A DNA stretch of 64,000 bases. Source: Voacanga thouarsii. Its lineage: Eukaryota; Streptophyta; Magnoliopsida; Gentianales; Apocynaceae. The notes beneath the pieces were generated by a model. The model was not told where the DNA came from, did not search any database, and saw nothing but the letters and a program-made list of their open reading frames with translations. Positions within the stretch are counted from its first letter, which is position 1. Every line of letters begins with the position of its first letter. Where the stretch lies: positions 1,476,501 to 1,540,500 of the forward strand of contig JANUWF010001497.1 of assembly GCA_026120185.1 (NCBI GenBank). Direction: 5' to 3'. The position numbers and the translations under genes are program-made. Of this stretch, positions 1-64,000 are shown piece by piece.

Positions 1-452
1 ATAGATATAAAAGAAAAGAAGCTATCTTTTGTGCAGTGTACTATAGCCTTTGTTGTTTTTCTCTGAAAACAAAAACCCTACACCCACCGTAAATAACCTA
101 GCTAGCACTGGTTAACGGCATTTGGCTTGAGCATAATCCTTGCGTGGACTCCATTAGAGGTGTCTCTATTTTTGAGACATGGTGGTGGATCACAAATGTG
201 AACAGCAGAGAATGATTCTCTGGTTTGTGACCATGATGCTAAGGAATCAACTCTACAAAAAAAGGGTGATTACAGACTTCATGGAGATTGCCTCTGCTGC
301 AAAGGTTTCTAAAGATTTTTGAAATCTAAGGTAATCTAATAAACTCTCTTGGCCCATAAGTATTCATGCAAGTGATCTTGTTGTTTGGGTTTCGTTTTTT
401 TGTTCTTTAATTCTTCCGTTGCGTATGTGATTTGTATGATCGAAACCCAACA
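1..452 (+). mobile_element. 3' part of a Ty1/copia-type LTR, cut by the window edge
   Basis: The stretch reads like the R/U5 half of a plant copia LTR: a leader with CCATTAGAGG and TTCATGGAGATTGCC, ending in CGAAACCCAACA at 452. It resembles in style the downstream half of the solo LTR at 33405-35096 but is not a close copy. No primer site follows, so this is a solo or truncated LTR. The start lies outside the window. Confidence 0.4.
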
Positions 453-458
453 CCGGTA

Positions 459-1397
459 TGGGTCACAAATACCAAATTAATATTCTCTCTCAAGAGTTAT
501 AAATTTCCTATTCTTGGCCAATCAAAGGGTATCTCTACCCCCAATTGAATCCAAGAAGCATTAAGCACAAAACCCTCAACTACCAATGGTAAATATGGAA
601 GAATCTAATATCCCTATCTCTTGGTGATATTAAACTCCTAATAATTACCACGTTCTAATGCCCAATCTCTCTCTCTCCAGTTAGTAAAAAAATAACAAAT
701 ATTAAACCTATTTGTTTAGAACTTAGCTTCTAACCTAATATCTTGAATTTATTAGAAGAAAGCCACTCAAGCAATAAATTCAAACAATAAAACATTAGAA
801 CTTGGAATTTAATAAATCAAGAGCAGGTAAAATACAAGAACAAATTAGGATTTATCCCTTCAAATATAATTACAAAAATTAAAATATATATTCAATAAAA
901 AACATAGAAAATAGAAAAAGAAAAACTCATAGACAAGAACTTTTCTTCTTCTTCTTCAATTTTCTCGTAGACAATACTCTGATCTTTTCTTGGATCTTCT
1001 TTCTTGTATGTGTGTGTCTTCTTCTCTATGCAAGTGCCCCTTATAGACTCATTCTCTTCTATTTATAACTCTTTTGAACCCCTAAAATTTGTGCTAAAAT
1101 CAAAACTATAGATCTATTTGCTACACTTCATGATGCTATTCAAGTTGAGATAGGTGACATTATTTTCTTTCAGTATTTCAAGTCATCTGGCTTCTGAGGC
1201 CTAGCGGCACCGCTTACCTTAAACTCGACAATGCCACTTATCTTTTTCATCACTTCTCAACCTTATTCTTCATCAAATAACTCCTACACAAAACAATGTG
1301 AAAATGTAGGGATGAGTAGTCATTTAAATAAAAATTTTACAATAAATAGAACAAAATTTATATAGAAAATATGTACATGGGCATTCGTCATATATCA
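459..1397 (-). mobile_element. Inverted gypsy-type LTR fragment
   Basis: On the minus strand this has the layout of the Athila-like LTRs further on: a start TGATATATGACG at 1397, then a promoter-like part and a purine-rich GAAGAAGAAGAA stretch followed by CTTGTCTATGAG (about 920-960 on the plus strand, inverted), a signature also seen at 2060-2090 and 56630-56660. It carries no coding sequence. I found no matching target duplication, so the ends are approximate. The 121 bases from 1398 to 1518 hold nothing I recognise. Confidence 0.4.
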
Positions 1398-1518
1398 ATA
1401 AAAATATTCGCTTCCACGCATCACATTTTATTAATATTATGTAGACAAATAAAAATGCAGAAGAAAATATATTATGTCCAAACGTTATTTCTATTTAACA
1501 AAAAACAGTAATGTGCAC

Positions 1519-2932
1519 TGATAGGGCCTAATTTTGTCTATATTGTTCTAGTTATTTGAGGTTGTTTTATGATACTTTTGATTCAATAACTTGTCATTTC
1601 CTTTCCTATTTGATATTTTTCTTGTGAAAAGTGTTTTTTGTAATTTTGTACAGAAATTGGACACTTAAGAGCAAAATTGTAAAGTTCCAGTGTTGAACCA
1701 CCACCTGCCCAAAGTAGTTGAACTGATCATGGTTCTATTCTGGAAAATAGATGAAAACAGAGCAAAAAGCCAAGAGATTCCAGAGCTGGACCCGCGCCAA
1801 TCTAGATGAATTGACCAGGCACCGGCCCAACTCTGTTATGGCAGTTTAGAGTTTCTTTTCAAATCAAATTGGGAATTGCCTAAGAGGTTCACTTGTTTCT
1901 AATCTGTACTTGGCCCAAGACTTTTGAAGGACGATTTTTAGCAACCAAGAGGCCTATTCAACTAAGAACAATTGAAGATTAATGTATGAATTCAAGGAAT
2001 CAAAGCTACAATCCTCATTGAAGAATTCATCACTCAAAGGAGTATTGTTTCAAGAAGGTTATCAAAGGAGGAAGAAGATGGCTTGTCTATGAGTTCTTTC
2101 TATGACGTTTGTTTTCTTTTTCTTTGAACAATGATGTGATTAATGTTTTTTAAGTGTAATTGAATATTATTGTTGGATTTGTGATAATTAATTAATTTAG
2201 TCTTTTATTCAATTGATTACTCTTCTTTGTATTTGATTACTTGCTTTTAAAGGTGAATTGATGAGATTGGACCATTCTTCAAATTAACTTGAGAAAGAGA
2301 TAAGGAGATAGTCTTCGTTGCTTAATTCTTGATTTATTTTCTTAACTAACTCGAGAGAAAGATTAAGTCGAGATTAAGTAATCAAAAGTTGTTGATTTCA
2401 CCAAAAGATAGGGAAATTAATGATTTTATACCATTGTCACATAGAGATTGGGATAATTATCAAAGATTTGTGTTCTATGCATCTTTTTATTGTTTTAGTA
2501 AGACAGAGATGTCCATTAGAATTAGCTAAGAGACAGTGAAACCATAACTCGAGAGAGAGTAGATTCTATATTAAACTCCTTCATAATACTAAGGAAAGTG
2601 ATTAATTGTAACAATTGCTAGTGATTTATTGTCGTGTTTTCAAGAGTAACTTTTTAATTACATGTTTTTTCTCCAAGAGTTGTGTATGTATTTTGTCTTT
2701 ATCTATATTTTTATTTTACTCTTTATCACTTTAATTGGTAGGTTAAACATTGAATGAAAAGTAATTAGTGTATACTTGTTCTTTGAGGAACGATACTCGT
2801 AATTTCCTATATTATGCTTAATGATGAGTGCATTAGCTCATATGTGTACTTTGGGATTAATGTTTTAATTATACTTGATTGGGAATGGACAGAAAATTGC
2901 ATAATTTTTATATACCCAAATTTAATGCATCA
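1519..2932 (+). mobile_element. LTR of Athila-like element Gy1
   Basis: Begins TGATAGGGCCTAATTTTG and ends AATGCATCA, the same termini as the Gy3 LTR (55959-57490), with the same internal order: TTATTTGAGGTT start, GGC(G/A)CCGG words at 1795-1830, GGCTTGTCTATGAG, and the ACTCGAGAGAGAG part. About 1.41 kb. It is followed by a decayed tRNA-Asp primer site, so it was a 5' LTR. Confidence 0.8.
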
Positions 2933-3072
2933 AGTTTTTGTTAACGGTTGGATTCTTATTAAAGTTAACTTGTGTATTAAGTTAAATAATGTTAAGTCTT
3001 GAGAATTTAAGTTAATCTTAGTTATAGTTGGTATTTGAATTTTATTTTATTCTTTGAATTTGAATATGGATG
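2933..3072 (+). mobile_element. Stub of Gy1 internal region
   Basis: Starts AGTTTTTGTTAACGGTTGG, which lines up with the Gy3 sequence AGTTTCTGGCGCCGTTGCTGG, that is, a decayed tRNA-Asp primer site. Only about 140 bases follow before the Gy2 LTR starts. No polypurine tract precedes 3073, so 3073 is not the 3' LTR of a normal element. Confidence 0.5.
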
Positions 3073-3361
3073 TGATAGTGCCTAATCTTGCCTATATTTT
3101 TCTAGTTATTTGAGGATGTTTTGTGATACTTTTGGTTTAATAACTAGTTATATCCTTTCTTATTTGATCTTTTGCTTGTGAAAAGTGTTCTTGGTGAATT
3201 TATATAGGAATTAGATGATTTTAAGTGAAATTATAGTTTTCCACACTTGACTCGGTGCCTACTCAGATTGATTGAACCGGCTGTGACTCGATTTTGGAAA
3301 AATATAGGAAATAGAGCTCAAACCGGGAGTTTCCTAGTGCTGGACCGGCGCCAGTCCAGAC
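3073..3361 (+). mobile_element. Gy2 5' LTR, first piece
   Basis: Starts TGATAGTGCCTAATCTTGCC, matching 1519 and 55959 closely, and runs to GGACCGGCGCCAGTCCAGAC, where inverted copia element C1 breaks it. The LTR resumes at 19206. Joined length without guests is about 1.4 kb, like Gy1. Confidence 0.8.
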
Positions 3362-6300
3362 TAAAGCTATGAAATCAAACAGAAACCATGCATGCCACAG
3401 AGACAAAGCCAAAAGAAAAATGGCACACAGACAACACACTGAAAGAATTAAATTTTTATACCTCTGCACTGTCAATTTTTCCTTGGTTGTGAAGAAGATG
3501 ATGAGCGAACGGCTTCTTCTCTTAACGACGATTCTGGTTAAAATCCCACGATCCATCTACTTCTTTGGGGGCATGAATGCCAAACCCTCTTGAGAACTCA
3601 GAATATTTCACTGCCTGTTACTTGTTGGTGAAACAACTTAGGCGAGAAAAATCTTGTCTCACAACAATTCTTGAACCTTTACTATTGATTAGCAAAATCA
3701 AGAAAAACAAATAAGGAAAGAAACTCACGAGAGAGAGAGAGGAGAAGAAGGCTCCAGTTTTTTTTTTTTATTATTATTCGTGTGTTCTGTGTTTTTCTTT
3801 CAAAAACCAAAACCCACGACTATTCACAATATCTGATAACCAAAATATCGGGGTTTTGATATTTCAAAACTCCCAGGGCTATTAACAGAAGAGATTTGGC
3901 TTAGCCTAAACTCTTATGTTCCATGAATCAAAAAACCCATTTAGTTCAGGCTATTGGGTCGTTAATAATTTATTATTTTTCTTGGACCCAATGAGCCCAA
4001 AATAATAACCATTAATTATTTATTTTTTGGATCAATTAAAATAACTTAATAAATAATTAATGAGCCCAAATGAACTAAAATAATTATTTAAGCGTTTTTA
4101 TTAACTAGTTTAAGCCCAAGTTAATTTTCTAATTATTCAATCTGATCTTAGACGCTGAATAATTAATTAACCAATTAAGCTATAAAATAAATTTAATTTC
4201 TCTCGTTTCTTTATTTTATTCTAGTCCAAAATAAATTAGACTTCCTAAATAAAATAAAATCCTTTTTTATTGAGACCATTTCCTTGACCTAAATTAATTA
4301 GGACTTATGGACTATTCCGAAGACCAAAAAGACATATCGCATTGGCTATTATAATGACCAAAATACCCCTTCTATATAAGTAGTTGTATTTTACATTTTA
4401 AATATTTTTTACTATCACCATAAAGAAATATTGATCCCAAGGACAATATTGCGTCGCCTATGTCGTCGACCTATAGGTGAAATGACTAGAATACCCCTCT
4501 ACACATCGTCGTGCATTTAGAGAGGAAAGAGTGTACTAACACCTCTCTAAAAGACATTTACCATCGTTAGGTTTCTAGTCTAACGATCCACAACTTCTTA
4601 AAATATTTTTTATTTCCAAGGGAGCTACCCTAAAGTAAATATCTAAGTCATATTCCCCAGGGCCCTGGATAATTAGATCATTCGGACAACCACAAGGGGT
4701 GATATAGTGTAGAAACTATCTTATACAAGTCTGTCTTAACTAACTAGTTACATATACCCAACATACAATTATATTGGTCCCTCTAAAGAACCTCAACTAT
4801 AGTATATCAAAACATACGCTTCCAACTTCATAAGACCACCAACTCATACTCAAGTTGTAGAGTACAAATCCATACTTTAGCAGTAGTAGTCTAGGTTTCT
4901 ATTACATAGTACTTTTAGAAACCACTATTACAGGTCTTGTTCTACTATTCAAAATACGGTTGTGTTATAAGATGAGAAGACTGCTCATTGGCTAAAGGTA
5001 AGCCATTCCCTATTTAAAACTCATAATTGATGCGTATTTTTTTAGGTATAAAAATCATATAAAAATAAGCACATTCTCAATCAAGTTTAAATTAAAACGC
5101 TAACCCCAAATTACACATATGAGCAAGTGTACTCATCATTAAGCATAGTATAGGGTTTAAACGAGTATCGATCCTCGAGGAATAAGTATGCATTAATCAC
5201 TTTTCTCTCATTGTTTAACCGACTCAATAAAGTGAAAAAGAAATAAAAATTAAAAAATAAACTAATATATACATGTCAATGATGGAGAATTATGTAACTT
5301 AAACCATTATTTTGACAAACATGACCTTGGAGTACGTAACCGTTATCATAACTAATTATTCTCTCGGCATCATGAAGGATTAAGATACATTCACTTCTTT
5401 TCCAATCCATGAGATCACTACCTTCTAGATAAATTAGCATCACATTCCTGTCTCAACTAATCCATCCAAAAGATGCATTAAACGCAATCATTGATTAAAT
5501 TTTCATATTCTAGCAAACTTAAAACATGAAATTAACCAATGAATCCATTCCTGGCAGACATTAATTAACCTTTAATTACCTGTTCTTAGCAATTAACCCC
5601 TTTTTCAAGTAAGTTAATAGACAACAAATATGAAATAAACAAATTGAGACCACCATCAACCCCTTTCCCAAGCAAGTTAATGGAAAGCAACAACCAATTA
5701 ATCTCGTAATATGCATAAGTAATTAAATACCAAGAATAACAATCAATTAATCAAAAGATCAAATAACTCTAAAAATCATGAATACCTAAAACAATGTCAA
5801 ATTACAATAAAACAATTAATACATCATTGTTCAAGAAAAAAAAATAAAGTGAAAGAAAGCACTCATAGACAAGCCACCTTCTTCCTCCTTTGTAGACCTT
5901 CTTGCACAATCCTCCTTGATTTGAAGAATTTCTCCTTTGATTTGAGTAATTTTCTATTATGATCTATGAATTTCCCCATTTCTCTTGTGTTTTTCATCTA
6001 TTTATAGGCTTAGGAAGTGCCTAAATTCATTAGTGTAGGGTTTTTGGTCGACTAGAATTAGGAAAATACTAAAACTCTGCAAATTTCCAAAAAATGTGTA
6101 CGAAAATTGAGGCATTGCCTTAACATAAGGGCACAACTGGTGCCGCCTCCAGCCTCACAGTCGGCGCCGATTGTGTTCTGTTTCTCAAATTATTCACCGA
6201 TTTTTTTCTTGATTTCCGCACAATCTTTTCCAGAGTGTAGCCGATGCCGCCTCAGACCTCATAGCTGGCGCTGATTGGGTTCTGTTCAGCTCTGTTTCAC

Positions 6301-6808
6301 TTGCTTTTTTATCGCCTCAAAGTACGTGCCAACAGCATGTGGCTGGCACAGATTCCTTTGTCTTGGCCGATGCTACCTCTATTTTGCTTTACGACATTTT
6401 TGTCTTACTTTACCCCTAAAATCTAAAATAATGCACAAAATATCTTTCCAAGGGTCAATTTTCAAATATGAAGGAATATGATCAGTTATTGAACAAAATG
6501 TATTTCAAAATAGTCTTAAATAACTAATAAAAATATGACTAATTAGGTCCCATCAATAATCACAATAACCTTACTATGATGAGATCCCTATTCTCATCAT
6601 TCGGTTAAGAACAATAGTTTATGTGTTAAGTATCCCATGGTCCATACCTTACTGTGAAAGGCCTCCATTCACATGAATCATTTACTTAAACACAACGAGT
6701 TGCACAAATATAAAGAAAATTTCACAAATAATTTTTGAGAAAATACTTTTATTAATACAAGCTAAAATTACATCAAAAGCCTAGTTTAAGAGGGCATACA
6801 TCCCAACA
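3362..6808 (-). mobile_element. C1 3' LTR, split by a solo LTR
   Basis: Collinear with 17276-19205, from the AAGCTATGAAATCAAAC start to the GGGCATACATCCCAACA end, apart from the 5028-6555 insertion. Without the guest it is about 1.9 kb. Shared landmarks include ACCTCTCTAAAAGACAT, CCCTGGATAATTAGATC and GTAGAGTACAA. The two LTRs differ at many sites, so this is an old insertion. Confidence 0.85.
5028..6555 (-). mobile_element. Solo LTR of an Athila-like element
   Basis: On the minus strand it begins TGATGGGACCTAATTAG and ends TACGCATCA, like the other Athila-like LTRs here. It is flanked by a perfect 5-bp duplication ATAAT (5023-5027 and 6556-6560). Length 1528 bp is nearly the same as the Gy3 5' LTR. 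A minus-strand TATA box TATAAATA lies at 5999-6006. GC-rich words of the GGCGCCG type sit at 6138-6375. There is no internal region, so it is a product of LTR-LTR recombination. Confidence 0.9.
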
Positions 6809-6826
6809 ATCTTCGACTTGCACTCT
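6809..6826 (-). other. C1 polypurine tract, decayed
   Basis: On the minus strand, GAGTGCAAGTCGAAGAT precedes the LTR start, where C2 has GAGTGTAAGTGGGAGAT (44916-44932). This is the expected place for plus-strand DNA priming in copia elements. Confidence 0.6.
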
Positions 6827-7375
6827 AAGACTAAGTAAGTCCATAGGTGCCCACCCCTATGGCGTCTAAGTGTCTTCTAAAGACTCTCTCCGCCAAAGGC
6901 TTTGTGAAAGGATCTGTTAGATTGCTCTTTGAGACAATCTATTCCACCATTACTTCATTCCAGATCAGGTAGTACTTCCTCTCTATGTGCTTCTCTTTTT
7001 TGTGGTTCCTAGGTTCTTTGGATTGTGAGACTGCACCAGTGTTGTCGCAACACATCATAACCGATTTGTCCATTTGTGGTATGACTCTACGTTCTAAAAG
7101 GAACTTCCAGAGCCAAACTGCTTCCTTAGATGCCTCCAAAGCTGGCACATATTCAGCTTCTATGGTTAAGTCAGCAATGTAAGATTGCTTGATACTCCTC
7201 CATGAAATGGCTCCTCCAGACAAGGTGAAAATATATCCACTAGTGGATTTTCTCTCATCCTTATCCGCCTGGAAGTTTGAGTCTGTGTATCCTGTAGGAA
7301 TCAAATCATCAGCCCTGTAAATCAACATATAATCTCTCATACCTTTAAGATACTTGAGAATATGCTTTACCGCCT
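6827..7375 (-). pseudogene. C1 RNase H domain
   Basis: Minus-strand translation gives a copia RNase H: GYTDSNFQADKDERKSTSGY near the start, then SGGAISWRSIKQ, an EAEYVPALEASKEAVWLWKF block and CCDNTGAVSQSKEPRNHKK (typically CDN-x-[GAS]-A in the family). It removes the RNA strand of the RNA/DNA hybrid during reverse transcription. The longest clean part is 6939-7340. The Trp-Gln pair before VKHILKYL is now TAG TAG (near 7371-7376). Its downstream end includes DPFTKPLAERVF, normal for the polyprotein C-terminus. Inactive by stops. Confidence 0.85.
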
Positions 7376-7967
7376 ACTAATGAACCTCTCCAGGATTTAA
7401 CTGATATCTACTAATTAAGCCTACGACAAAGCAGATATCTAGCCTAGTACACAACATGGCGTACATGAGACTTTCCACAGCTGAAGTGTAGGGAATCCTA
7501 CTCATTCTATCTTTTTTTTCTTGAGACTTTGGACAGTCCTTTGAGGAAAAAAACAACCCATGTCTGCAAGGGATCAACGCTCCCTTGTATGAGTTCATGC
7601 TGAACTTGGCTAGCATCTTGTCAATGTATGTAACTTGGGATAAATCGAACATTTTCTACTTCCTATTTCTAAGAAGCTTTATTCCGAGAATGTAACTGGC
7701 TTCACCCAAATCCTTCATACTAAATTGACTAGATAGCCAAACCTTACTAGATGACAGTGTCCTTACATCTTTTCCAATGAGTAGAATGTCATCCACATAC
7801 AGTACAAGAAAAATCACGTTTATGCCTTCCAATTTCCTATACACACATGGTTTATCCTCATTTTGAATCAAACCGTAAGATTTTTTAGTCTCATCGAAAT
7901 GAATGTTCCATGCTCTAAATGCTTACTTAAGTCCATTAATGGATTTCTTAAGATTACAAACTATCTG
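7376..7967 (-). pseudogene. C1 reverse transcriptase, C-terminal half
   Basis: The minus strand encodes LYVDDILLIGKD (the YVDD catalytic motif, near 7780-7810), then FSMKDLGEASYILGIKL, LSQVTYIDKMLAKFSM and RIPYTSAVESLMYAML, the Angela/Tork-type arrangement. A stop breaks it near 7653. The N-terminal half lies on the other side of solo LTR S1, at 12247-12600, and the two read through each other once S1 is ignored. Confidence 0.85.
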
Positions 7968-10900
7968 TGTAACACCCTACTACCTAGGCCCGATAGGGCC
8001 GAGGATGTCACCCCGTCCAAAAGACAATGGGTCTTTATAACTAGGTCACACAATCAAAATAATAGAATAAAAATAATACTTTAAACTTAAAACTTATTAC
8101 AATCCAAGAATTCAAATCAAATCCAAAATAAAAATTGTTCACTCTCAACTCCCAAAGCATTACACAAAATAAATATTAGAAAAATCTTCCAATGCAGGCA
8201 ACAACTAGCTACTCATCCCCACAGCAGAATCGACTTGAAATCATGGTAAAAAGGGTGATGAGATAAAAATCTCAATAAGTCCGTATGTGCTTTGAGTGTC
8301 TAGTGAAAACAGTTCGTGGATGCAAAGTATAAAATCATCGTAAGAAAAATACTGGCAAGTAATAATCAATAGTCAAAATCAAGAGTGGTGTTTTGGCTTT
8401 TCCATCCATACATGATTAAATAAATCAACTACTCAAAAAAAAGGTAGTCATGGGTTACCACACATTGGGCCCCATAACCATACAGCAGTCAGAATGCCAC
8501 ACTTTGTGTAGACTGACAAAAAAAAGTAGGTGATCGGCCTACCGGGTAAGATACTCCTCCTTCTCTATACCCAAACAAAACCAGTTGTCCATTCTGGTAA
8601 CACACAGTCCACTTGACTAAAAGCTGTTAGCTCGGACCGGCACGACCTACTAGACTGACATCCTATCCGGGAAGGACTCACTCTTCAGAGATGGCCACCT
8701 ACTGAGAGATTTACCCTAACCCTTCAAAGACTAGTCCTAGCAGTCCACCCTTATTGAGTACTCAACGTAAGTCATCCCACTTGGGAAAAATGAACTAAAC
8801 ATAGCTCCACTTAAAAATGGCAATTAAGGATTTCCAAAGTTTGAGACAAAACTGATTTTAGAAAAAGTTTAGAGTTTGAGCTAATCTACTTATTGATTTT
8901 CAAATAATTTGGTTGATTGAAATGAGAAAGGAAACAATCCTCAATTGCCTTTACAGAAATGAGTGACCTTGCACTCTACAATTAGCTTGCCATAGAACCA
9001 TTTTGCATCAATCAGGTTTTATGCAGGAGTTTATCCGATTCTTAGCTTGAGTTAAAATAAAGGTCTTCAATAGCTAACCTAATCCCACCTGGGGTAAATA
9101 CAAGTCATAATTAAACTCAAGCCAAAATCCACTTTCACAAGTAAAACTAGCTCAACTTACTTCAACCATGATCCTAGTGTCCCAAGCTTTAAGGCCAAAT
9201 AATAAATAAAAGGATTTATAAGCTAAATCTAGTTTGATATTAAAATAATTAAGGTTTTGGGAAATAGGTACTAATAAGTTGAAGGTTTAAATCTTGCTAA
9301 GAATAAATTAGAGTTTATTTGATGAAGAGTCCCAGGTGGTATTAGGTAAAATAATGATCTATTAATAATTATTACTGGAAAATAATTGGTAACTAAAACT
9401 AGTTGTAAGTAAATTTTAATGGGCTTTGATTGAAAGATAATAAATAAATTTTAATAGTATTTATGAATATAAGACTTAAAAAATTAATATTTTACATATT
9501 ATGAATATTCATATGAAAGGCTTTATTATTATTTTCTATATAGTTTATTTTATATAAAATCTATATATTTTATTTCTTTAATAAAAGCCATTATTTATTT
9601 GACTAAAATATCATTATTTTATATATAATAATCTAAATCCACCTTTCCTAGGGGTTTTCGAAATTTACTAGCAAAAATTATCATTTTATTGATGAAATAA
9701 AATTAGCTTAGGGATAACTAGATCATGATCATATTTTCATTGCTAACCACAATCACGAACATACACTCCACTTCAATTCATCAAATCATCCAAATCATAA
9801 ATAAAGGCATAGATCTAAATTTACCAAGACATGATCCAACCTCTACTAGCATAAACATAATCATGGTTTTAACAATGAACATAAATCATATTCACCAAAA
9901 GTGACATAATCTCTAACATGTTTAATCACATATACTACTCACGACATAGAGATATGCATTAACCCTAAAAACGCCATACAATCAACCAAGACAATCAACT
10001 CATGCATAAATCCCATCTCCATCATATACACACATTTATTCATGCTTCAATCTCAACTCATCACAACAACACATGCTTAAGCCCCAATCATAATCCATCT
10101 CCTTCCAATATCAACCTAAAGACATGAATCTAGAATTTAAAGAAAGGGTTGAAGAGGCTTATTTGGTTGATGAGTACCTTGGAGTAGTTTCGAATAGATC
10201 CCAACTCCTAGGAGACTAGATCTGCCCAAGAGAGATGAAGATAGCATGGCCATGGTTGAAGTCACCATTCGGCCAAGAGGGAGAGAGCATTCGGCCAAGA
10301 GAGAGAGAGAGAAAGAGAGAGAAAAAGAGTCCATTAGTATGACTATACAAATATATATTCATTAGAGGTTGAAGATGAGTGAAGATGAAGTTGATTGAAT
10401 ATGCTTACCTTGAAGGTGTTCTTGAACCTTCACAAAAATGCTGGTTTTCAATCCAAAAGCGAGAGTTGGATTTTGGAGTTTGATGTTAAAAGTGGTATGA
10501 ATGGATTCCCGAAAGTGAGTAGGTGCAATCTAGAATTGTTTTGAGAAGATTGAAGTGGTTTTGGTGGCCTTAGGCGAGATAAGGTGAGTAGGTGTTCTTG
10601 GTATTCTTGAAGGTTGAAGAGGATGGAGAGAATAGGGAGAGGCTAACCGAAATTCTGTGTATGAGGGAGTGCTGAATTGTTTGAGAGGTTTTGACAATTG
10701 AATTTCTGGTTTGGGAGGAAAAGGAAAGGCTGGTTGTTTGAAATCCTAATAAAATATTTTAGGGAATCAATTTAGGAAACAAAATATGGTAAGAAGATCT
10801 TCAATGGAGGAGAACTTTTGGAAGCTCTAATGGCCGACTGGTTTGATCAGAGTTTTTGCTGGATGAAAGCTATTTGAAGGGGCTTAGTGGTGGCCAAAAA

Positions 10901-12246
10901 GAGAGAGTACAATGGCAAAGGAATATCCGGTTGTTTAAGGGATGTTTTATAGAAGTTTACTAAACATATTTGCTGAAATTTTGGTCTTCAATCAATGGCT
11001 TGATTGGAGTAATTGTTGGAGATATTTTAGGGTAGCCATGGACAGGTTTTTTGGGCAGAAGGTTGGAGAAGATGATAGAGCTCAGTTCATGGCTGTTCAA
11101 AGAAAGTTTGTACAGAAAAATGAGGAAGGTTTCGGACAAGGCTGAAGATGGAGCAAGGCTGGAAAAATTCCTGTACAGATTTTCGCTAGTTGCTGGAATT
11201 TTCTGGGCAGCTTTTGCTGCCATTTTTCAGTCAGCTTGTAGAAGATTTGAAAGGATATTTAGAGGTCTCTCAAGGCTGGTTTCCAGCCTTCTTTATGGAA
11301 GAAAAACGTGGCTAAGATGCTAGGTGAAGACTGAAAGAAAACGCTTGGTTTAGGCTCACCAAAGCTGCGAATTTGCCCAAAAAATTTTCTGGTTTACACA
11401 GCATTTGTACAATCCAATTTTGGTCATAAAATTTCAGACTTTAAGCTGGACAAGAGGGCCATTTTTCTGGCAGCATTTGGGAGGGAATGATGGCTGAAAA
11501 TTTCAACACTTTGAATGCACAAGGAGCTGGAAAAATTCCAGATTACTTCATGAAGAAAATGAATATAGCTAGGGTGGAGTTTTAAAGGTTCAACCATGGA
11601 GATTAATTCTCTTGGGAACCTTCCCCAACTCCTACCCATTTTCGGTCTATAAGATGTCTTACACTTAGACATTTTGAACCTTCAAAGCCACAGCGCTTTG
11701 CTGGAATAAAGTTGGCTTGAATAAATTGAACAACTTAATGAATTGAAAAGTAAGAAAAACTAAGGATCAAGAAGGGTGTGAATTCCCTTAGAAATTTTTA
11801 TAGGGCACAAGAGTAGGATTAGGATACTCTTATCATGTCTCCCCCAGGACAACCTTCTACTCTTCCCTAAAGCATACAAGGTTGAAAATATCCTCCCTAA
11901 ACAAAAATAAAATTCAATCATGCAAAAACTCAAATGATAGAATTCGAACTCAAGACCTCAAGAATTAATTCCAAAGCTCTAACCACTACACCACAACAAC
12001 TCTTGTTCTTATTTTCTCTCTAAAATATTTTTCCTATTTAATCCTCAAGCTATCTCCCTATTTTCACCTCAAGCAAAAATTATCATTTTGCCCTTCTTAC
12101 TCAACAAGCACAAATAAACCATCTAGGCCACAAACCACAAATCCAAAGCACATAAAATTATATAAAAATATATTTAAGCATGCAATAAAATATAATATGC
12201 ATCCCAACCCCCGTACTCTAAGGTTGGTTTCAACTGGAGTTTCACA
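7968..12246 (+). mobile_element. S1: 4.3-kb solo LTR, TGTAACACCC type
   Basis: Starts TGTAACACCCTACTACC and ends GGAGTTTCACA, with TG/CA ends, inserted in the C1 reverse transcriptase. Flanks are ATCTG (left) and ATATA (right), a decayed 5-bp duplication; the uninterrupted gene in C2 supports the site. It is collinear over its whole length with S2 (39612-43959) and inverted S3 (19899-24169). No coding domain is seen. The length and start suggest a Del/Tekay-type chromovirus LTR, but that is inference. It holds a GA-rich tract at about 10290-10330 and a tRNA-like module at 11936-12000. Confidence 0.8.
11936..12000 (-). other. tRNA-like A-box/B-box module in S1
   Basis: Minus strand: A-box-like TAGTGGTTAGAGC (11976-11988) inside GGTGTAGTGGTTAGAGC, and B-box-like GAGTTCGAATTC (11940-11951), about 24 bases apart. 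Both resemble tRNA D-arm and T-arm consensus sequences. The cloverleaf is imperfect, so it is not a working tRNA gene. It could be a tRNA-derived insert or an internal RNA polymerase III promoter. The same module is present in S2 and S3. Confidence 0.6.
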
Positions 12247-12600
12247 ATATACTTTTGGCCTTCAGCAATAAAGCCTTCTGGTTGGGACATAGAGGTATTT
12301 TCACTAAGATAGCCATTTAAAAATACCATCTTGACATCCATTTGCCATATCTCATAGTCGTAATGACATGCGATGACAAGGAGGATATGGATAAGCAATG
12401 AGTACACTCTTTCACCACAAGCCTAGCTTTGAAGGTTTCCACCTTCCCCATCTGCTCCCCTCTTCCTCTTGTACACCTACTTACACCCAATGGGTTTTAT
12501 CCCTTCAAGTGAAACTACAAGATCTCAAACCTGATTAAAGTACATAGACTCAATCTCAGTTTTCATGCTTCATGCTAAAGGTTTACATCGGTATCAGCAA
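12247..12600 (-). pseudogene. C1 reverse transcriptase, N-terminal half
   Basis: Minus strand: [20 protein letters not shown] (catalytic Asp in the MDVK motif), then MSQPEGFIAEGQKYI up to the S1 insertion. Upstream on the minus strand is a WVYKRK-like part with frameshifts (about 12440-12560). C2 matches it at 39100-39420. Confidence 0.8.
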
Positions 12601-13330
12601 TAGCCTCCTCGTATCTAGTAGGATCTTATACCTGATGGTCAAAGACTATGCCAAAAGCCTCTCCAATCTATCTCTTTAGAACTCTAGATATCCTCCCACT
12701 ATGTCAATGCTCCATTTGTATAGGTTCCTGAGGTTGTGCCTCTTTTTTGTTCGATAATCGGCAGGTTAGAAGAAGTTGATTCAGAAGATCACTTCTCTTC
12801 GAGTTCCAACCTTGTCGAACCTTTAGTGGATGTACTTTGATCATCCTCCAAGTATCTAGCATTAGTACTCAAAAGTACTTTTTATTCCTTGGGATGATAA
12901 AAGTAACCACCATTTATACCTTTTGTATACCCAACAAGCATAGTTCCGATCTTAGTTCTAACTTGTCTCCCTTGATCAGTACATAAGTTGGACAATCTCA
13001 TATCTTGAGATGATTTAGACTTAACTTACACCCAGTCCACATCTCATAGGGTGTCCTAGGTACTAACTTGGAATGTATCAAGTTCAAAATATATGCTGCT
13101 ATTTCTAGGGCATATCCCAAGAAAGATACTAAAAGAGTAGTATGAGACATCATGCTTCCGACTATTTCCATCAATGTCCTTGTTAGCCCTAAGGATATTC
13201 TCCTGTATTTTGACTTATGACAAACATTGATGAGGACTAACTTGTGTAATCTATATGTGATAGGACATGTTTGACTCAGTTCTTTCAAGGCATGCAAATA
13301 AGGTTGCTAAGCTACTCTTGAGAAAATAGA
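12601..13330 (-). pseudogene. C1 integrase C-terminal part and linker
   Basis: Minus-strand translation gives MMSHTTLLVSFLGYALEIAA, then RTPYEMWTGCKLSLNHLKI, which is the end of the copia integrase core and the GKxPY-type tail region, followed by a frameshifted connector to reverse transcriptase. The zinc-binding and catalytic Asp parts are absent. Sequence matching C2 stops near 13330, where the SIRE-like LTR begins. Confidence 0.75.
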
Positions 13331-13339
13331 ATTTAAAGT

Positions 13340-14475
13340 GGTGATTGATCAAAAACAACCTCAACCTAAGAGCTCAAAAGATCATGAAGTCATTGGGAAA
13401 GAACTTTAGACTATGAATCATTTTGTTAAGGTATTTTGAGTAAATTCCTATATCTTCCTTACCTTATGATTCAATTTACTTCTACCTTGAAGCACACAAG
13501 TAAAAAGATTTCAAAATATTAAGTCTTTAGAATTTTGGATTGAGTAATTTCGATGACTCTACATCTAAAAGTTTCGTCCAAAACTCTGTAAACAGTGTCA
13601 AAATATTTTTTCCTAAAAAGTGCCATTTTGGACTTACCTTTTAGATGCACCATCATCCAATCCCTGAGTCCAAAACTCTGGAAAGTCAGATAGCGTGAAA
13701 CTAGCTATTTCTAGCCATTGGAGCTTTACTTTTTGTTTCTATAAAAGGTTTTAAGACTCAATTTTAAAGTAAATTTTTGTTCTATCTTTCCAAAAAAATA
13801 CTCTTACTCTCTAGAATACAAAAATTTCCCTTTTCATTAGTGCTTCAAAGTGAAATCAGATTGCTTCATAAAGGTAAAGATTGTTAGTGCTTATTTGTTT
13901 TGTACATTTGCTCAAAAGAGTGAGCTATTTCAAACTCATTTCTATAATCCTTTTTGTACATTAAGGTTGTGGTGTAAAATCTATTTGGAGTGAGCCTTAA
14001 TTAGTTATTGATTGAGAGGTTTTGATAAAACCAAGTGTGGTGATCCTTTTATATAATTGGTATAGTTAGACACCATTGAGTGGACTGAATTAAAGAAATA
14101 TGGTTTAAAAATCCTTAAGTATGAGCTTAAGATAGTACATGTAGATCTTAGTAAATCGAACCACTATAAATCTCACTTCAATTTTCTCTGTATTTATTTT
14201 GATAGGTGGCAAACTTCTATGCTTAAAAGTTTTCTAGTCATTCAAAACAAATCTTTATGATTCTCACCAACCCATCTTCATTCTTGTATTAATTGCACAT
14301 CATTTGTCTCAATTCATTCAGATCGTAGTTGGTCTTTAAGACGGTTCAAAAGCTCCTTATTATATCACTAGAAAACTTCTTAATTTAAAATACAAAAGAA
14401 GGATTTCAAAAACAAATTTTTGAAAAGTATTTTAAATTTGCCAAAAACCTTATTCACCCCCCCTAAGGTTTTTCA
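13340..14475 (+). mobile_element. 5' LTR of a SIRE-like copia fragment
   Basis: The right end is clear: CCTTATTCACCCCCCCTAAG then GTTTTTCA at 14475, the ending typical of plant Sirevirus LTRs, followed by a tRNA-Met primer site. The left end is not well marked; I place it near 13340, where C1 homology stops. About 1.1 kb. Contains TTTTGTACATT and TTGGTATAGTTAG stretches of unclear role. Confidence 0.65.
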
Positions 14476-14477
14476 TT

Positions 14478-14489
14478 TGGTATCAGAGC
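14478..14489 (+). other. Primer site for initiator tRNA-Met
   Basis: TGGTATCAGAGC, the exact complement of the 3' end of plant initiator tRNA-Met, two bases after the LTR end. It shows that this fragment reads on the plus strand, opposite to the C1 element it sits in. Confidence 0.9.
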
Positions 14490-14536
14490 GTTGGTCTACT
14501 CTTCTTTGGCTAAACAGCCTTGTAGAAAAGATCCTT

Positions 14537-15517
14537 ATGGCAAATATCTCTTCTTTTCCCTATGTCGAAGGATCCTCGACAAATAGACCTCCTTTGTTCA
14601 CTATGAGTAATTACACTCTAGAAAAATCGCATGAAGATCTATGTTTGTGCAATTAATTTTGAGCTATGGAACTTAATTGAAAGAGGACTATATGTTCCTT
14701 CTATAAGTGTTAAAGGTCGAATAGTTTCTAAATAGAATAATGAATATGATGTTGAAGACATGTTAAAATGACATTGAATTTTCAAGCTATGAACATTCTA
14801 TGTTGTGCCCTTGATGCCACTGAATATAACCGAGTAAGTGGTTGTGATTCAGCCTATGACATGTGGAGATTGCTTGGAGTCACCCATGAAAGGACAAATC
14901 AAGTGAAGAAGTCTAATAATTATGAATTATTCACTGTGAAGCCAAATGAGTGTATAACTGATATGTTTACTAGATTCACATACATTGCAAATGAACTCAA
15001 GGTTTATGGGAAAAGCTATTCCCTTGGTGAACAAAATAGAAAAATTTTAGATGCCTTGCTAAAGAGCTGGCAACCTAAAGCTCTAGTTGTGGAGGAATCC
15101 AAAGACCTAAAAACCTTACCAACTGAAGAGCTAATTAGCTCTCTTCTAACTCATGAAATGAAACTCAAAAGGTTTCAAGAGTCTGATAACCATGACAAAT
15201 GCAAAAGAGGAATAGCACTGAAAGCTGCTAATGAGGACGCTGAAAGTAGCCAATCTGATAGTGATAATGGAACTAAAGTGCAAATTAAAGAATTAGCCAT
15301 GATCACAAAGAAGTTCATAAGAATGTTCAAAAAGAGAAATTTCAAAAGAGGAAAGAAGTTCATGAAAATGAAGGGACATACCTTATCTTCTAAGCTTCAA
15401 TGTTATGAATGCAAGAGTACAGAACACTTCATTGCTGACTGCCCAATAGCCAAAGAGAAAGAAGGCAAAATGCTCAAGAAGAAAAAGAAGGATCTGAAAA
15501 TAAAAAAGGGCAAATGA
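14537..15517 (+). pseudogene. SIRE-like gag, N-terminal and core part
   Basis: The family start is kept: ATGGCAAATATCTCTTCTTT giving MANISSFPYVEGSSTNRPPL. A stop at 14654 and a frameshift follow. The core resumes at 14768 with NFQAMNILCCALDATEYNRV, CDSAYDMWRLLGVTHE and LPTEELISSLLTHEM, typical of Sirevirus-type gag (UBN2-like region). Near residue 210 of the clean 249-codon part is a zinc knuckle CYECKSTEHFIADC (CX2CX4HX4C), followed by a lysine-rich tail. Gag coats the element RNA in virus-like particles. Dead copy. Confidence 0.85.
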
Positions 15518-16200
15518 CTAATAGGAACTTGGGATCAAAATGAGTTTGAATCTAAGGAAAATAGAGATTCTGAAAATGAAATTGTTAATATATGCTTCAT
15601 GGCAGTGGAGGATAAAGTAAATTCCTCTTCATCTAACCTTGTAGCTGAAATGAATAATTCTACTTGATATACTATTGATGATCCAAATGCTCTTCTTATT
15701 GATATGTTCCATAAACTAAAAAGATTATAAAAAAGGAACAAGGAAATGAAGGTGAAAATTAATTCACTATCAACTAAAAATGACAAATTGATAAGTGAGA
15801 ACAAAGCTCTACTTGAATGTTGAAAAAGAAATCATTTTCACTTTCTTGAACTGTTCTACTCTTGAGAATAAATATTTGTATGATCAAGTGTCATCTCTTG
15901 AAGTCATGATCTGTGAATTTAATAAGATGAAAATGAAAGTTGATGATCTCACTACTTGCATTGAAAAATTCACCGATGGTCGAAGCAACCTGAATAAACT
16001 TAGCTCAACAAATGGCTGGAAATAGAAATGGCCTTGGCTATAGTAATCTACACAGATCAGGAAAACACAAGTCTTATTTTGTAAAAGCAAGCTTCTCAAA
16101 TAGAAATTATATATGTTGCACTTATTGTGGTAAAAATAGACACATTGCATCTAGGTGTCATATTGGGAAGCATTGGTTTAGGAATGAAATCTAATTGGAG
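15518..16200 (+). pseudogene. SIRE-like gag, long C-terminal part
   Basis: Fragments in different frames continue the gag: an acidic stretch, then coiled-coil-like Lys/Glu-rich sequence (about 15690-15990), then a second Cys/His motif, CTYCGKNRHIASRCHIGKHW (about 16117-16176), the second zinc finger seen in SIRE-type polyproteins. Several stops and shifts. Confidence 0.65.
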
Positions 16201-16450
16201 AATTAAAAGAATTACTACTAACCCCTATAAACCCAAGAAAATATGAGTACCAAAAATCACTCTCCCATCTCATGTATAGGTACGTTCATTGGAGAAAATG
16301 AGTTTCACAAAGTGGTTCTTGGATAGTGAATGCTCAAGACACATGACCGGAAATGCATCCCTATTAGAAGATGTTCAAGCTACAAATGATAGGTTTGTTA
16401 CCTTCAGAGACAAAAAGAAAGGAAAGATACATGGCATGCTAGAAAACTGT
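16201..16450 (+). pseudogene. SIRE-like protease region, truncated
   Basis: KWFLDSECSRHMTGNASLLE (16304-16363) matches the copia protease start, normally WYLDSGCSRHMTG. The catalytic Asp-Ser-Gly is Asp-Ser-Glu here, so it is inactive. Sequence continues to FRDKKKGKIHGM and then breaks off at about 16450, where inverted C1 leader sequence begins. Integrase, reverse transcriptase and the 3' LTR are missing. Confidence 0.75.
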
Positions 16451-17261
16451 AAATTTTTTTATATTTTTTTTTTATTTTTAATCATAATTGCCCAAATAAT
16501 AGAATTAAACACATTAATTAAAGTAATTAATGATCTTGTTTAATCTTAAAAATTCTTTACTATTATTTTTCATACAAAATATTCAAAGAATATTAACTAT
16601 TGCAAAATAATAACTTCACCTAGTATATGACCAAAAACTAGAAAAATACTTTTTTTTTCTTGGTCTTGTGCACCGCCATACTGGATCATGCCCCATGGGA
16701 AGACCCATGGACCATGATCCGCGGGTGGGTGCCCGCGACCCATGGCCCTCCCGCATCAATACCTGGTCACCATCGTAGGCATGATGCAATTGCATCCTAC
16801 CCAAGATGCTCTTTGCATTACCAAGCCGAGGCGCGCCTGGGCTCGGTTGCGGCTTGAAGCTGCAGCTGGCCTGGGTGCCTACCTCGGCTCTAGGCAGGCT
16901 GAGGCTCAGCTGGCGGCTCGGCTCGACTCGACTCATCTTTCTCCTATTTTTTTTACCACTATTTCGCTGCAAATTTTCCCAAAATGCCACAACTTCTTCA
17001 CGATCGATCCAAGGTAGCTTCTTGTTACATTTTCCATCAAAAATAAACACCACATCCACCTATACCCTTTCAAATCGAGTTTACATGATTGCTAAACAAA
17101 GCAACAAAATATTTACAAAAAATCTTAAACCTTAACCATGAGGTATACAGGGCAATCTACCCATACTAAAATAGCGAAGGATCTTAAGCATTCATCCAAA
17201 AATAATCTTGCCAATTTTATTAACCAGAATGCATTAATCCTAAGCCATTCAAAGCATCACC
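16451..17261 (-). mobile_element. C1 leader with GC-rich hairpin island
   Basis: Matches the C2 leader (35590-35680) in inverted form at 16540-16640, around TTTTTGCAATAGTTAATATTC, so it is untranslated leader between primer site and gag. The part at 16665-16930 is strongly GC-rich in an AT-rich setting and holds a 38-base near-perfect hairpin (16683-16720) and a second one (16721-16736). Overlapping open frames here are by-products of the GC content and have no family resemblance. Confidence 0.65.
16683..16736. other. Two adjacent hairpins in the C1 leader
   Basis: First: outer arms GGATCATG/CATGATCC, a 2x2 internal loop, inner arms CCATGGG/CCCATGG, loop AAGA. Second: arms GCGGG/CCCGC with a 6-base loop. 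They would form in the element RNA. Role unknown; packaging or translation control is possible. Confidence 0.6.
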
Positions 17262-17273
17262 GCTCTTATTCCA
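17262..17273 (-). other. C1 primer site for tRNA-Met, decayed
   Basis: Plus strand GCTCTTATTCCA against GCTCTGATACCA expected (10 of 12), two bases from the LTR end. It fixes the right LTR as the 5' LTR of inverted C1. Confidence 0.75.
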
Positions 17274-17275
17274 CT

Positions 17276-19205
17276 TGAAGCTATGAAATCAAACATAAGA
17301 CATGCATGCTACAAAGACGAAGCCAAAAGAAAAATGCATAAAGATAACATAGTGGATGAATTAAATTTTTATTCCTCTGCGCTGTAAATTTTTCCTTAAC
17401 TATGAGGAAAATGATGAGCGAACCACTGGAATGGCTTCTTCTCTTGACGACGACTCCGATTAAAATCCCGCAATCCGTCTACTTCATCGTGGCATGGACG
17501 CCAAACCCTCTTGAGAACTCAGAATATTCCACCGCCTATTACTTGTTGGTGAAGCAACTTAGGAGAGGAAAATCTTGTCTCACAACAATTCTTGAACTTT
17601 TGCTATTGATTAACAAAATCAAGAAAAACAAAGAAGGAAAGAAACGCATGACAGAGAGAGGAAAAGAAGGCTTCTGTTTTTTTATTCGTGTGTTCTATGT
17701 TTTTCTTTCAAAAAACAAAATCCACGACTATTCACAATATCTGATAACCAAAACACCGAAATTTTGATATTTCAAAACTCCTGGAGGCTATCAACATAAG
17801 AAGTTTGGCTTAGCCTAAACTCTTCTATTTTGTGAATCAAAAAACCCATTTAGTTCAGGCTATTGAGCCATTAATAATATATTATTTTTTTTAGACCTAA
17901 TGAGCCCAAAATAATAACCATTAATTATTTATTTTTTGAGCTAATTAAAATAACCTAATAAATAATTAATGAGTCCAAATGAACTAAAATAATTATTTAA
18001 GTCTTTTTATTAGCTAGTTTAATGTCAGGTTAATTTTTTAATTATTCAATTTGGGCTTAGGCTCTGAATAATTAATTAACCAATTAAATTAAATAATAAA
18101 TTTAATTTCTCTTGTTCCTTTATTTTATTCTAGTCCAAAATAAATTAGACTTCCTGAATAAAAAAATTCTTTTTTATTAAGACCATTTCCTCAACCTAAA
18201 ATTAATTAGAACTTACGGGCTATTCCGATGACCAAAAAGACACATCGCCTTGGCTACTAAAATAACTAAAATACCCTTGCTATATAAATAGTTGAATTTT
18301 ACATTTTAAATATTTTTTAATATTACCATAAGGAAATATTGACCCCAAGGATAATACTGCGTCAGCTATGTCTTCGACCTACAGATGAAATGACTAAAAT
18401 ACTCCTCTACATACCGCCGTGCATTTAGAGAAGAAAGAGTGTACTAACACCTCTCTAAAAGACATCTACCATCTTTACTCTTCTAGTCCAATGATCTACG
18501 ACTTCTTGGAATATTTTCACTTTTTAAGGGAGCTACCCTAAAACAAATATCCAAATCATGTTCCCCAGGACCCTGGATAATTAGATCATTCGGATAACCA
18601 TAAGGGGCGATATAGTGTAGAAACTATCTTGTATAAGTCTGTCTTAACTAACTAGTTACATATACCCAATATACAAGTATATTAGTCCTTTTAAAGAACC
18701 TTAACTATAGTATATCAAAGCATACGCTTCCAACTTCATCAGACCACCGACTCATATTCAAGTTGTAGAGTACAAGTCCACGCTGTAGCAGTAGTAGTCT
18801 AGGTTTCTATCATATAGTACTTTTAGAAACCACTACTACAGGTCTTGTTCTACATATTCGAAATACGCTTGTGTTATGAGATAAAAAGACTACTTATTAG
18901 CTAAAGGTAAGTCATTTCCTATTTAGAGCTCATAATCACAATAACCTTACTATGATAAGATCCCCATTCTCATCATTCGGTTGAAAACAATAGTTTATAT
19001 GTTAAGTATCATATGGTTCATACCTTACTGTGAAAGACCTCTATTCATATGAACCATTTACTTAAACATAATGGGTCTTTTTTTCAATGAAAATTATGCA
19101 CAAATATAAAGAAGATTTCATAAACAATTTCTGAGAAAAATATTTTTATTAATACAAATCAAAATTACATAAAAAATCTAGTCTAAGAAGGCATACATCC
19201 CAACG
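17276..19205 (-). mobile_element. C1 5' LTR
   Basis: Starts TGAAGCTATGAAATCAAAC and ends CATACATCCCAACG (final A changed to G). It matches the left LTR piece by piece and the C2 LTRs (31355-33223, 44933-46830) in inverted form. About 1.93 kb, in the long-LTR range of Angela-like copia elements. Confidence 0.85.
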
Positions 19206-19898
19206 CAAATGAAGTGAACTGGCACTGGCCCTGCTCTGTTGTGGCAGTTTAGAGTTCTTTTTCAATCTGAATTGGAAATTGCCTAAGGAGTTTATCTATT
19301 TCCAACTTGTACTCGGCCCAGAGCTTGGAGAAGATGATTTTTGGCATTCAAGAGGCCTATTTAACTGAGAACAAGTGAAGAACAATAGATGAATTTAATG
19401 AATTAAAGTTATATTCATTCATAGAAGATGAATTCATCACTCAAAGAAGTATTGATTCAAGAAGGTTTTCAAAAGAGGGAGAAGATGACTTGTCTATGAG
19501 TTCTTTCTAATATATTTGTTTTCTTGTCCTTTGAACAATGATGATATTACTGTTTTAATTGTATTTGAGTATTATTTTGGATTGATAATAATGAATTAAT
19601 TTTTTATTTTGTTCAATTGATTATTTTTCATAGTATTTGATTACTTGTTAATAGTGAAGTGGTGAAAATAGATTATTCTTCTAATTAACTTGAGAAAGAC
19701 GTTAGGAGATAATCTTTATTGCTCAATTCTTGATTTATCTTCTTAACTAACTCAAGAGAGAGGTTAAGTGAGATTAAGTAATCAAAAGTTGTTGATTTCA
19801 TCTAGAGATAGGGAAATTAATGATTTCATGCTATTGTCACCTAGAGATAGGGATAATAATCAAGGATTTTGTTTTATACATCTTTTTGTTATTTTAAT
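19206..19898 (+). mobile_element. Gy2 5' LTR, second piece
   Basis: Resumes where 3361 stopped, with GAACTGGCACTGGCCCTGC matching Gy1 at 1812-1830, and follows Gy1 through GACTTGTCTATGAG to ACATCTTTTTGTTATTTTAAT, where inverted S3 breaks it. Confidence 0.8.
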
Positions 19899-19967
19899 TG
19901 TGAAACCCCACCTAAAGCCAACCCTAGAGTAACGGTGTCGGGATGTATATCATATTTTATTGCATGA

Positions 19968-19968
19968 A

Positions 19969-20005
<37 letters not shown>

Positions 20006-20006
20006 G
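19968..20006. repeat. TA dinucleotide microsatellite
   Basis: (TA)n with one ACA interruption, about 39 bases, close to the end of S3. S1 and S2 have short TATA stretches at the matching place (12172-12196, 43880-43912) but no array, so it expanded after insertion or differs between source copies. Confidence 0.9.
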
Positions 20007-20170
20007 TGAATGATTTTATGTGCTTTAGAATTATGATTTATAGTCTAGAAGGCTTAGTTATGCTTAATGAGTAGGAAGAGTAAAATGGTGATTTTTGCTT
20101 GAGGTCAAAATAGGAAGATAGCTTGGGGATTAAATAGGAAGAATATTTGGGAGAGAAAATAAGAACAAGA

Positions 20171-20236
20171 GTTATTGTGGTTTAGTAGTTAGAGCTTTAG
20201 AATTAATCTCTAAAGTCTTGAATTCAAATCCCATCA
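20171..20236 (+). other. tRNA-like A-box/B-box module in S3
   Basis: A-box-like TAGTAGTTAGAGC (20183-20195), then a perfect 7-bp stem with a 7-base loop (CTTTAGA/TCTAAAG), which looks like an anticodon arm, then B-box-like GAATTCAAATCCC (20220-20232). The order and spacing are those of a tRNA. Acceptor arms do not pair well, so it is tRNA-derived or tRNA-like, not a tRNA gene. Confidence 0.6.
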
Positions 20237-21803
20237 TTTAAATTTTTGTCATGATTATTTTAATTTAAGGTGGAATTTTCGTCCCTTGCATTCCATAAGT
20301 AAAAATATTAGAGTTGTCCTAGGGGAGTCATAAAGGGAATGTCCTAATCCTATTCTTATGTCCTAAAAAGTATTTTTAAGGGATTCATGCCCTTTTATTT
20401 CCTACCTTACCCTAAATTCCTTACCAATTAAATTTGTTCAATTTATCCAAATCTATGTTTTGATTCCAGAAAATTCAGCAAGGTTTATTGGCCTTTAGAT
20501 TTCGAAAATAATTCTTAGAGGTTGGAGATTAGACTGCAAAATAGGGAAGGAGTTAAGGAAGGTTCCCAAGAGAAATTAATCTCCATGGTTGGACCTTCAA
20601 ACTCCACTCCATAGTGTTCATCTTTTCCATGGAAGAACTTTGAAATTTTTCCAGATTCTTGGGCAGCCTAGCTTTCGAAAACCTTAGCCATCTCCCTTAC
20701 TCAATTGCTGCTAGAAAAATGGCCAACTCACTCAGCTTGAAGACTGAAATTCTTTGCCAAAAACCGGACTGCACAAAGCTGTGCAAACCAGAAAAAAATT
20801 CTGGACAGCTTCGATGCATAGCAAACCAAAAACAAGTTGTTTCTTCTACCCTTCAAACCAATAAATTATCTCTACTTTTCCTCCATATAGGAGGCTGGAA
20901 ACCAGCCTTAAAGGACCCTCAAATACCCCTCCAAACCCTTTGCAAATCGACTGGAACCTTGCAGAAAAACTGCACAGCAAATTCCAGCAAACAATTCGAA
21001 TCTCAACCAGAAAATTTCAGCCTTGCTCCCTCTTCAAGCCTTGTCCGAAAATCACCTCAAACTTCTATGAGTTTACCTTTATTCAGCTATGAATTGAACT
21101 CCATTGCCCCCCTCCACTGACCTTACACGGTTAGACTCCATAGCCACTCCTCAAATTTCTCCTACAATCACTCCAATCAAACTTCCATTTGAAATTCAAA
21201 AATTCCAGCAATTGCTCCATGAAAACACCCTTGGATTAAGCTTCCAAAAACCAGAAATTCTCCCACCATTGAACTCGTAATTTTGGCCAACCTTATAGCT
21301 CCTTCAACTCTCATTCATTTCAGTAAACTAGCCAGCTCCATTGTAACTCCAAGGAACCTCCATCAATCAAACATCATTACCATATCTTTTACCTTAAAAC
21401 ACTCCATAAATTTCTCCATTTGAATTTCAAACAATCAGATTTCTCTCTTCCCTCTAATCTGAAAATCAAAATCCCAAAACCTCCTCAATCATTTGGCCAA
21501 CCCCTTCAGCAATTTCGTCCAGCACTTCTCTCGAATTCTTTCCATTTTTACCAAGAACACACACTACCTTTCTTCAAGCCTAAGACCACTCTAAACACCT
21601 CCAATCCCTCCCAAAAATTCCAGAACATGCCTACATACTCCCTAAAGTCCATTCCTGGATTTTATAACATCAAATCTCGAAAACAAATATTTGTAATCGG
21701 ATCAAAAATCAGAATTTTTCTTGAAATCTCAAGAACATCATCAAGGTAACCAAGAACAACTTTTCTTCATCTTCTTCCCTTCAATCTTTAACATGTCATA
21801 CTA

Positions 21804-21807
<4 letters not shown>

Positions 21808-21857
<50 letters not shown>
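21808..21857. repeat. CT dinucleotide microsatellite
   Basis: About 25 CT units in S3. At the same position S1 has a shorter broken GA tract (10290-10330) and S2 a GA tract (about 41985-42014), so the seed of the array belongs to the LTR family itself. Confidence 0.95.
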
Positions 21858-21859
<2 letters not shown>

Positions 21860-24169
21860 CCAAAATGGTTGCTACAACCATGGCCGTTTTCCTTCTCCTC
21901 TCTTGGACGGTTCAAGCCTCTTAAGCATGTGGTTCTCCTTAAATCTTCATCGAGATAGTCATCAACCAAGTATTTCTCTTTAACCTTCTCTTCAATTCTA
22001 AAGTTATGTCTCTTAGATGTTGATAGAAAGGGATAGAATATGATTGGGGATTAAGAATATGCTTATGTATGAAGAAGTTGAGATTGGAGCATGAGAATGT
22101 TTGGCCATGGTTAATCTTTATGAAATTCCTTGTGGATCGATGCATGTTCTTCATGTCTTAAGTGAGTATGAATGTTTAAGCATGCTAGATATTATGTCAC
22201 CTTTGGTGAATAAAGTATTATGTTCTTATTTTCATTGAAGCCATGAGTATAATTATACTTAGTAGAGATTTGGCCATGTGATAGTAGGTATGGATTTAAG
22301 TCTTTATTCATGAATAGGATAGTTTGTTGATTGATGTTAGGATATATGTTCATGATTCTTGTTAGCAATAGGAAAATTATGATCATGACCTTGTTAATCC
22401 TAAGTTATTTTAATTAGTCAATTTTATTACGATAATTAAAATCAATACTATATTTTTCTCCAAAGATTTTGAAAACCCTAGGAAGTTTTGGAATTGGAAT
22501 ATTAAATGAAATAGTGATATTTTAGTCAAATAAATTATATATTTTGTAATATATAAATATTTATATATGAAAATAACAATAAATAGAACCTTTTTATATA
22601 AATAATAATAATAATAATAATAATAGGTAAAATATTAATCTTGTAGGCCATATATTCATAAATATCATATTTATTTACTAATCAAGATTTAATAAATTTT
22701 ATTTATTATTAATTTTACTTATTTTCTATCTATTAATTATTAATTAAGAAATTAGTAATAATTTAATATTTACTTTAAAATTGTTATTTAAGAATGACCA
22801 TTTATTAATATCACCTAGAACTTGAGATTCTTCACCAATGAAACCATAGTTTATTTATTAACAACAACACTCAAGATTTATTAATTGAGCCTATAACTTC
22901 TTAGTAATCATTTTACAACCCCTAGTTATTTTAAAGCTAGTCTTATTTTATAAAAGCCTTTATCATCTAGCGTTAAAGTTTAGGACATTAGGGTCATGAT
23001 TGTAATAAGTTGAACTAGGATTATTTGTGGAATCGAATATAGCTTGAGTATAACTATATAACTTGTGTTTACCCTAGGCGGGGTTAGGTCAGCTTTGGAA
23101 GATTCTTGATTTTGATCAAGCAAATGATCAGGTAAGCTGCTGCATAAACTTATTTGATAACAAAAAGGTTACTATGGCAAGCTAAACGTGAAGGGTATGG
23201 ACACTTATTTTGTAAAGGTAATTAAGGACTGTTTCCTTTCTTGTTCAGTCAAACAAATCATTTGAAAATCAAACAAGTAGTTTTGCACAAACACTAAACT
23301 CTTTCTAAAAGCCAATTTTTACACGAATTTTAGAAACCCTTAATTGTTATTTCCAAATAAAGCAATGTTTTATTAGCTTTCTCTCAAGTGGGACAATCAA
23401 CGTTGAGTACTAAAAAGGGTAAACTGCTAGGACTAATCTTTGAAAGGTTAAGGTAAGTCTCTCAGTAGGTGGCCACCTCTGAGGGGTGAGTCCTTCCTGA
23501 ATAGGATGCCAGTCCAGTAAGTCATGCCGGTTCGAGCTAGCAAGTTTCAGTCATGTAGACTGTGTGTTTTCGGAGTGGACAACCGGTAAGTTTGGGTGTT
23601 GAGAAGGAGGAGTATCTCACCCGATAGACCGATCACCTACCTTTTGTTAGTTTGCACAAAGTGTGGCATTCTAACCGTTATATGGTTATGGGGCCCAACG
23701 TGTGGTAACCCATGGCCACCCATTTGAGTAGTTATATTTATTGTGCACATATATAGTTTGAAAAGCAAAACACTACTCTTTATTTTTAACCTTATTTATT
23801 ACTTGCCAGTACTTTCTCTTATACAATTTTTACAACTTGCATACATGAACTGTTTTACTTGAAACACTCAAAGCACACACGGGCTTACTGAGATTTTTAT
23901 TTTATCACCTTTTATGCCGTATTTTAGGTCGATCCTGCTATGGAGATGAGTAGCTAGATTTGTTGTCTGATTGAAAGACTTTATGTTATTTATTTCATGT
24001 GTCGTTTTGAGAGATGATAGTAATCAATTTATTTTGGATTTGTTCCTAAATTTTTGGGATATAATAAGTTCAATTTTAAAGTATTGTTTTTAATTTCGTT
24101 TGTGTGACCTAGTTATAAAGACCCCTTGTCCTTTGGACGGGACGACATCCCCGGTAGTGGAGTGTTACA

Positions 24170-24592
24170 TTAATGAGATAAAAATGTCCATTAAAATTGA
24201 CTCAAAGATAGTGAACTATAACTCGAGAGAGAGTGGATTCTATATTCAACTCCTTCATAATGCCAACGGAAGTAATTAATTGTACCAATTGCTAATAGTT
24301 TATTGTCATGTTTTCAAAAGTAATTAGTTAAATACATGTTTTTCTCTCCAAGAGTTGTGTATATATTTTGTCTTTACTTTTATTTGTATTTTGACTCTTT
24401 ATCAATCTAATTGGCAGGTTAAATATTGAATGAAAAATAATTAGTATGTACTTGTTCCTTAAAGATCGATACTCGTTAATTCCTTATACTACACTTAATG
24501 ATGAGTATACTTGCTCATATATATAATTTGAGATTAACTTTTTAATTTAGACTTGATTGAGAATGGACTTGATGCATGATTTCAACGCATCA
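24170..24592 (+). mobile_element. Gy2 5' LTR, third piece
   Basis: Begins with the right copy of TTAAT, continues as AAAATGTCCATTAAAATTGA (Gy1 at 2505) and ends CAACGCATCA at 24592, the family LTR end. Confidence 0.8.
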
Positions 24593-24967
24593 AGTTTTTA
24601 GCGCTTTTGCCAGAAAACAATATCATGAAAGCTTGGAATTCATTAATTCAACCATGTTTATATGTCTATATGTAAATATGTATATATGTTCTATGCTTAA
24701 ATAGGTGTCATAAATTGTTGTATAATATATGAATTTGTGTACACTGATTATTGTATAATGTAATAATTGTTTGTTTGTATATATGTAAATCCAATTTCTT
24801 ATAATCCTAGTTTTTTTCTTTTTTTTTTTTACAGGAAGACTTCTTGGTTTATGATTTGAAAAACTTAATGAGACCTCGTAGACTTTTATCCAAAAATTGA
24901 GAGAACACTAACGAGGATTCGATAAGCATATAAAAATCGGTCTGACCAATTTAGTTCTACAGGAGAG
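24593..24967 (+). mobile_element. Gy2 leader with decayed tRNA-Asp primer site
   Basis: Starts AGTTTTTAGCGCTTTTGCCA, a mutated form of the TGGCGCCGTTGCCGG primer site (complement of tRNA-Asp). ATATCATGAAAGCTTG is shared with Gy3 at 57518-57534. A long pyrimidine run ending TTTACAG at 24836, and CTACAG just before the gag ATG, resemble 3' splice sites. Confidence 0.6.
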
Positions 24968-26248
24968 ATGGAAGTTAACCAAAATAATAATGGTGGTAAT
25001 GGTGGAAATAATAGAAGGACCATGAGAGATTTTACTAAGCCTACAATTTCATGTACGGACTCTAATATCACTAGACCGAGGGTAGAAGCCAATAATTTCA
25101 AAATAAAACCCAACATAATCCAAATGATTCAAAACATGGTCCAATTTGATGAGTTACCTGATGAATACCCTAACTCCCATCCTGCTAGTTTTTTAGAAAT
25201 TTGTGACACTTTCAAAATGAATGGTGTATCGGAAGATGCTATTAAATTGAGACTATTTCCTTTCTCTCTTAGAAATAGAGCCAAACCTTGGTTAAAGTCA
25301 TTACTCGTAGGGTCCATTACTACTTGAAACGAGTTAGTTGAAAAATTTCTAGCCAAATATTTTTCCCTACCTTGAACAGCTAAGCTTAGGACTGACATCT
25401 TTGCCTTCCAACAATTGGAGTCTAAAAGCCTATATGAGTATTGAAAAAGGAGGAAGGAAATGCTTAGAAACTTTTCACATCATGGGTTTGAATTAGGCAT
25501 GCAAATGCAGATTTTTACAAGTGAATTAAATTTTTCTTCAGAGCAATTAATTGATGCATCCACGGGAGGAACAATAAACTCTAAAACCCCTAAAGAGTTG
25601 TATGAGTTGATTGAGGATATTACTATGAACAATTACTCATGGGGCAATTCAAGGTCTAATGCTCATATTCAGCGAGTTCATAACGTGGTTGTTATGGCTA
25701 CTTTGGAATCAAAAGTTGAGGCATTGGCTCAAAAGATGGAACAAATGGCAGGTCATTCACAAGTAACGAATGGTAAGTTTAATTTTTGTGGAGAAAGGCA
25801 CCCTAACCATGAGTGTCAAAACATGGGATCATCTCTAAAGTCCTTGGAACAAGCTGCTTTTATAAGGAATGGGCAATAAAGTAACAATCCATACAATGCT
25901 ACCTATGATTTTGATTGGAAAAATCACCCTAACTTTTCTTAAACAAATCAAAACCAACTAAGGCAAAACCAATTAAACTTCTCTGGAAACCAAAGGACTC
26001 AATCTTCCTTGCCCTACAATTCACCACCACTAAAGCCATCATTAGAGGAGTTGGTTAACATCATGGTAAATTCTACTGAAACACGTTTTCAAGGAGTGGA
26101 CGCAATGACCAAGAATTTGGAGGCTTCAATGCACAACTTAGAGAATCAAATTGGTCAATTGACCAAACTTCTTAGGGATCATCAAGCTGGATCTCTACCT
26201 AGGAATACGGAGAACAATCCACTAGACCAAAATCGTGGAAAACACTAA
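24968..26248 (+). pseudogene. Athila-like gag of Gy2
   Basis: Starts at ATGGAAGTTAACC, after GGAGAG as in Gy3 (57744). Residues about 58-119 read GVSEDAIKLRLFPFSLRNRA and KPWLKSLL, the retrotransposon gag core. Next come the FHHGFELGMQ-like capsid C-part, a CGERHPNHEC remnant of the zinc motif (one Cys lost), and a C-terminal LENQIGQLTKLL coiled-coil part, the normal Athila order. Stops at 25325, 25442 and about 25940 fall where the family has Trp, consistent with TGG to TGA or TAA change. The protein would form the particle shell. Confidence 0.85.
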
Positions 26249-27402
26249 ATTTTACTTTTAGTTTTGGACAATCTTTTCTTTTCATTATTCATCTTCTTGC
26301 TTAGTCTATTCATGTATTTATGTTTTCAAAATTAGGATGTTTTCTTTTTATTTCTATTTTTTTTTTAAGGGAAAAAAAGAAAAAAATACATAATTCTAGA
26401 ACAGAGTTGACCAGGCATCGGTTTAAAAAATTTGACCTAATGCCGATCCAGCTCTGGCTTTTAAACTGCCAGAAAATAGACTAGATCTGGCACCGAGTCA
26501 CATCAAACAATGCTTACATAACTGCTAATTTTGGTCATTTTTTTCAAAAACTTCTCAACTTCCCTTAATTTTTCTCTCAACCAGTCGTCAATTTCTACTT
26601 CCAACTACTATCGGATTGTTCTAAACACTTCAAAGACACCCTCCAAACATCCAATCTTTGATTCTTTCTTGAAAAGTTAGATTGAAATCAAGCAAATTTT
26701 AATTTTTCTTCAAATTTTCCCTTTTTCAATTCATCTATTTGATGCACTTGTTCTTCAACCACTTTGCATAGGATCATTACTTTGAAGACCATTATAGTAT
26801 GATTTTTCTAAACTTTCTACGGTTAAAAGCTTACGTATTGATTTCTTGGTATTTTTCGGGTATTTTTTTGCCAAAATTTCAATCTATTATGTGAATGATT
26901 TGGTTTAATTGAATTTTTGGATTTTTTATGAATAGACTAGCATGGGTTCATGTTTGGTAATATTGTTTTGTTGATAAAAATTCATACTTTACCTTCATGT
27001 GGCTATTTTGATACAACTCTCTTAATTTAGTTTTTGTGTACAAGAAATTCTTCATGTTTGGTTGTTGTGGAATCCTATTGGTCATATCTTATACTTGTTT
27101 TGAGTTTACTTGGTGATCCTAATCTCTATGGTGTAATAGTTGACATTGATACTTTGATCATTTATATTGGTATTGTATTTGAGTTGGACAATTGTGATCT
27201 TTTTGTAGGTATTGTGGGGAGTTTCTATTATGATTATGAGGTGTGTTGGTTTGTGTTAAGATGGTGGGTGAGTTGAGACGTATTGTTGATTAGTGAGGTG
27301 GTTGAGAGTTGTGGTTATTGTGGATTGAGAGTTGTGACTTTGAGAGTTGTAATCCATCCTCCTTCTTTTTTTCCCATCTTTCCCTTTTTCTGAGATTTGA
27401 CC
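26249..27402 (+). mobile_element. Gy2 linker between gag and second ORF
   Basis: About 1.15 kb without any pol motif. It contains GGC(A/G)CCG-type words at 26406-26505 (GGCATCGG, TGCCGATCC, GGCACCGAG) like those in the LTRs. A hydrophobic open frame at 27034-27276 (80 codons) has no family resemblance; I do not call it a gene. Confidence 0.5.
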
Positions 27403-28632
27403 ATGTCTCGACTCAGGGGTATGGCTCCACGAGCTAAAAGGGACAGGGTTTTATCTTCTTCTACTCCATCTTTTGAGCCATTTCCTACACAGCTTATACA
27501 ATTCTTCGAGCCCACATGCCAAAGTTGGTACTAAACCCACTTAAATAACAAAATCATTGTAGAAAAAATTTTCAAATCATCCCTAGATAATACACTTCAG
27601 CTTTCTACTATGTTTAAGAGGTTGGGATATAAGCCTATCATTAGACTCCAGGGTGCTTATTATCCTGTACGGGTTAAGGAGTTTTATGCTAATATGCAGG
27701 ATAAGAAGAAAAACAACTTGAAGACCATTTCTACAATGGTTAAGGGGGTACCTATTGAGCTTGACAGGGCTAGACTAGCCACTATCTTAAGTATACCTAA
27801 TGATGGTCCATGGATAGCTGTGGATCATCAAAACTAGAGGATTATTTCTGAGGCTTCCTACAGTGTGATTGACACGCGTACTACCTTAGGGATGTGTAAG
27901 TACTGTAGGATAGGTGGGCTACTATTCTAATAATGATCTTGAGGCCCAACTGCGAGCCTTAGTATATATCTTCTCTTTCGATGTGGTACCTAAGGCTAGT
28001 GGTTTCAATGAGTCATGGGTGATAGATTTTTACATACTCCATAAGATGATTCATAATGAGCCTATCCCCCTAACACCACTATCATCCAATCCATGAGGGA
28101 GGTCTTCTACTCTCGTCTTTCCTCTAAGGTCTTTGTCTTCCATTTAGCTATTATGCACACCCTACAGATTTGTAGAGTGAATTGTGATAGAGAGCTTACC
28201 GAGACCACCACTAATCGGGACATAGTGACTGAGCATACATTGGTCTAGTATGGGTATCGGTATCATGAGACAGAGAGGAGATGGATGACCTTTTGAGGTC
28301 TAACATCCAGGGATGAAGGATATTCCACCCACTGATGAAGAGGAGCAGCAGCAACCACCACAGCCTTAAGCACGTGCTAATAGTTCAAGGTCAAACCGAG
28401 TGCTGGATTCGAGGCTGAGATACGTACACAGATGGAGCAATTGAGGCTTGGGATGGAGACCTAGATGACTGTTCTACTCCAACTTTGAGATTCATTGTCT
28501 GACATGTATAGGAGGCAGGATGCTCACGAGCAAAGATTGACTACCTGGGTGCAACAATTTCCTGTACCAGGAGAAGATGCGTCTACTAGTAGAGCTACTG
28601 GTGCTAATGATGATGATGCTACAGATGATTGA
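27403..28632 (+). pseudogene. Second ORF of Gy2, plant-transposon-protein type
   Basis: From ATGTCTCGACTCAGGGGTAT the frame reads SRLRGMAPRAKRDRVLSSS, then a stop at about 27532, then KEFYANMQDKKKNNLKT and STMVKGVPIELDRARLATIL. After a stop at 27835 and a frameshift it continues with QLRALVYIFSFDVVPKASGF. This resembles the putative plant transposon protein domain (PF20167 type) often found in Athila-like elements downstream of, or in place of, pol. Its function is not known. It ends with a Gln-rich/acidic part and ATDD near 28630. Confidence 0.65.
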
Positions 28633-28823
28633 TTTTCTTACTTTTACTTTTATTTCTTTTTCTAGTTTTGCTTTTATTTCTTTTTCCTTTTGATTTTAAT
28701 GACCTTTCTTAGGTATTAGTTTGCTTTTAGTTGTTTTATTTTCTTTTCACTTTTTATTCTAGTTTTATGCTTTTTGTTTTCTTTCTTTTCTTTTAGGATT
28801 GACTCAACAATTGTCAAGGAAAC
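28633..28823 (+). mobile_element. Pyrimidine-rich end of the Gy2 segment
   Basis: A T-rich stretch (TTTTACTTTTATTTCTTTTT and similar). Near 28824 the sequence changes to EPRV, joining at GAAACATTGTTGCACC where the intact viral context (53030) reads TGAGACATTGTTGCACC. The junction may be an EPRV insertion into Gy2 or a later rearrangement. Confidence 0.5.
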
Positions 28824-29262
28824 ATTGTTGCACCAGTATCTATAATTGCTGACAATGTAATTGTATATTTGTCAGGAAATTCTATTATGCATATAGTATT
28901 TAACAGATTATTTGACCTGTACTTCCCTATGGTCAAATTTTCTAAATTTTTAGCAGGGGTAAGAATAGATTCTAAGCTATTTTGTTCTTCTATTCTTATT
29001 CCTTTCTGTTTTATATCTTTATTTTTACAAATACAATCTCTAAGACTTTCCTCGAGATTATCTATATATTTCAGTAAAATTTCTATTGTCTTAAGGTGAG
29101 TATTTACTTGTTGCTTTAATATGACTTCAGGTATTTCTTCAACCTTTTGTTCTATTTTATGATTCATATCATAACTAAATTGGCTATTAGCACAGAATCT
29201 ACAAACTGCTAAATGAGTAGTCTATTCAACAAGTATAGGCCAAAGGTTATTTGTTCAGGAAG
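28824..29262 (-). pseudogene. EPRV fragment: end of coat-protein region and start of protease
   Basis: Minus strand: MNHKIEQKVEEIPEVILKQQ, a coiled-coil-like stretch, CICKNKD, then the protease start ending SAIIDTGAT at the 28824 junction. IDTGAT is the aspartic protease catalytic motif. The same order is found complete at 52490-53400. Cut at both ends. Confidence 0.85.
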
Positions 29263-29688
29263 GCATGTTTGTTGACCTACTTGTTTTGCCATCTGCATAA
29301 GAAAACAGTTAGCATTAAAATAATATCCTATTTTTAGACTTTAAAGTCTCCTACTGTGGGATGACCAATTCAAACCTATACTTGGGCTCCGAAGTGTAAA
29401 CCTAGTACCCAGAACAGCTTTGAATACTGTGCAATGGTCATTTCAAGCCTAAAGCATAACTAAAGAATTTTGGACTTAAAGTCCATTACATAGAATCTTT
29501 AAGGTATATAGGTTGGGAAAAAAAATAGCAGTAGAGCTTTATGCTCAAAGAGGTGATCTCTTTGCTGTTAGCAACAAAACCACGTAGGAAGTCTGGAACA
29601 AATTTAATGGGTAGTCTATTCAACAAGTATGGGCCGAAGGCTATTTGTTCAAGAAGGCCCGTTTGTTGATTATCTTCTTCATCTCTAT
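29263..29688 (-). other. EPRV intergenic fragment with hairpin
   Basis: Matches 50890-51180 (GACTTTAAAGTCT, GTGTAAACCTA, GACTTAAAGTCCATTACATA) and, at 29505-29575, the leader part near 48990-49080. It holds a 19-base hairpin CAAAGAGGTGATCTCTTTG (29546-29564; 7-bp arms, 5-base loop). No coding sequence. Confidence 0.7.
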
Positions 29689-30190
29689 TTAATGATACAA
29701 TATCGTATTCAGCATGTTTTGTACCATAGGAGACTGGACCAGCCTACTTAATTTATCAGCCCAAAAATTTTGATCTACATTAATATGTTCAATGAACACA
29801 TTGAAACCATTACCTATAAGAAAATCCACAAATTTAAGCCATCTTTGATGAGATAACTTAGAATTAGACATTTTATTGTAAAAAGAAACAATTGGTTTAG
29901 AATTAGTTCTTAATGTAAATTCTTTGTTGTTTCTTGCATGAATAGAAAATTTATTTAGTACATAAATGCATGCAAAAATTTCAGCATTTGTTGTACTAAC
30001 TTGGCTTTTATATAAACCGCTATAGTAAACAGCTATTTTTTCATCTTTTCTAGATACTTCTTTTAAAGGTTTCCATTCATTTCTTTCTGTCCATTCTGAA
30101 ATAATTTCTATCATACTAGTAACATACTTCTTCTATTTATCTGTACTAGATGAGTAATATAGGTGTATTAGTAATGGGTTGGTTTGTCTA
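29689..30190 (-). pseudogene. EPRV RNase H
   Basis: Minus strand: TTNAEIFACIYVLNKFSIHA, LRTNSKPIVSFYNKM, LSHQRWLKFVDFLIGNGFNV, EHINVDQNFWADKLSRL, the caulimovirus RNase H pattern. The motif normally LRTD is LRTN, so a catalytic Asp is lost. The domain cuts viral RNA during replication. A second copy lies at 51190-51730. Confidence 0.85.
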
Positions 30191-30290
30191 TTGGTAAACC
30201 CCAAATAGAATATTTTATTTTCTCCAATTATCTTAATGGCTTCTAATTTTGACTAAACTTGCTCAATTTCTGCCTAATTATGTAATAAAG
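30191..30290 (-). pseudogene. EPRV scrap: protease/RT linker
   Basis: Plus strand TTTTCTCCAATTATCTTAAT matches 52506-52525, which encodes the IKIIGENP part before reverse transcriptase. Only about 100 bases are present, joined on the right to plus-strand sequence. Confidence 0.7.
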
Positions 30291-30540
30291 CAATAGAAAT
30301 ATTCACTTAGAAAGATACTGAATATAACGATCCAGCATCACCTACTGATCAATTAATGATTAGACAGAATAATGTAATAATAATTCTCTTATTAAATATT
30401 TGAAAAAGTTAGAACAACCTATTCCAAATAATCCTGAAATAACATCAAAATTAGATGACTTAAGTGATGTTATTAAAATATTAAGTTTAGATCCAAGCAA
30501 GATAGCAACGAAACTAAAATCTAAAATCTTTGCAACTTGG
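30291..30540 (+). pseudogene. EPRV ORF upstream of movement protein, fragment
   Basis: Plus strand: DQLMIRQNNV then stops; a better copy at 55031-55255 gives DQLMIRQNNVIKILLLNILE and IKRLNLDPSKIAKKP. Gene order suggests one of the small ORFs that precede the movement protein in caulimovirids. I do not recognise a domain. Confidence 0.55.
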
Positions 30541-31354
30541 AAAAAACCATGAATTACAGGGTTGAAACCTTAGATACACCTTTAGAACAACCCGAATTCA
30601 GAATAATCCATGAGGTTATTAATTTAGGAGAAGTAGAGGTTTTAAATACTGAATTTTACATAAATACAGTATTTATAACCTTATAACTAAAGAACTAATC
30701 CATAGCTGGGAAGACATAGAAAAGTTTTAGGATGACAACCTTAGGATTGTCAGATAAAGAAAAATTAGACATAATTACTTATGGTAAACTTAAAAGAGTA
30801 ATTGACAAATGTAAAAAAGGTCAAACCTTTCAAAATAGTTGAAACAATTGTAGATCCTGAAACACAATTAGAAAATTTCAAAAATAATAAGATACAGAGT
30901 ATCCCCCTAGATATCTGTATTACTATAAACCACAAAAATTAGTTAATTTATACAGGGAGAATCTGATTTCTAGTCCTAATGATGAAAGTGCTGTAATTCT
31001 ATCCATCATTAATCAAGAAAGAAAATTTAAGTTGCTTAAAGAAAATTATGAGCTTCTGCATTTAGGATGCATAATAATAGGCATCAAAGGTATTCATAGG
31101 AACAAATTATTAGGAGCCAAAGTATTTATAGGTCTCCTAGATACTAGACATTATAACATACTATCTGTAATTATAGGAAATATAGAGATAAATATGAATA
31201 GTCAGAAAAGTCAAATAGCATATATATTGCCTGACTTTTCTTTTCTTTTAGACCAGCAAGATACATATCTGAAACTAGTCATAAAAGTAAAGGTTATGAC
31301 ATGGTAATAGACTGTAAAAATCTATTAGTTTGCCAAAATATTATAGGCAAAATC
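30541..31354 (+). pseudogene. EPRV movement protein, N-terminal and core part
   Basis: From ATGAATTACAGGGTTGAAAC the pieces read YRVETLDTPLEQPEFRII, LSDKEKLDIITYGKLKRVI, then the core LHLGCIIIGIKGIHRNKLLG, FIGLLDTRHYNIL and YILPDFSFLLD. The pattern, with the Asp in LLDTRH, fits the 30K movement-protein superfamily, which opens plasmodesmata for virus passage. Several frameshifts. It is cut at 31354 by C2 and continues at 46836. Confidence 0.75.
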
Positions 31355-33223
31355 TGTTGGAATGTATGCTCTCTAGACTAGGTTTCTAATGTAATTATCG
31401 AATTTATTAATAAAAGAATTTATTCTCAAAATTATTTGTGAATTTTACATTACTTTTGTGCACGATTTCATTTGGAAAAGACCCATTATGTTTAAGTAAG
31501 TGATCCATGTGAATGGTGGTCTTTCACAGTAAGGTATAGATCACAGGTTACTTAACACATAAACGTTTGTTCTTAACCAATTAATGAGAATGAGAATCTC
31601 ATCATATTTAGATTATTGTGTTATGAATTCCAAATGGGGAATGGCTTACCTTTAGCCAGTGAGTAGTTCACTCACTTCATAGCATAAGCATATTTCAAAT
31701 ACGTAGAACAAGACTTGTAGTAGTAGTTTCTAAAAGTACTATTCGGTAAAAACCCAGACTACTACTGCTACAACGTGGACTAATACTCTACAGCTTGAGT
31801 ATGAGTTGGTAGTCTGACGAAGTTGGAAGCATGCACTTTGATATGCTGTGGTTGAGGTTCTACCGTAGAGCCAATATACTTATATGTTGGGTATATATAA
31901 CCAGATAGTTAAGACAGGCTTGTACAAGATAGCTTCTTCGCAATATCGCCCCTTATGACTGTTCAAATTATCTAAATATCTAGGGCCCTGGAGAATATTA
32001 CTTGGATGTTTGTTTTAAGGTAGCTCTCTTGGATCATTAAACTAGAGGTCTAAGAATGGTATGTCTTTTAGAGAGATGTTAGTACACTCTTCCTCTTTAA
32101 ATGGACGGCGATGCGTAGAAGGGTATTTTAGTCATTACACCTGTAGGTCAGAGACTTTGCTAACGCAGCATTGTCCTTGGAGTCAGTATTTTCTTATGGT
32201 GATATTAGGAAATATTTAAAATGTAAAATATAGTTATTTCTATAGTAGGGGTATTTTGGTCATTTTAGTAGCCAAGGCAATGTATCTTTTGGTCCCCGGA
32301 ATAGTCCATAAATGCTAATGGATTTGGGTGAAGGATTTGGTATTGGATAAAATGGGTTTTATTTTATTCAAGTAACTTGATTTATTTATTGGGCTAGAAT
32401 AAAATAAAAAGTCCAAATAGGGAAAATTATTTATTGGCTCATTTGGGTTATTTAATTAATTTAATTATTAGACTTGTATTAGTCCAGGAATAATTAAATT
32501 AAAGAAGGCTAAACCCAATGAATTGAGCCAAGGCTTGAGGTTTATATTGGTCAATTGGGTTATTTAATTAATTTAATTATTGGACTTGTTTCAGTCCAGG
32601 AATAATTAAATTAAATTAAAAGGATTAACCCAATGAACTGGGCCATAGGTCCAAATATTTGTTTAATGGCTTAAACATGATGTAGACCTCAGGGCTTCTG
32701 TTTGATTTTTGAATGCCCGAATAATAATCTATCATTAATGTTGTTGGTATAAAGAAGGGACAACAGAGGTTCACTAAAGTATGTTCTTATTTTTCCTCCA
32801 AAAGCCTCACGTTCTCTCCTCTCTCTTGTGCGTTCTTTGTGTTGTGAAAAACAACAAGAACAGAGACAAAAAACTCACCTGATTAATGCTTGGTAGCATT
32901 CTGTCATTGTGGGAATATCATCCTTTTGATCCATAGCTATCACCAGGCGATTCAGGCAGTGGATATATTTCGGAAGCCCAAAGGCTTAGTGTTGATGAGA
33001 CGAAGCCAAAGGATTGTAGGACAACAACCAGAATTATTGACTAGAAGGGAACCAGAGACTTCTAGCATTCAGCAAGAAGTGGTCCAAACATCTTCTTTAA
33101 TACCAACAAGGTCATTTAAATGTAGAGGTATTAAAATTTTAAAAGCTCTTCCTTTGCTATTATTTTTGCATTTTTGTCTGTCTTGCATGCTTCTATGATT
33201 TATTTTGCCATATTACACCTTCA
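31355..33223 (+). mobile_element. C2 5' LTR
   Basis: TGTTGGAATGTATGCTCTC to TATTACACCTTCA, 1869 bp. A probable leader-start region lies near 32815-32880 (CTCTCTTGTGCGTTC). Same family as the C1 LTRs. Confidence 0.9.
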
Positions 33224-33225
33224 AT

Positions 33226-33237
33226 TGGTATCAGAGC
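33226..33237 (+). other. C2 primer site for initiator tRNA-Met
   Basis: TGGTATCAGAGC, exact, two bases after the LTR end. Confidence 0.92.
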
Positions 33238-33404
33238 ATGAGTCTTATATGGCAATATATGAAGCATGGTAGTAATAAATATGGCCAATGATTATTTGAT
33301 ATCATTTTGTGAACCTTCACTGTTTATGGTATGGGATAGATACTTTGTAAACCTCGTCGTTGAGGTATAAGAAGCTTCTGTAATTTAATACTTTCCATAG
33401 CATC

Positions 33405-35096
33405 TGTTAGTGTTGTGCCCTAGAGGCAATCACTTGTACCATGTATATTGCATATTAAATTAATAAGAGGCATTCTTTATCTTTCAGTTTGATTGTTATA
33501 TCTAAATATGAGTACAAACCGTTAGATAAAGTCCCTAGTACAACACAGTGTTAAGGAAATCATGATAGAGATCATGATGTGACATTCCTACTACACTATG
33601 CAGTGTTTGTACTTAAATAATCCCCAGTCATAGTATTAGTAAGATGGGACATTATTAATACGCCAAGACTGGCACATGTTATATCTCTTGATTGGATCAA
33701 GCAGTGGTTCTCATATCCGTGGGTATTGGGATACTCAGGATTAACGTGTGGATGCTTGTTTTGAAATAAGTTCATTGGATGACCTAGCTACGAGATAATC
33801 ACTTGGATAACTATTTAGTACCAGTGATAGAATCTCATTATAGCAAGTGTGCAAGTATCCTTAGATTTGAAATCTCCAAGGTACTTTGTTTATCGAGTGT
33901 TGTACTTTGATTCTAATCTTTGGAGTTTTATCTAGGACCGCCTATGGGATGGATATTTGGTACAACGTAAAGTAAACAAAAGTAGTTGAGAGGGTCAATA
34001 AAGGATTCACCACTCCTAATAGTAGGAGAGTATATCTCAAGGCCACTTGTAGAAATCATTACTCATGAAGTCCTTGGCCAAGGCGACTATGTGATGGAAA
34101 TGGTTCCAATTGATATACATATCGAGTAATGGATTTCTTGAACAAGTACTAAAATATTTGGGCCAGAATTAATAATATTCTGGAGGGAGTTGGCACTAAT
34201 TCCATGCTCTAGACCGAATGAGATATTGTATGTTGAAAGGAGTTTATTGCACTGATAATTTGCTATTGAAAGGTTCATGTCAAGCCACTTGACTTTCTGG
34301 ACTTTTGGGTGGTCAAGAGTCATTGCTAGATGTCGCTCTTGATATGCTAAATATGAATTTATTAATTAGAGAATTAATAAATTTAATCCTTTATTTTATT
34401 AAGGATTATTAATTCTAATATTGTTAGAATTAATTCATATTATACTACCAATAAGACCAGGAAACCTAATGGGTCACACACAATAAAGGTTTGAATGCTC
34501 AAATATATTATTTGATAATATTGTGAGGTTAATTAAGAGAAGGGAATATATTTATAGGTGAATTATAAGTTTGTTATAATTCATGGGACCTAATTGTAAT
34601 TAAGTAAACTTCAAGGACCAATTTGTTGACAATTGGACGTTGAAGGACTAAGTTGCAATTTATGGTAATTATAAATCTATAAATATAAGGAAACGGTTTC
34701 CTTAGGGTTTGAGACAGACTATTCACGCAATAACAGAGAGACCGTTTCTCTGCCTCTCTCTTGATCAAACCCTAGCCGTCTCTCTTCTTGATCAAAACCC
34801 TAGCCTCCCGAATTCTACTAGCATAGAATTGTGAGATTGTGAGCATTCAACCTTGTGTGGATTATCATTAGAGGGAGTTCTTTCTTGGACTTCAATTGAG
34901 CTGCAGTGAACGGTTTTGGATAATCTGGATCGCGCCTGCGTTCTTGTTTCTGAAATTTTTGAATTCCGGCTTCACGAGGTAATAGACGCAATCTTCTCAT
35001 TTTCCCCGTTTCCATTGCAAACCCGTGATCCATGGCTTGTATTTCTTGTTGTTTTCCGCTGCGCTTAATCTGATTATGCATGATAGAAATCCTACA
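33405..35096 (+). mobile_element. L4: solo LTR of another copia family
   Basis: Starts TGTTAGTGTTGTGCCC and ends AAATCCTACA, 1692 bp, flanked by a perfect duplication GCATC (33400-33404, 35097-35101), in the C2 leader. A TATA box TATAAATA is at 34678-34685, followed by CTCTCTCTTGATCAAACCCT. No internal region. Its open frames are not genes. Confidence 0.88.
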
Positions 35097-35101
35097 GCAT
35101 C

Positions 35102-36717
35102 GTGTAAACCCGAGTTTCAATAGGTATAGGCGGTTGTTAGTTTTGTTTTAATTGATTTCGTGTTTGAAATCTGTAAACAAATGATTTTGTAAAAGCTGTG
35201 GAAGAAAATCGTAGGAAAAAACGAAAAAGATGACACTGTAGAAAGCCGAGCCATGAAACCGAGCCGTCGAAGCCGAGCTGAGTTGCATAATGTGAGAGGA
35301 GCCGAAGCCCTTCAAGCCAGCCGTGGCTTGGAGCTGTAGCCGGGCCCGAGTTGGCCTCAGCTCCATGGAGAGTGCGAGGAAGGTTTCCTCGCGAAAGCGC
35401 CTAGCTTCCTCGCAGATCATGATAGCGCGCGAGGAAGGTTTCCTTGCTTGGCTTCCTCGTGGATGCAATTTGCAATTCGAATTGCAATTGCAGCGGGTCG
35501 CGGGTGATCAAGGCTGGCGGGTCTCCAACAGGTGACAATCCAGTGTGGCAGGTTCAGTGGACCAAGGAATTTTTAGGTTTTAGGTTCCATATCAGGTGAA
35601 ATTATTATTTTTGCAATAGTTAATATTCATGAAATATTTTTGCATGAAAAATAATAATAAGATATTTAGGATTAAACAAGACCATTAATTATTTAATTAA
35701 TATATTTAATTCTATTATTTGGGCACTTAAGTTAAAAAATAGAAAAGTATGAAAATGTCTACTGTTTTCTAGCATGCTATTTATTTTGGGTACCTATGTG
35801 CACGTTTTCTCAAAGACCAAAGTCTTTGGAAATTTTTTACAAAGAAAAATATTTTTCTTAAATTAAATGGTTAATTTTAATTCGAACAAAAATTAATTCT
35901 TGATTATTTTCTCAAATGATTTTATCCTTGATATAGAAAAATATTTTAGATTTAGATATTTTTGTAAATTAAAATAGAAACCATTTTGATTTATTTTTAA
36001 CAAGAAAAATTATTTTTGTCAAATTAAACTTGAGATCAATATCTTTAGAAAGTTTTATTGGAAAATTTTGAAATTATTAAGTTTATTAACTTAAATAAAA
36101 TTATTCCATGAAAAATTTATCAAATGGTATAAACCTTAACATAGAAATTTTTATAGGTTTAGATATTTTACTTTTGAGTTAAAAGAAAACTTAATTGAAA
36201 ATTTCAAAGGATATTCTCCAAGAAAACCCTTATTTTAAAAGATTAAGTGGGAGAGGGGTTCCGACGGCCCCACGGCTTCTATCACGATCCTCATTAGAGA
36301 TTTTGGGTCTTCTCGCGTCACCCTGGGAATGAACCCGTATAGGATGGAGATACCACAAGGATCTAAAACCAATAAAATGATATAATTAATAACTCAGGAT
36401 ACGTGCTATGATCGACCAGCCCACATTGGAGGTTATAATAAGCGAAAATGAGAAGAAACGACCATCCCCTCAATAGAGTTATCTTCTAGATCATTACTTA
36501 GAAGGGAAATTAATTTGTGGTGGTTAATATACTTAGCCTAGAAAACTGTTAACCTTCCCAAGAAACTATATTAGTTCTCCTAAGAGCCAAACAAATCATA
36601 TTAAAGATAATAGTGAGAAGGTTAACTATTATCAGTTTTAATATGAGGATAAAGTACACAAATTATTTTTTATTTTTCACAAACTGAGTTTTTCTTTTAT
36701 TTTTCAATTTTTCAGAA
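35102..36717 (+). mobile_element. C2 leader with GC-rich island
   Basis: Untranslated region between primer site and gag (together with 33238-33404). The part at 35270-35530 is GC-rich and has a hairpin CGAGGAAGGTTTCCTCG (35375-35391) and a partial repeat of it near 35429. The AT-rich remainder matches the inverted C1 leader at 16451-16640. Confidence 0.65.
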
Positions 36718-37540
36718 ATGGTGGGAGGATTTTTTAGTCATTTGGCCGTTATTCTTCGTGAGAATAAGCTAACAGGTCTAAACTATATAGACTAGAAGAG
36801 GAACCTAGACATAATACTCACTACTAGGGGGTATAAGTTTATCCTCTACGAAACCTGCCCTATTATCGGGGAGGGTTCCACCGCTAATGAGCACGAGACT
36901 GAGATGGCATGAAAGAAGGCTGACGAGATGGCTCGTTGCTACATGTTAGCCTCCATGTTTAATGTGTTTCAGTCCAAACACGAACACATGACCACCATGT
37001 ATGATATTAGCACTTCGTTAGCCATGATGTTCGCTAATAAGAGTCGACCCGTAAAGCGGGAAACTCTTAGGACGTTCATCAATACTAAGATGGCTGAGGG
37101 AGTATCAGTCAGAGAGTATATGCTCAAGATGATTATTGCTTTCGAGGAAGCAGAAGTCTTAGGGGTTGTTATTGACCCCGAGAGCCAAGTAGACATGATT
37201 CTCGAATCTCTTCTGGGCTCTTTTACTCAATTTAAGTTAAATTATAATATAAACAAATTAAACATAAGTTTAATCGAGTTAATGAAAGAGTTCTAGGTAA
37301 TAGAGAAGGTCATGAAGCCACAATCCAAAACTATGATTGTTAGGGCTTCTTCTTCCAAAACTGGGTCCAAGCCCAAAAAGTTCAAAAAGAAAAAGGAAAA
37401 TGCACCGGCCTAGCCCAAGAACCAACCCAATAAGCCCAAGAGTAAGTGCTTCAAGTGCGGCCAGAAGGGACACTGGAAAAATGAGTGTCCAGAACTTCAA
37501 GCCAAGAAAATCCCTACAGGTATTGTTCTCTATCTAAAGT
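36718..37540 (+). pseudogene. C2 gag
   Basis: From ATGGTGGGAGGATTTTTTAG in one frame: LRENKLTGLNYI, then a stop for Trp (36793), KRNLDIILTTRGYK, a second stop for Trp (36910), KKADEMARCYMLASMFNVFQ, VREYMLKMIIAFEEAEVLG, the usual Angela/Tork gag series. After a stop at 37294 a basic stretch leads to the zinc knuckle CFKCGQKGHWKNEC (37449-37490). Particle protein; dead copy. Confidence 0.88.
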
Positions 37541-37960
37541 CAGTTTCAATGGTTGGATCAACTTCTACTTGGATTGTTGATTCTAGAGCCACTGATTATA
37601 TCTGTAACTCATTGCAGGGTTTAGGAAGAAAAGAAAACTCCAGAAGGACGAACATGGACTACGAGTAGGAAATGGAGCACAAGTGTAGGCCCTTGCAGTA
37701 GGAGAGCTGGATCTTATTTTTTATTGTAATAGAGTAATTATTTTGAAGGATATTTTATATGTACCTGAATTTAAACAGAATTTGGTTTCAGTTGCAAAAT
37801 GTATAAATTGGGGATATTCTATTTTTTTTTCATTTTGGTATTACTATCTCTTTATTCTGGGCACATGTATGAAAATTTATTCTTCTTAAATCTTATAAAT
37901 AATCAAATAAATAATGCTCAATTTGAACCTTTAAGTAAGAAGAGAAATACCAATGTCAAT
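37541..37960 (+). pseudogene. C2 protease and pre-integrase region
   Basis: STWIVDSRATDYICNSLQGF holds the aspartic protease motif, normally DSGAT; the catalytic Gly is Arg here (AGA), so it is inactive. Then ILYVPEFKQNLVSVAKC, the typical sequence before integrase, and a frameshift near 37800. Confidence 0.8.
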
Positions 37961-38770
37961 AACTCATATCTTAGGCATCTAAGGTTGGGTCATATTAACT
38001 CAACTAGGATTCAGAGGTTAATCCATGATGGGTCATTGGGCTCATTAAGATTGAAAAGTTGGCCTCAGTATGAATCTTGCCTTATGGGAAAAAGGACCAA
38101 AAGGTCGTTCACCCAAAAGGTTAATAGAGCCAATGAGATATTAGGCCTTATTCACACTGATATGTGTGGTCCTTTGTCTACACCAGCTAGAGTGGATTTT
38201 GAGTACTTCATCACTTTCATGGATAATTGTATAAGGTTTGGTTATATCTACCTGATGAGACACAAGTCTGACTCTTTTGACAAGTTCAAAGAGTTTAATG
38301 CTGAAGTGAAGCGTCGGACAGGTAAACTAATCAAAACCTTATGATCGGATCGTGGTGGAAAGTACCTATTCGGTGAATTCAAGGATTACATGGTATATCA
38401 TAAGATAGTAGCTGAGAGAAAGAACAGGACATTGATGGACATGGTCCAAAGCATGATGTCTCATGCTATTCTTCTGATCTCTTTTTTGGGATATGCCTTG
38501 GAAACAATGGCATACATCCTAAATTTGGTGTCTTCCAAGTCAGTACCTAGGACGCCATATGAGATGTGGACTGGGTGTAAGCTAAGTTTGAATCATCTCA
38601 GAATATGGGGTTGTCCAACTTACATACTGATAAAGAGAAACAAGTTAGAACCAAGATCAGAATTATGTTATTTTGTTAGGTATTCAAAAGGGACAAAATG
38701 ATGTTACTTTTATCATCCCAATGAGCAGAAAGTACTGATAAGTACCAATACTAGATACTTGGAGGGTGAT
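37961..38770 (+). pseudogene. C2 integrase
   Basis: SYLRHLRLGHINSTRIQRL carries the two zinc-binding His; the Cys pair is reduced (YESC, first Cys to Tyr). The core has IHTDMCGP (first catalytic Asp) and SDRGGKY (second Asp, after a stop at 38342). A deletion of roughly 15-20 codons follows before VAERKNRTLMDMVQSMMSHA, which keeps the catalytic Glu. The end is TPYEMWTGCKLSLNHLRIWG. It would insert the DNA copy into the genome; here broken. Confidence 0.85.
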
Positions 38771-39611
38771 TAAAGTACTTCCACTGAAGGTTCAACAAGG
38801 TTGGAACTCGAGAAAAAGTTATCTTGGAATCAATTTCTTCTGACTCGATTGTGGAATAGGAAGAGGCACAGTCTCAAGAACCTATACAAACGGAGCCTCG
38901 TCATAGTAGGAGGGTATCTAGGGTTCCAGAAAGATGGATTGGGGAGGCTTTCAAGTTGGTCTCTGACCATCAGGAATAAGATTCCACTAGATACAAAGAG
39001 ACTATTACCAATGCTGATTTAGACCTATGGCATGAAACAATGAAAGCCGAGATTGAGTCTATGTACTTCAATCAGGTTTAGGATCTTGTAGCTTCACTTG
39101 AAGGGATAAAACCCATTGGGTGTAAGTGGGTATACAAGAGAAAGAGGGGAGCGGATGGGAAGGTGGAAACCTTCAAAGCTAAGCTTATGGCGAAAGGGTA
39201 TACTCAGAAAGAGGGAATTGACTATAAAGAAACCTTTTTCCCGATAGCCATGCTTAAGTCCATCCGTGTCCTCTTTATCATCACATATCATTAGGACTAC
39301 GAGATATGGCAAATGGATGTCAAGACGACTTTTCTTAATGGCCATCTTAGCGAAGACATCTATATGTCCCAACCGAAAGGCTTTATTGCTAAAGGCCAGG
39401 AACATATAGTTTGCAAGCTTAAAAAGTCCATTTATGGACTTAAGTAGGCATCTAGAGTATGGAACATTAGTTTTGACAAGACTGTAAAGTCTTATGGTTT
39501 CATTCAAAATGAGGATAAACCATGATGTACAAGAAATTGAAAGGCATAATGTGATTTTTCTTGTCCTATATGTAGATGACATTCTACTAATTGAAAATGA
39601 TGTAGGAACAT
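38771..39611 (+). pseudogene. C2 reverse transcriptase, part before S2
   Basis: After a connector (38771-39090) comes [38 protein letters not shown], then [20 protein letters not shown] (catalytic Asp). In a shifted frame YVDDILLIEND is present (about 39570-39605) just before S2. Stops and frame changes are scattered through it. Confidence 0.85.
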
Positions 39612-41983
39612 TGTAACACCCCACTACCTAGGCCCACCAAGGCCGGGGATGTCGCCCCGTCCAAAGGACAAGGGGTCTTTATAACTAGGTCACACAAATA
39701 AAAATTGCGGAATAAAAATAATACTTGAACTTAAATTTTATTACATCCCAAAAATAAATCCAATAAATCCATGAATAAATTCAAGAATACCCAAAACAAA
39801 TCCATAATAACATTCATCCACCCTCATCTTCCCCGAAACATTACACAAAATAAATTATCAGAAAATCTTCCAAAGTAGGCAATATCAAGCTACTCACCCC
39901 TACAGCAGGACCGACCTGAAATCATGGTAAAAATGGTGGTGAGATAGAAATCTCAGTAAGTCCGTGTGTGTTTAACTGTCGGGTGAAAACAGTTCGTGAA
40001 TGCAAAATATAAAATTCTTTATAAGAGATCACTGGCAAGCAATAAACATCCGTCAAAAGCAAGAGTGGTGTTTTGGCTTTTCCAGCCATACATAATTTAG
40101 AAAATCAACTACTCAAAAGAAAGGATTACGGGTTACCACACGTTGGGCCCCATAACCGAATGGTCAGCATGCCACACTTTGTGCATACCGCCGGTCAGAA
40201 TGCCACACTTTGTGCAGACTGACAAAAGTAGGTGATCGGCCTACTGGGCAAGATACTCCTCCTTCTCTATACCCAAACAACAACCGGGTGTCCATTCCGA
40301 CAAAATACAGTCACTTGACTGAAAAGAACACTGCTAGCTCGGACTGGCATGACCCACTGGACTGACGTCCTATCCAGGAAGGACTCACCCCTCAGAGGTG
40401 GCCACCTACTGAGAGACTTACCCTAACCCCTCAAAGACTAACCCTAGTAGTCCACCCTTATTGAGTACTCAACGTAACGTATCCCACTTGGGAAAAATGA
40501 ACAAACACAGTTCCACTTGAACATGGTAATTAAGGGTTTCTGAAATCTTTGTCAAAAACAGTTTCAGAAAAAGTTCTGAGTTTGAGTAAATCTGCTTATT
40601 AAATTTCAAATAACTCATCTAACGGAAATAAAATAGGAGACAACCCTCAATTGCCTTTACAAAAATGAGTGTCCATGCACTCTACATTTGGCTTGCCATA
40701 ATTAAACATTTTTCAACAATCAGGTTTTTATGCAGGAGCTTACCTGATTCTTGCTCACAATAAAGAGGTCCCCAACAGCTGACCTAACCCCACATGGCAA
40801 ATACAAATCACAATCAATTTCAAGCCACAATCCACTTCCTTAATTTTAAATCAACTCAACTTGCTACTACCATGATCCTAGTGTCCCGAGCTTTAAGGCC
40901 AAATAATAAATAAATAGGTTTATAGGTTGAGCCTAATCTAATATTTAAAATAACTAATGGTTTGGGAAATAAATTCCAAGATATTGAAAGTTTAAATCTT
41001 GCTAAGAAAAATTTAGAGTTTATTTGATCAAGAGTCCTAAGTGGTTATTAGGGAAAATAATGAGTTATTAATAATTTAGTTGTTAGAAAATAACTGATAA
41101 CCAAAGTTAGTTGAAAATGAATTTTAATGAGTCTTGCTTGGAAAATAATAAATAAGTTTTAATAGGCTTTGATTAAAAGATAATAATTAAATTTATAATA
41201 AGTAGTTTACTAATTATGATTATTTCCATAAAAGGCTTTAGTTGATTTCATTATTTTATAAAATATCTATATATTTTATTTTTCTATTAAAACTTTTATT
41301 TATTTGACTAAATTATCCTTTATATAAATATAATATTCCAAATCCACCCTTCTTAGGGTTTTTCAAAATCACTAGCAAAATTATATTATTAAATATTTTA
41401 TTCATGAAATAAAAATTTGCTTAGGGACAACTAGATCATGATCATATTTCCATGGTTATTCACAATCATGAACATATACAACCCTTCAATTCATCAAATC
41501 ATGCATACAAGTATAGATATCAATTTATTAAGACATGATCTAACCCCTACTAGCATAAATATGATCATGGTTTCAAAAATCCAACATGCATATAAATCCT
41601 ATTCATCAAAGGTGGCATAATTTCTAGCATACTTTATCACAAATACCTCCTATGACATGCATCAAACCTCATCATCATACTATCAACTAAGATAATCCTT
41701 CCATGCATAAATCCTATCTCCTTCACAATCATATATATATTCATACTTCAATCTCAACAATACATACTCAAACCCTATCATAATCCACCTTCTAACAACA
41801 ACATCCTAGAGACATGAATCTAGGATTTAAAAGAAAGATTGAAAGCACTTACTTGGTTGATGAATGCTTTGAAGGAGTTTAGAATGGATCTCAACTCCTA
41901 GATGCCTAAATTTGTCCAAGAAAGATGGAGATAGCATGACCATGGAAGATGAAGCCATCTGGCCAAGAGAGAGAGTTTTGGCC

Positions 41984-42017
<34 letters not shown>

Positions 42018-43959
42018 AATAGACCATTAGCATGTTTATTCACATATATTCTCACTTAAGATCAAAATTGGAGAAGATGAAGTTGTTAGAATAATCCTAC
42101 CTTGAAGGTGTTCTTGAACCTTCACAGAATTTTTTGGTTTTGATCCGAAGTAGCGAATTGATTTGTGGGGTTTGATGTTAAGAATGGTGTTGATGGACTC
42201 ACGGCAGTGAGTAGGTCAAATCTGGAGATTTTAGAGAAGGTTTGAAGTGGATTGGAGGGGTATTAGGTGAAAGGAAGAAGTAGGTGTTCTTGGTGTAGTG
42301 TGTGTGTTCTTGAAGGTTGAAGGAATTTGAGAGATTGTGTTGTGCAGCTGCCGAAATTCTGAGAGAATTAGGGCTGCCGAATTTTCTGTAGGGTTTAAGA
42401 GGTTGGTTCTCTGATTTGGAAGGGAAAAGGAAAGGCTAGTTGTTAAAATCCTTGAAGAATATTTTTAGGAAGTAAATTTGGAAACTAAATATGCTAGAAT
42501 ATCTTGATTGTTGGAGAGCTTTGGAAGTCTGTCATGGCTGACTGCTTTGAGCAGAATTTCAGTGGAATTAATGCTGGTTTAAGGAAGCTTATGGTGGCTG
42601 AAAATAGGGAGCATAATGGTGAAGAAGAAGTCTGGTTATTTGAGGGATACATTATGGAAAGTTGCTACACTATGGTGGCTGGAATTTTGGAAATCCATCA
42701 AGCATAATTGTAGGGATTTGTTGGAGAGATTTTCGGGCAGCCATGTCTGAATTTCGTGCAGAAGCTTAAGGGGAATAATGGAGCTATGTTACTGAAGGTT
42801 TAAGGAAGGTTTATGCAGAACAATGATGGTGTTTCGGCTGGAGGAAGATTAGGAAACAAAGCTGGACAATTGGACTACACAGATTTCGCTAGGCTGGAAT
42901 TTCTGGACAGCTTTTTCGGCTGCCATTTTCCAGCCATCTTGCAGTGAGTTTGAAGGGGAATTTTAGGGGTGTTCAAAGCTGGTTTCCAGACTTCTTCATG
43001 GAGGAAAAACTTGGCTAAAGTGCTCAATAAAATCTGAAAGAAAACAGCTTGATTTTGGACTCTTAAAGTTGCGATTTGTACAGGATTTTTTCCTGGTTTT
43101 GCTCCAGCTTTGAGTAGTCCGGAAATGGCTAAAGAATTCAGGTTGCAAGCTGATCCAAAAGACCATTTTTCTGGCAGCATTTGGGAGGGAATTCTAGCTA
43201 AGAAACTCGACACCTTAAAGGTACAATAAGTTGGAAAATTTCAGTTCATTCCAAGAAGGAAGATGAACTAGCTAGAGTGAATTTTCAGCAAGCTCACTAG
43301 AGGAATTTTTCCTCTTGGAATCTCTCACAACTCTTTCACATTTTCAAGCCATAAGAAGTCTTTTACTAAGACATTTTGATCCTACAAGACCACAGTACTT
43401 TACTGAAATTTCTGGAAAGAAAATGACTAGAACAACTTGATCACACTAATGAGTTGAGAACTAAGGAAAAATCAAAGATCAAGGAAAAATGAATTCCTCT
43501 TAGAAAATTCGAGTAGGGCAAGGAAGTAGAATGAGGATACTCCTAACATGTCTCTCTTAGGACATCATCACTCCCTACTCTAAGCATGTAAGGCCGAAAT
43601 TATTACTTCCCAAGCAAAAATAAAATTTAACCAAGCTAAAGCTCCTATGATGGAGTTTGAACCCAAGACCTTAAGAATTAATTTTCAAAGCTCTAACCAC
43701 TACACCACAACAACTCTTGTTGTTATTTTCACTAGCAACTTATTTCCTATTCAATCCTCAAGCTATCTCCCTATTTTCACCTCAGGCAAAAATTACCATT
43801 TTGCCCTTCTCACTCAATATTCACTAACAAGCCTCCAAGACATTAAAACTCAAATCCAAGGCACATAAAATCAAATAAAAATATATTTAATCATGCAATA
43901 AAGTATGTTATGCATCCCAACCCCCTTACTCTAAGGTTGGTTTTGACTGGGATTTCACA
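39612..43959 (+). mobile_element. S2: 4.3-kb solo LTR
   Basis: TGTAACACCCCACTACC to GGGATTTCACA, 4348 bp, with a perfect duplication AACAT (39607-39611, 43960-43964), in the C2 reverse transcriptase. Collinear with S1; it has a private tandem duplication of a GCCACACTTTGTGCA unit at about 40163-40216. A GA tract lies at about 41985-42014 and a tRNA-like module at 43648-43713. Confidence 0.92.
43648..43713 (-). other. tRNA-like A-box/B-box module in S2
   Basis: Minus strand: TAGTGGTTAGAGC (A box, 43690-43702) and GGGTTCAAACTCC (B box, 43652-43664), the best B-box match of the three copies. Same position in the LTR as in S1 and S3. Confidence 0.62.
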
Positions 43960-43964
43960 AACAT

Positions 43965-44911
43965 TGTTATCTACTAAGGTTTAGATGTCTAGTCAATTCA
44001 GTATGAAGGACTTGGGAAAAGCCAATTACATTCTCAAAATTAAGCTTCTTAAAAATAGGAAGTAGAAAATATTAGGATTATCCCAAGCGACATACATTGA
44101 CAAAATGCTGGCTAAGTTCACCATGGACTCATGCAAGGGAGCTCTAATCCCTTGTAGACATGGGTTGTCTTAATATTCTAAAGACTGTCCTAAGTCTCAA
44201 GAGAAAAAAAAACAAAATGAATAGGGTTCCCTACGCTTCGACTATGGGAAGTCTCATGTACGCTATGTTGTATACTAGACCAGATATCTACTTTGCTATA
44301 AGCTTAGTTAGTAAATATCAGTCAAACCCTTGGGAGGTTCATTAGCAAGCTGTAAAGCATATTTATTCTCAAGTACCTCAAGAGAACGAAAGATTATATG
44401 CTAGTTTACAAGGCTGATGACTTACTTCCTACAGGATACACAGACTCAGACTTCCAAGCGCATAAGGATGAGGGTTAATCCACTAGTAGATATATCTTCA
44501 CCTTGTCTGGAGGAACTATTTCATAGAAGAGTATTAAGCAATCTTGCATTGCTATCTCAACCATGGAAGCTGAGTATGTGGCAGTTTCGGAAGCATCCAA
44601 GGAAGCAGTCTAGCTCTGGAAGTTCCTTTCAGAACTTGGAGTCGTGCCACACATGGACAGACTAATTGTGGTGTACTGCGACAATACTAAAGCAGTCTCG
44701 CAATCCAAAGAACCCAGAAACCACAAGAAGGGGAGGCACATCAAAAGGAAGTACCACTTGATCCGAGATTTTATCTAGAGACAGAAAATCGTGATAGAAT
44801 AGATAGCCTCGAAGAACAACCTAGTAGATCCCTTCACTAAGCCTTTGACTGCGAGAGTCTTCAAGAGACACTTAGACACCATAGGGATGGACACCTACGG
44901 ACTTTCTTAGT
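43965..44911 (+). pseudogene. C2 reverse transcriptase end and RNase H
   Basis: Continues after S2 with FSMKDLGKANYILKIKLL, YIDKMLAKFTMDSCKGALIP, then RNase H: MEAEYVAVSEASKEAV, YCDNTKAVSQSKEPRNHKKG. Stops at 44524 and 44611 sit at Trp positions (ISW, AVW). It ends with DPFTKPLTARVFKRHLDTIG and a stop near 44909. Confidence 0.85.
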
Positions 44912-44915
44912 TTTA

Positions 44916-44932
44916 GAGTGTAAGTGGGAGAT
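44916..44932 (+). other. C2 polypurine tract
   Basis: GAGTGTAAGTGGGAGAT directly before the 3' LTR; primer for plus-strand DNA. Confidence 0.85.
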
Positions 44933-46830
44933 TGTTGGAATGTATATCCTCTAACTTAAGTTTTTTATGTAATTATCGAATTAATTAATAAAAGAATTTA
45001 TTCTCAAAATTATTTGTGAATTTTACATTACTTTTGTGCATGATTTCGTTTGGAAAAGACCCATTGTGTTTAAGTAAGTGATCCGTGTGAATAATGGTCT
45101 TTCACAGTAAGATATGGATCGCGAGTTACTTAATACATAAACATTTATTCTTAACCGATTGATGAGAATGAAAATCTCACCATGTTTAGGTTATTGTGTT
45201 ATGAATTTCAAATGAGGAATGGCTTACCTTTAGCCAGTGAGCAGTTCACTCACTTCATAGCATAAGCGTATTTCGAATATGTAGAACAGGACCTGTAATA
45301 GTGATTTCTAAAAGTACTATTTGGTAGAAACCTAGACTACTACTGCTACAGCGTGGACTAATACTCTACGGCTTGAGTATTAGTTAGTGGTCTGACGGAG
45401 CTAGAAGTATAGACTTTGATATGTTGTGATTGAAATTCTATCATAGAGCCGATATACTTGTATATTGGGTATATGTGACCAATTAGTTAAGACAAAATTG
45501 CACAAGATAGCTTCTATACAATATCGTATTTTGTGACTGTTCAAATGATTTAAATATCCAGGGCTCTGAGGAACATGACTTGGATGTTTACTTTAGGGTA
45601 GCTCCCTTGGAAAGCGAAAACATTCTAGGAAGTCCTGGATCATTAAATTAGAGGTTTAAGAATGGTATATGTCTTTTAAAGAGATGTTAGTACACTCTTC
45701 TCCTCTAAATGTATGGTGATGTGTAGAGGGATATTTTAGTCATTATACCTATAGGTCGGAGACTTTGCTAACGCAGCATTGTTCTCGGGGTCAGTATTTC
45801 CTTATGGTGATATTAGAAAATATTTAAAATACAAAATACTGTTATTTCTATAACATGGATATTTTGGTCATTTTAATAGTTAAGGCGATGTGTCTTTTGG
45901 CCTCTGGAATAGTCCATAAGTGCTGGTGGATTTGGGTGAAGGATTTAGTCTTGGATAAAATGGATTTTATTTTATTTGAGTAGCCTACTTTATTTATTGG
46001 ATTGGAATAAAATAAAAGGTCCAAAAAGAGAGTATTTATTAGCCTATTAGGGTTATTTAATTAATTTAATTATTGGACTTGTATTAGTCTAGAAATAATT
46101 AAATGAAATTAAAGGCTAAACCCAATGAACTAGGCCAAGGCTTGAGGTTTATATTGGTCCATTAAGTTATTTAATTAATTTAATTATTGGACTTGTTTCC
46201 GTCCAAAAAATAATTAAATTAAATTAAAAGGCTTAACCCAATGAATTGGGCCATTAGTCCAAAGGTTTGTTTAATGGCTTAAACATGACGTGGGCCTTAA
46301 GATTTCTGTTTGATTTTTGAATGCCCGGATAATAACATATCATTAAGGTTGTTGGGATAAAGAAGGGACAATAGAGGTTCACTAAAGTACATTCTTGTTT
46401 TTCCTCCAGAAGCCTCACGTTCTCTTCTCTCTCTCGTGTGTTCTCTGTGTTGTGAAAAACAACAAGAACAGAGACGCAAAACTCACCTGATTAATGCTTG
46501 GTAGCATTCTATCAGAGTAGGAAGATCATCCTTTTGATCCATAGCTATCACTAGGCGATTCAGGCAGTGGATATATTTTAGAAGCCCAAAGTCTTAGCGT
46601 TGATGAGACAAAGACAAAGGATGCAGGACAGCAACTAGAATTATCGACCAGAAGGGAACCAGAGACTTCTAGCATTTAGCAAGAAGTGGTCCAAACATCT
46701 TCTTCAAAGCCAACAAAGTCATTTAAACGCAGAGGTATTAAAATTTTAGAAGCTCTTCCACTACTATTGTTTCTGCATTTTTGTCTGTCTTGCATGCTTC
46801 TGTGATTTATTTTGCCGTACTACACCTTCA
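44933..46830 (+). mobile_element. C2 3' LTR
   Basis: TGTTGGAATGTATATCCTC to TACTACACCTTCA, 1898 bp, collinear with 31355-33223. Confidence 0.92.
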
Positions 46831-46835
46831 AAATC

Positions 46836-47074
46836 ACCACAGGAAGTGAAGTAGGATACTCTATTAAGGAAATTGAATTAGTCAGTTTTCTTGCAAGTAA
46901 AGGAGTAAAAGTACTACCAGGAAAATTAATAAGTAGCAAAGAGTACATAGAATCAACCTGGAATATTAGTAATATACTTGTAGAGCCCTAAATTATACCA
47001 ACTCGAGCTGAATATTATATAGATAATCAAGGAAATGTAAGTGTAAGATTCACAAATTACATTGAGCATCAATA
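46836..47074 (+). pseudogene. EPRV movement protein, C-terminal part
   Basis: Resumes the frame broken at 31354: GSEVGYSIKEIELVSFLASK, GKLISSKEYIESTWNISNIL, one stop, then NVSVRFTNYIEHQ and TAG at 47072-47074. Its end fits the end of a 30K-type movement protein. The 79-residue ORF starts 8 bases later. Confidence 0.75.
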
Positions 47075-47082
47075 GTCAGAAG

Positions 47083-47322
47083 ATGAGCAAGAATAATATT
47101 CAACAAGCCTTATTCCATCTTAATCAGATAAGCAGAGAAGATTTAAGTGCAATCTCTAAATTTAGAGCTAAACTAGTATATTATGTAGAAACAAGTAAGA
47201 ATAAAGACATGTTTAAACTAATAGATAGTTGGTTGTCACAAAATGAACAAATTCTTTATGAAAAGTATCATAGGGAATGGAAACAGACTCTGGTAGGATT
47301 AGGAGATCCACAATATGAATAG
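47083..47322 (+). CDS. EPRV 79-residue ORF of unknown function
   Basis: ATGAGCAAGAATAATATTCA; open to TAG at 47320. Residues include SREDLSAISKFRAKLVYYVE and MFKLIDSWLSQNEQILYEKY. Mainly helical and charged, without Cys or membrane segment. An in-frame TTG at 47062 overlaps the movement-protein stop, but I prefer the ATG. Its last 8 bases (ATGAATAG) contain the dUTPase start. It could correspond to the small virion-associated or accessory ORFs of caulimovirids; I do not recognise it. It is one of the few undamaged viral frames here. Confidence 0.6.
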   Translation: MSKNNIQQALFHLNQISREDLSAISKFRAKLVYYVETSKNKDMFKLIDSWLSQNEQILYEKYHREWKQTLVGLGDPQYE

Positions 47323-47732
47323 ACGATTTCATATTCTTAACCCAGAAGCAGAGCTTCCAGAAAGAGTGACTATTGGAAGTGTTGGATATGATATTTGCAT
47401 CCCCATAACTGTAATAATTAATCCTTTATCAACATTAAAAATTGATACAGGAATAGGTACAAAAATGGAATTGGATGAAGTCTTCCTAATAGCGCCTAGA
47501 TCATCCTTACATGAAAAGGGTCTAAGTCTAGCAAATACTGTAGGAATAATAGATGTTGATTACAAAGGTTAATTAAAACTTGTAATTAAAAATCATAAAT
47601 TTCATCCTGTTCAAATACTAAAAAGAGAAAAAATAGTGCAAGGCATTTTCCTTAAGTATTTAACGGTAATAGATGAAGTAACAACCCCCTATATTTAGAA
47701 GATCAGGATCTTTTGGGAGTACTTCAACATGA
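47315..47732 (+). pseudogene. EPRV dUTPase
   Basis: All five dUTPase motifs are recognisable in order: 1, SVGYDI (about residue 24); 2, APRSSL; 3, GIIDVDYKG; 4, KREKIVQGIF; 5, RSGSFGSTST at the C-terminus. The enzyme turns dUTP into dUMP, keeping uracil out of new DNA. Length of about 138 codons matches trimeric dUTPases. Two breaks: TAA at 47570 just after motif 3, and a one-base shift at the CCCCC run (about 47685) before motif 5. The ATG overlaps the previous ORF by 8 bases, and the TGA overlaps the coat-protein ATG (ATGA, 47729-47732). A host gene capture is unlikely because introns are absent and viral ORFs flank it on both sides. Confidence 0.85.
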
Positions 47733-48120
47733 GTTCTTATTACTGTGTAGAATATGAACCTTATGAAATTTAGATTCCGTGTATCCAAATTATGATTGGA
47801 CACAACATTTTAAGGAAAAACCTAAATTAGATATAGCAAATTTTTACCTCAGAGTGCAAGGCATTCATATGGTTTAACCAAAATTTCCTCAGAGTAGACA
47901 AGAAAGTGTATTGGAGCCAATAATTAGTTTAGATGATTCAAAAAATATAGATAATACAAATTTTAAAAATTGGATCAATATGAACCCTAGTACAAGTGGG
48001 ACGACACAAATAGATGAAAGTCCAAGTTATGGTGTACCATCCTCAAGAACTACACAGTTACCTAGAAGAGAACCTTCTAGAATTGAACCAACTAGTGATG
48101 GAGGAAAAATTTACAAGTTT

Positions 48121-48154
<34 letters not shown>

Positions 48155-48600
48155 ACTACCAGATGCTCTTGCAAATATTTATAATTTACCACCTCAAAAT
48201 AAAGGAGGAAGTACTTTAATTCTGTCATCATTTCACCCACAGAAATGGCCCGAAGTAATTGATAGATGGGAAGCTGATGCATTAAATGTATTAGAAAGGG
48301 TAAATTTTAATATGACGACAAAACAAGTAGTAGGTTTCATAAAAATCTTTTAGGAAATATGAAAAATTATTTTATTGATTGGAGGACAAAATACCCAAAG
48401 TCCTATAAACAATTGTTGGATCTTGATGAAAATCCCCATAATATAACCAGCCAGATCAGACAAATAATTTTAGGATATGATCCTTATAGAAGTCAAACAA
48501 AGCTCCAATATCAAGCTATAAAAGATCTTGAAACTTTACAAGTAGATCCAAAATTATTAGATCTAGCATGCTGCTGAACAAAAGTTCTATCAGCCAAGTC
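47729..48600 (+). pseudogene. EPRV coat-protein ORF, N-terminal half
   Basis: Starts MSSYYCVEYEPYE; the same start is seen at 55945 on the minus strand in better shape. After frame changes: SVLEPIISLDDSKNIDNTNF, a Ser/Thr/Pro-rich stretch, the TA array at 48124-48153, then GLPDALANIYNLPPQNKGG, WPEVIDRWEADALNVLERV, FIDWRTKYPKSYKQLLDLDE and ASN-rich helices to about 48580. Acidic, low-complexity N-terminus plus helical core fits a caulimovirid capsid precursor. At about 48600 it is joined to minus-strand fragments. Confidence 0.65.
48124..48153. repeat. TA dinucleotide microsatellite in EPRV coat ORF
   Basis: About 15 TA units between the low-complexity part and the capsid core. TA arrays have been reported at EPRV insertions in other plants, so it may mark a join of two viral pieces or a later expansion. 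Confidence 0.92.
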
Positions 48601-48700
48601 TAAGTATTCTAATTTCTTTCTCTCTATTCTGAAATAATTTCTATTGTACTAGTAACATACTTCTTCTATTTATCTGCACTAGATGAGTAATATAAATCTT
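48601..48700 (-). pseudogene. EPRV scrap: start of RNase H
   Basis: CTATTCTGAAATAATTTCTA and ACATACTTCTTCTATTTATC match 30090-30150. About 80 bases, cut at both ends. Confidence 0.65.
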
Positions 48701-48960
48701 TTCTTTGAAATTACCAGAAAGATAAATCTCAGGTTTATTAAATACTATTTTTCTACTAAAGAAGGCTCACACTACGGGGTCAAGGCTGCCTCTCACAGGA
48801 CTTACAAAAGATGACTGAGTTCTTTTACCCTCAATGAGATACTTTCTCCTTACACCTGAGTTTTTGTGATAATCGAAATATCCTTATACTAGTTCATGTA
48901 ATGCAGCAAATATCAGTATGCTAGTTAGACAGAATAAATCAACTGAACAACTCATATATA
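48701..48960 (-). pseudogene. EPRV coat-protein core fragment
   Basis: Minus strand: GVRRKYLIEGKRTQSSFVSP, VRGSLDPVV, AFFSRKIVFNKPEIYLSGNF. The last part matches 53960-54060. Joined at about 48960 to leader sequence. Confidence 0.65.
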
Positions 48961-48995
48961 GATGTCTTTAGGGTACGTAGCTTTGTTGCTGACAG

Positions 48996-49014
48996 CAAAG
49001 AGATCACCTCTTTG
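48996..49014. other. EPRV leader hairpin 1
   Basis: CAAAGAGATCACCTCTTTG: 7-bp arms, 5-base loop. The same hairpin is kept at 29546-29564. Confidence 0.65.
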
Positions 49015-49169
49015 AGCATAAAGCCCTACTGCTGTTTGTTTCCTAGCCTATATACCTTAAAGATTCTATATACTTATATCCCGCAACAAATTTTTGGAGA
49101 AATAGAAATCAAAATACCAATAAAGGCTAAAGGCAATATTTCATATATTCATTATACAAGGGAGTTTTG

Positions 49170-49186
49170 AGAGACCAAAGGTCTCT
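49170..49186. other. EPRV leader hairpin 2
   Basis: AGAGACCAAAGGTCTCT: perfect 7-bp arms, 3-base loop, between primer site and hairpin 1. Confidence 0.65.
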
Positions 49187-49275
49187 ATTCCATAATTACC
49201 TTATACAAACAAGATTACAAACTCGTGCTCAAGTACTATTAAAGCAGTTGAGCTATCCTACCTCCACAAAAACTT

Positions 49276-49287
49276 GCATTGATACCA
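49276..49287 (-). other. EPRV primer site for tRNA-Met
   Basis: Minus strand TGGTATCAATGC against TGGTATCAGAGC (10 of 12). All caulimovirids use this tRNA to start minus-strand DNA. Confidence 0.7.
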
Positions 49288-49391
49288 AATATAAACCAAA
49301 AGGCAAACTAATTTAGTTCACTGAAGTGTAAGTGTGCGTTCTTAACTTCAGTAGCAATAACTGAATATATAGCCATGCATAAACTGCCTGG

Positions 49392-49399
49392 GATATATA
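49392..49399 (-). promoter_or_regulatory. EPRV TATA box
   Basis: Minus strand CTGTATATATCCC. It lies about 105 bases upstream of the primer site and directly downstream of the tandem repeat, as expected of a pregenomic RNA promoter. Confidence 0.55.
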
Positions 49400-49410
49400 C
49401 AGGTTTGGCC

Positions 49411-49478
49411 CTTCAAGAAAGTAAGGGACAAATGACTCTTGCCTCTTCAAGAAAGTAAAGGGCAAATGACTCTTCGGT
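49411..49478 (-). repeat. 34-bp tandem repeat upstream of the EPRV TATA box
   Basis: Two units, 49411-49444 and 49445-49478, sharing CTTCAAGAAAGTAA and CAAATGACTCTT, with a weaker third unit to about 49504. Each holds TGACTC, a bZIP-type (GCN4-like) site. It could act as an enhancer. Confidence 0.65.
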
Positions 49479-49662
49479 AAAGATACTGATAAATGACCTT
49501 TGAGAAAAAGAAAAGATAAATGATTTTTTATTCTATTTCTGATGGGGACTGCATTTCCACTTAAAAAAAACAAACATAATCCAACAGTTTTTCCATTAAA
49601 AAGTGGTAGTCAGTAAAGTGGAGTTTATAGACTCAAAATTTAGAAGCTATTCTTCTAGATTT

Positions 49663-50880
49663 CCATGGCATTAGCTAAATTGCCAAATTCATCATCTAGA
49701 TCATCTTCAGCTATTCATGTATCTTCCATAGAGTGGAAGTTGTTGATGCTTCCTTGAATAGTAATCATACTTTGAAGATGGTGTCTCTGGTAGTATGCCA
49801 CTAATTCTGGGTCCTCAATAAACAAATTAGAGAAAGGAACATATATGTTTGATTGTTTGAGAGGTGACCAACCAATTGATAAAGACTTTGAAATGCCGAG
49901 ATTCACATATAAGCTTGTGAATCATGCCAAAGGATGTGTCACTAATATGTGTCAACTTTAATGCTCTGTAATTATAAATTTGATCTAGAATGGTATTATG
50001 ATCTTCTAGAATAATAATCAGATTATTGTAGACATATAGAATTAGGGGCTTGGTATATGGAAAGGCTGAAAACAAGACTTTAGTCCTACAAATATCAGGA
50101 TAATTTGCATTAAAAGACGAGAAAACTACAGAAAAATCCAATTTGATAAACCTGTTAGAGTAAGCATCCATCTCGGTGAACAGGGTCATTACATGGTTGA
50201 GTTGTTTGTCAAGTAATACTTAATTGGCAAGATCATAGTAACCCTCAGGGATATAAACACGCACCAACATGACGTATATGATTAGATTTTGGATAGACAG
50301 GTCCAAACCAAGAATCTTTTTATCAGTCCACTTTGATATTTTGATAACTCCACTGACAAAAAAAAAACTTTTAGTGGGATCACTTTCATCTTTGAAACTA
50401 ATAATATCGAAAGATAAGCCATCATAATGTTGAACCGGCTTTATGTAGATTTTTCTTAGGAACTGTTGAAGTGCCAGTTGTCTAGCCATTCTATCAATGA
50501 GAACAAACTTATAGATTTGTATCTTGATGTCTTTTGGAAATTTTGAGGGGCAACTTTTCCAATTTCTTTTTTTTTTCTAAAAGATCATCATTTACAAATT
50601 TGACAAACTTTTCTCTATTTTCAGCAGTTTCTTCAATAAGATTTTCTTTTTCTTTGAGGGAAATTTTAAGCATTTGGATTTGGTTTTCAAGTATTGAAAT
50701 AGATTTGGGTCTGAAGTCATCCTAGATAGGAAGAGTTGAAGAACTAGGCTTTATAGTTTGTAAAAGCTGAATTTGTCCATTTAGATGAGCAAGATGATCG
50801 GATAAAGCTTTTAATATATTGGCAAAAGATTTGTGGTTTCGGTATTTCTAAAGATTATCAAGAAGGCATTGCCGCTCCAT
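49663..50880 (-). pseudogene. EPRV ORF X: unrecognised ~405-codon protein with coiled coil
   Basis: From ATG at 50880: FANILKALSDHLAHLNGQIQ, then a heptad-rich ISILENQIQMLKISLKEKEN and EETAENREKFVKFVNDDL, strongly coiled-coil-like. A frameshift at the T run near 50568 leads to MARQLALQQFLRKIYIKPVQ, HYDGLSFDIISFKDESDPTK, KISKWTDKKILGLDLSIQNL and a beta-rich middle; after a stop (50220) come MTLFTEMDAYSNRFIKLDFS and a final frameshift near 49890 to the acidic end AEDDLDDEFGNLANAMEI. Its position, after RNase H and before the promoter, is that of the caulimovirus transactivator gene, but I see no clear transactivator motif. Only this one copy is in the window. Confidence 0.6.
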
Positions 50881-51189
50881 GGATATTGAGAAGTCTAGAA
50901 CAAACGTAATGGGTAGTCTATTCAACAAGTATAGGCCAAAGGCTATTTGTTCAGGAAGGCATGTTGGTTGTGCTATGCCATCTGCATAAGAAAACAATTA
51001 GCATTAAAATAATATCCTGTTTTTAGACTTTAAAGTCTACTACTGTACGATGACCAATCCAAACCTATACTTGGGCTCTGAGGTGTAAACCTACTACCCA
51101 GAACAGCTTTGAATACTATACAATGGTCATTTCAAGGCTAAAGCTTGACTAAAGAATTTTGGACTTAAAGTCCATTACATATTTTAGGC
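50881..51189 (-). other. EPRV spacer between RNase H and ORF X
   Basis: Matches 29270-29480. In viral orientation it holds GGACTTTAAGTCC (a short palindrome), AGACTTTAAAGTCT (a second), and TTTTCTTATGCAG followed by ATGG, which resembles a 3' splice site. No coding sequence. Confidence 0.6.
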
Positions 51190-51728
51190 TTGAGGAGACT
51201 AGACTAGCCTACTTAATTTATCAACCCAAAAATTTTGATCTGCATTAATGTGTTCAATGAACATATTGAAATCATTACCTATAAGAAAATCCACAAATTT
51301 AAGCCATCTCTGATGAAATAACTTAGAATTAGACATTTTATTGTAACAAGAAACAATTGGTTTATAATCAGTTCTTAATGTAAATTCTTTGTTATTTCTT
51401 ACATGAATATAAAATTTATTTAGTACATAAATGCATGCAAAAATTTTAGCATCTGTCGCGCTAACTTGGCTTTTATATAAACTGCTACAGTAACCAGCTA
51501 TTTTTTCATCTTTTCTGGATGCTTCTTTGAAAGGTTTCCATTTGAGAATTGCTCCCCATCCTTCTAAACATCATCAGCTTCTATTACTATGTAAGCAGTT
51601 GATGGTGCTAAATTCAAGGGTGAAAGATTTTTAAAAATCTCTATTATTTTAGAAACTAATTTCCAATCTTGGTCATTAAATTTTCTTTGACCCTTAAGTC
51701 TGATTTTAGCATAGAGTGGTCCTACTAA
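51190..51728 (-). pseudogene. EPRV RNase H, second copy
   Basis: The minus strand parallels 29689-30190: AYIVIEADDVWKDGEQFSN at the start (51560-51620), then frames with stops for KIAGYCSSLYKS and the NEHINADQNFW part near 51230. Together with 51729-53664 it forms the longest collinear viral stretch. Confidence 0.75.
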
Positions 51729-52480
51729 TTAGCTATAATTTGGGATATATTCTTTACACCAATTTAATAATCCTAAAAAAGATCTTAGAGATGTAATATC
51801 ATTATCTCTAATTTCTTTCTCTGCTATGGCTTTTGCAAAGTGTTCCTGTAGTTTAATTTGACCTTTGCCTATAACTATTCCTAAAACTTCTATTTGGGGT
51901 TTACCAATAGACATTTTCTTTTTTGATAAAACCAACCCATTTCTAATACATTCATCAAAAAATATTTTTAAATGTTTGATGTGTTCATTTCTACTTTGAC
52001 TAAAAACTAAGATATCGTCAATATAGCAGACTATAAATGGATATTTTTTGAATATTTTATCCATTTTTCTCTGAAATACAGAGGGAGTATTTTTCAAGCC
52101 AAAAGCCATGACTAGCCATTCATAGTGTCCATTAGGTATAGTAAATGCAGCTAAGGGATACTATAAATAACGCTACCTTTTATTCTTTGAATTAGCAGAT
52201 CCTTGTTAGGGATTATGTAGCTATCTGCTCTAGTATTGTCATTTAACCTTTTGTAGTTAAAGACCATTCTACTCTTTCCTATGACTATGACTATTTCACT
52301 ATGTTTCCTTACGATAAAAGTAGGAGTTCTATGAGGACTATTACTATTTCTAAATATCTTAAGATCTAAAAGTTCTTTGATGTACATATTAACTTCTTCT
52401 AGATCTTTTGGAGTATAGATCATTGGTTTATTCTTTATAATTAACTCAGTGTTAATTATAACTGATTTACAAAGAATTTT
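51729..52480 (-). pseudogene. EPRV reverse transcriptase
   Basis: Minus strand: KPMIYTPKDLEEVNMYIKEL, PHRTPTFIVRKHSEIV, GKSRMVFNYKRLNDNT, then after a join MAFGLKNTPSVFQRKMDKIF, VCYIDDILVFSQSRNEHIKH (YIDD catalytic pair near 52010), LGIVIGKGQIKLQEHFAKAI and SLRSFLGLLNWCKEYIPNY. About 20 codons with the first catalytic Asp (the DxKxGFWQ part) are deleted near 52165, followed by a stop. The rearranged copy at 55256-55670 still carries the GFWQ part. It copies pregenomic RNA to DNA. Confidence 0.88.
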
Positions 52481-53100
52481 ATTTTTATTCTAATGTTCTA
52501 TAGGATTTTCTCCAATTATCTTAATAGCTTCTAATTTTGATAGAACTTGCTCAATTTCTACCTGATTATGTAATATTCCCAAATTGAAATTTACTGCATT
52601 GTATTCTGGGATTAAATTAACTACTTCATTGTATATATTTCCAAATTCTTCTATCATAGAATCTGAAGCTACAAATTCATCATCCACCACTCTTTTCTGC
52701 GTTATTTCTGATGCTAAAGAATTTAGTTCTCTGGAATAAGGTGAGCTACGAATTGTATCAACCCTTTTAAAGAAAGTTACCTTATTTCCCTCTACTATTA
52801 TTCCACCATGAAGATTTTTGATAAAATTCATGCCTATGATTAACTGATAATTCATGGAAGATATCCATGTAGTTGGTAGGTAATATTTCTCTGTATTAAA
52901 TTTAATTGCGTAGTCTACCAATCTATCATCTAATTTTCTGACGTTTCCAATGATATCAATTACATTTGTTCCTGTGTCAGATTTAATCTTATACTTGCAC
53001 AAGGTCTTGATGTATGTGAGACATTGTTGCACCAGTATCTATAATTGCTGACAATGTAATTGTATATTTGTCAGGAAATTCTATTGTGCATATAGTATTT
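52481..53100 (-). pseudogene. EPRV aspartic protease and linker
   Basis: Minus strand: the IIDTGAT-type start near 53040 is broken by a frameshift; then VIDIIGNVRKLDDRLVDYAI, SSMNYQLIIGMNFIKNLHGG (the IIGMNF pattern matches the second conserved protease block) and a linker NLIPEYNAVNFNLGILHNQV to IIGENPIEH. One clean 180-codon stretch at 52490-53032. It cuts the viral polyprotein. Confidence 0.8.
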
Positions 53101-53664
53101 AACAGATTATTTGACATGTACTTCCCTATGGTCAAATTTTCTAAATTTTTTGTAGGGGTAAGAATAGATTCTAAGCTATTTTGTTCTTCTATTCTTATTC
53201 CTTTTTGTTTTCTGTCTTTATTTTTACAGATACAATCTCTAAGACTTTCCTCGAGATTATCTATATATTTCTATAAAATTTCTATTGTCTTAAGGTGAGT
53301 ATGTACCTATTGCTTTAATGTGACTTCAGGTATTTCTTCAACCTTTTGTTCTATTTTATGATTCATATCATAACTAAATTGGCTATTTGCATAGAATCTA
53401 CAAACTGCTAAATAGCAAGTTGTGCAATATGTTCTGTGTTTTTCTACTAGAAATTTAAGACAAATTTTACATCTATCTTTTAATTTTGTGAAATCTTTCC
53501 AAATATGTTGACATCTATTAAATTTGTCAAAACTTACCTTATACTTATTTTGAAGGAATGTTGGGTTATTATCTAAATTCCAGTCTTGTTCATTCATATT
53601 TAAAAGAGTCATATCTTCAAAATCTTTTAATCTATCTATCATGTGAAAAACACTGAAGTAACTC
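53101..53664 (-). pseudogene. EPRV coat-protein C-terminal region, second Cys box
   Basis: Minus strand: SVFHMIDRLKDFEDMTLLNM, NPTFLQNKYKVSFDKFNRCQ, then CKICLKFLVEKHRTYCTTCY and LAVCRFY. This is the CX2CX11CX2CX4CX2C box known from badnaviruses, with the last Cys changed to Tyr here; the 54168-55030 copy keeps all six. A coiled-coil-like stretch and CICKNKD lead into the protease. Confidence 0.85.
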
Positions 53665-53745
53665 ATTGGTTTATCCTTTATAATTAATTCAGTGTTAATT
53701 ATATCTAATTTACAAAGAATTTTATTTTTATTCCAATGTTCTGTA
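53665..53745 (-). pseudogene. EPRV scrap: N-terminal RT sequence
   Basis: TTTACAAAGAATTTTATTTT and the surrounding 80 bases match 52430-52500. It separates two coat-protein pieces that are not adjacent in the inferred genome. Confidence 0.7.
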
Positions 53746-54064
53746 CATAAAACATGGGAGTATAAATATTTTTACAATAATTGTAATTTTTAATTTGTCT
53801 ATCTATCTCCTTTTGTATACATTGTTCCTTGAGATAGTTAAACAAGAATTGAATTCTACTAGTAATGCCTACCGCTGGTCTATTACCAACAGATTCCATC
53901 CATTTTTCATTAACTAATTTTCCTAAAGGATTAGGTAGCTTAGCAAAAAAAATTTCACTAAGTTCTATCTTTTCTTTCAAATTACCAGAAAAATAAATCT
54001 CAAGTTTATTAGATACTATTTTTCTACTAAAGAAAGCTCACACTATAGGGTTAAGGCTGCCTCT
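53746..54064 (-). pseudogene. EPRV coat-protein core
   Basis: Minus strand: KEKIELSEIFFAKLPNPLGK, LVNEKWMESVGNRPAVGITS, RIQFLFNYLKEQCIQKEIDR, QIKNYNYCKNIYTPMFY. The pattern fits the capsid core of caulimovirids. Overlaps in content with 48701-48960. Confidence 0.7.
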
Positions 54065-54167
54065 CACAGGACTAACTTGTATATATCCCGGGCAGTTCAT
54101 GCATGACTATTCTCCTTATATAAATTAACTAATTTCTGTGGTTTACTATTATTATAGTAATACAACC
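54065..54167 (-). pseudogene. EPRV scraps: promoter piece and movement-protein piece
   Basis: 54070-54100 resembles the TATA region near 49375-49400 (GTATATATCCC, CAGTT(C/T)ATGCATG). 54103-54165 resembles the inverse of 30925-30970 in the movement protein (AAATTAACTAATTT, GTGGTTTA). Confidence 0.55.
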
Positions 54168-55030
54168 AATTCTACTGTACATATAGTATTCAAAAGATCA
54201 TTTGACCTGTACTTCCCTATGGTCAAATTTTCTAAATTTTCAGTAGGGGTAAGAATAGATTCTAAGCTATTTGTTCTTCTATTCTTATTCCTTCTATTTT
54301 CTATCTTTATTTTTACATATACAATCTCTAAGACTTTTCTCAAGATTATCTATATATTTCTGTAAAATTTCTATTGTCTTAAGGTGAGTATTTACTTGTT
54401 GCTTTAATGTGACTTCAGGTATTTCTTCAACCTTTTGTTCTATTTTATGATTCATATCATAACTAAATTGGCTATTTGCACAGAATCTGCAAACTGCTAA
54501 ATAGCAAGTTGTGCAATGTGTTCTGTGTTTTTCTACTAGAAATTTAAGACAAATTTCACATCAATCTTTTAATTTTGTGAAATCTTTCCAAGTATGTTGA
54601 CATCTATTAAATTTGTCAAAACTTACCTTATACTTATTTTGAAGGAATGTTAGGTTATTATCTAAATTCTAGTCTTGTTCTTTCATATTTAAAAGACTCA
54701 TATCTTCAAAATCTTTTAGTCTATCTATCATGTCAGTAACACTAAAGTAACTCATAATGTCACTATCATTACCTTTTTCATCTCCATCTAATGATACAAT
54801 ATTATATGCAGGACGTTCTGTACCATAGAATAGGTATGTATTAATTTCAAGAGATTTATACAAATTTAGCCTATCTCTCTTGACATTTTTATTTTTGCAT
54901 TGGTATGCAAAATGACCTAATTCTCCACAAACATAACATTTATATTTCTTTGGAGGCTTGTAAGTTTTAAATTTTTTGACCTGATTTTTCATTGGTCTAC
55001 CCTTTTTACCTAAAGCAGTAGGAATATTCA
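54168..55030 (-). pseudogene. EPRV coat-protein C-terminal region with both Cys boxes
   Basis: Minus strand from 55030: a basic stretch KKGRPMKNQVKKFKTYKPPK, zinc knuckle CYVCGELGHFAYQC (CX2CX4HX4C), TERPAYNIVSLDGDEKGND, DMIDRLKDFEDMSLLNMKEQ, a stop, then the second box CEICLKFLVEKHRTHCTTCY with LAVCRFC, all six Cys kept. These nucleic-acid-binding boxes package or chaperone viral RNA/DNA. It ends near 54168, before the protease motif. Confidence 0.85.
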
Positions 55031-55255
55031 CTAAGGAAAATACTAAATATAGCGATCCAGTATCACCTGTTGATCAATTAATGATTAGACAGAATAATGT
55101 AATAAAAATTCTATTATTAAATATTTTGGAAAAGTTAGAACAACCCATTCCAAATAATCCTGAAATAACATCAAAATTCAATGACATAAGTGATGTTATT
55201 AAAAGATTAAATTTAGATCCAAGCAAGATAGCAAAGAAACCAAAATCTACTAATC
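55031..55255 (+). pseudogene. EPRV ORF upstream of movement protein, inverted fragment
   Basis: Plus strand: DQLMIRQNNVIKILLLNILE, KLEQPIPNNPEITSKFNDIS, IKRLNLDPSKIAKKPKSTNP. Same gene as 30291-30540, in plus orientation between two minus-strand pieces. The right join falls in CTAATCCTAAAAAAGATCTT, which also occurs in the reverse transcriptase at 51768-51786. Confidence 0.7.
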
Positions 55256-55670
55256 CTAAAAAAGATCTTGGAAATGTAATATCATTATCTCTAATTTCTT
55301 TCTCTACTATGGCTTTTGCAAAGTGTTCTTGTAGTTTAATTTGACCTTTGCCTATAACTATTCCTAAAAATTCTATTTGGGATTCACCAATAGACATTTT
55401 CTTTTTTGATAAAACCAACCTATTATTAATACATTCATCAAAAAAAAAATTTAAATGTTTGATATGTTCATTTCTGCTTTGACTAAAAACTAAGATATCG
55501 TCAATATAGCAGACTATAAATGGATATTTTTTGAATATATGATCCATTTTTCTCTAAAATACAGAGGGAGCATTTTCCAAGCCAAAGGGCATGACTAGTC
55601 ATTCATAGTGTCCATTAGGTATAGTAAATGCAGTCCAAGGGATACTATCTTCTTTCATGGCTATTTGCCA
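55256..55670 (-). pseudogene. EPRV reverse transcriptase, second copy
   Basis: Minus strand: GFWQIAMKEDSIPW, then MDHIFKKYPFIVCYIDDILV, SQSRNEHIKHLNFFFDECIN, LGIVIGKGQIKLQEHFAKAI, SFLGL, then the join at 55255. It keeps the GFWQ block that 51729-52480 has lost. Confidence 0.85.
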
Positions 55671-55945
55671 AAAGCCAAGTATTTATAGGTTTCCTAGACA
55701 CTATGAAGATTTTTTATGAAATGCAGGCCTATGATTAACTGATAATTCATGGAAGGCTCCAATACACTTTCTTGTCTACTCTGAGGAAATTTCGGATAAA
55801 CCACATGAATGCCTTGCACTATAAGGTAAAAATCTACTTCATCTAATTTAGATTTTTCCTCAAAATGTTGTGTGCAATCATAACTTGGATACACAGAATC
55901 TAAAGTTTCATGAGGTTCATATTCTACATAGTAATAAGAACTCAT
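55671..55945 (-). pseudogene. EPRV coat-protein N-terminus fused to protease scrap
   Basis: Minus strand from ATG 55945: MSSYYYVEYEPHETLDSVYP, a clean reading to QSRQESVLEP, then an abrupt in-frame join to MNYQLIIGLHFIKNLHSV, which belongs to the protease (52820-52870). About 55665-55700 resembles the movement-protein part at 31115-31150 in inverted form. The 83-codon open frame is therefore a deletion fusion, not a natural gene. Confidence 0.75.
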
Positions 55946-55958
55946 GTTGAAGTACTCC
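55946..55958 (-). pseudogene. EPRV dUTPase tail, cut by Gy3
   Basis: Minus strand ending AGTACTTCAACATGAG, as at 47716-47732. Gy3 is inserted at 55959, so the rest of this second dUTPase copy should lie beyond the window. Confidence 0.7.
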
Positions 55959-57490
55959 TGATAGGGCCTAAATTAGTCATGCTTTTCCTAATTATTTGAG
56001 GTTCTTTTATGATAAATTTTATTCAATAACTAGTCATATTCCTTCATATTTGAGATTTTACCCTTGGAAAGGTACTTTGTTCATTATTATAGATTTTTGG
56101 AGTAAAACGAAGCAAAAACGTCGCAAAACAGAATAGAGGCGGCGCCAGCCAGGACAGAGGAACTGGCGCTGGCCATATGCTGATGACATGAACTTCGAGA
56201 CGACGAAAAATTGTTAAACCAAGACCGGAACAAAATGGAACCGGCACCGGCTCCAATAGCTAAGGCAGCACCGGCTGCACTCTGGACAACATTGTGCGAA
56301 ATTCGAAAAAAATAGAAGAACGACTAGAAAAACAGAACACAATCGGCGCCGACTCCAAGAGCCAAAGCAGCGCCGACTGTGCTCTAAGGAAAAGGCGGGA
56401 TTGTAATTTTTCTACGTGGTTTTTGGTAATCTATGGAGTTTTAGTATCTTCCAACTTCTACTCGACCAAGAACATTACACCAACGAGTTTAGACATTTCC
56501 CAAGCCTATAAAAAGACGGAAAACACAAGGAAAAAGGGGAGAATTCATTGATCACCATAGAAAATCACTCAAATAAAATGAGGAATTCTTCAATTCAAAG
56601 AGGGTTGTGTAAGAAGGTCTTCAAAGGAAGAAGAAGAAGGCTTGTCTATGAGTGCTTTCTTTTACTTTGTTTTCTTTTTCTTGAACAATGATGTATTAAT
56701 TATTTTATTGTAATTCGACATTGTTTTAAGTATTCATGACTTTTAGAGTTATTTGATCTTTTGATTAATTGATTGTTCTTCTTGGTATTTAATTACTTGG
56801 GCATATTACGAAGTTAATTGATTATTTCTTTTCATTAGCTTGCTAGACCAAAGTGGTTGCAATTGATTAATTTCATATTTATTGGCTATTAATTTGCTAG
56901 ACCAAAGAGGTTAATTGCTGATGATTAAGTAATTAAAAGTTAATTGATGTCTGTTAGACCAAGGATTCATTGATTAATTTCATATTTTAAGTTTTCCAGG
57001 AATGGAAATTCAATCAAATGATTGTGTTTAATGCATCTTTTGGGTAAGACTGGTTAAGACAGGCATGTGATGCTAAGTTATCTAGAAGATAGGGATTCAT
57101 GGATTGGAAAAGAAGTGAGTCTACTTTAATCATTCATGATGCCAAGAGAATGATTAGTTATGATAATGATTAGGTACTTTAAGATCATGTTTGTCGAAAT
57201 AATGGCTTGAGTTACATAATTTTCCATCCTTGACATGTATATATTTTTATTTTATTTTATTTTTCTTTTTATTTTATTTTTTCACTTTGTTGAGTCGATT
57301 AAATAATGAAAGAAAAGTGATTAATACATACTTGTTTCTTGAGGATCAACACTTATTTGAACCCTATGCTATGTTAATGATGAGTACGCTTGCTCATATG
57401 TGTAATTTTGGGTTTAACGTTTTAATGTAAATTTGATTGGGAATGTACTTAGTTTTTATATGATTTTTATACGCAAATTCATATGCATCA
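55959..57490 (+). mobile_element. Gy3 5' LTR
   Basis: TGATAGGGCCTAAATTAG to CATATGCATCA, 1532 bp. A TATA box TATAAAAA sits at 56507-56514. A GC-rich cluster at 56135-56385 repeats GGCGCCG-type words, including two copies of a ~45-base unit about 100 bases apart (56239, 56339). Confidence 0.92.
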
Positions 57491-57496
57491 AGTTTC

Positions 57497-57514
57497 TGGC
57501 GCCGTTGCTGGGGA
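57497..57514 (+). other. Gy3 primer site for tRNA-Asp
   Basis: TGGCGCCGTTGCTGGGGA; complement of the plant tRNA-Asp 3' end with one mismatch. It is the usual primer of Athila-like elements. Confidence 0.9.
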
Positions 57515-57743
57515 ATAATATCATGAAAGCTTGAATTTTGTTGAATTAACCCTGTAAATATGTAAATATGTATACTTGTTCTTTCCGCAAAAAGATTTTA
57601 TCTTTTGTATCTTGTGTAATATGTGTATACCTTTGTAACCTAACTTACTAACTTTGACTATATCCTCTTGACTAACTTTGTAAGCTTTTCCTTTGGTTGT
57701 AATCATGAATTCCGTATCTAACTCACTTCTATGTTCAGGAGAA

Positions 57744-58450
57744 ATGGCGAATTGGAATCATAGGAAGTCTAATGAGGGACAGTACCTCCATTGCACTCCT
57801 AAGATGACACTCACAGCACCAGAATCAACAGAACTCGAAACCGTAATTGGAAAATTTACTGTTCATGTCATGAGGCATTTCAAGGAAATCGATTCCATAT
57901 TTGAGAAATTCGAAGCAATGATCTGCAACATGGAACGACAAATGTGGTTTTTGACGGACATGGTGATAAAATCTCACGAACTAACCCCAATAGCCAGTGA
58001 GGAAACAGCTGCTGTCACATTGCGAAGTGGAAAAGAATTGCTAGACATTCCAGATGACAACTGGCACTGGTTGGAAGAAGAGAACCGGCGCCGGCTATCT
58101 GGTAAACCTAAAATAGAGCAGCACAGAACCAAATCGGCTCCGGCTGAAGCACTAGAACCGGCGCCGGCTATCCCCTGTACATCTCCCGAAAATCCTACTT
58201 TTCAGCCTGGAATACCATATCCTACTCGATTACACAAAGCACGAGAAGATGCTCAATTCAACAAATTCCTTGAGGTATTTAAATAACTGCACATAAACAT
58301 CCCACTCAGTGAAGCTTTAATTCACATGCCCAAATACGCCAAATTCCTTAAAAGCATGCTCGTCAACAAAAAGCGATTGGAAGAGTTGTCCACAGTGGTC
58401 CTAAACGAAGAATGCTCAACCATATTGCAAGACAAACCGAAATTACCACG
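57744..58450 (+). pseudogene. Gy3 gag remnant, capsid core deleted
   Basis: Start chosen at ATGGCGAATTGGAATC because AGGAGA(A/G)ATGG matches the Gy2 gag start. After about 30 residues it goes straight to ETVIGKFTVHVMRHFKEIDS and EAMICNMERQMWFLTDM, which is the C-terminal coiled coil of Gy2 gag; the core of roughly 300 residues and the zinc motif are absent. Then AAVTLRSGKELLDIP, the Athila-like gag-pro hallmark, a Pro/Ala-rich part encoded by GGCGCCGG words, a stop at 58284, and HINIPLSEALIHMPKYAKFL. Frameshift near 58470. Confidence 0.8.
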
Positions 58451-58996
58451 TAAAAGAAAATTATCCAGGGAGTTTCTCTATCCCCTGTTTAATTGGCACT
58501 CTTAATGTCTGTAATACATTAGTTGACCTAGGTGCTAATATTAATTTGTTGCTATACAAAACATTTAAAAAGCTAGGCCTAGGAGAACCACAGCCCACTA
58601 GGATGAGTATTCAACTCACAGATAGATCTATCAAATATCGTAGGGGTATAATAGGAGATGTGCTAGTAAAAGTTGATAAATTCATATTTCCAATGGATTT
58701 TGTTATTCTTGACATGAAGGAAGACTCCAAAGTCCCTTTCATCTTAGATAGACCTTTCTTAGCTACAACAAAAACATTAATTGATGTTCATGGGGCGAGG
58801 TTGACACAGGGTTGGGGATGAGGAGGTATTCATTCAAATCCACAAGAGCATGCAACTCCCTTTGTCTTCTGATGATTCTTGTTTAAGAGTTAATATTCTT
58901 GACGAACCTATTTTTGAGTTGATACAGGAATCCATTGAGGAGGAATTGATGGAAACGTCAATGGCATATTCAGAGGACTGACACAATAAGGATGGG
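58451..58996 (+). pseudogene. Gy3 protease
   Basis: LVDLGANINLLLYKTFKKLG; the DLGA motif (58524-58535) replaces DTGA, which is normal in the Athila/Tat group. Then RGIIGDVLVKVDKFIFPMDF and VPFILDRPFLATTKTLIDVH. Frameshift near 58815, then VFIQIHKSMQLP and a connector with a stop near 58980. It would process the polyprotein. Confidence 0.85.
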
Positions 58997-59945
58997 ATGA
59001 CGAAGTTGGAAATTGAGAAAAGCAGTTTAGGGAGAATAAAATCATCCATAGAAGACCCGCCTGAATTGGACTTAAAAGACCTGCCCAAGTACTTGGAATA
59101 TGTGTTTTTATCTAAAGAACGTAAATTGCCTGTGATCATTGCCAAAGATCTCAATACAGAACAAAAGACCAAATTGGTAAGTATGTTAGGAAAATATAAG
59201 GGAGTTATTGCTTGAAAAATCACTGATATAAAAGGAATTAGTCCATCCTTTTGCACTCACAAGATTTTGCTGGAAGAAGGTGCAAACCCCGTAGTGCAAT
59301 CCCAACGTAGGTTGAACCCACACATAAGTGAAGTGGTAAAAGGTAAGGTGGTTAAACTCTTAGATTCAGGCATCATTTATCATATTTCTGATAATGTTTG
59401 GGTGAGTCCTACTCAAGTTGTACCAAAGAAGGGAGGAATGACGGTGAGTCCCAATAATAAAAATGAGCTAATCCTTATGAGATTGGTCATAGGTTGGAGG
59501 TTTTGCATAGATTATAGGATGCTAAACAAAACCACTAGGAAAGATCACTTCCATTTCCCTTTCATTGACCAAATGTTGGAACAGTTAGCCGGACATGACT
59601 ATTATTATTTCTTGGATGAATTTTTTGGCTACTTACAAATCCTCATAGCTCCGAAAAACCAAGAAAAAACCACTTTCACGTGTCCATATGGTACTTTTGC
59701 ATATCGTCGGATGCCGTTTGGTCTTTGCAATGGTCTCGAAACATTCCAAATGTGCATAACAGCTATATTTGAAGGACTCGTGGGGGACATCATGGAGGTA
59801 TTTATGGATGATTTTTCAATTTTTAGTGATTCGTTTGATTTGTGTTTATCTAATCTTGAAAAGGTACTAGCACGGGTGAAAAGACTAATCTCATGCTTAA
59901 TTGGGAAAAATATCACTTTATGGTGTAAGAAGGTATTGTGTTGAG
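58997..59945 (+). pseudogene. Gy3 reverse transcriptase
   Basis: Connector to KTKLVSMLGKYKGVIA, a stop at 59213 where the family has Trp, then NPHISEVVKGKVVKLLDSGI, VPKKGG, WRFCIDYRMLNKTTRKDHFH, FLDEFFGYLQI (catalytic Asp), YGTFAYRRMPFGLCNG, and VFMDDFSIFSD (FMDD, about 59800-59830). All three catalytic Asp remain. Frameshift near 59930. Confidence 0.9.
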
Positions 59946-60690
59946 GCATAAAATTTCAAAAAAAAGTATAGAAGTCGATAGAGCAAAAATTGAAGTGATT
60001 GAGAAGCTACCTCCCCCTACTTCAATAAAAGCTATAAGGAGCTTTCTTGGTCATGCAGGTTTCTATTGGAGGTTCATTTTAGACTTCTCAAAAATTTCAA
60101 AACCTCTTACCTTTCTACTTGAAAAGGATGCTGCATTTAATTTTGACGAAAAATGTCTCATAGCATTTACCTTGCTTAAAGAAAAGTTGATTAATTCACC
60201 CATTCTAATTTCACCCAATTAGTTTCTTCCTTTTGAACTAATATATGATGTAAGTGATTTTGCAGTTGGTGCAGAATTGGGACAAAGGCGGAATAAGCAC
60301 TTCCAACCTATATACTATGCGAGCAAGACTTTAACGGATGCACAGGAAAACTACACAACAACGGAGAAAAAATTACTTGCCATAGTGCTTGCCTTTGATA
60401 AATTCCATTTTTATCTTATTTTTTCTAAAGTCATTGTGTATACGGACCATTCGGCCCTGAAGTACCTACTAACCAAACATGATTCCAAACCAAGATTGAT
60501 AAGGTGGGTTCTCTTATTGCAGGAATTTGATTTGGAGATTAGGGATAAAAATAGTGCGGAAAACTTGGCTGTGGATCACTTGTTAAGATTGGATCATTCG
60601 AATTTGGAATCCTTGATAAAAGAGGACATCGATGACACTTTTCCGGATGAGCAACTCTTGCTCATAAAAGGTGAGATTCCAAACACCCTA
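59946..60690 (+). pseudogene. Gy3 RNase H and RT connection
   Basis: IKAIRSFLGHAGFYWRFILD (end of RT), a stop at 60220 (family Trp), then [50 protein letters not shown] and [12 protein letters not shown]. The Asp, Glu, Asp and last Asp of RNase H are all present. A stop at 60691 again replaces Trp before FADFANYL. Confidence 0.88.
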
Positions 60691-61976
60691 TGATTCGCCG
60701 ACTTTGCTAATTACTTGGTTGCAGGAACTACTCTAAAAGATCTCACGATGTAATAAAAGAAGAAATTCCTTTCCGAAGTATGGCATTACTTTTGGAAAGA
60801 CCGATATTTGTTTAAGTATTGTGCAAACCAAATTATTCATAGATGCGTGGACTCTAGGGAAGGAAAGAATATTCTTAGACATTGTCATGAAGGATTTGCT
60901 GGAGACCATTACCAAGCCAACAACACTGCACAAAAGGTGCTGGAGTCTGGATTCTATTAGCCCACGTTATTCAAGGATGCCCACAGGTTTGTTCAAAATT
61001 GTGATAGGTGCCAACGTATAGGTAACATTTCTAAGTCTAGCGAGATGCCGTTACAAAATTTTCAACCTTGCGAAGTATTTGATTGTTGGGGGATAGACTT
61101 TATGGGCCCATTTCCTAGTTCTATGGGAAATAAATATATTTTGGTAGCAGTAGACTACGTTTCTAAGTGGGTGGAAGCCCAAGCCTTACCAACTAATGAT
61201 GCAAGGGTGGTGGTCAAATTTCTAAAAAAACTTTTCACCCGTTTTGGTGTTCCTAAGGTGCTCATTAGTGATAGAGAAACTCATTTTTGCAATATACAAA
61301 TGAAAAAAGTTCTCAAACATCTAGGCGTGAACCATAGACTTGATACCCCATATCACCCCAAACAAGTGGACAAGTAGAAGTGGTCAATCGGGAAATCAAA
61401 AAAATCTTGGAAAAAACTGTGAATCATAGTAGGAAGGATTGGAGTCTAAAATTAGATAACACTCTTTGGGCCTATAGGACAGTTTTTAAGACTCCAATCG
61501 GCACGACTCCCTTTCGATTAGTTTATGGCAAATCATGTCATCTACCTGTTGAGATTGAACGTAAGGCTTATTGGGCGATAAAGCTTGTTAATCTTGATCT
61601 TGAGACAGTACGGAAATCCAGGTTACTCCAACTCGCAGCCTTGGAAGAGTTACGCAAGGATGCTTATGATACTTCAATGCAATATAAAGAAAAAGTCAAA
61701 CAATGGCACGACAAGCATATTACTCAACAGCACAAATTTCAGAAAGGGGATCAAGTGTTATTATTCAATTCTCGATTACGCCTCTTTCCTGGTAAGTTGA
61801 AATCACAATGGTCTGGACCTTACACGGTGAGTTAAATATTTCCTTTTGGAACCCTTGATATCACTCACCACATGGGGCGTACTTTCAAAGTCAATGGCAA
61901 TCGAATGAAATGCTATGTCGATGATGTTCTCCACCAAACGGAGCACGTGGAAATGCTATTGGACACTGTGATATAA
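60691..61976 (+). pseudogene. Gy3 integrase
   Basis: Zinc part in shifted frames: NILRHCHEGFAGDHYQ, then [15 protein letters not shown] (CX2C). Core: [13 protein letters not shown] (Asp), [11 protein letters not shown] (Asp), and [16 protein letters not shown] (Glu, after a one-base shift at about 61366). Then [68 protein letters not shown], and the tail VNGNRMKCYVDD. The DDE residues survive, but the frame is broken. Confidence 0.9.
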
Positions 61977-63708
61977 AATTTCTGGGTTATCGTACTTACT
62001 TTGCTGTTTTTGTACTATTTTTTCTCTTTTGTTTTGGCTTTATTTTCTTTTCTAGTTTTTATGCTTTGGTGTGCTCTTTTGTATTTTTTCTTTTTAGATA
62101 CTTTTCCAATGCCTCATTCTTCAAGCATTCAGCTCTTGTACAGGACATTGCATAATGAATGGGAGTTTGTTTTTCTTATCTCTCCTCCTTTATATTTTTG
62201 GTCCCATGATATGGTTTATTCCTTGTTATATTTATTTGGCCATTGAGGACAATGTCCAATTTAAGTGTTGGGGAGTGATTTGATTGACAATTTTTATATG
62301 CATATACTTTAGCCTTCTTGGAAACATTTTAAGCAAAATTTTCAAAATTTTTTCTGATTTTCTTTGCGATTTCAAACTATATTTTTAATGCATATCTTTA
62401 TGATAGATTATAGAGTATATGTTCTAGATCATTTATGGCTTATGCATGACTTTTTGCATTCCCTTGGATGAAGTAGGTCTTGATTAAATGCTTTGGCATT
62501 GTTCTTAAACCTGTTTTTCTACTAAAATTCATAGAGTATTCTAGAACTTACTTGAATATCTCTCGAGGCGAAATAAGAAAGACAATCATGATTTAACTTA
62601 GGGATGACGATAATAGGCCTTCTTTGGATTGTTTGAGCTTTTCAAGCCTACCTATTGTTATATTGTCCCTAGTGCCTATTTTGAGCCTAAATTGTTGATT
62701 TCTTTCTTTAAAACCCGTCACAACACTTTGTCCATTGCTTGTTTTTGAGAGTTTGAATAATTTTCCAAACATTTATGCTCTTGATGGATGAAAGTATATG
62801 TAAGAGAATGTTGAGAAAGAATACTTAGAGGAAGATCATGACTCGTTACTTTCAGTCATGTATCAATAGTTGTGTTGAGCTGGAAAAAGAAAAGAGAGAT
62901 TGAAAATAAGAGAAGAAAAGAAACAGCTGCTAGAAAAGATGGAAAGAAAGAAATTGAGAAAGAAAAGAAAAGCAGTAGTAAGAGTGAAAAGAAGAGAGAA
63001 AAGAAAGAAAAGAAAATTTTTTGAAAGGAAAAAAGAGACGAAAGATCACAAAAGGGATGGTGACTGAGTTATAAAAGTTAAGTTTATATAAAGTACTTGA
63101 CACCATTGCTGAAAATTTGAGTGATCTTGTGAAAGAAATAGAGAAGAGTTGATGAAAAAAGAAAAAAATGTAGGATTTGCTTGAGTGGAGTTGTACTTGC
63201 TAAATAAGGTTATGGTTTGATTGATTTTTGAAATAGGAGAACAAGAAAAGTTGAAAATTATTGATTTATTTTGTTTATCCTTTTCTTGCGAACTCTCAGC
63301 TTCTTTACTATTTGATTCTTCTATATCCTTCATTTGATAAGCTATATTACAAACCTTTAACCTTACATTACAAGCTTGAAAGTCCTACTTGTCCTAAATA
63401 GAATCATGATTTGTCTCAAATTAGTGGAGAGACTGTATGAAAAGTAAGTCTATGGAATGCACATTCTTTTTAAGCTAAATTCTTTCCAATGGTTTTAGAA
63501 TATTGTGAACTCTTGAGATGGTTCTACTGAGTCATTTATCACTTACACAAGTCTTGCATTTGTTATGAAAGATGTAGTAGCGTGTGTTTTCTGTTCTTAA
63601 ATGAAGAAAGCATTAGAGATATTGTTTTGAAATTGATTGAGTGATTTGAGTAAACCTTGTGTTTTTCCTACTTGTCTTTGATACTTTGTTTGAGGACAAG
63701 CAAAGGGC
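61977..63708 (+). mobile_element. Gy3 3' untranslated region
   Basis: About 1.7 kb without a protein I recognise. A T-rich hydrophobic open frame (62001-62246) looks accidental. At 62244-62275 is GAGGACAATGTCCAATTTAA followed by GTGTTGGGGAG, similar to the true polypurine region at 63690-63724. A purine-rich tract lies at 62880-63040. No env-like gene is seen. Confidence 0.6.
62880..63045 (+). repeat. Purine-rich (GAAA/GAGA) tract
   Basis: About 165 bases almost wholly A and G on the plus strand, made of AAGAAAAG and GAGAAAAG units. Similar tracts occur in the 3' part of Athila-like elements. Confidence 0.75.
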
Positions 63709-63724
63709 TAAGTGTGGGGGAATA
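63709..63724 (+). other. Gy3 polypurine tract
   Basis: CTAAGTGTGGGGGAATA directly before the 3' LTR; the AAGTGTGGGGGA core is typical for Athila-like elements. Confidence 0.9.
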
Positions 63725-64000
63725 TGATAGGGCCTAAATTAGTTATGTTTTTCCTACTTATTTGAGGTTCTTTTGTGATACATTTTATTCAATAACTAGC
63801 TATATTCTTTCATAATTGAGATTTTACCCTTGGAAAGGTACTTTGTTTATTATTGCAGATTTTTGAGGTAAAACAAAGCAAATACAGAATAGAGGCGGCG
63901 CCGGCCAGGACAGAGGAACCGGCGCCGGCCATATGCTAATGACATGAACTTCGAGGCGACGAAAAATTGTTGAACTAAGACCGGAACAGCATGGAATCAG
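63725..64000 (+). mobile_element. Gy3 3' LTR, first 276 bases
   Basis: TGATAGGGCCTAAATTAG, nearly identical to 55959 onward, with GGCGCCGGCC words at 63896-63930. The window ends inside it. Confidence 0.93.

What the first reader, a model, noticed from the sequence alone, without database searches (positions are those of the whole stretch)
47315..47732. A dUTPase gene inside an endogenous plant pararetrovirus
Seen: five dUTPase-like motifs in order (SVGYDI, APRSSL, GIIDVDYKG, KREKIVQGIF, RSGSFGSTST) between a 30K-type movement protein and a coat-protein ORF, with no introns and with start/stop overlaps on both sides. Known: dUTPases were acquired independently by some retroviruses, poxviruses and herpesviruses; they are not a standard caulimovirid module as far as I know. 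Inferred: this lineage guarded its reverse-transcribed DNA against uracil in non-dividing cells. A second copy probably exists just beyond Gy3, since its tail is at 55946-55958.
Basis: partly seen in the sequence, partly recalled or inferred. Interest (0 to 1): 0.88.

Follow-up and report, generated by a model that had tools for sequence, protein, structure and literature searches.

The report
Decayed dUTPase gene in plant pararetrovirus
A plant chromosome carries the broken remains of an old DNA virus that had its own uracil-guarding enzyme (dUTPase); the enzyme is real, a few living relatives of the virus are already reported to have one, and here it looks like a separate gene rather than part of a long fused protein.

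Summary
The dUTPase is real. The open piece 47315-47569 passes Pfam's cut-off for PF00692 (39.6 bits, cut-off 22). After an in-frame stop the next piece continues the same profile, and motif 5 follows in another frame, so this is a pseudogene. It is not a copy of the plant's own gene: four Arabidopsis-type chains form a 100%-supported clade without it. It lies in a compact row of overlapping ORFs tied to a scrambled caulimovirid insertion with RT, coat-protein and CCHC profiles.

What looks new is a dUTPase that appears as its own ORF, and in an endogenous virus. The "movement protein" neighbour got no profile support, and a small unknown ORF lies between. Guarding viral DNA from uracil is the likeliest function, but is inferred. 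Limits: the host genome could not be searched (13 busy errors), no badnaviral dUTPase sequence was at hand, and most of the gene is seen in one copy.

The parts
47315..47732 (+). dUTPase pseudogene: motifs 1-3 in 47315-47569, stop at 47570-47572, motif 4 in 47573-47695, motif 5 in the +1 frame ending with TGA 47730-47732
47083..47322 (+). small ORF of unknown kind whose stop overlaps the dUTPase start by 8 nt
   Evidence: ORF and overlap; no Pfam family above cut-off:
46836..47075 (+).
30525..31354 (+). 5' pieces of that upstream ORF, on the other side of the Copia-like element (no profile or database hit)
47729..48574 (+). broken ORF starting with the ATG that overlaps the dUTPase stop; coat-protein N-terminal part by position only
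   Evidence: no profile hit in three pieces:
55755..55958 (-). second copy of the dUTPase end / next-ORF junction; 17 shared bases of the dUTPase end at 55942-55958, next ORF open for 64 codons up to where the copies stop matching
53708..53980 (-). caulimovirid coat-protein domain (PF22909, 67.6 bits)
54672..55031 (-). CCHC zinc knuckle (PF00098, 26.6 bits)
53310..53666 (-). Cys-rich piece; a second copy at 54399-54755
52493..53032 (-). protease-region piece (PF21024, 16.6 bits, below cut-off 28.2)
51729..52106 (-). reverse transcriptase fragment (PF00078, 63.4 bits)
55077..55547 (-). second reverse transcriptase fragment (PF00078, 44.7 bits)
31355..46830 (+). Copia-like LTR element inserted into the viral upstream ORF (LTRs 31355-33223 and 44933-46830, 86% identical; target repeat AAATC at 31350-31354 and 46831-46835)
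   Evidence: Copia type read from the printed sequence, no profile run
55959..64000 (+). Gypsy-like element whose first LTR begins at 55959 where the second dUTPase copy ends; second LTR begins at 63725 and leaves the window
   Evidence: Gypsy type read from the printed ORFs, no profile run

Best explanation
47315-47732 is the decayed remnant of a trimeric-type dUTPase gene of an endogenous plant pararetrovirus (Caulimoviridae). In the living virus it was most likely a separate ORF in a compact row of ORFs, translated as its own small enzyme. It would have hydrolysed dUTP to dUMP and pyrophosphate, so that the viral reverse transcriptase put little uracil into viral DNA, sparing that DNA from uracil excision and breakage in cells where host dUTPase is low. 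Shown: the dUTPase homology, its decay, its non-plant type, and its physical link to caulimovirid fragments. Inferred: catalysis, trimer formation, the benefit to the virus, and that the separate ORF was the ancestral state.
For: Matches to PF00692 above cut-off and to PHROG 135, and to three NCBIfam dUTPase models below their whole-protein cut-offs, far above shuffled controls. All five motifs in order, with the Asp and Tyr of motif 3 kept. Link to the virus: the dUTPase end, the overlapping ATG and the next ORF occur in two copies, 90% identical over 215 columns; in the second copy a protease-like piece (55756-55700) and an RT-like stretch (55586-55242) follow at once, in a cluster with PF00078, PF22909 and CCHC hits. 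Start/stop overlaps on both sides, and the TGA/ATG overlap is the same in both copies. Non-plant type: BLASTP 42-67 bits to the 13 bacterial, phage and unnamed dUTPases in the set against 29-32 bits to four eukaryote-type chains, which form a clade at 100% without the window sequence. Precedent: badnaviral dUTPase domains.
Against: This copy is broken and cannot act today. The upstream neighbour is not identified by any profile and the downstream one is coat protein by position only. Most of the dUTPase is seen in one copy, so its 5' boundary could be a product of decay from a fused polyprotein. No genus placement was possible. The motif-4 piece alone hit no dUTPase in Pfam or the PDB. In the passages read, PMC5649073 calls the domain unstudied for CYVBV, so no caulimovirid dUTPase function was seen in print.
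Confidence: 0.75

Rival explanations
1. The dUTPase was a domain of one long polyprotein, as in the reported badnaviruses, and the separate-ORF look comes from decay.
For: Reported caulimovirid dUTPases are ORF3 domains in CYVBV and PYMoV. This copy has several breaks, and motifs 1-4 are in the same frame as the downstream ATG.
Against: Motif 5 ends in a TGA overlapping the next ATG in both copies, and in the second copy that next ORF is open from its ATG for 64 codons up to where the copies stop matching. The upstream stop also overlaps the dUTPase ATG.
Confidence: 0.25
2. The viral dUTPase served mainly a non-catalytic role, such as interfering with host defence signalling, as proposed for some animal-virus dUTPases.
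For: The review PMC8961515 (passages) describes viral dUTPases, the CAEV enzyme among them, that alter immune signalling.
Against: The metal and nucleotide motifs 1-5, with the motif-3 Asp and Tyr, are recognisable here, which suggests selection for catalysis until the gene died.
Confidence: 0.12
3. A retrocopy of the plant's own dUTPase gene that landed beside viral DNA.
For: It lacks introns and lies in a plant chromosome rich in retroelements.
Against: The four eukaryote-type chains form a clade at 100% without it and share a two-residue gap before motif 3 that it lacks. Its end and the next viral-type ORF recur together in two copies.
Confidence: 0.02
4. Chance neighbourhood: a dUTPase from another element or organism was inserted next to the viral fragments and is not part of the virus.
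For: The region is scrambled and full of nested elements. Fungal LTR retrotransposons carry dUTPases (PMC2864245 passages).
Against: Exact start/stop overlaps on both sides and the same dUTPase-end/next-ORF junction in two copies that differ by 10%.
Confidence: 0.05

Closest known systems
Trimeric dUTPase domain of badnaviruses (Piper yellow mottle virus, Cacao yellow vein banding virus, Dioscorea bacilliform virus)
   Same: A caulimovirid-borne trimeric-type dUTPase. For PYMoV the review lists movement, dUTPase, zinc finger, protease, RT, RNase H, which fits the position here (PMC9963457 passage).
   Different: In CYVBV (between zinc finger and protease, PMC5649073 passages) and PYMoV it is part of the ORF3 polyprotein; the passage does not say where it lies in the Dioscorea virus. 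Here it looks like its own ORF, and it is endogenous and decayed. Sequences could not be compared.
Retroviral dUTPases (betaretroviruses, non-primate lentiviruses, murine ERV-L)
   Same: A reverse-transcribing element with a trimeric-type dUTPase; at least three separate acquisitions are described (PMC8961515 passages).
   Different: Located in pro or pol or after integrase, in animal viruses; here outside the RT gene and in a plant virus.
dUTPase-bearing fungal Gypsy LTR retrotransposons
   Same: dUTPase in a reverse-transcribing element, at varying places, apparently gained independently (PMC2864245 passages).
   Different: Fungal elements with the domain in Pol; no caulimovirid coat protein.
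Free-standing bacterial and phage dUTPases
   Same: Closest in sequence here: 45% over 84 residues to a Lactococcus phage enzyme.
   Different: Cellular or phage genes; no link to an RT element. The donor is not identified (weak support around the window branch).

Membership tests
Trimeric dUTPase (PF00692) | Profile match above the curated cut-off | tested here: met
   39.6 bits, cut-off 22
Trimeric dUTPase (PF00692) | Five motifs in order | tested here: met
   Motifs 1-4 in one frame across a stop, motif 5 in the +1 frame
Trimeric dUTPase (PF00692) | Intact reading frame | tested here: not met
   In-frame stop and a frame change; it is a pseudogene
Trimeric dUTPase (PF00692) | Homotrimer, dUTP hydrolysis | not testable with these tools
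   Structure model of the open piece unusable, pLDDT 35.3
Caulimoviridae | Reverse transcriptase | tested here: met
   PF00078 in two fragments, 63.4 and 44.7 bits
Caulimoviridae | Caulimovirid coat-protein domain and CCHC knuckle | tested here: met
   PF22909 67.6 bits, PF00098 26.6 bits, in the linked minus-strand cluster
Caulimoviridae | Retropepsin-type protease | tested here: inconclusive
   PF21024 E=0.014, 16.6 bits, cut-off 28.2
Caulimoviridae | 30K movement protein | tested here: inconclusive
   No movement-protein hit in the pieces at 30525-31304 (E<=1) or 46806-47072 (E<=10); longest piece had no relative among 77 candidates. The pieces are 27-138 aa fragments of a split, decayed ORF
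Badnavirus | dUTPase, where reported with its place, inside the ORF3 polyprotein | tested here: not met
   Separate ORF with overlapping stop and start; decay of the 5' side not excluded. So not filed as a badnavirus
Badnavirus | Second Cys-rich motif CX2CX11CX2CX4CX2C after the CCHC (pattern recalled, from no call) | tested here: inconclusive
   Read in the copy at 54399-54755; last Cys replaced in the copy at 53310-53666. Its occurrence in other genera was not tested
Badnavirus / Yendovirus | RT placement in a family tree | not tested
   No named caulimovirid RT sequences were found in the collections

The most novel reading that the evidence does not exclude
An extinct or unseen caulimovirid lineage carried dUTPase as a free-standing gene in front of its coat gene, taken from a bacterial or phage-type source independently of the badnaviral ORF3 domain. 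If so, pararetroviruses acquired dUTPase more than once, as retroviruses did.
Probability: 0.25. Interest if true: 0.62.

Novelty: new variant of a known kind. Interest (0 to 1): 0.42.

Why it matters
Retroviruses and large DNA viruses repeatedly picked up dUTPase. If caulimovirids did so too, and in more than one arrangement, uracil in reverse-transcribed DNA would be a pressure shared by the reverse-transcribing elements of plants and animals. The endogenous copy also gives a minimum age: it was in the germline before the Copia-like element, whose LTRs differ at 12% of 1866 aligned sites, about 5 million years at a recalled rate of 1.3e-8 per site per year. It also warns that a dUTPase found beside caulimovirid RT in a plant transcript may be viral rather than plant.

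Tried and rejected
Host retrocopy: rejected by BLASTP scores and the tree; one caveat is that the four eukaryote-type chains were used from the conserved stretch only, without the first 13 or so query residues. In a phmmer search of whole PDB chains, 4oop was not among the best 60 of 70 matches listed, while 3so2, of the same group, matched at 25.4 bits and E=1.2e-4. Relatives in IMG/VR: dUTPase piece, 42 stretches, none confirmed; RT piece, 15 stretches, none confirmed; RT DNA pattern, two contigs, against which 13 window pieces gave no tblastn match below E=0.1. Database proteins: dUTPase piece, 2 of 6 candidates, both unnamed (only proteins of 0.55-1.75 times the query length are candidates, so viral polyproteins could not appear); RT piece, 35 of 38 candidates; upstream-ORF piece, 0 of 77. 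Structure prediction of the open 85-residue piece gave pLDDT 35.3, so no fold search was run. A second dUTPase remnant elsewhere in the window: none found beyond the short tail. Motif-4 piece against the PDB: one match at E=1.4, not a dUTPase. Host genome search: not completed.

Full report
What is there. The frame starting at 47315 is open to 47569 and holds motifs 1-3 of trimeric dUTPases. It passes the curated cut-off of PF00692 (39.6 bits against 22), matches PHROG 135 at 81.6 bits, and matches TIGR00576 and two equivalog dUTPase models below their whole-protein cut-offs, as a partial protein would. A TAA follows; the next piece in the same frame continues the PHROG profile where the first left off (positions 234-270 after 148-231, E=0.0054). 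Pfam and PDB searches with that second piece alone found no dUTPase. Motif 5 lies in the +1 frame and ends in a TGA at 47730-47732. A profile from 17 other dUTPases scored the two pieces at 83.1 and 19.6 bits, against at most 9.5 in 50 residue shuffles of all 1961 six-frame pieces. The gene is real, and it is dead.

Type of enzyme. In a tree of 18 sequences over 86 columns, four chains (4oop, 5f9k, 3so2 and shrimp 7dlv; the organism of 4oop, Arabidopsis, is recalled) form a clade with 100% support, and the window sequence is outside it. All four have a two-residue gap before motif 3 that the window lacks. BLASTP bits were 66.6 to a Lactococcus phage enzyme (42-67 over the 13 bacterial, phage and unnamed sequences) and 29-32 to the four chains, 30.0 to 4oop. 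In tblastn, 920 phage records and 50 plasmid records matched, none at 60% identity or more. The 11 bacterial and phage sequences in the tree were picked from those hits and two more are the unnamed P0001 and P0002, so the nearest neighbour (weak support) does not name a donor; only the exclusion from the plant-type clade is informative. No badnaviral dUTPase was available for the tree.

Neighbourhood. The ORF order on the plus strand is: upstream ORF ending at 47075; small ORF (ATG 47083, stop 47320-47322); dUTPase (ATG 47315); next ORF (ATG 47729). The small ORF's stop overlaps the dUTPase start by 8 nt, and the dUTPase stop overlaps the next start by 4 nt. It is split by a Copia-like element, 31355-46830, with 86% identical LTRs and the target repeat AAATC on both sides; its 5' pieces are at 30525-31304. 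No piece of it hit a movement-protein profile, and its longest piece found no relative among 77 candidates, so that name stays unproven. The downstream ORF had no profile hit in the three pieces tested.

Viral identity. The minus-strand cluster 51.7-55.95 kb gives RT (two fragments), caulimovirid coat protein and CCHC hits, and a weak A3B protease hit. The last 17 nt of the dUTPase/ATG junction and the following ORF recur there at 55942-55958 and below, 90% identical over 215 aligned columns, followed at once by protease-like and RT-like pieces (55756-55700 and 55586-55242). This ties the dUTPase end to the caulimovirid cluster. That copy stops at 55958, where an LTR begins; a second copy of that LTR begins at 63725 and runs out of the window. 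The RT fragment has 35 relatives among 38 candidates; the four that carry a source name are plant proteins (two from Shorea laevis, one each from Rubroshorea leprosula and Tanacetum coccineum), with 54% identity over 99% of the query for the best hit. Genus placement was not possible; a recalled badnavirus-type second Cys motif is complete in one of two copies.

Separate gene or domain. Both copies share the stop overlapping the next ATG, which favours a separate ORF at the 3' side. The 5' side rests on one broken copy.

What is known. Ten literature searches were run. Passages of PMC5649073 report a trimeric dUTPase domain in ORF3 of CYVBV, between zinc finger and protease, and name PYMoV and Dioscorea bacilliform virus as further carriers. 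A passage of PMC9963457 lists it in PYMoV ORF III after the movement domain. Of the papers on endogenous caulimovirids, PMC13308828 and PMC9794742 do not contain 'dutp' in the main text and PMC4241990 has 'dUTPase' once, about a lentivirus; PMC5766536 was not probed for the word. A table passage of PMC8346255 lists an Agave tequilana co-transcript with 'Trimeric dUTP diphosphatases' and RT, RH among virus-plant co-transcripts. Searches pairing dUTPase or dUTP with pararetrovirus, Caulimoviridae and badnavirus showed me no report of a separate caulimovirid dUTPase ORF; I read passages only, supplements were not searched, and most subscription papers are not held.

Mechanism. dUTPase is essential in Arabidopsis and protects DNA against uracil incorporation (PMC3082524, abstract and passages). 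In potato tubers the host dUTPase gene is linked to DNA synthesis and cell division and used to time dormancy release (PMC11822407 passages). A pararetrovirus copying its DNA in cells with little host dUTPase would gain from its own. The same idea is voiced for fungal LTR elements (PMC2864245 passage). This is inference by analogy; nothing here tests it.

Verdict. A real but decayed viral dUTPase, in a virus family where the domain is already on record in three badnaviruses. What appears new is the separate-ORF arrangement and the endogenous setting.

Noticed in passing
window 31355-46830: A Copia-like element with 86% identical LTRs and AAATC target repeats sits inside the viral upstream ORF, giving a minimum age for the viral insertion.
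   Followed up: yes
window 55959-64000: A Gypsy-like element begins exactly where the second dUTPase copy ends; a second copy of its LTR starts at 63725 and leaves the window.
   Followed up: partly
window 28830-30530: Another scrambled set of caulimovirid fragments, matching the Cys-rich, protease-region and second RT-ORF pieces of the 51.7-55.9 kb cluster.
   Followed up: partly
window 49827-50489, minus strand: Two ORFs (120 and 89 aa) downstream of the RT region without a Pfam hit; possibly a further viral ORF.
   Followed up: partly
PMC8346255 table passage: An Agave tequilana transcript with caulimovirid RT, RH and a 'Trimeric dUTP diphosphatases' domain is listed as a virus-plant co-transcript; that dUTPase could be viral.
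   Followed up: no
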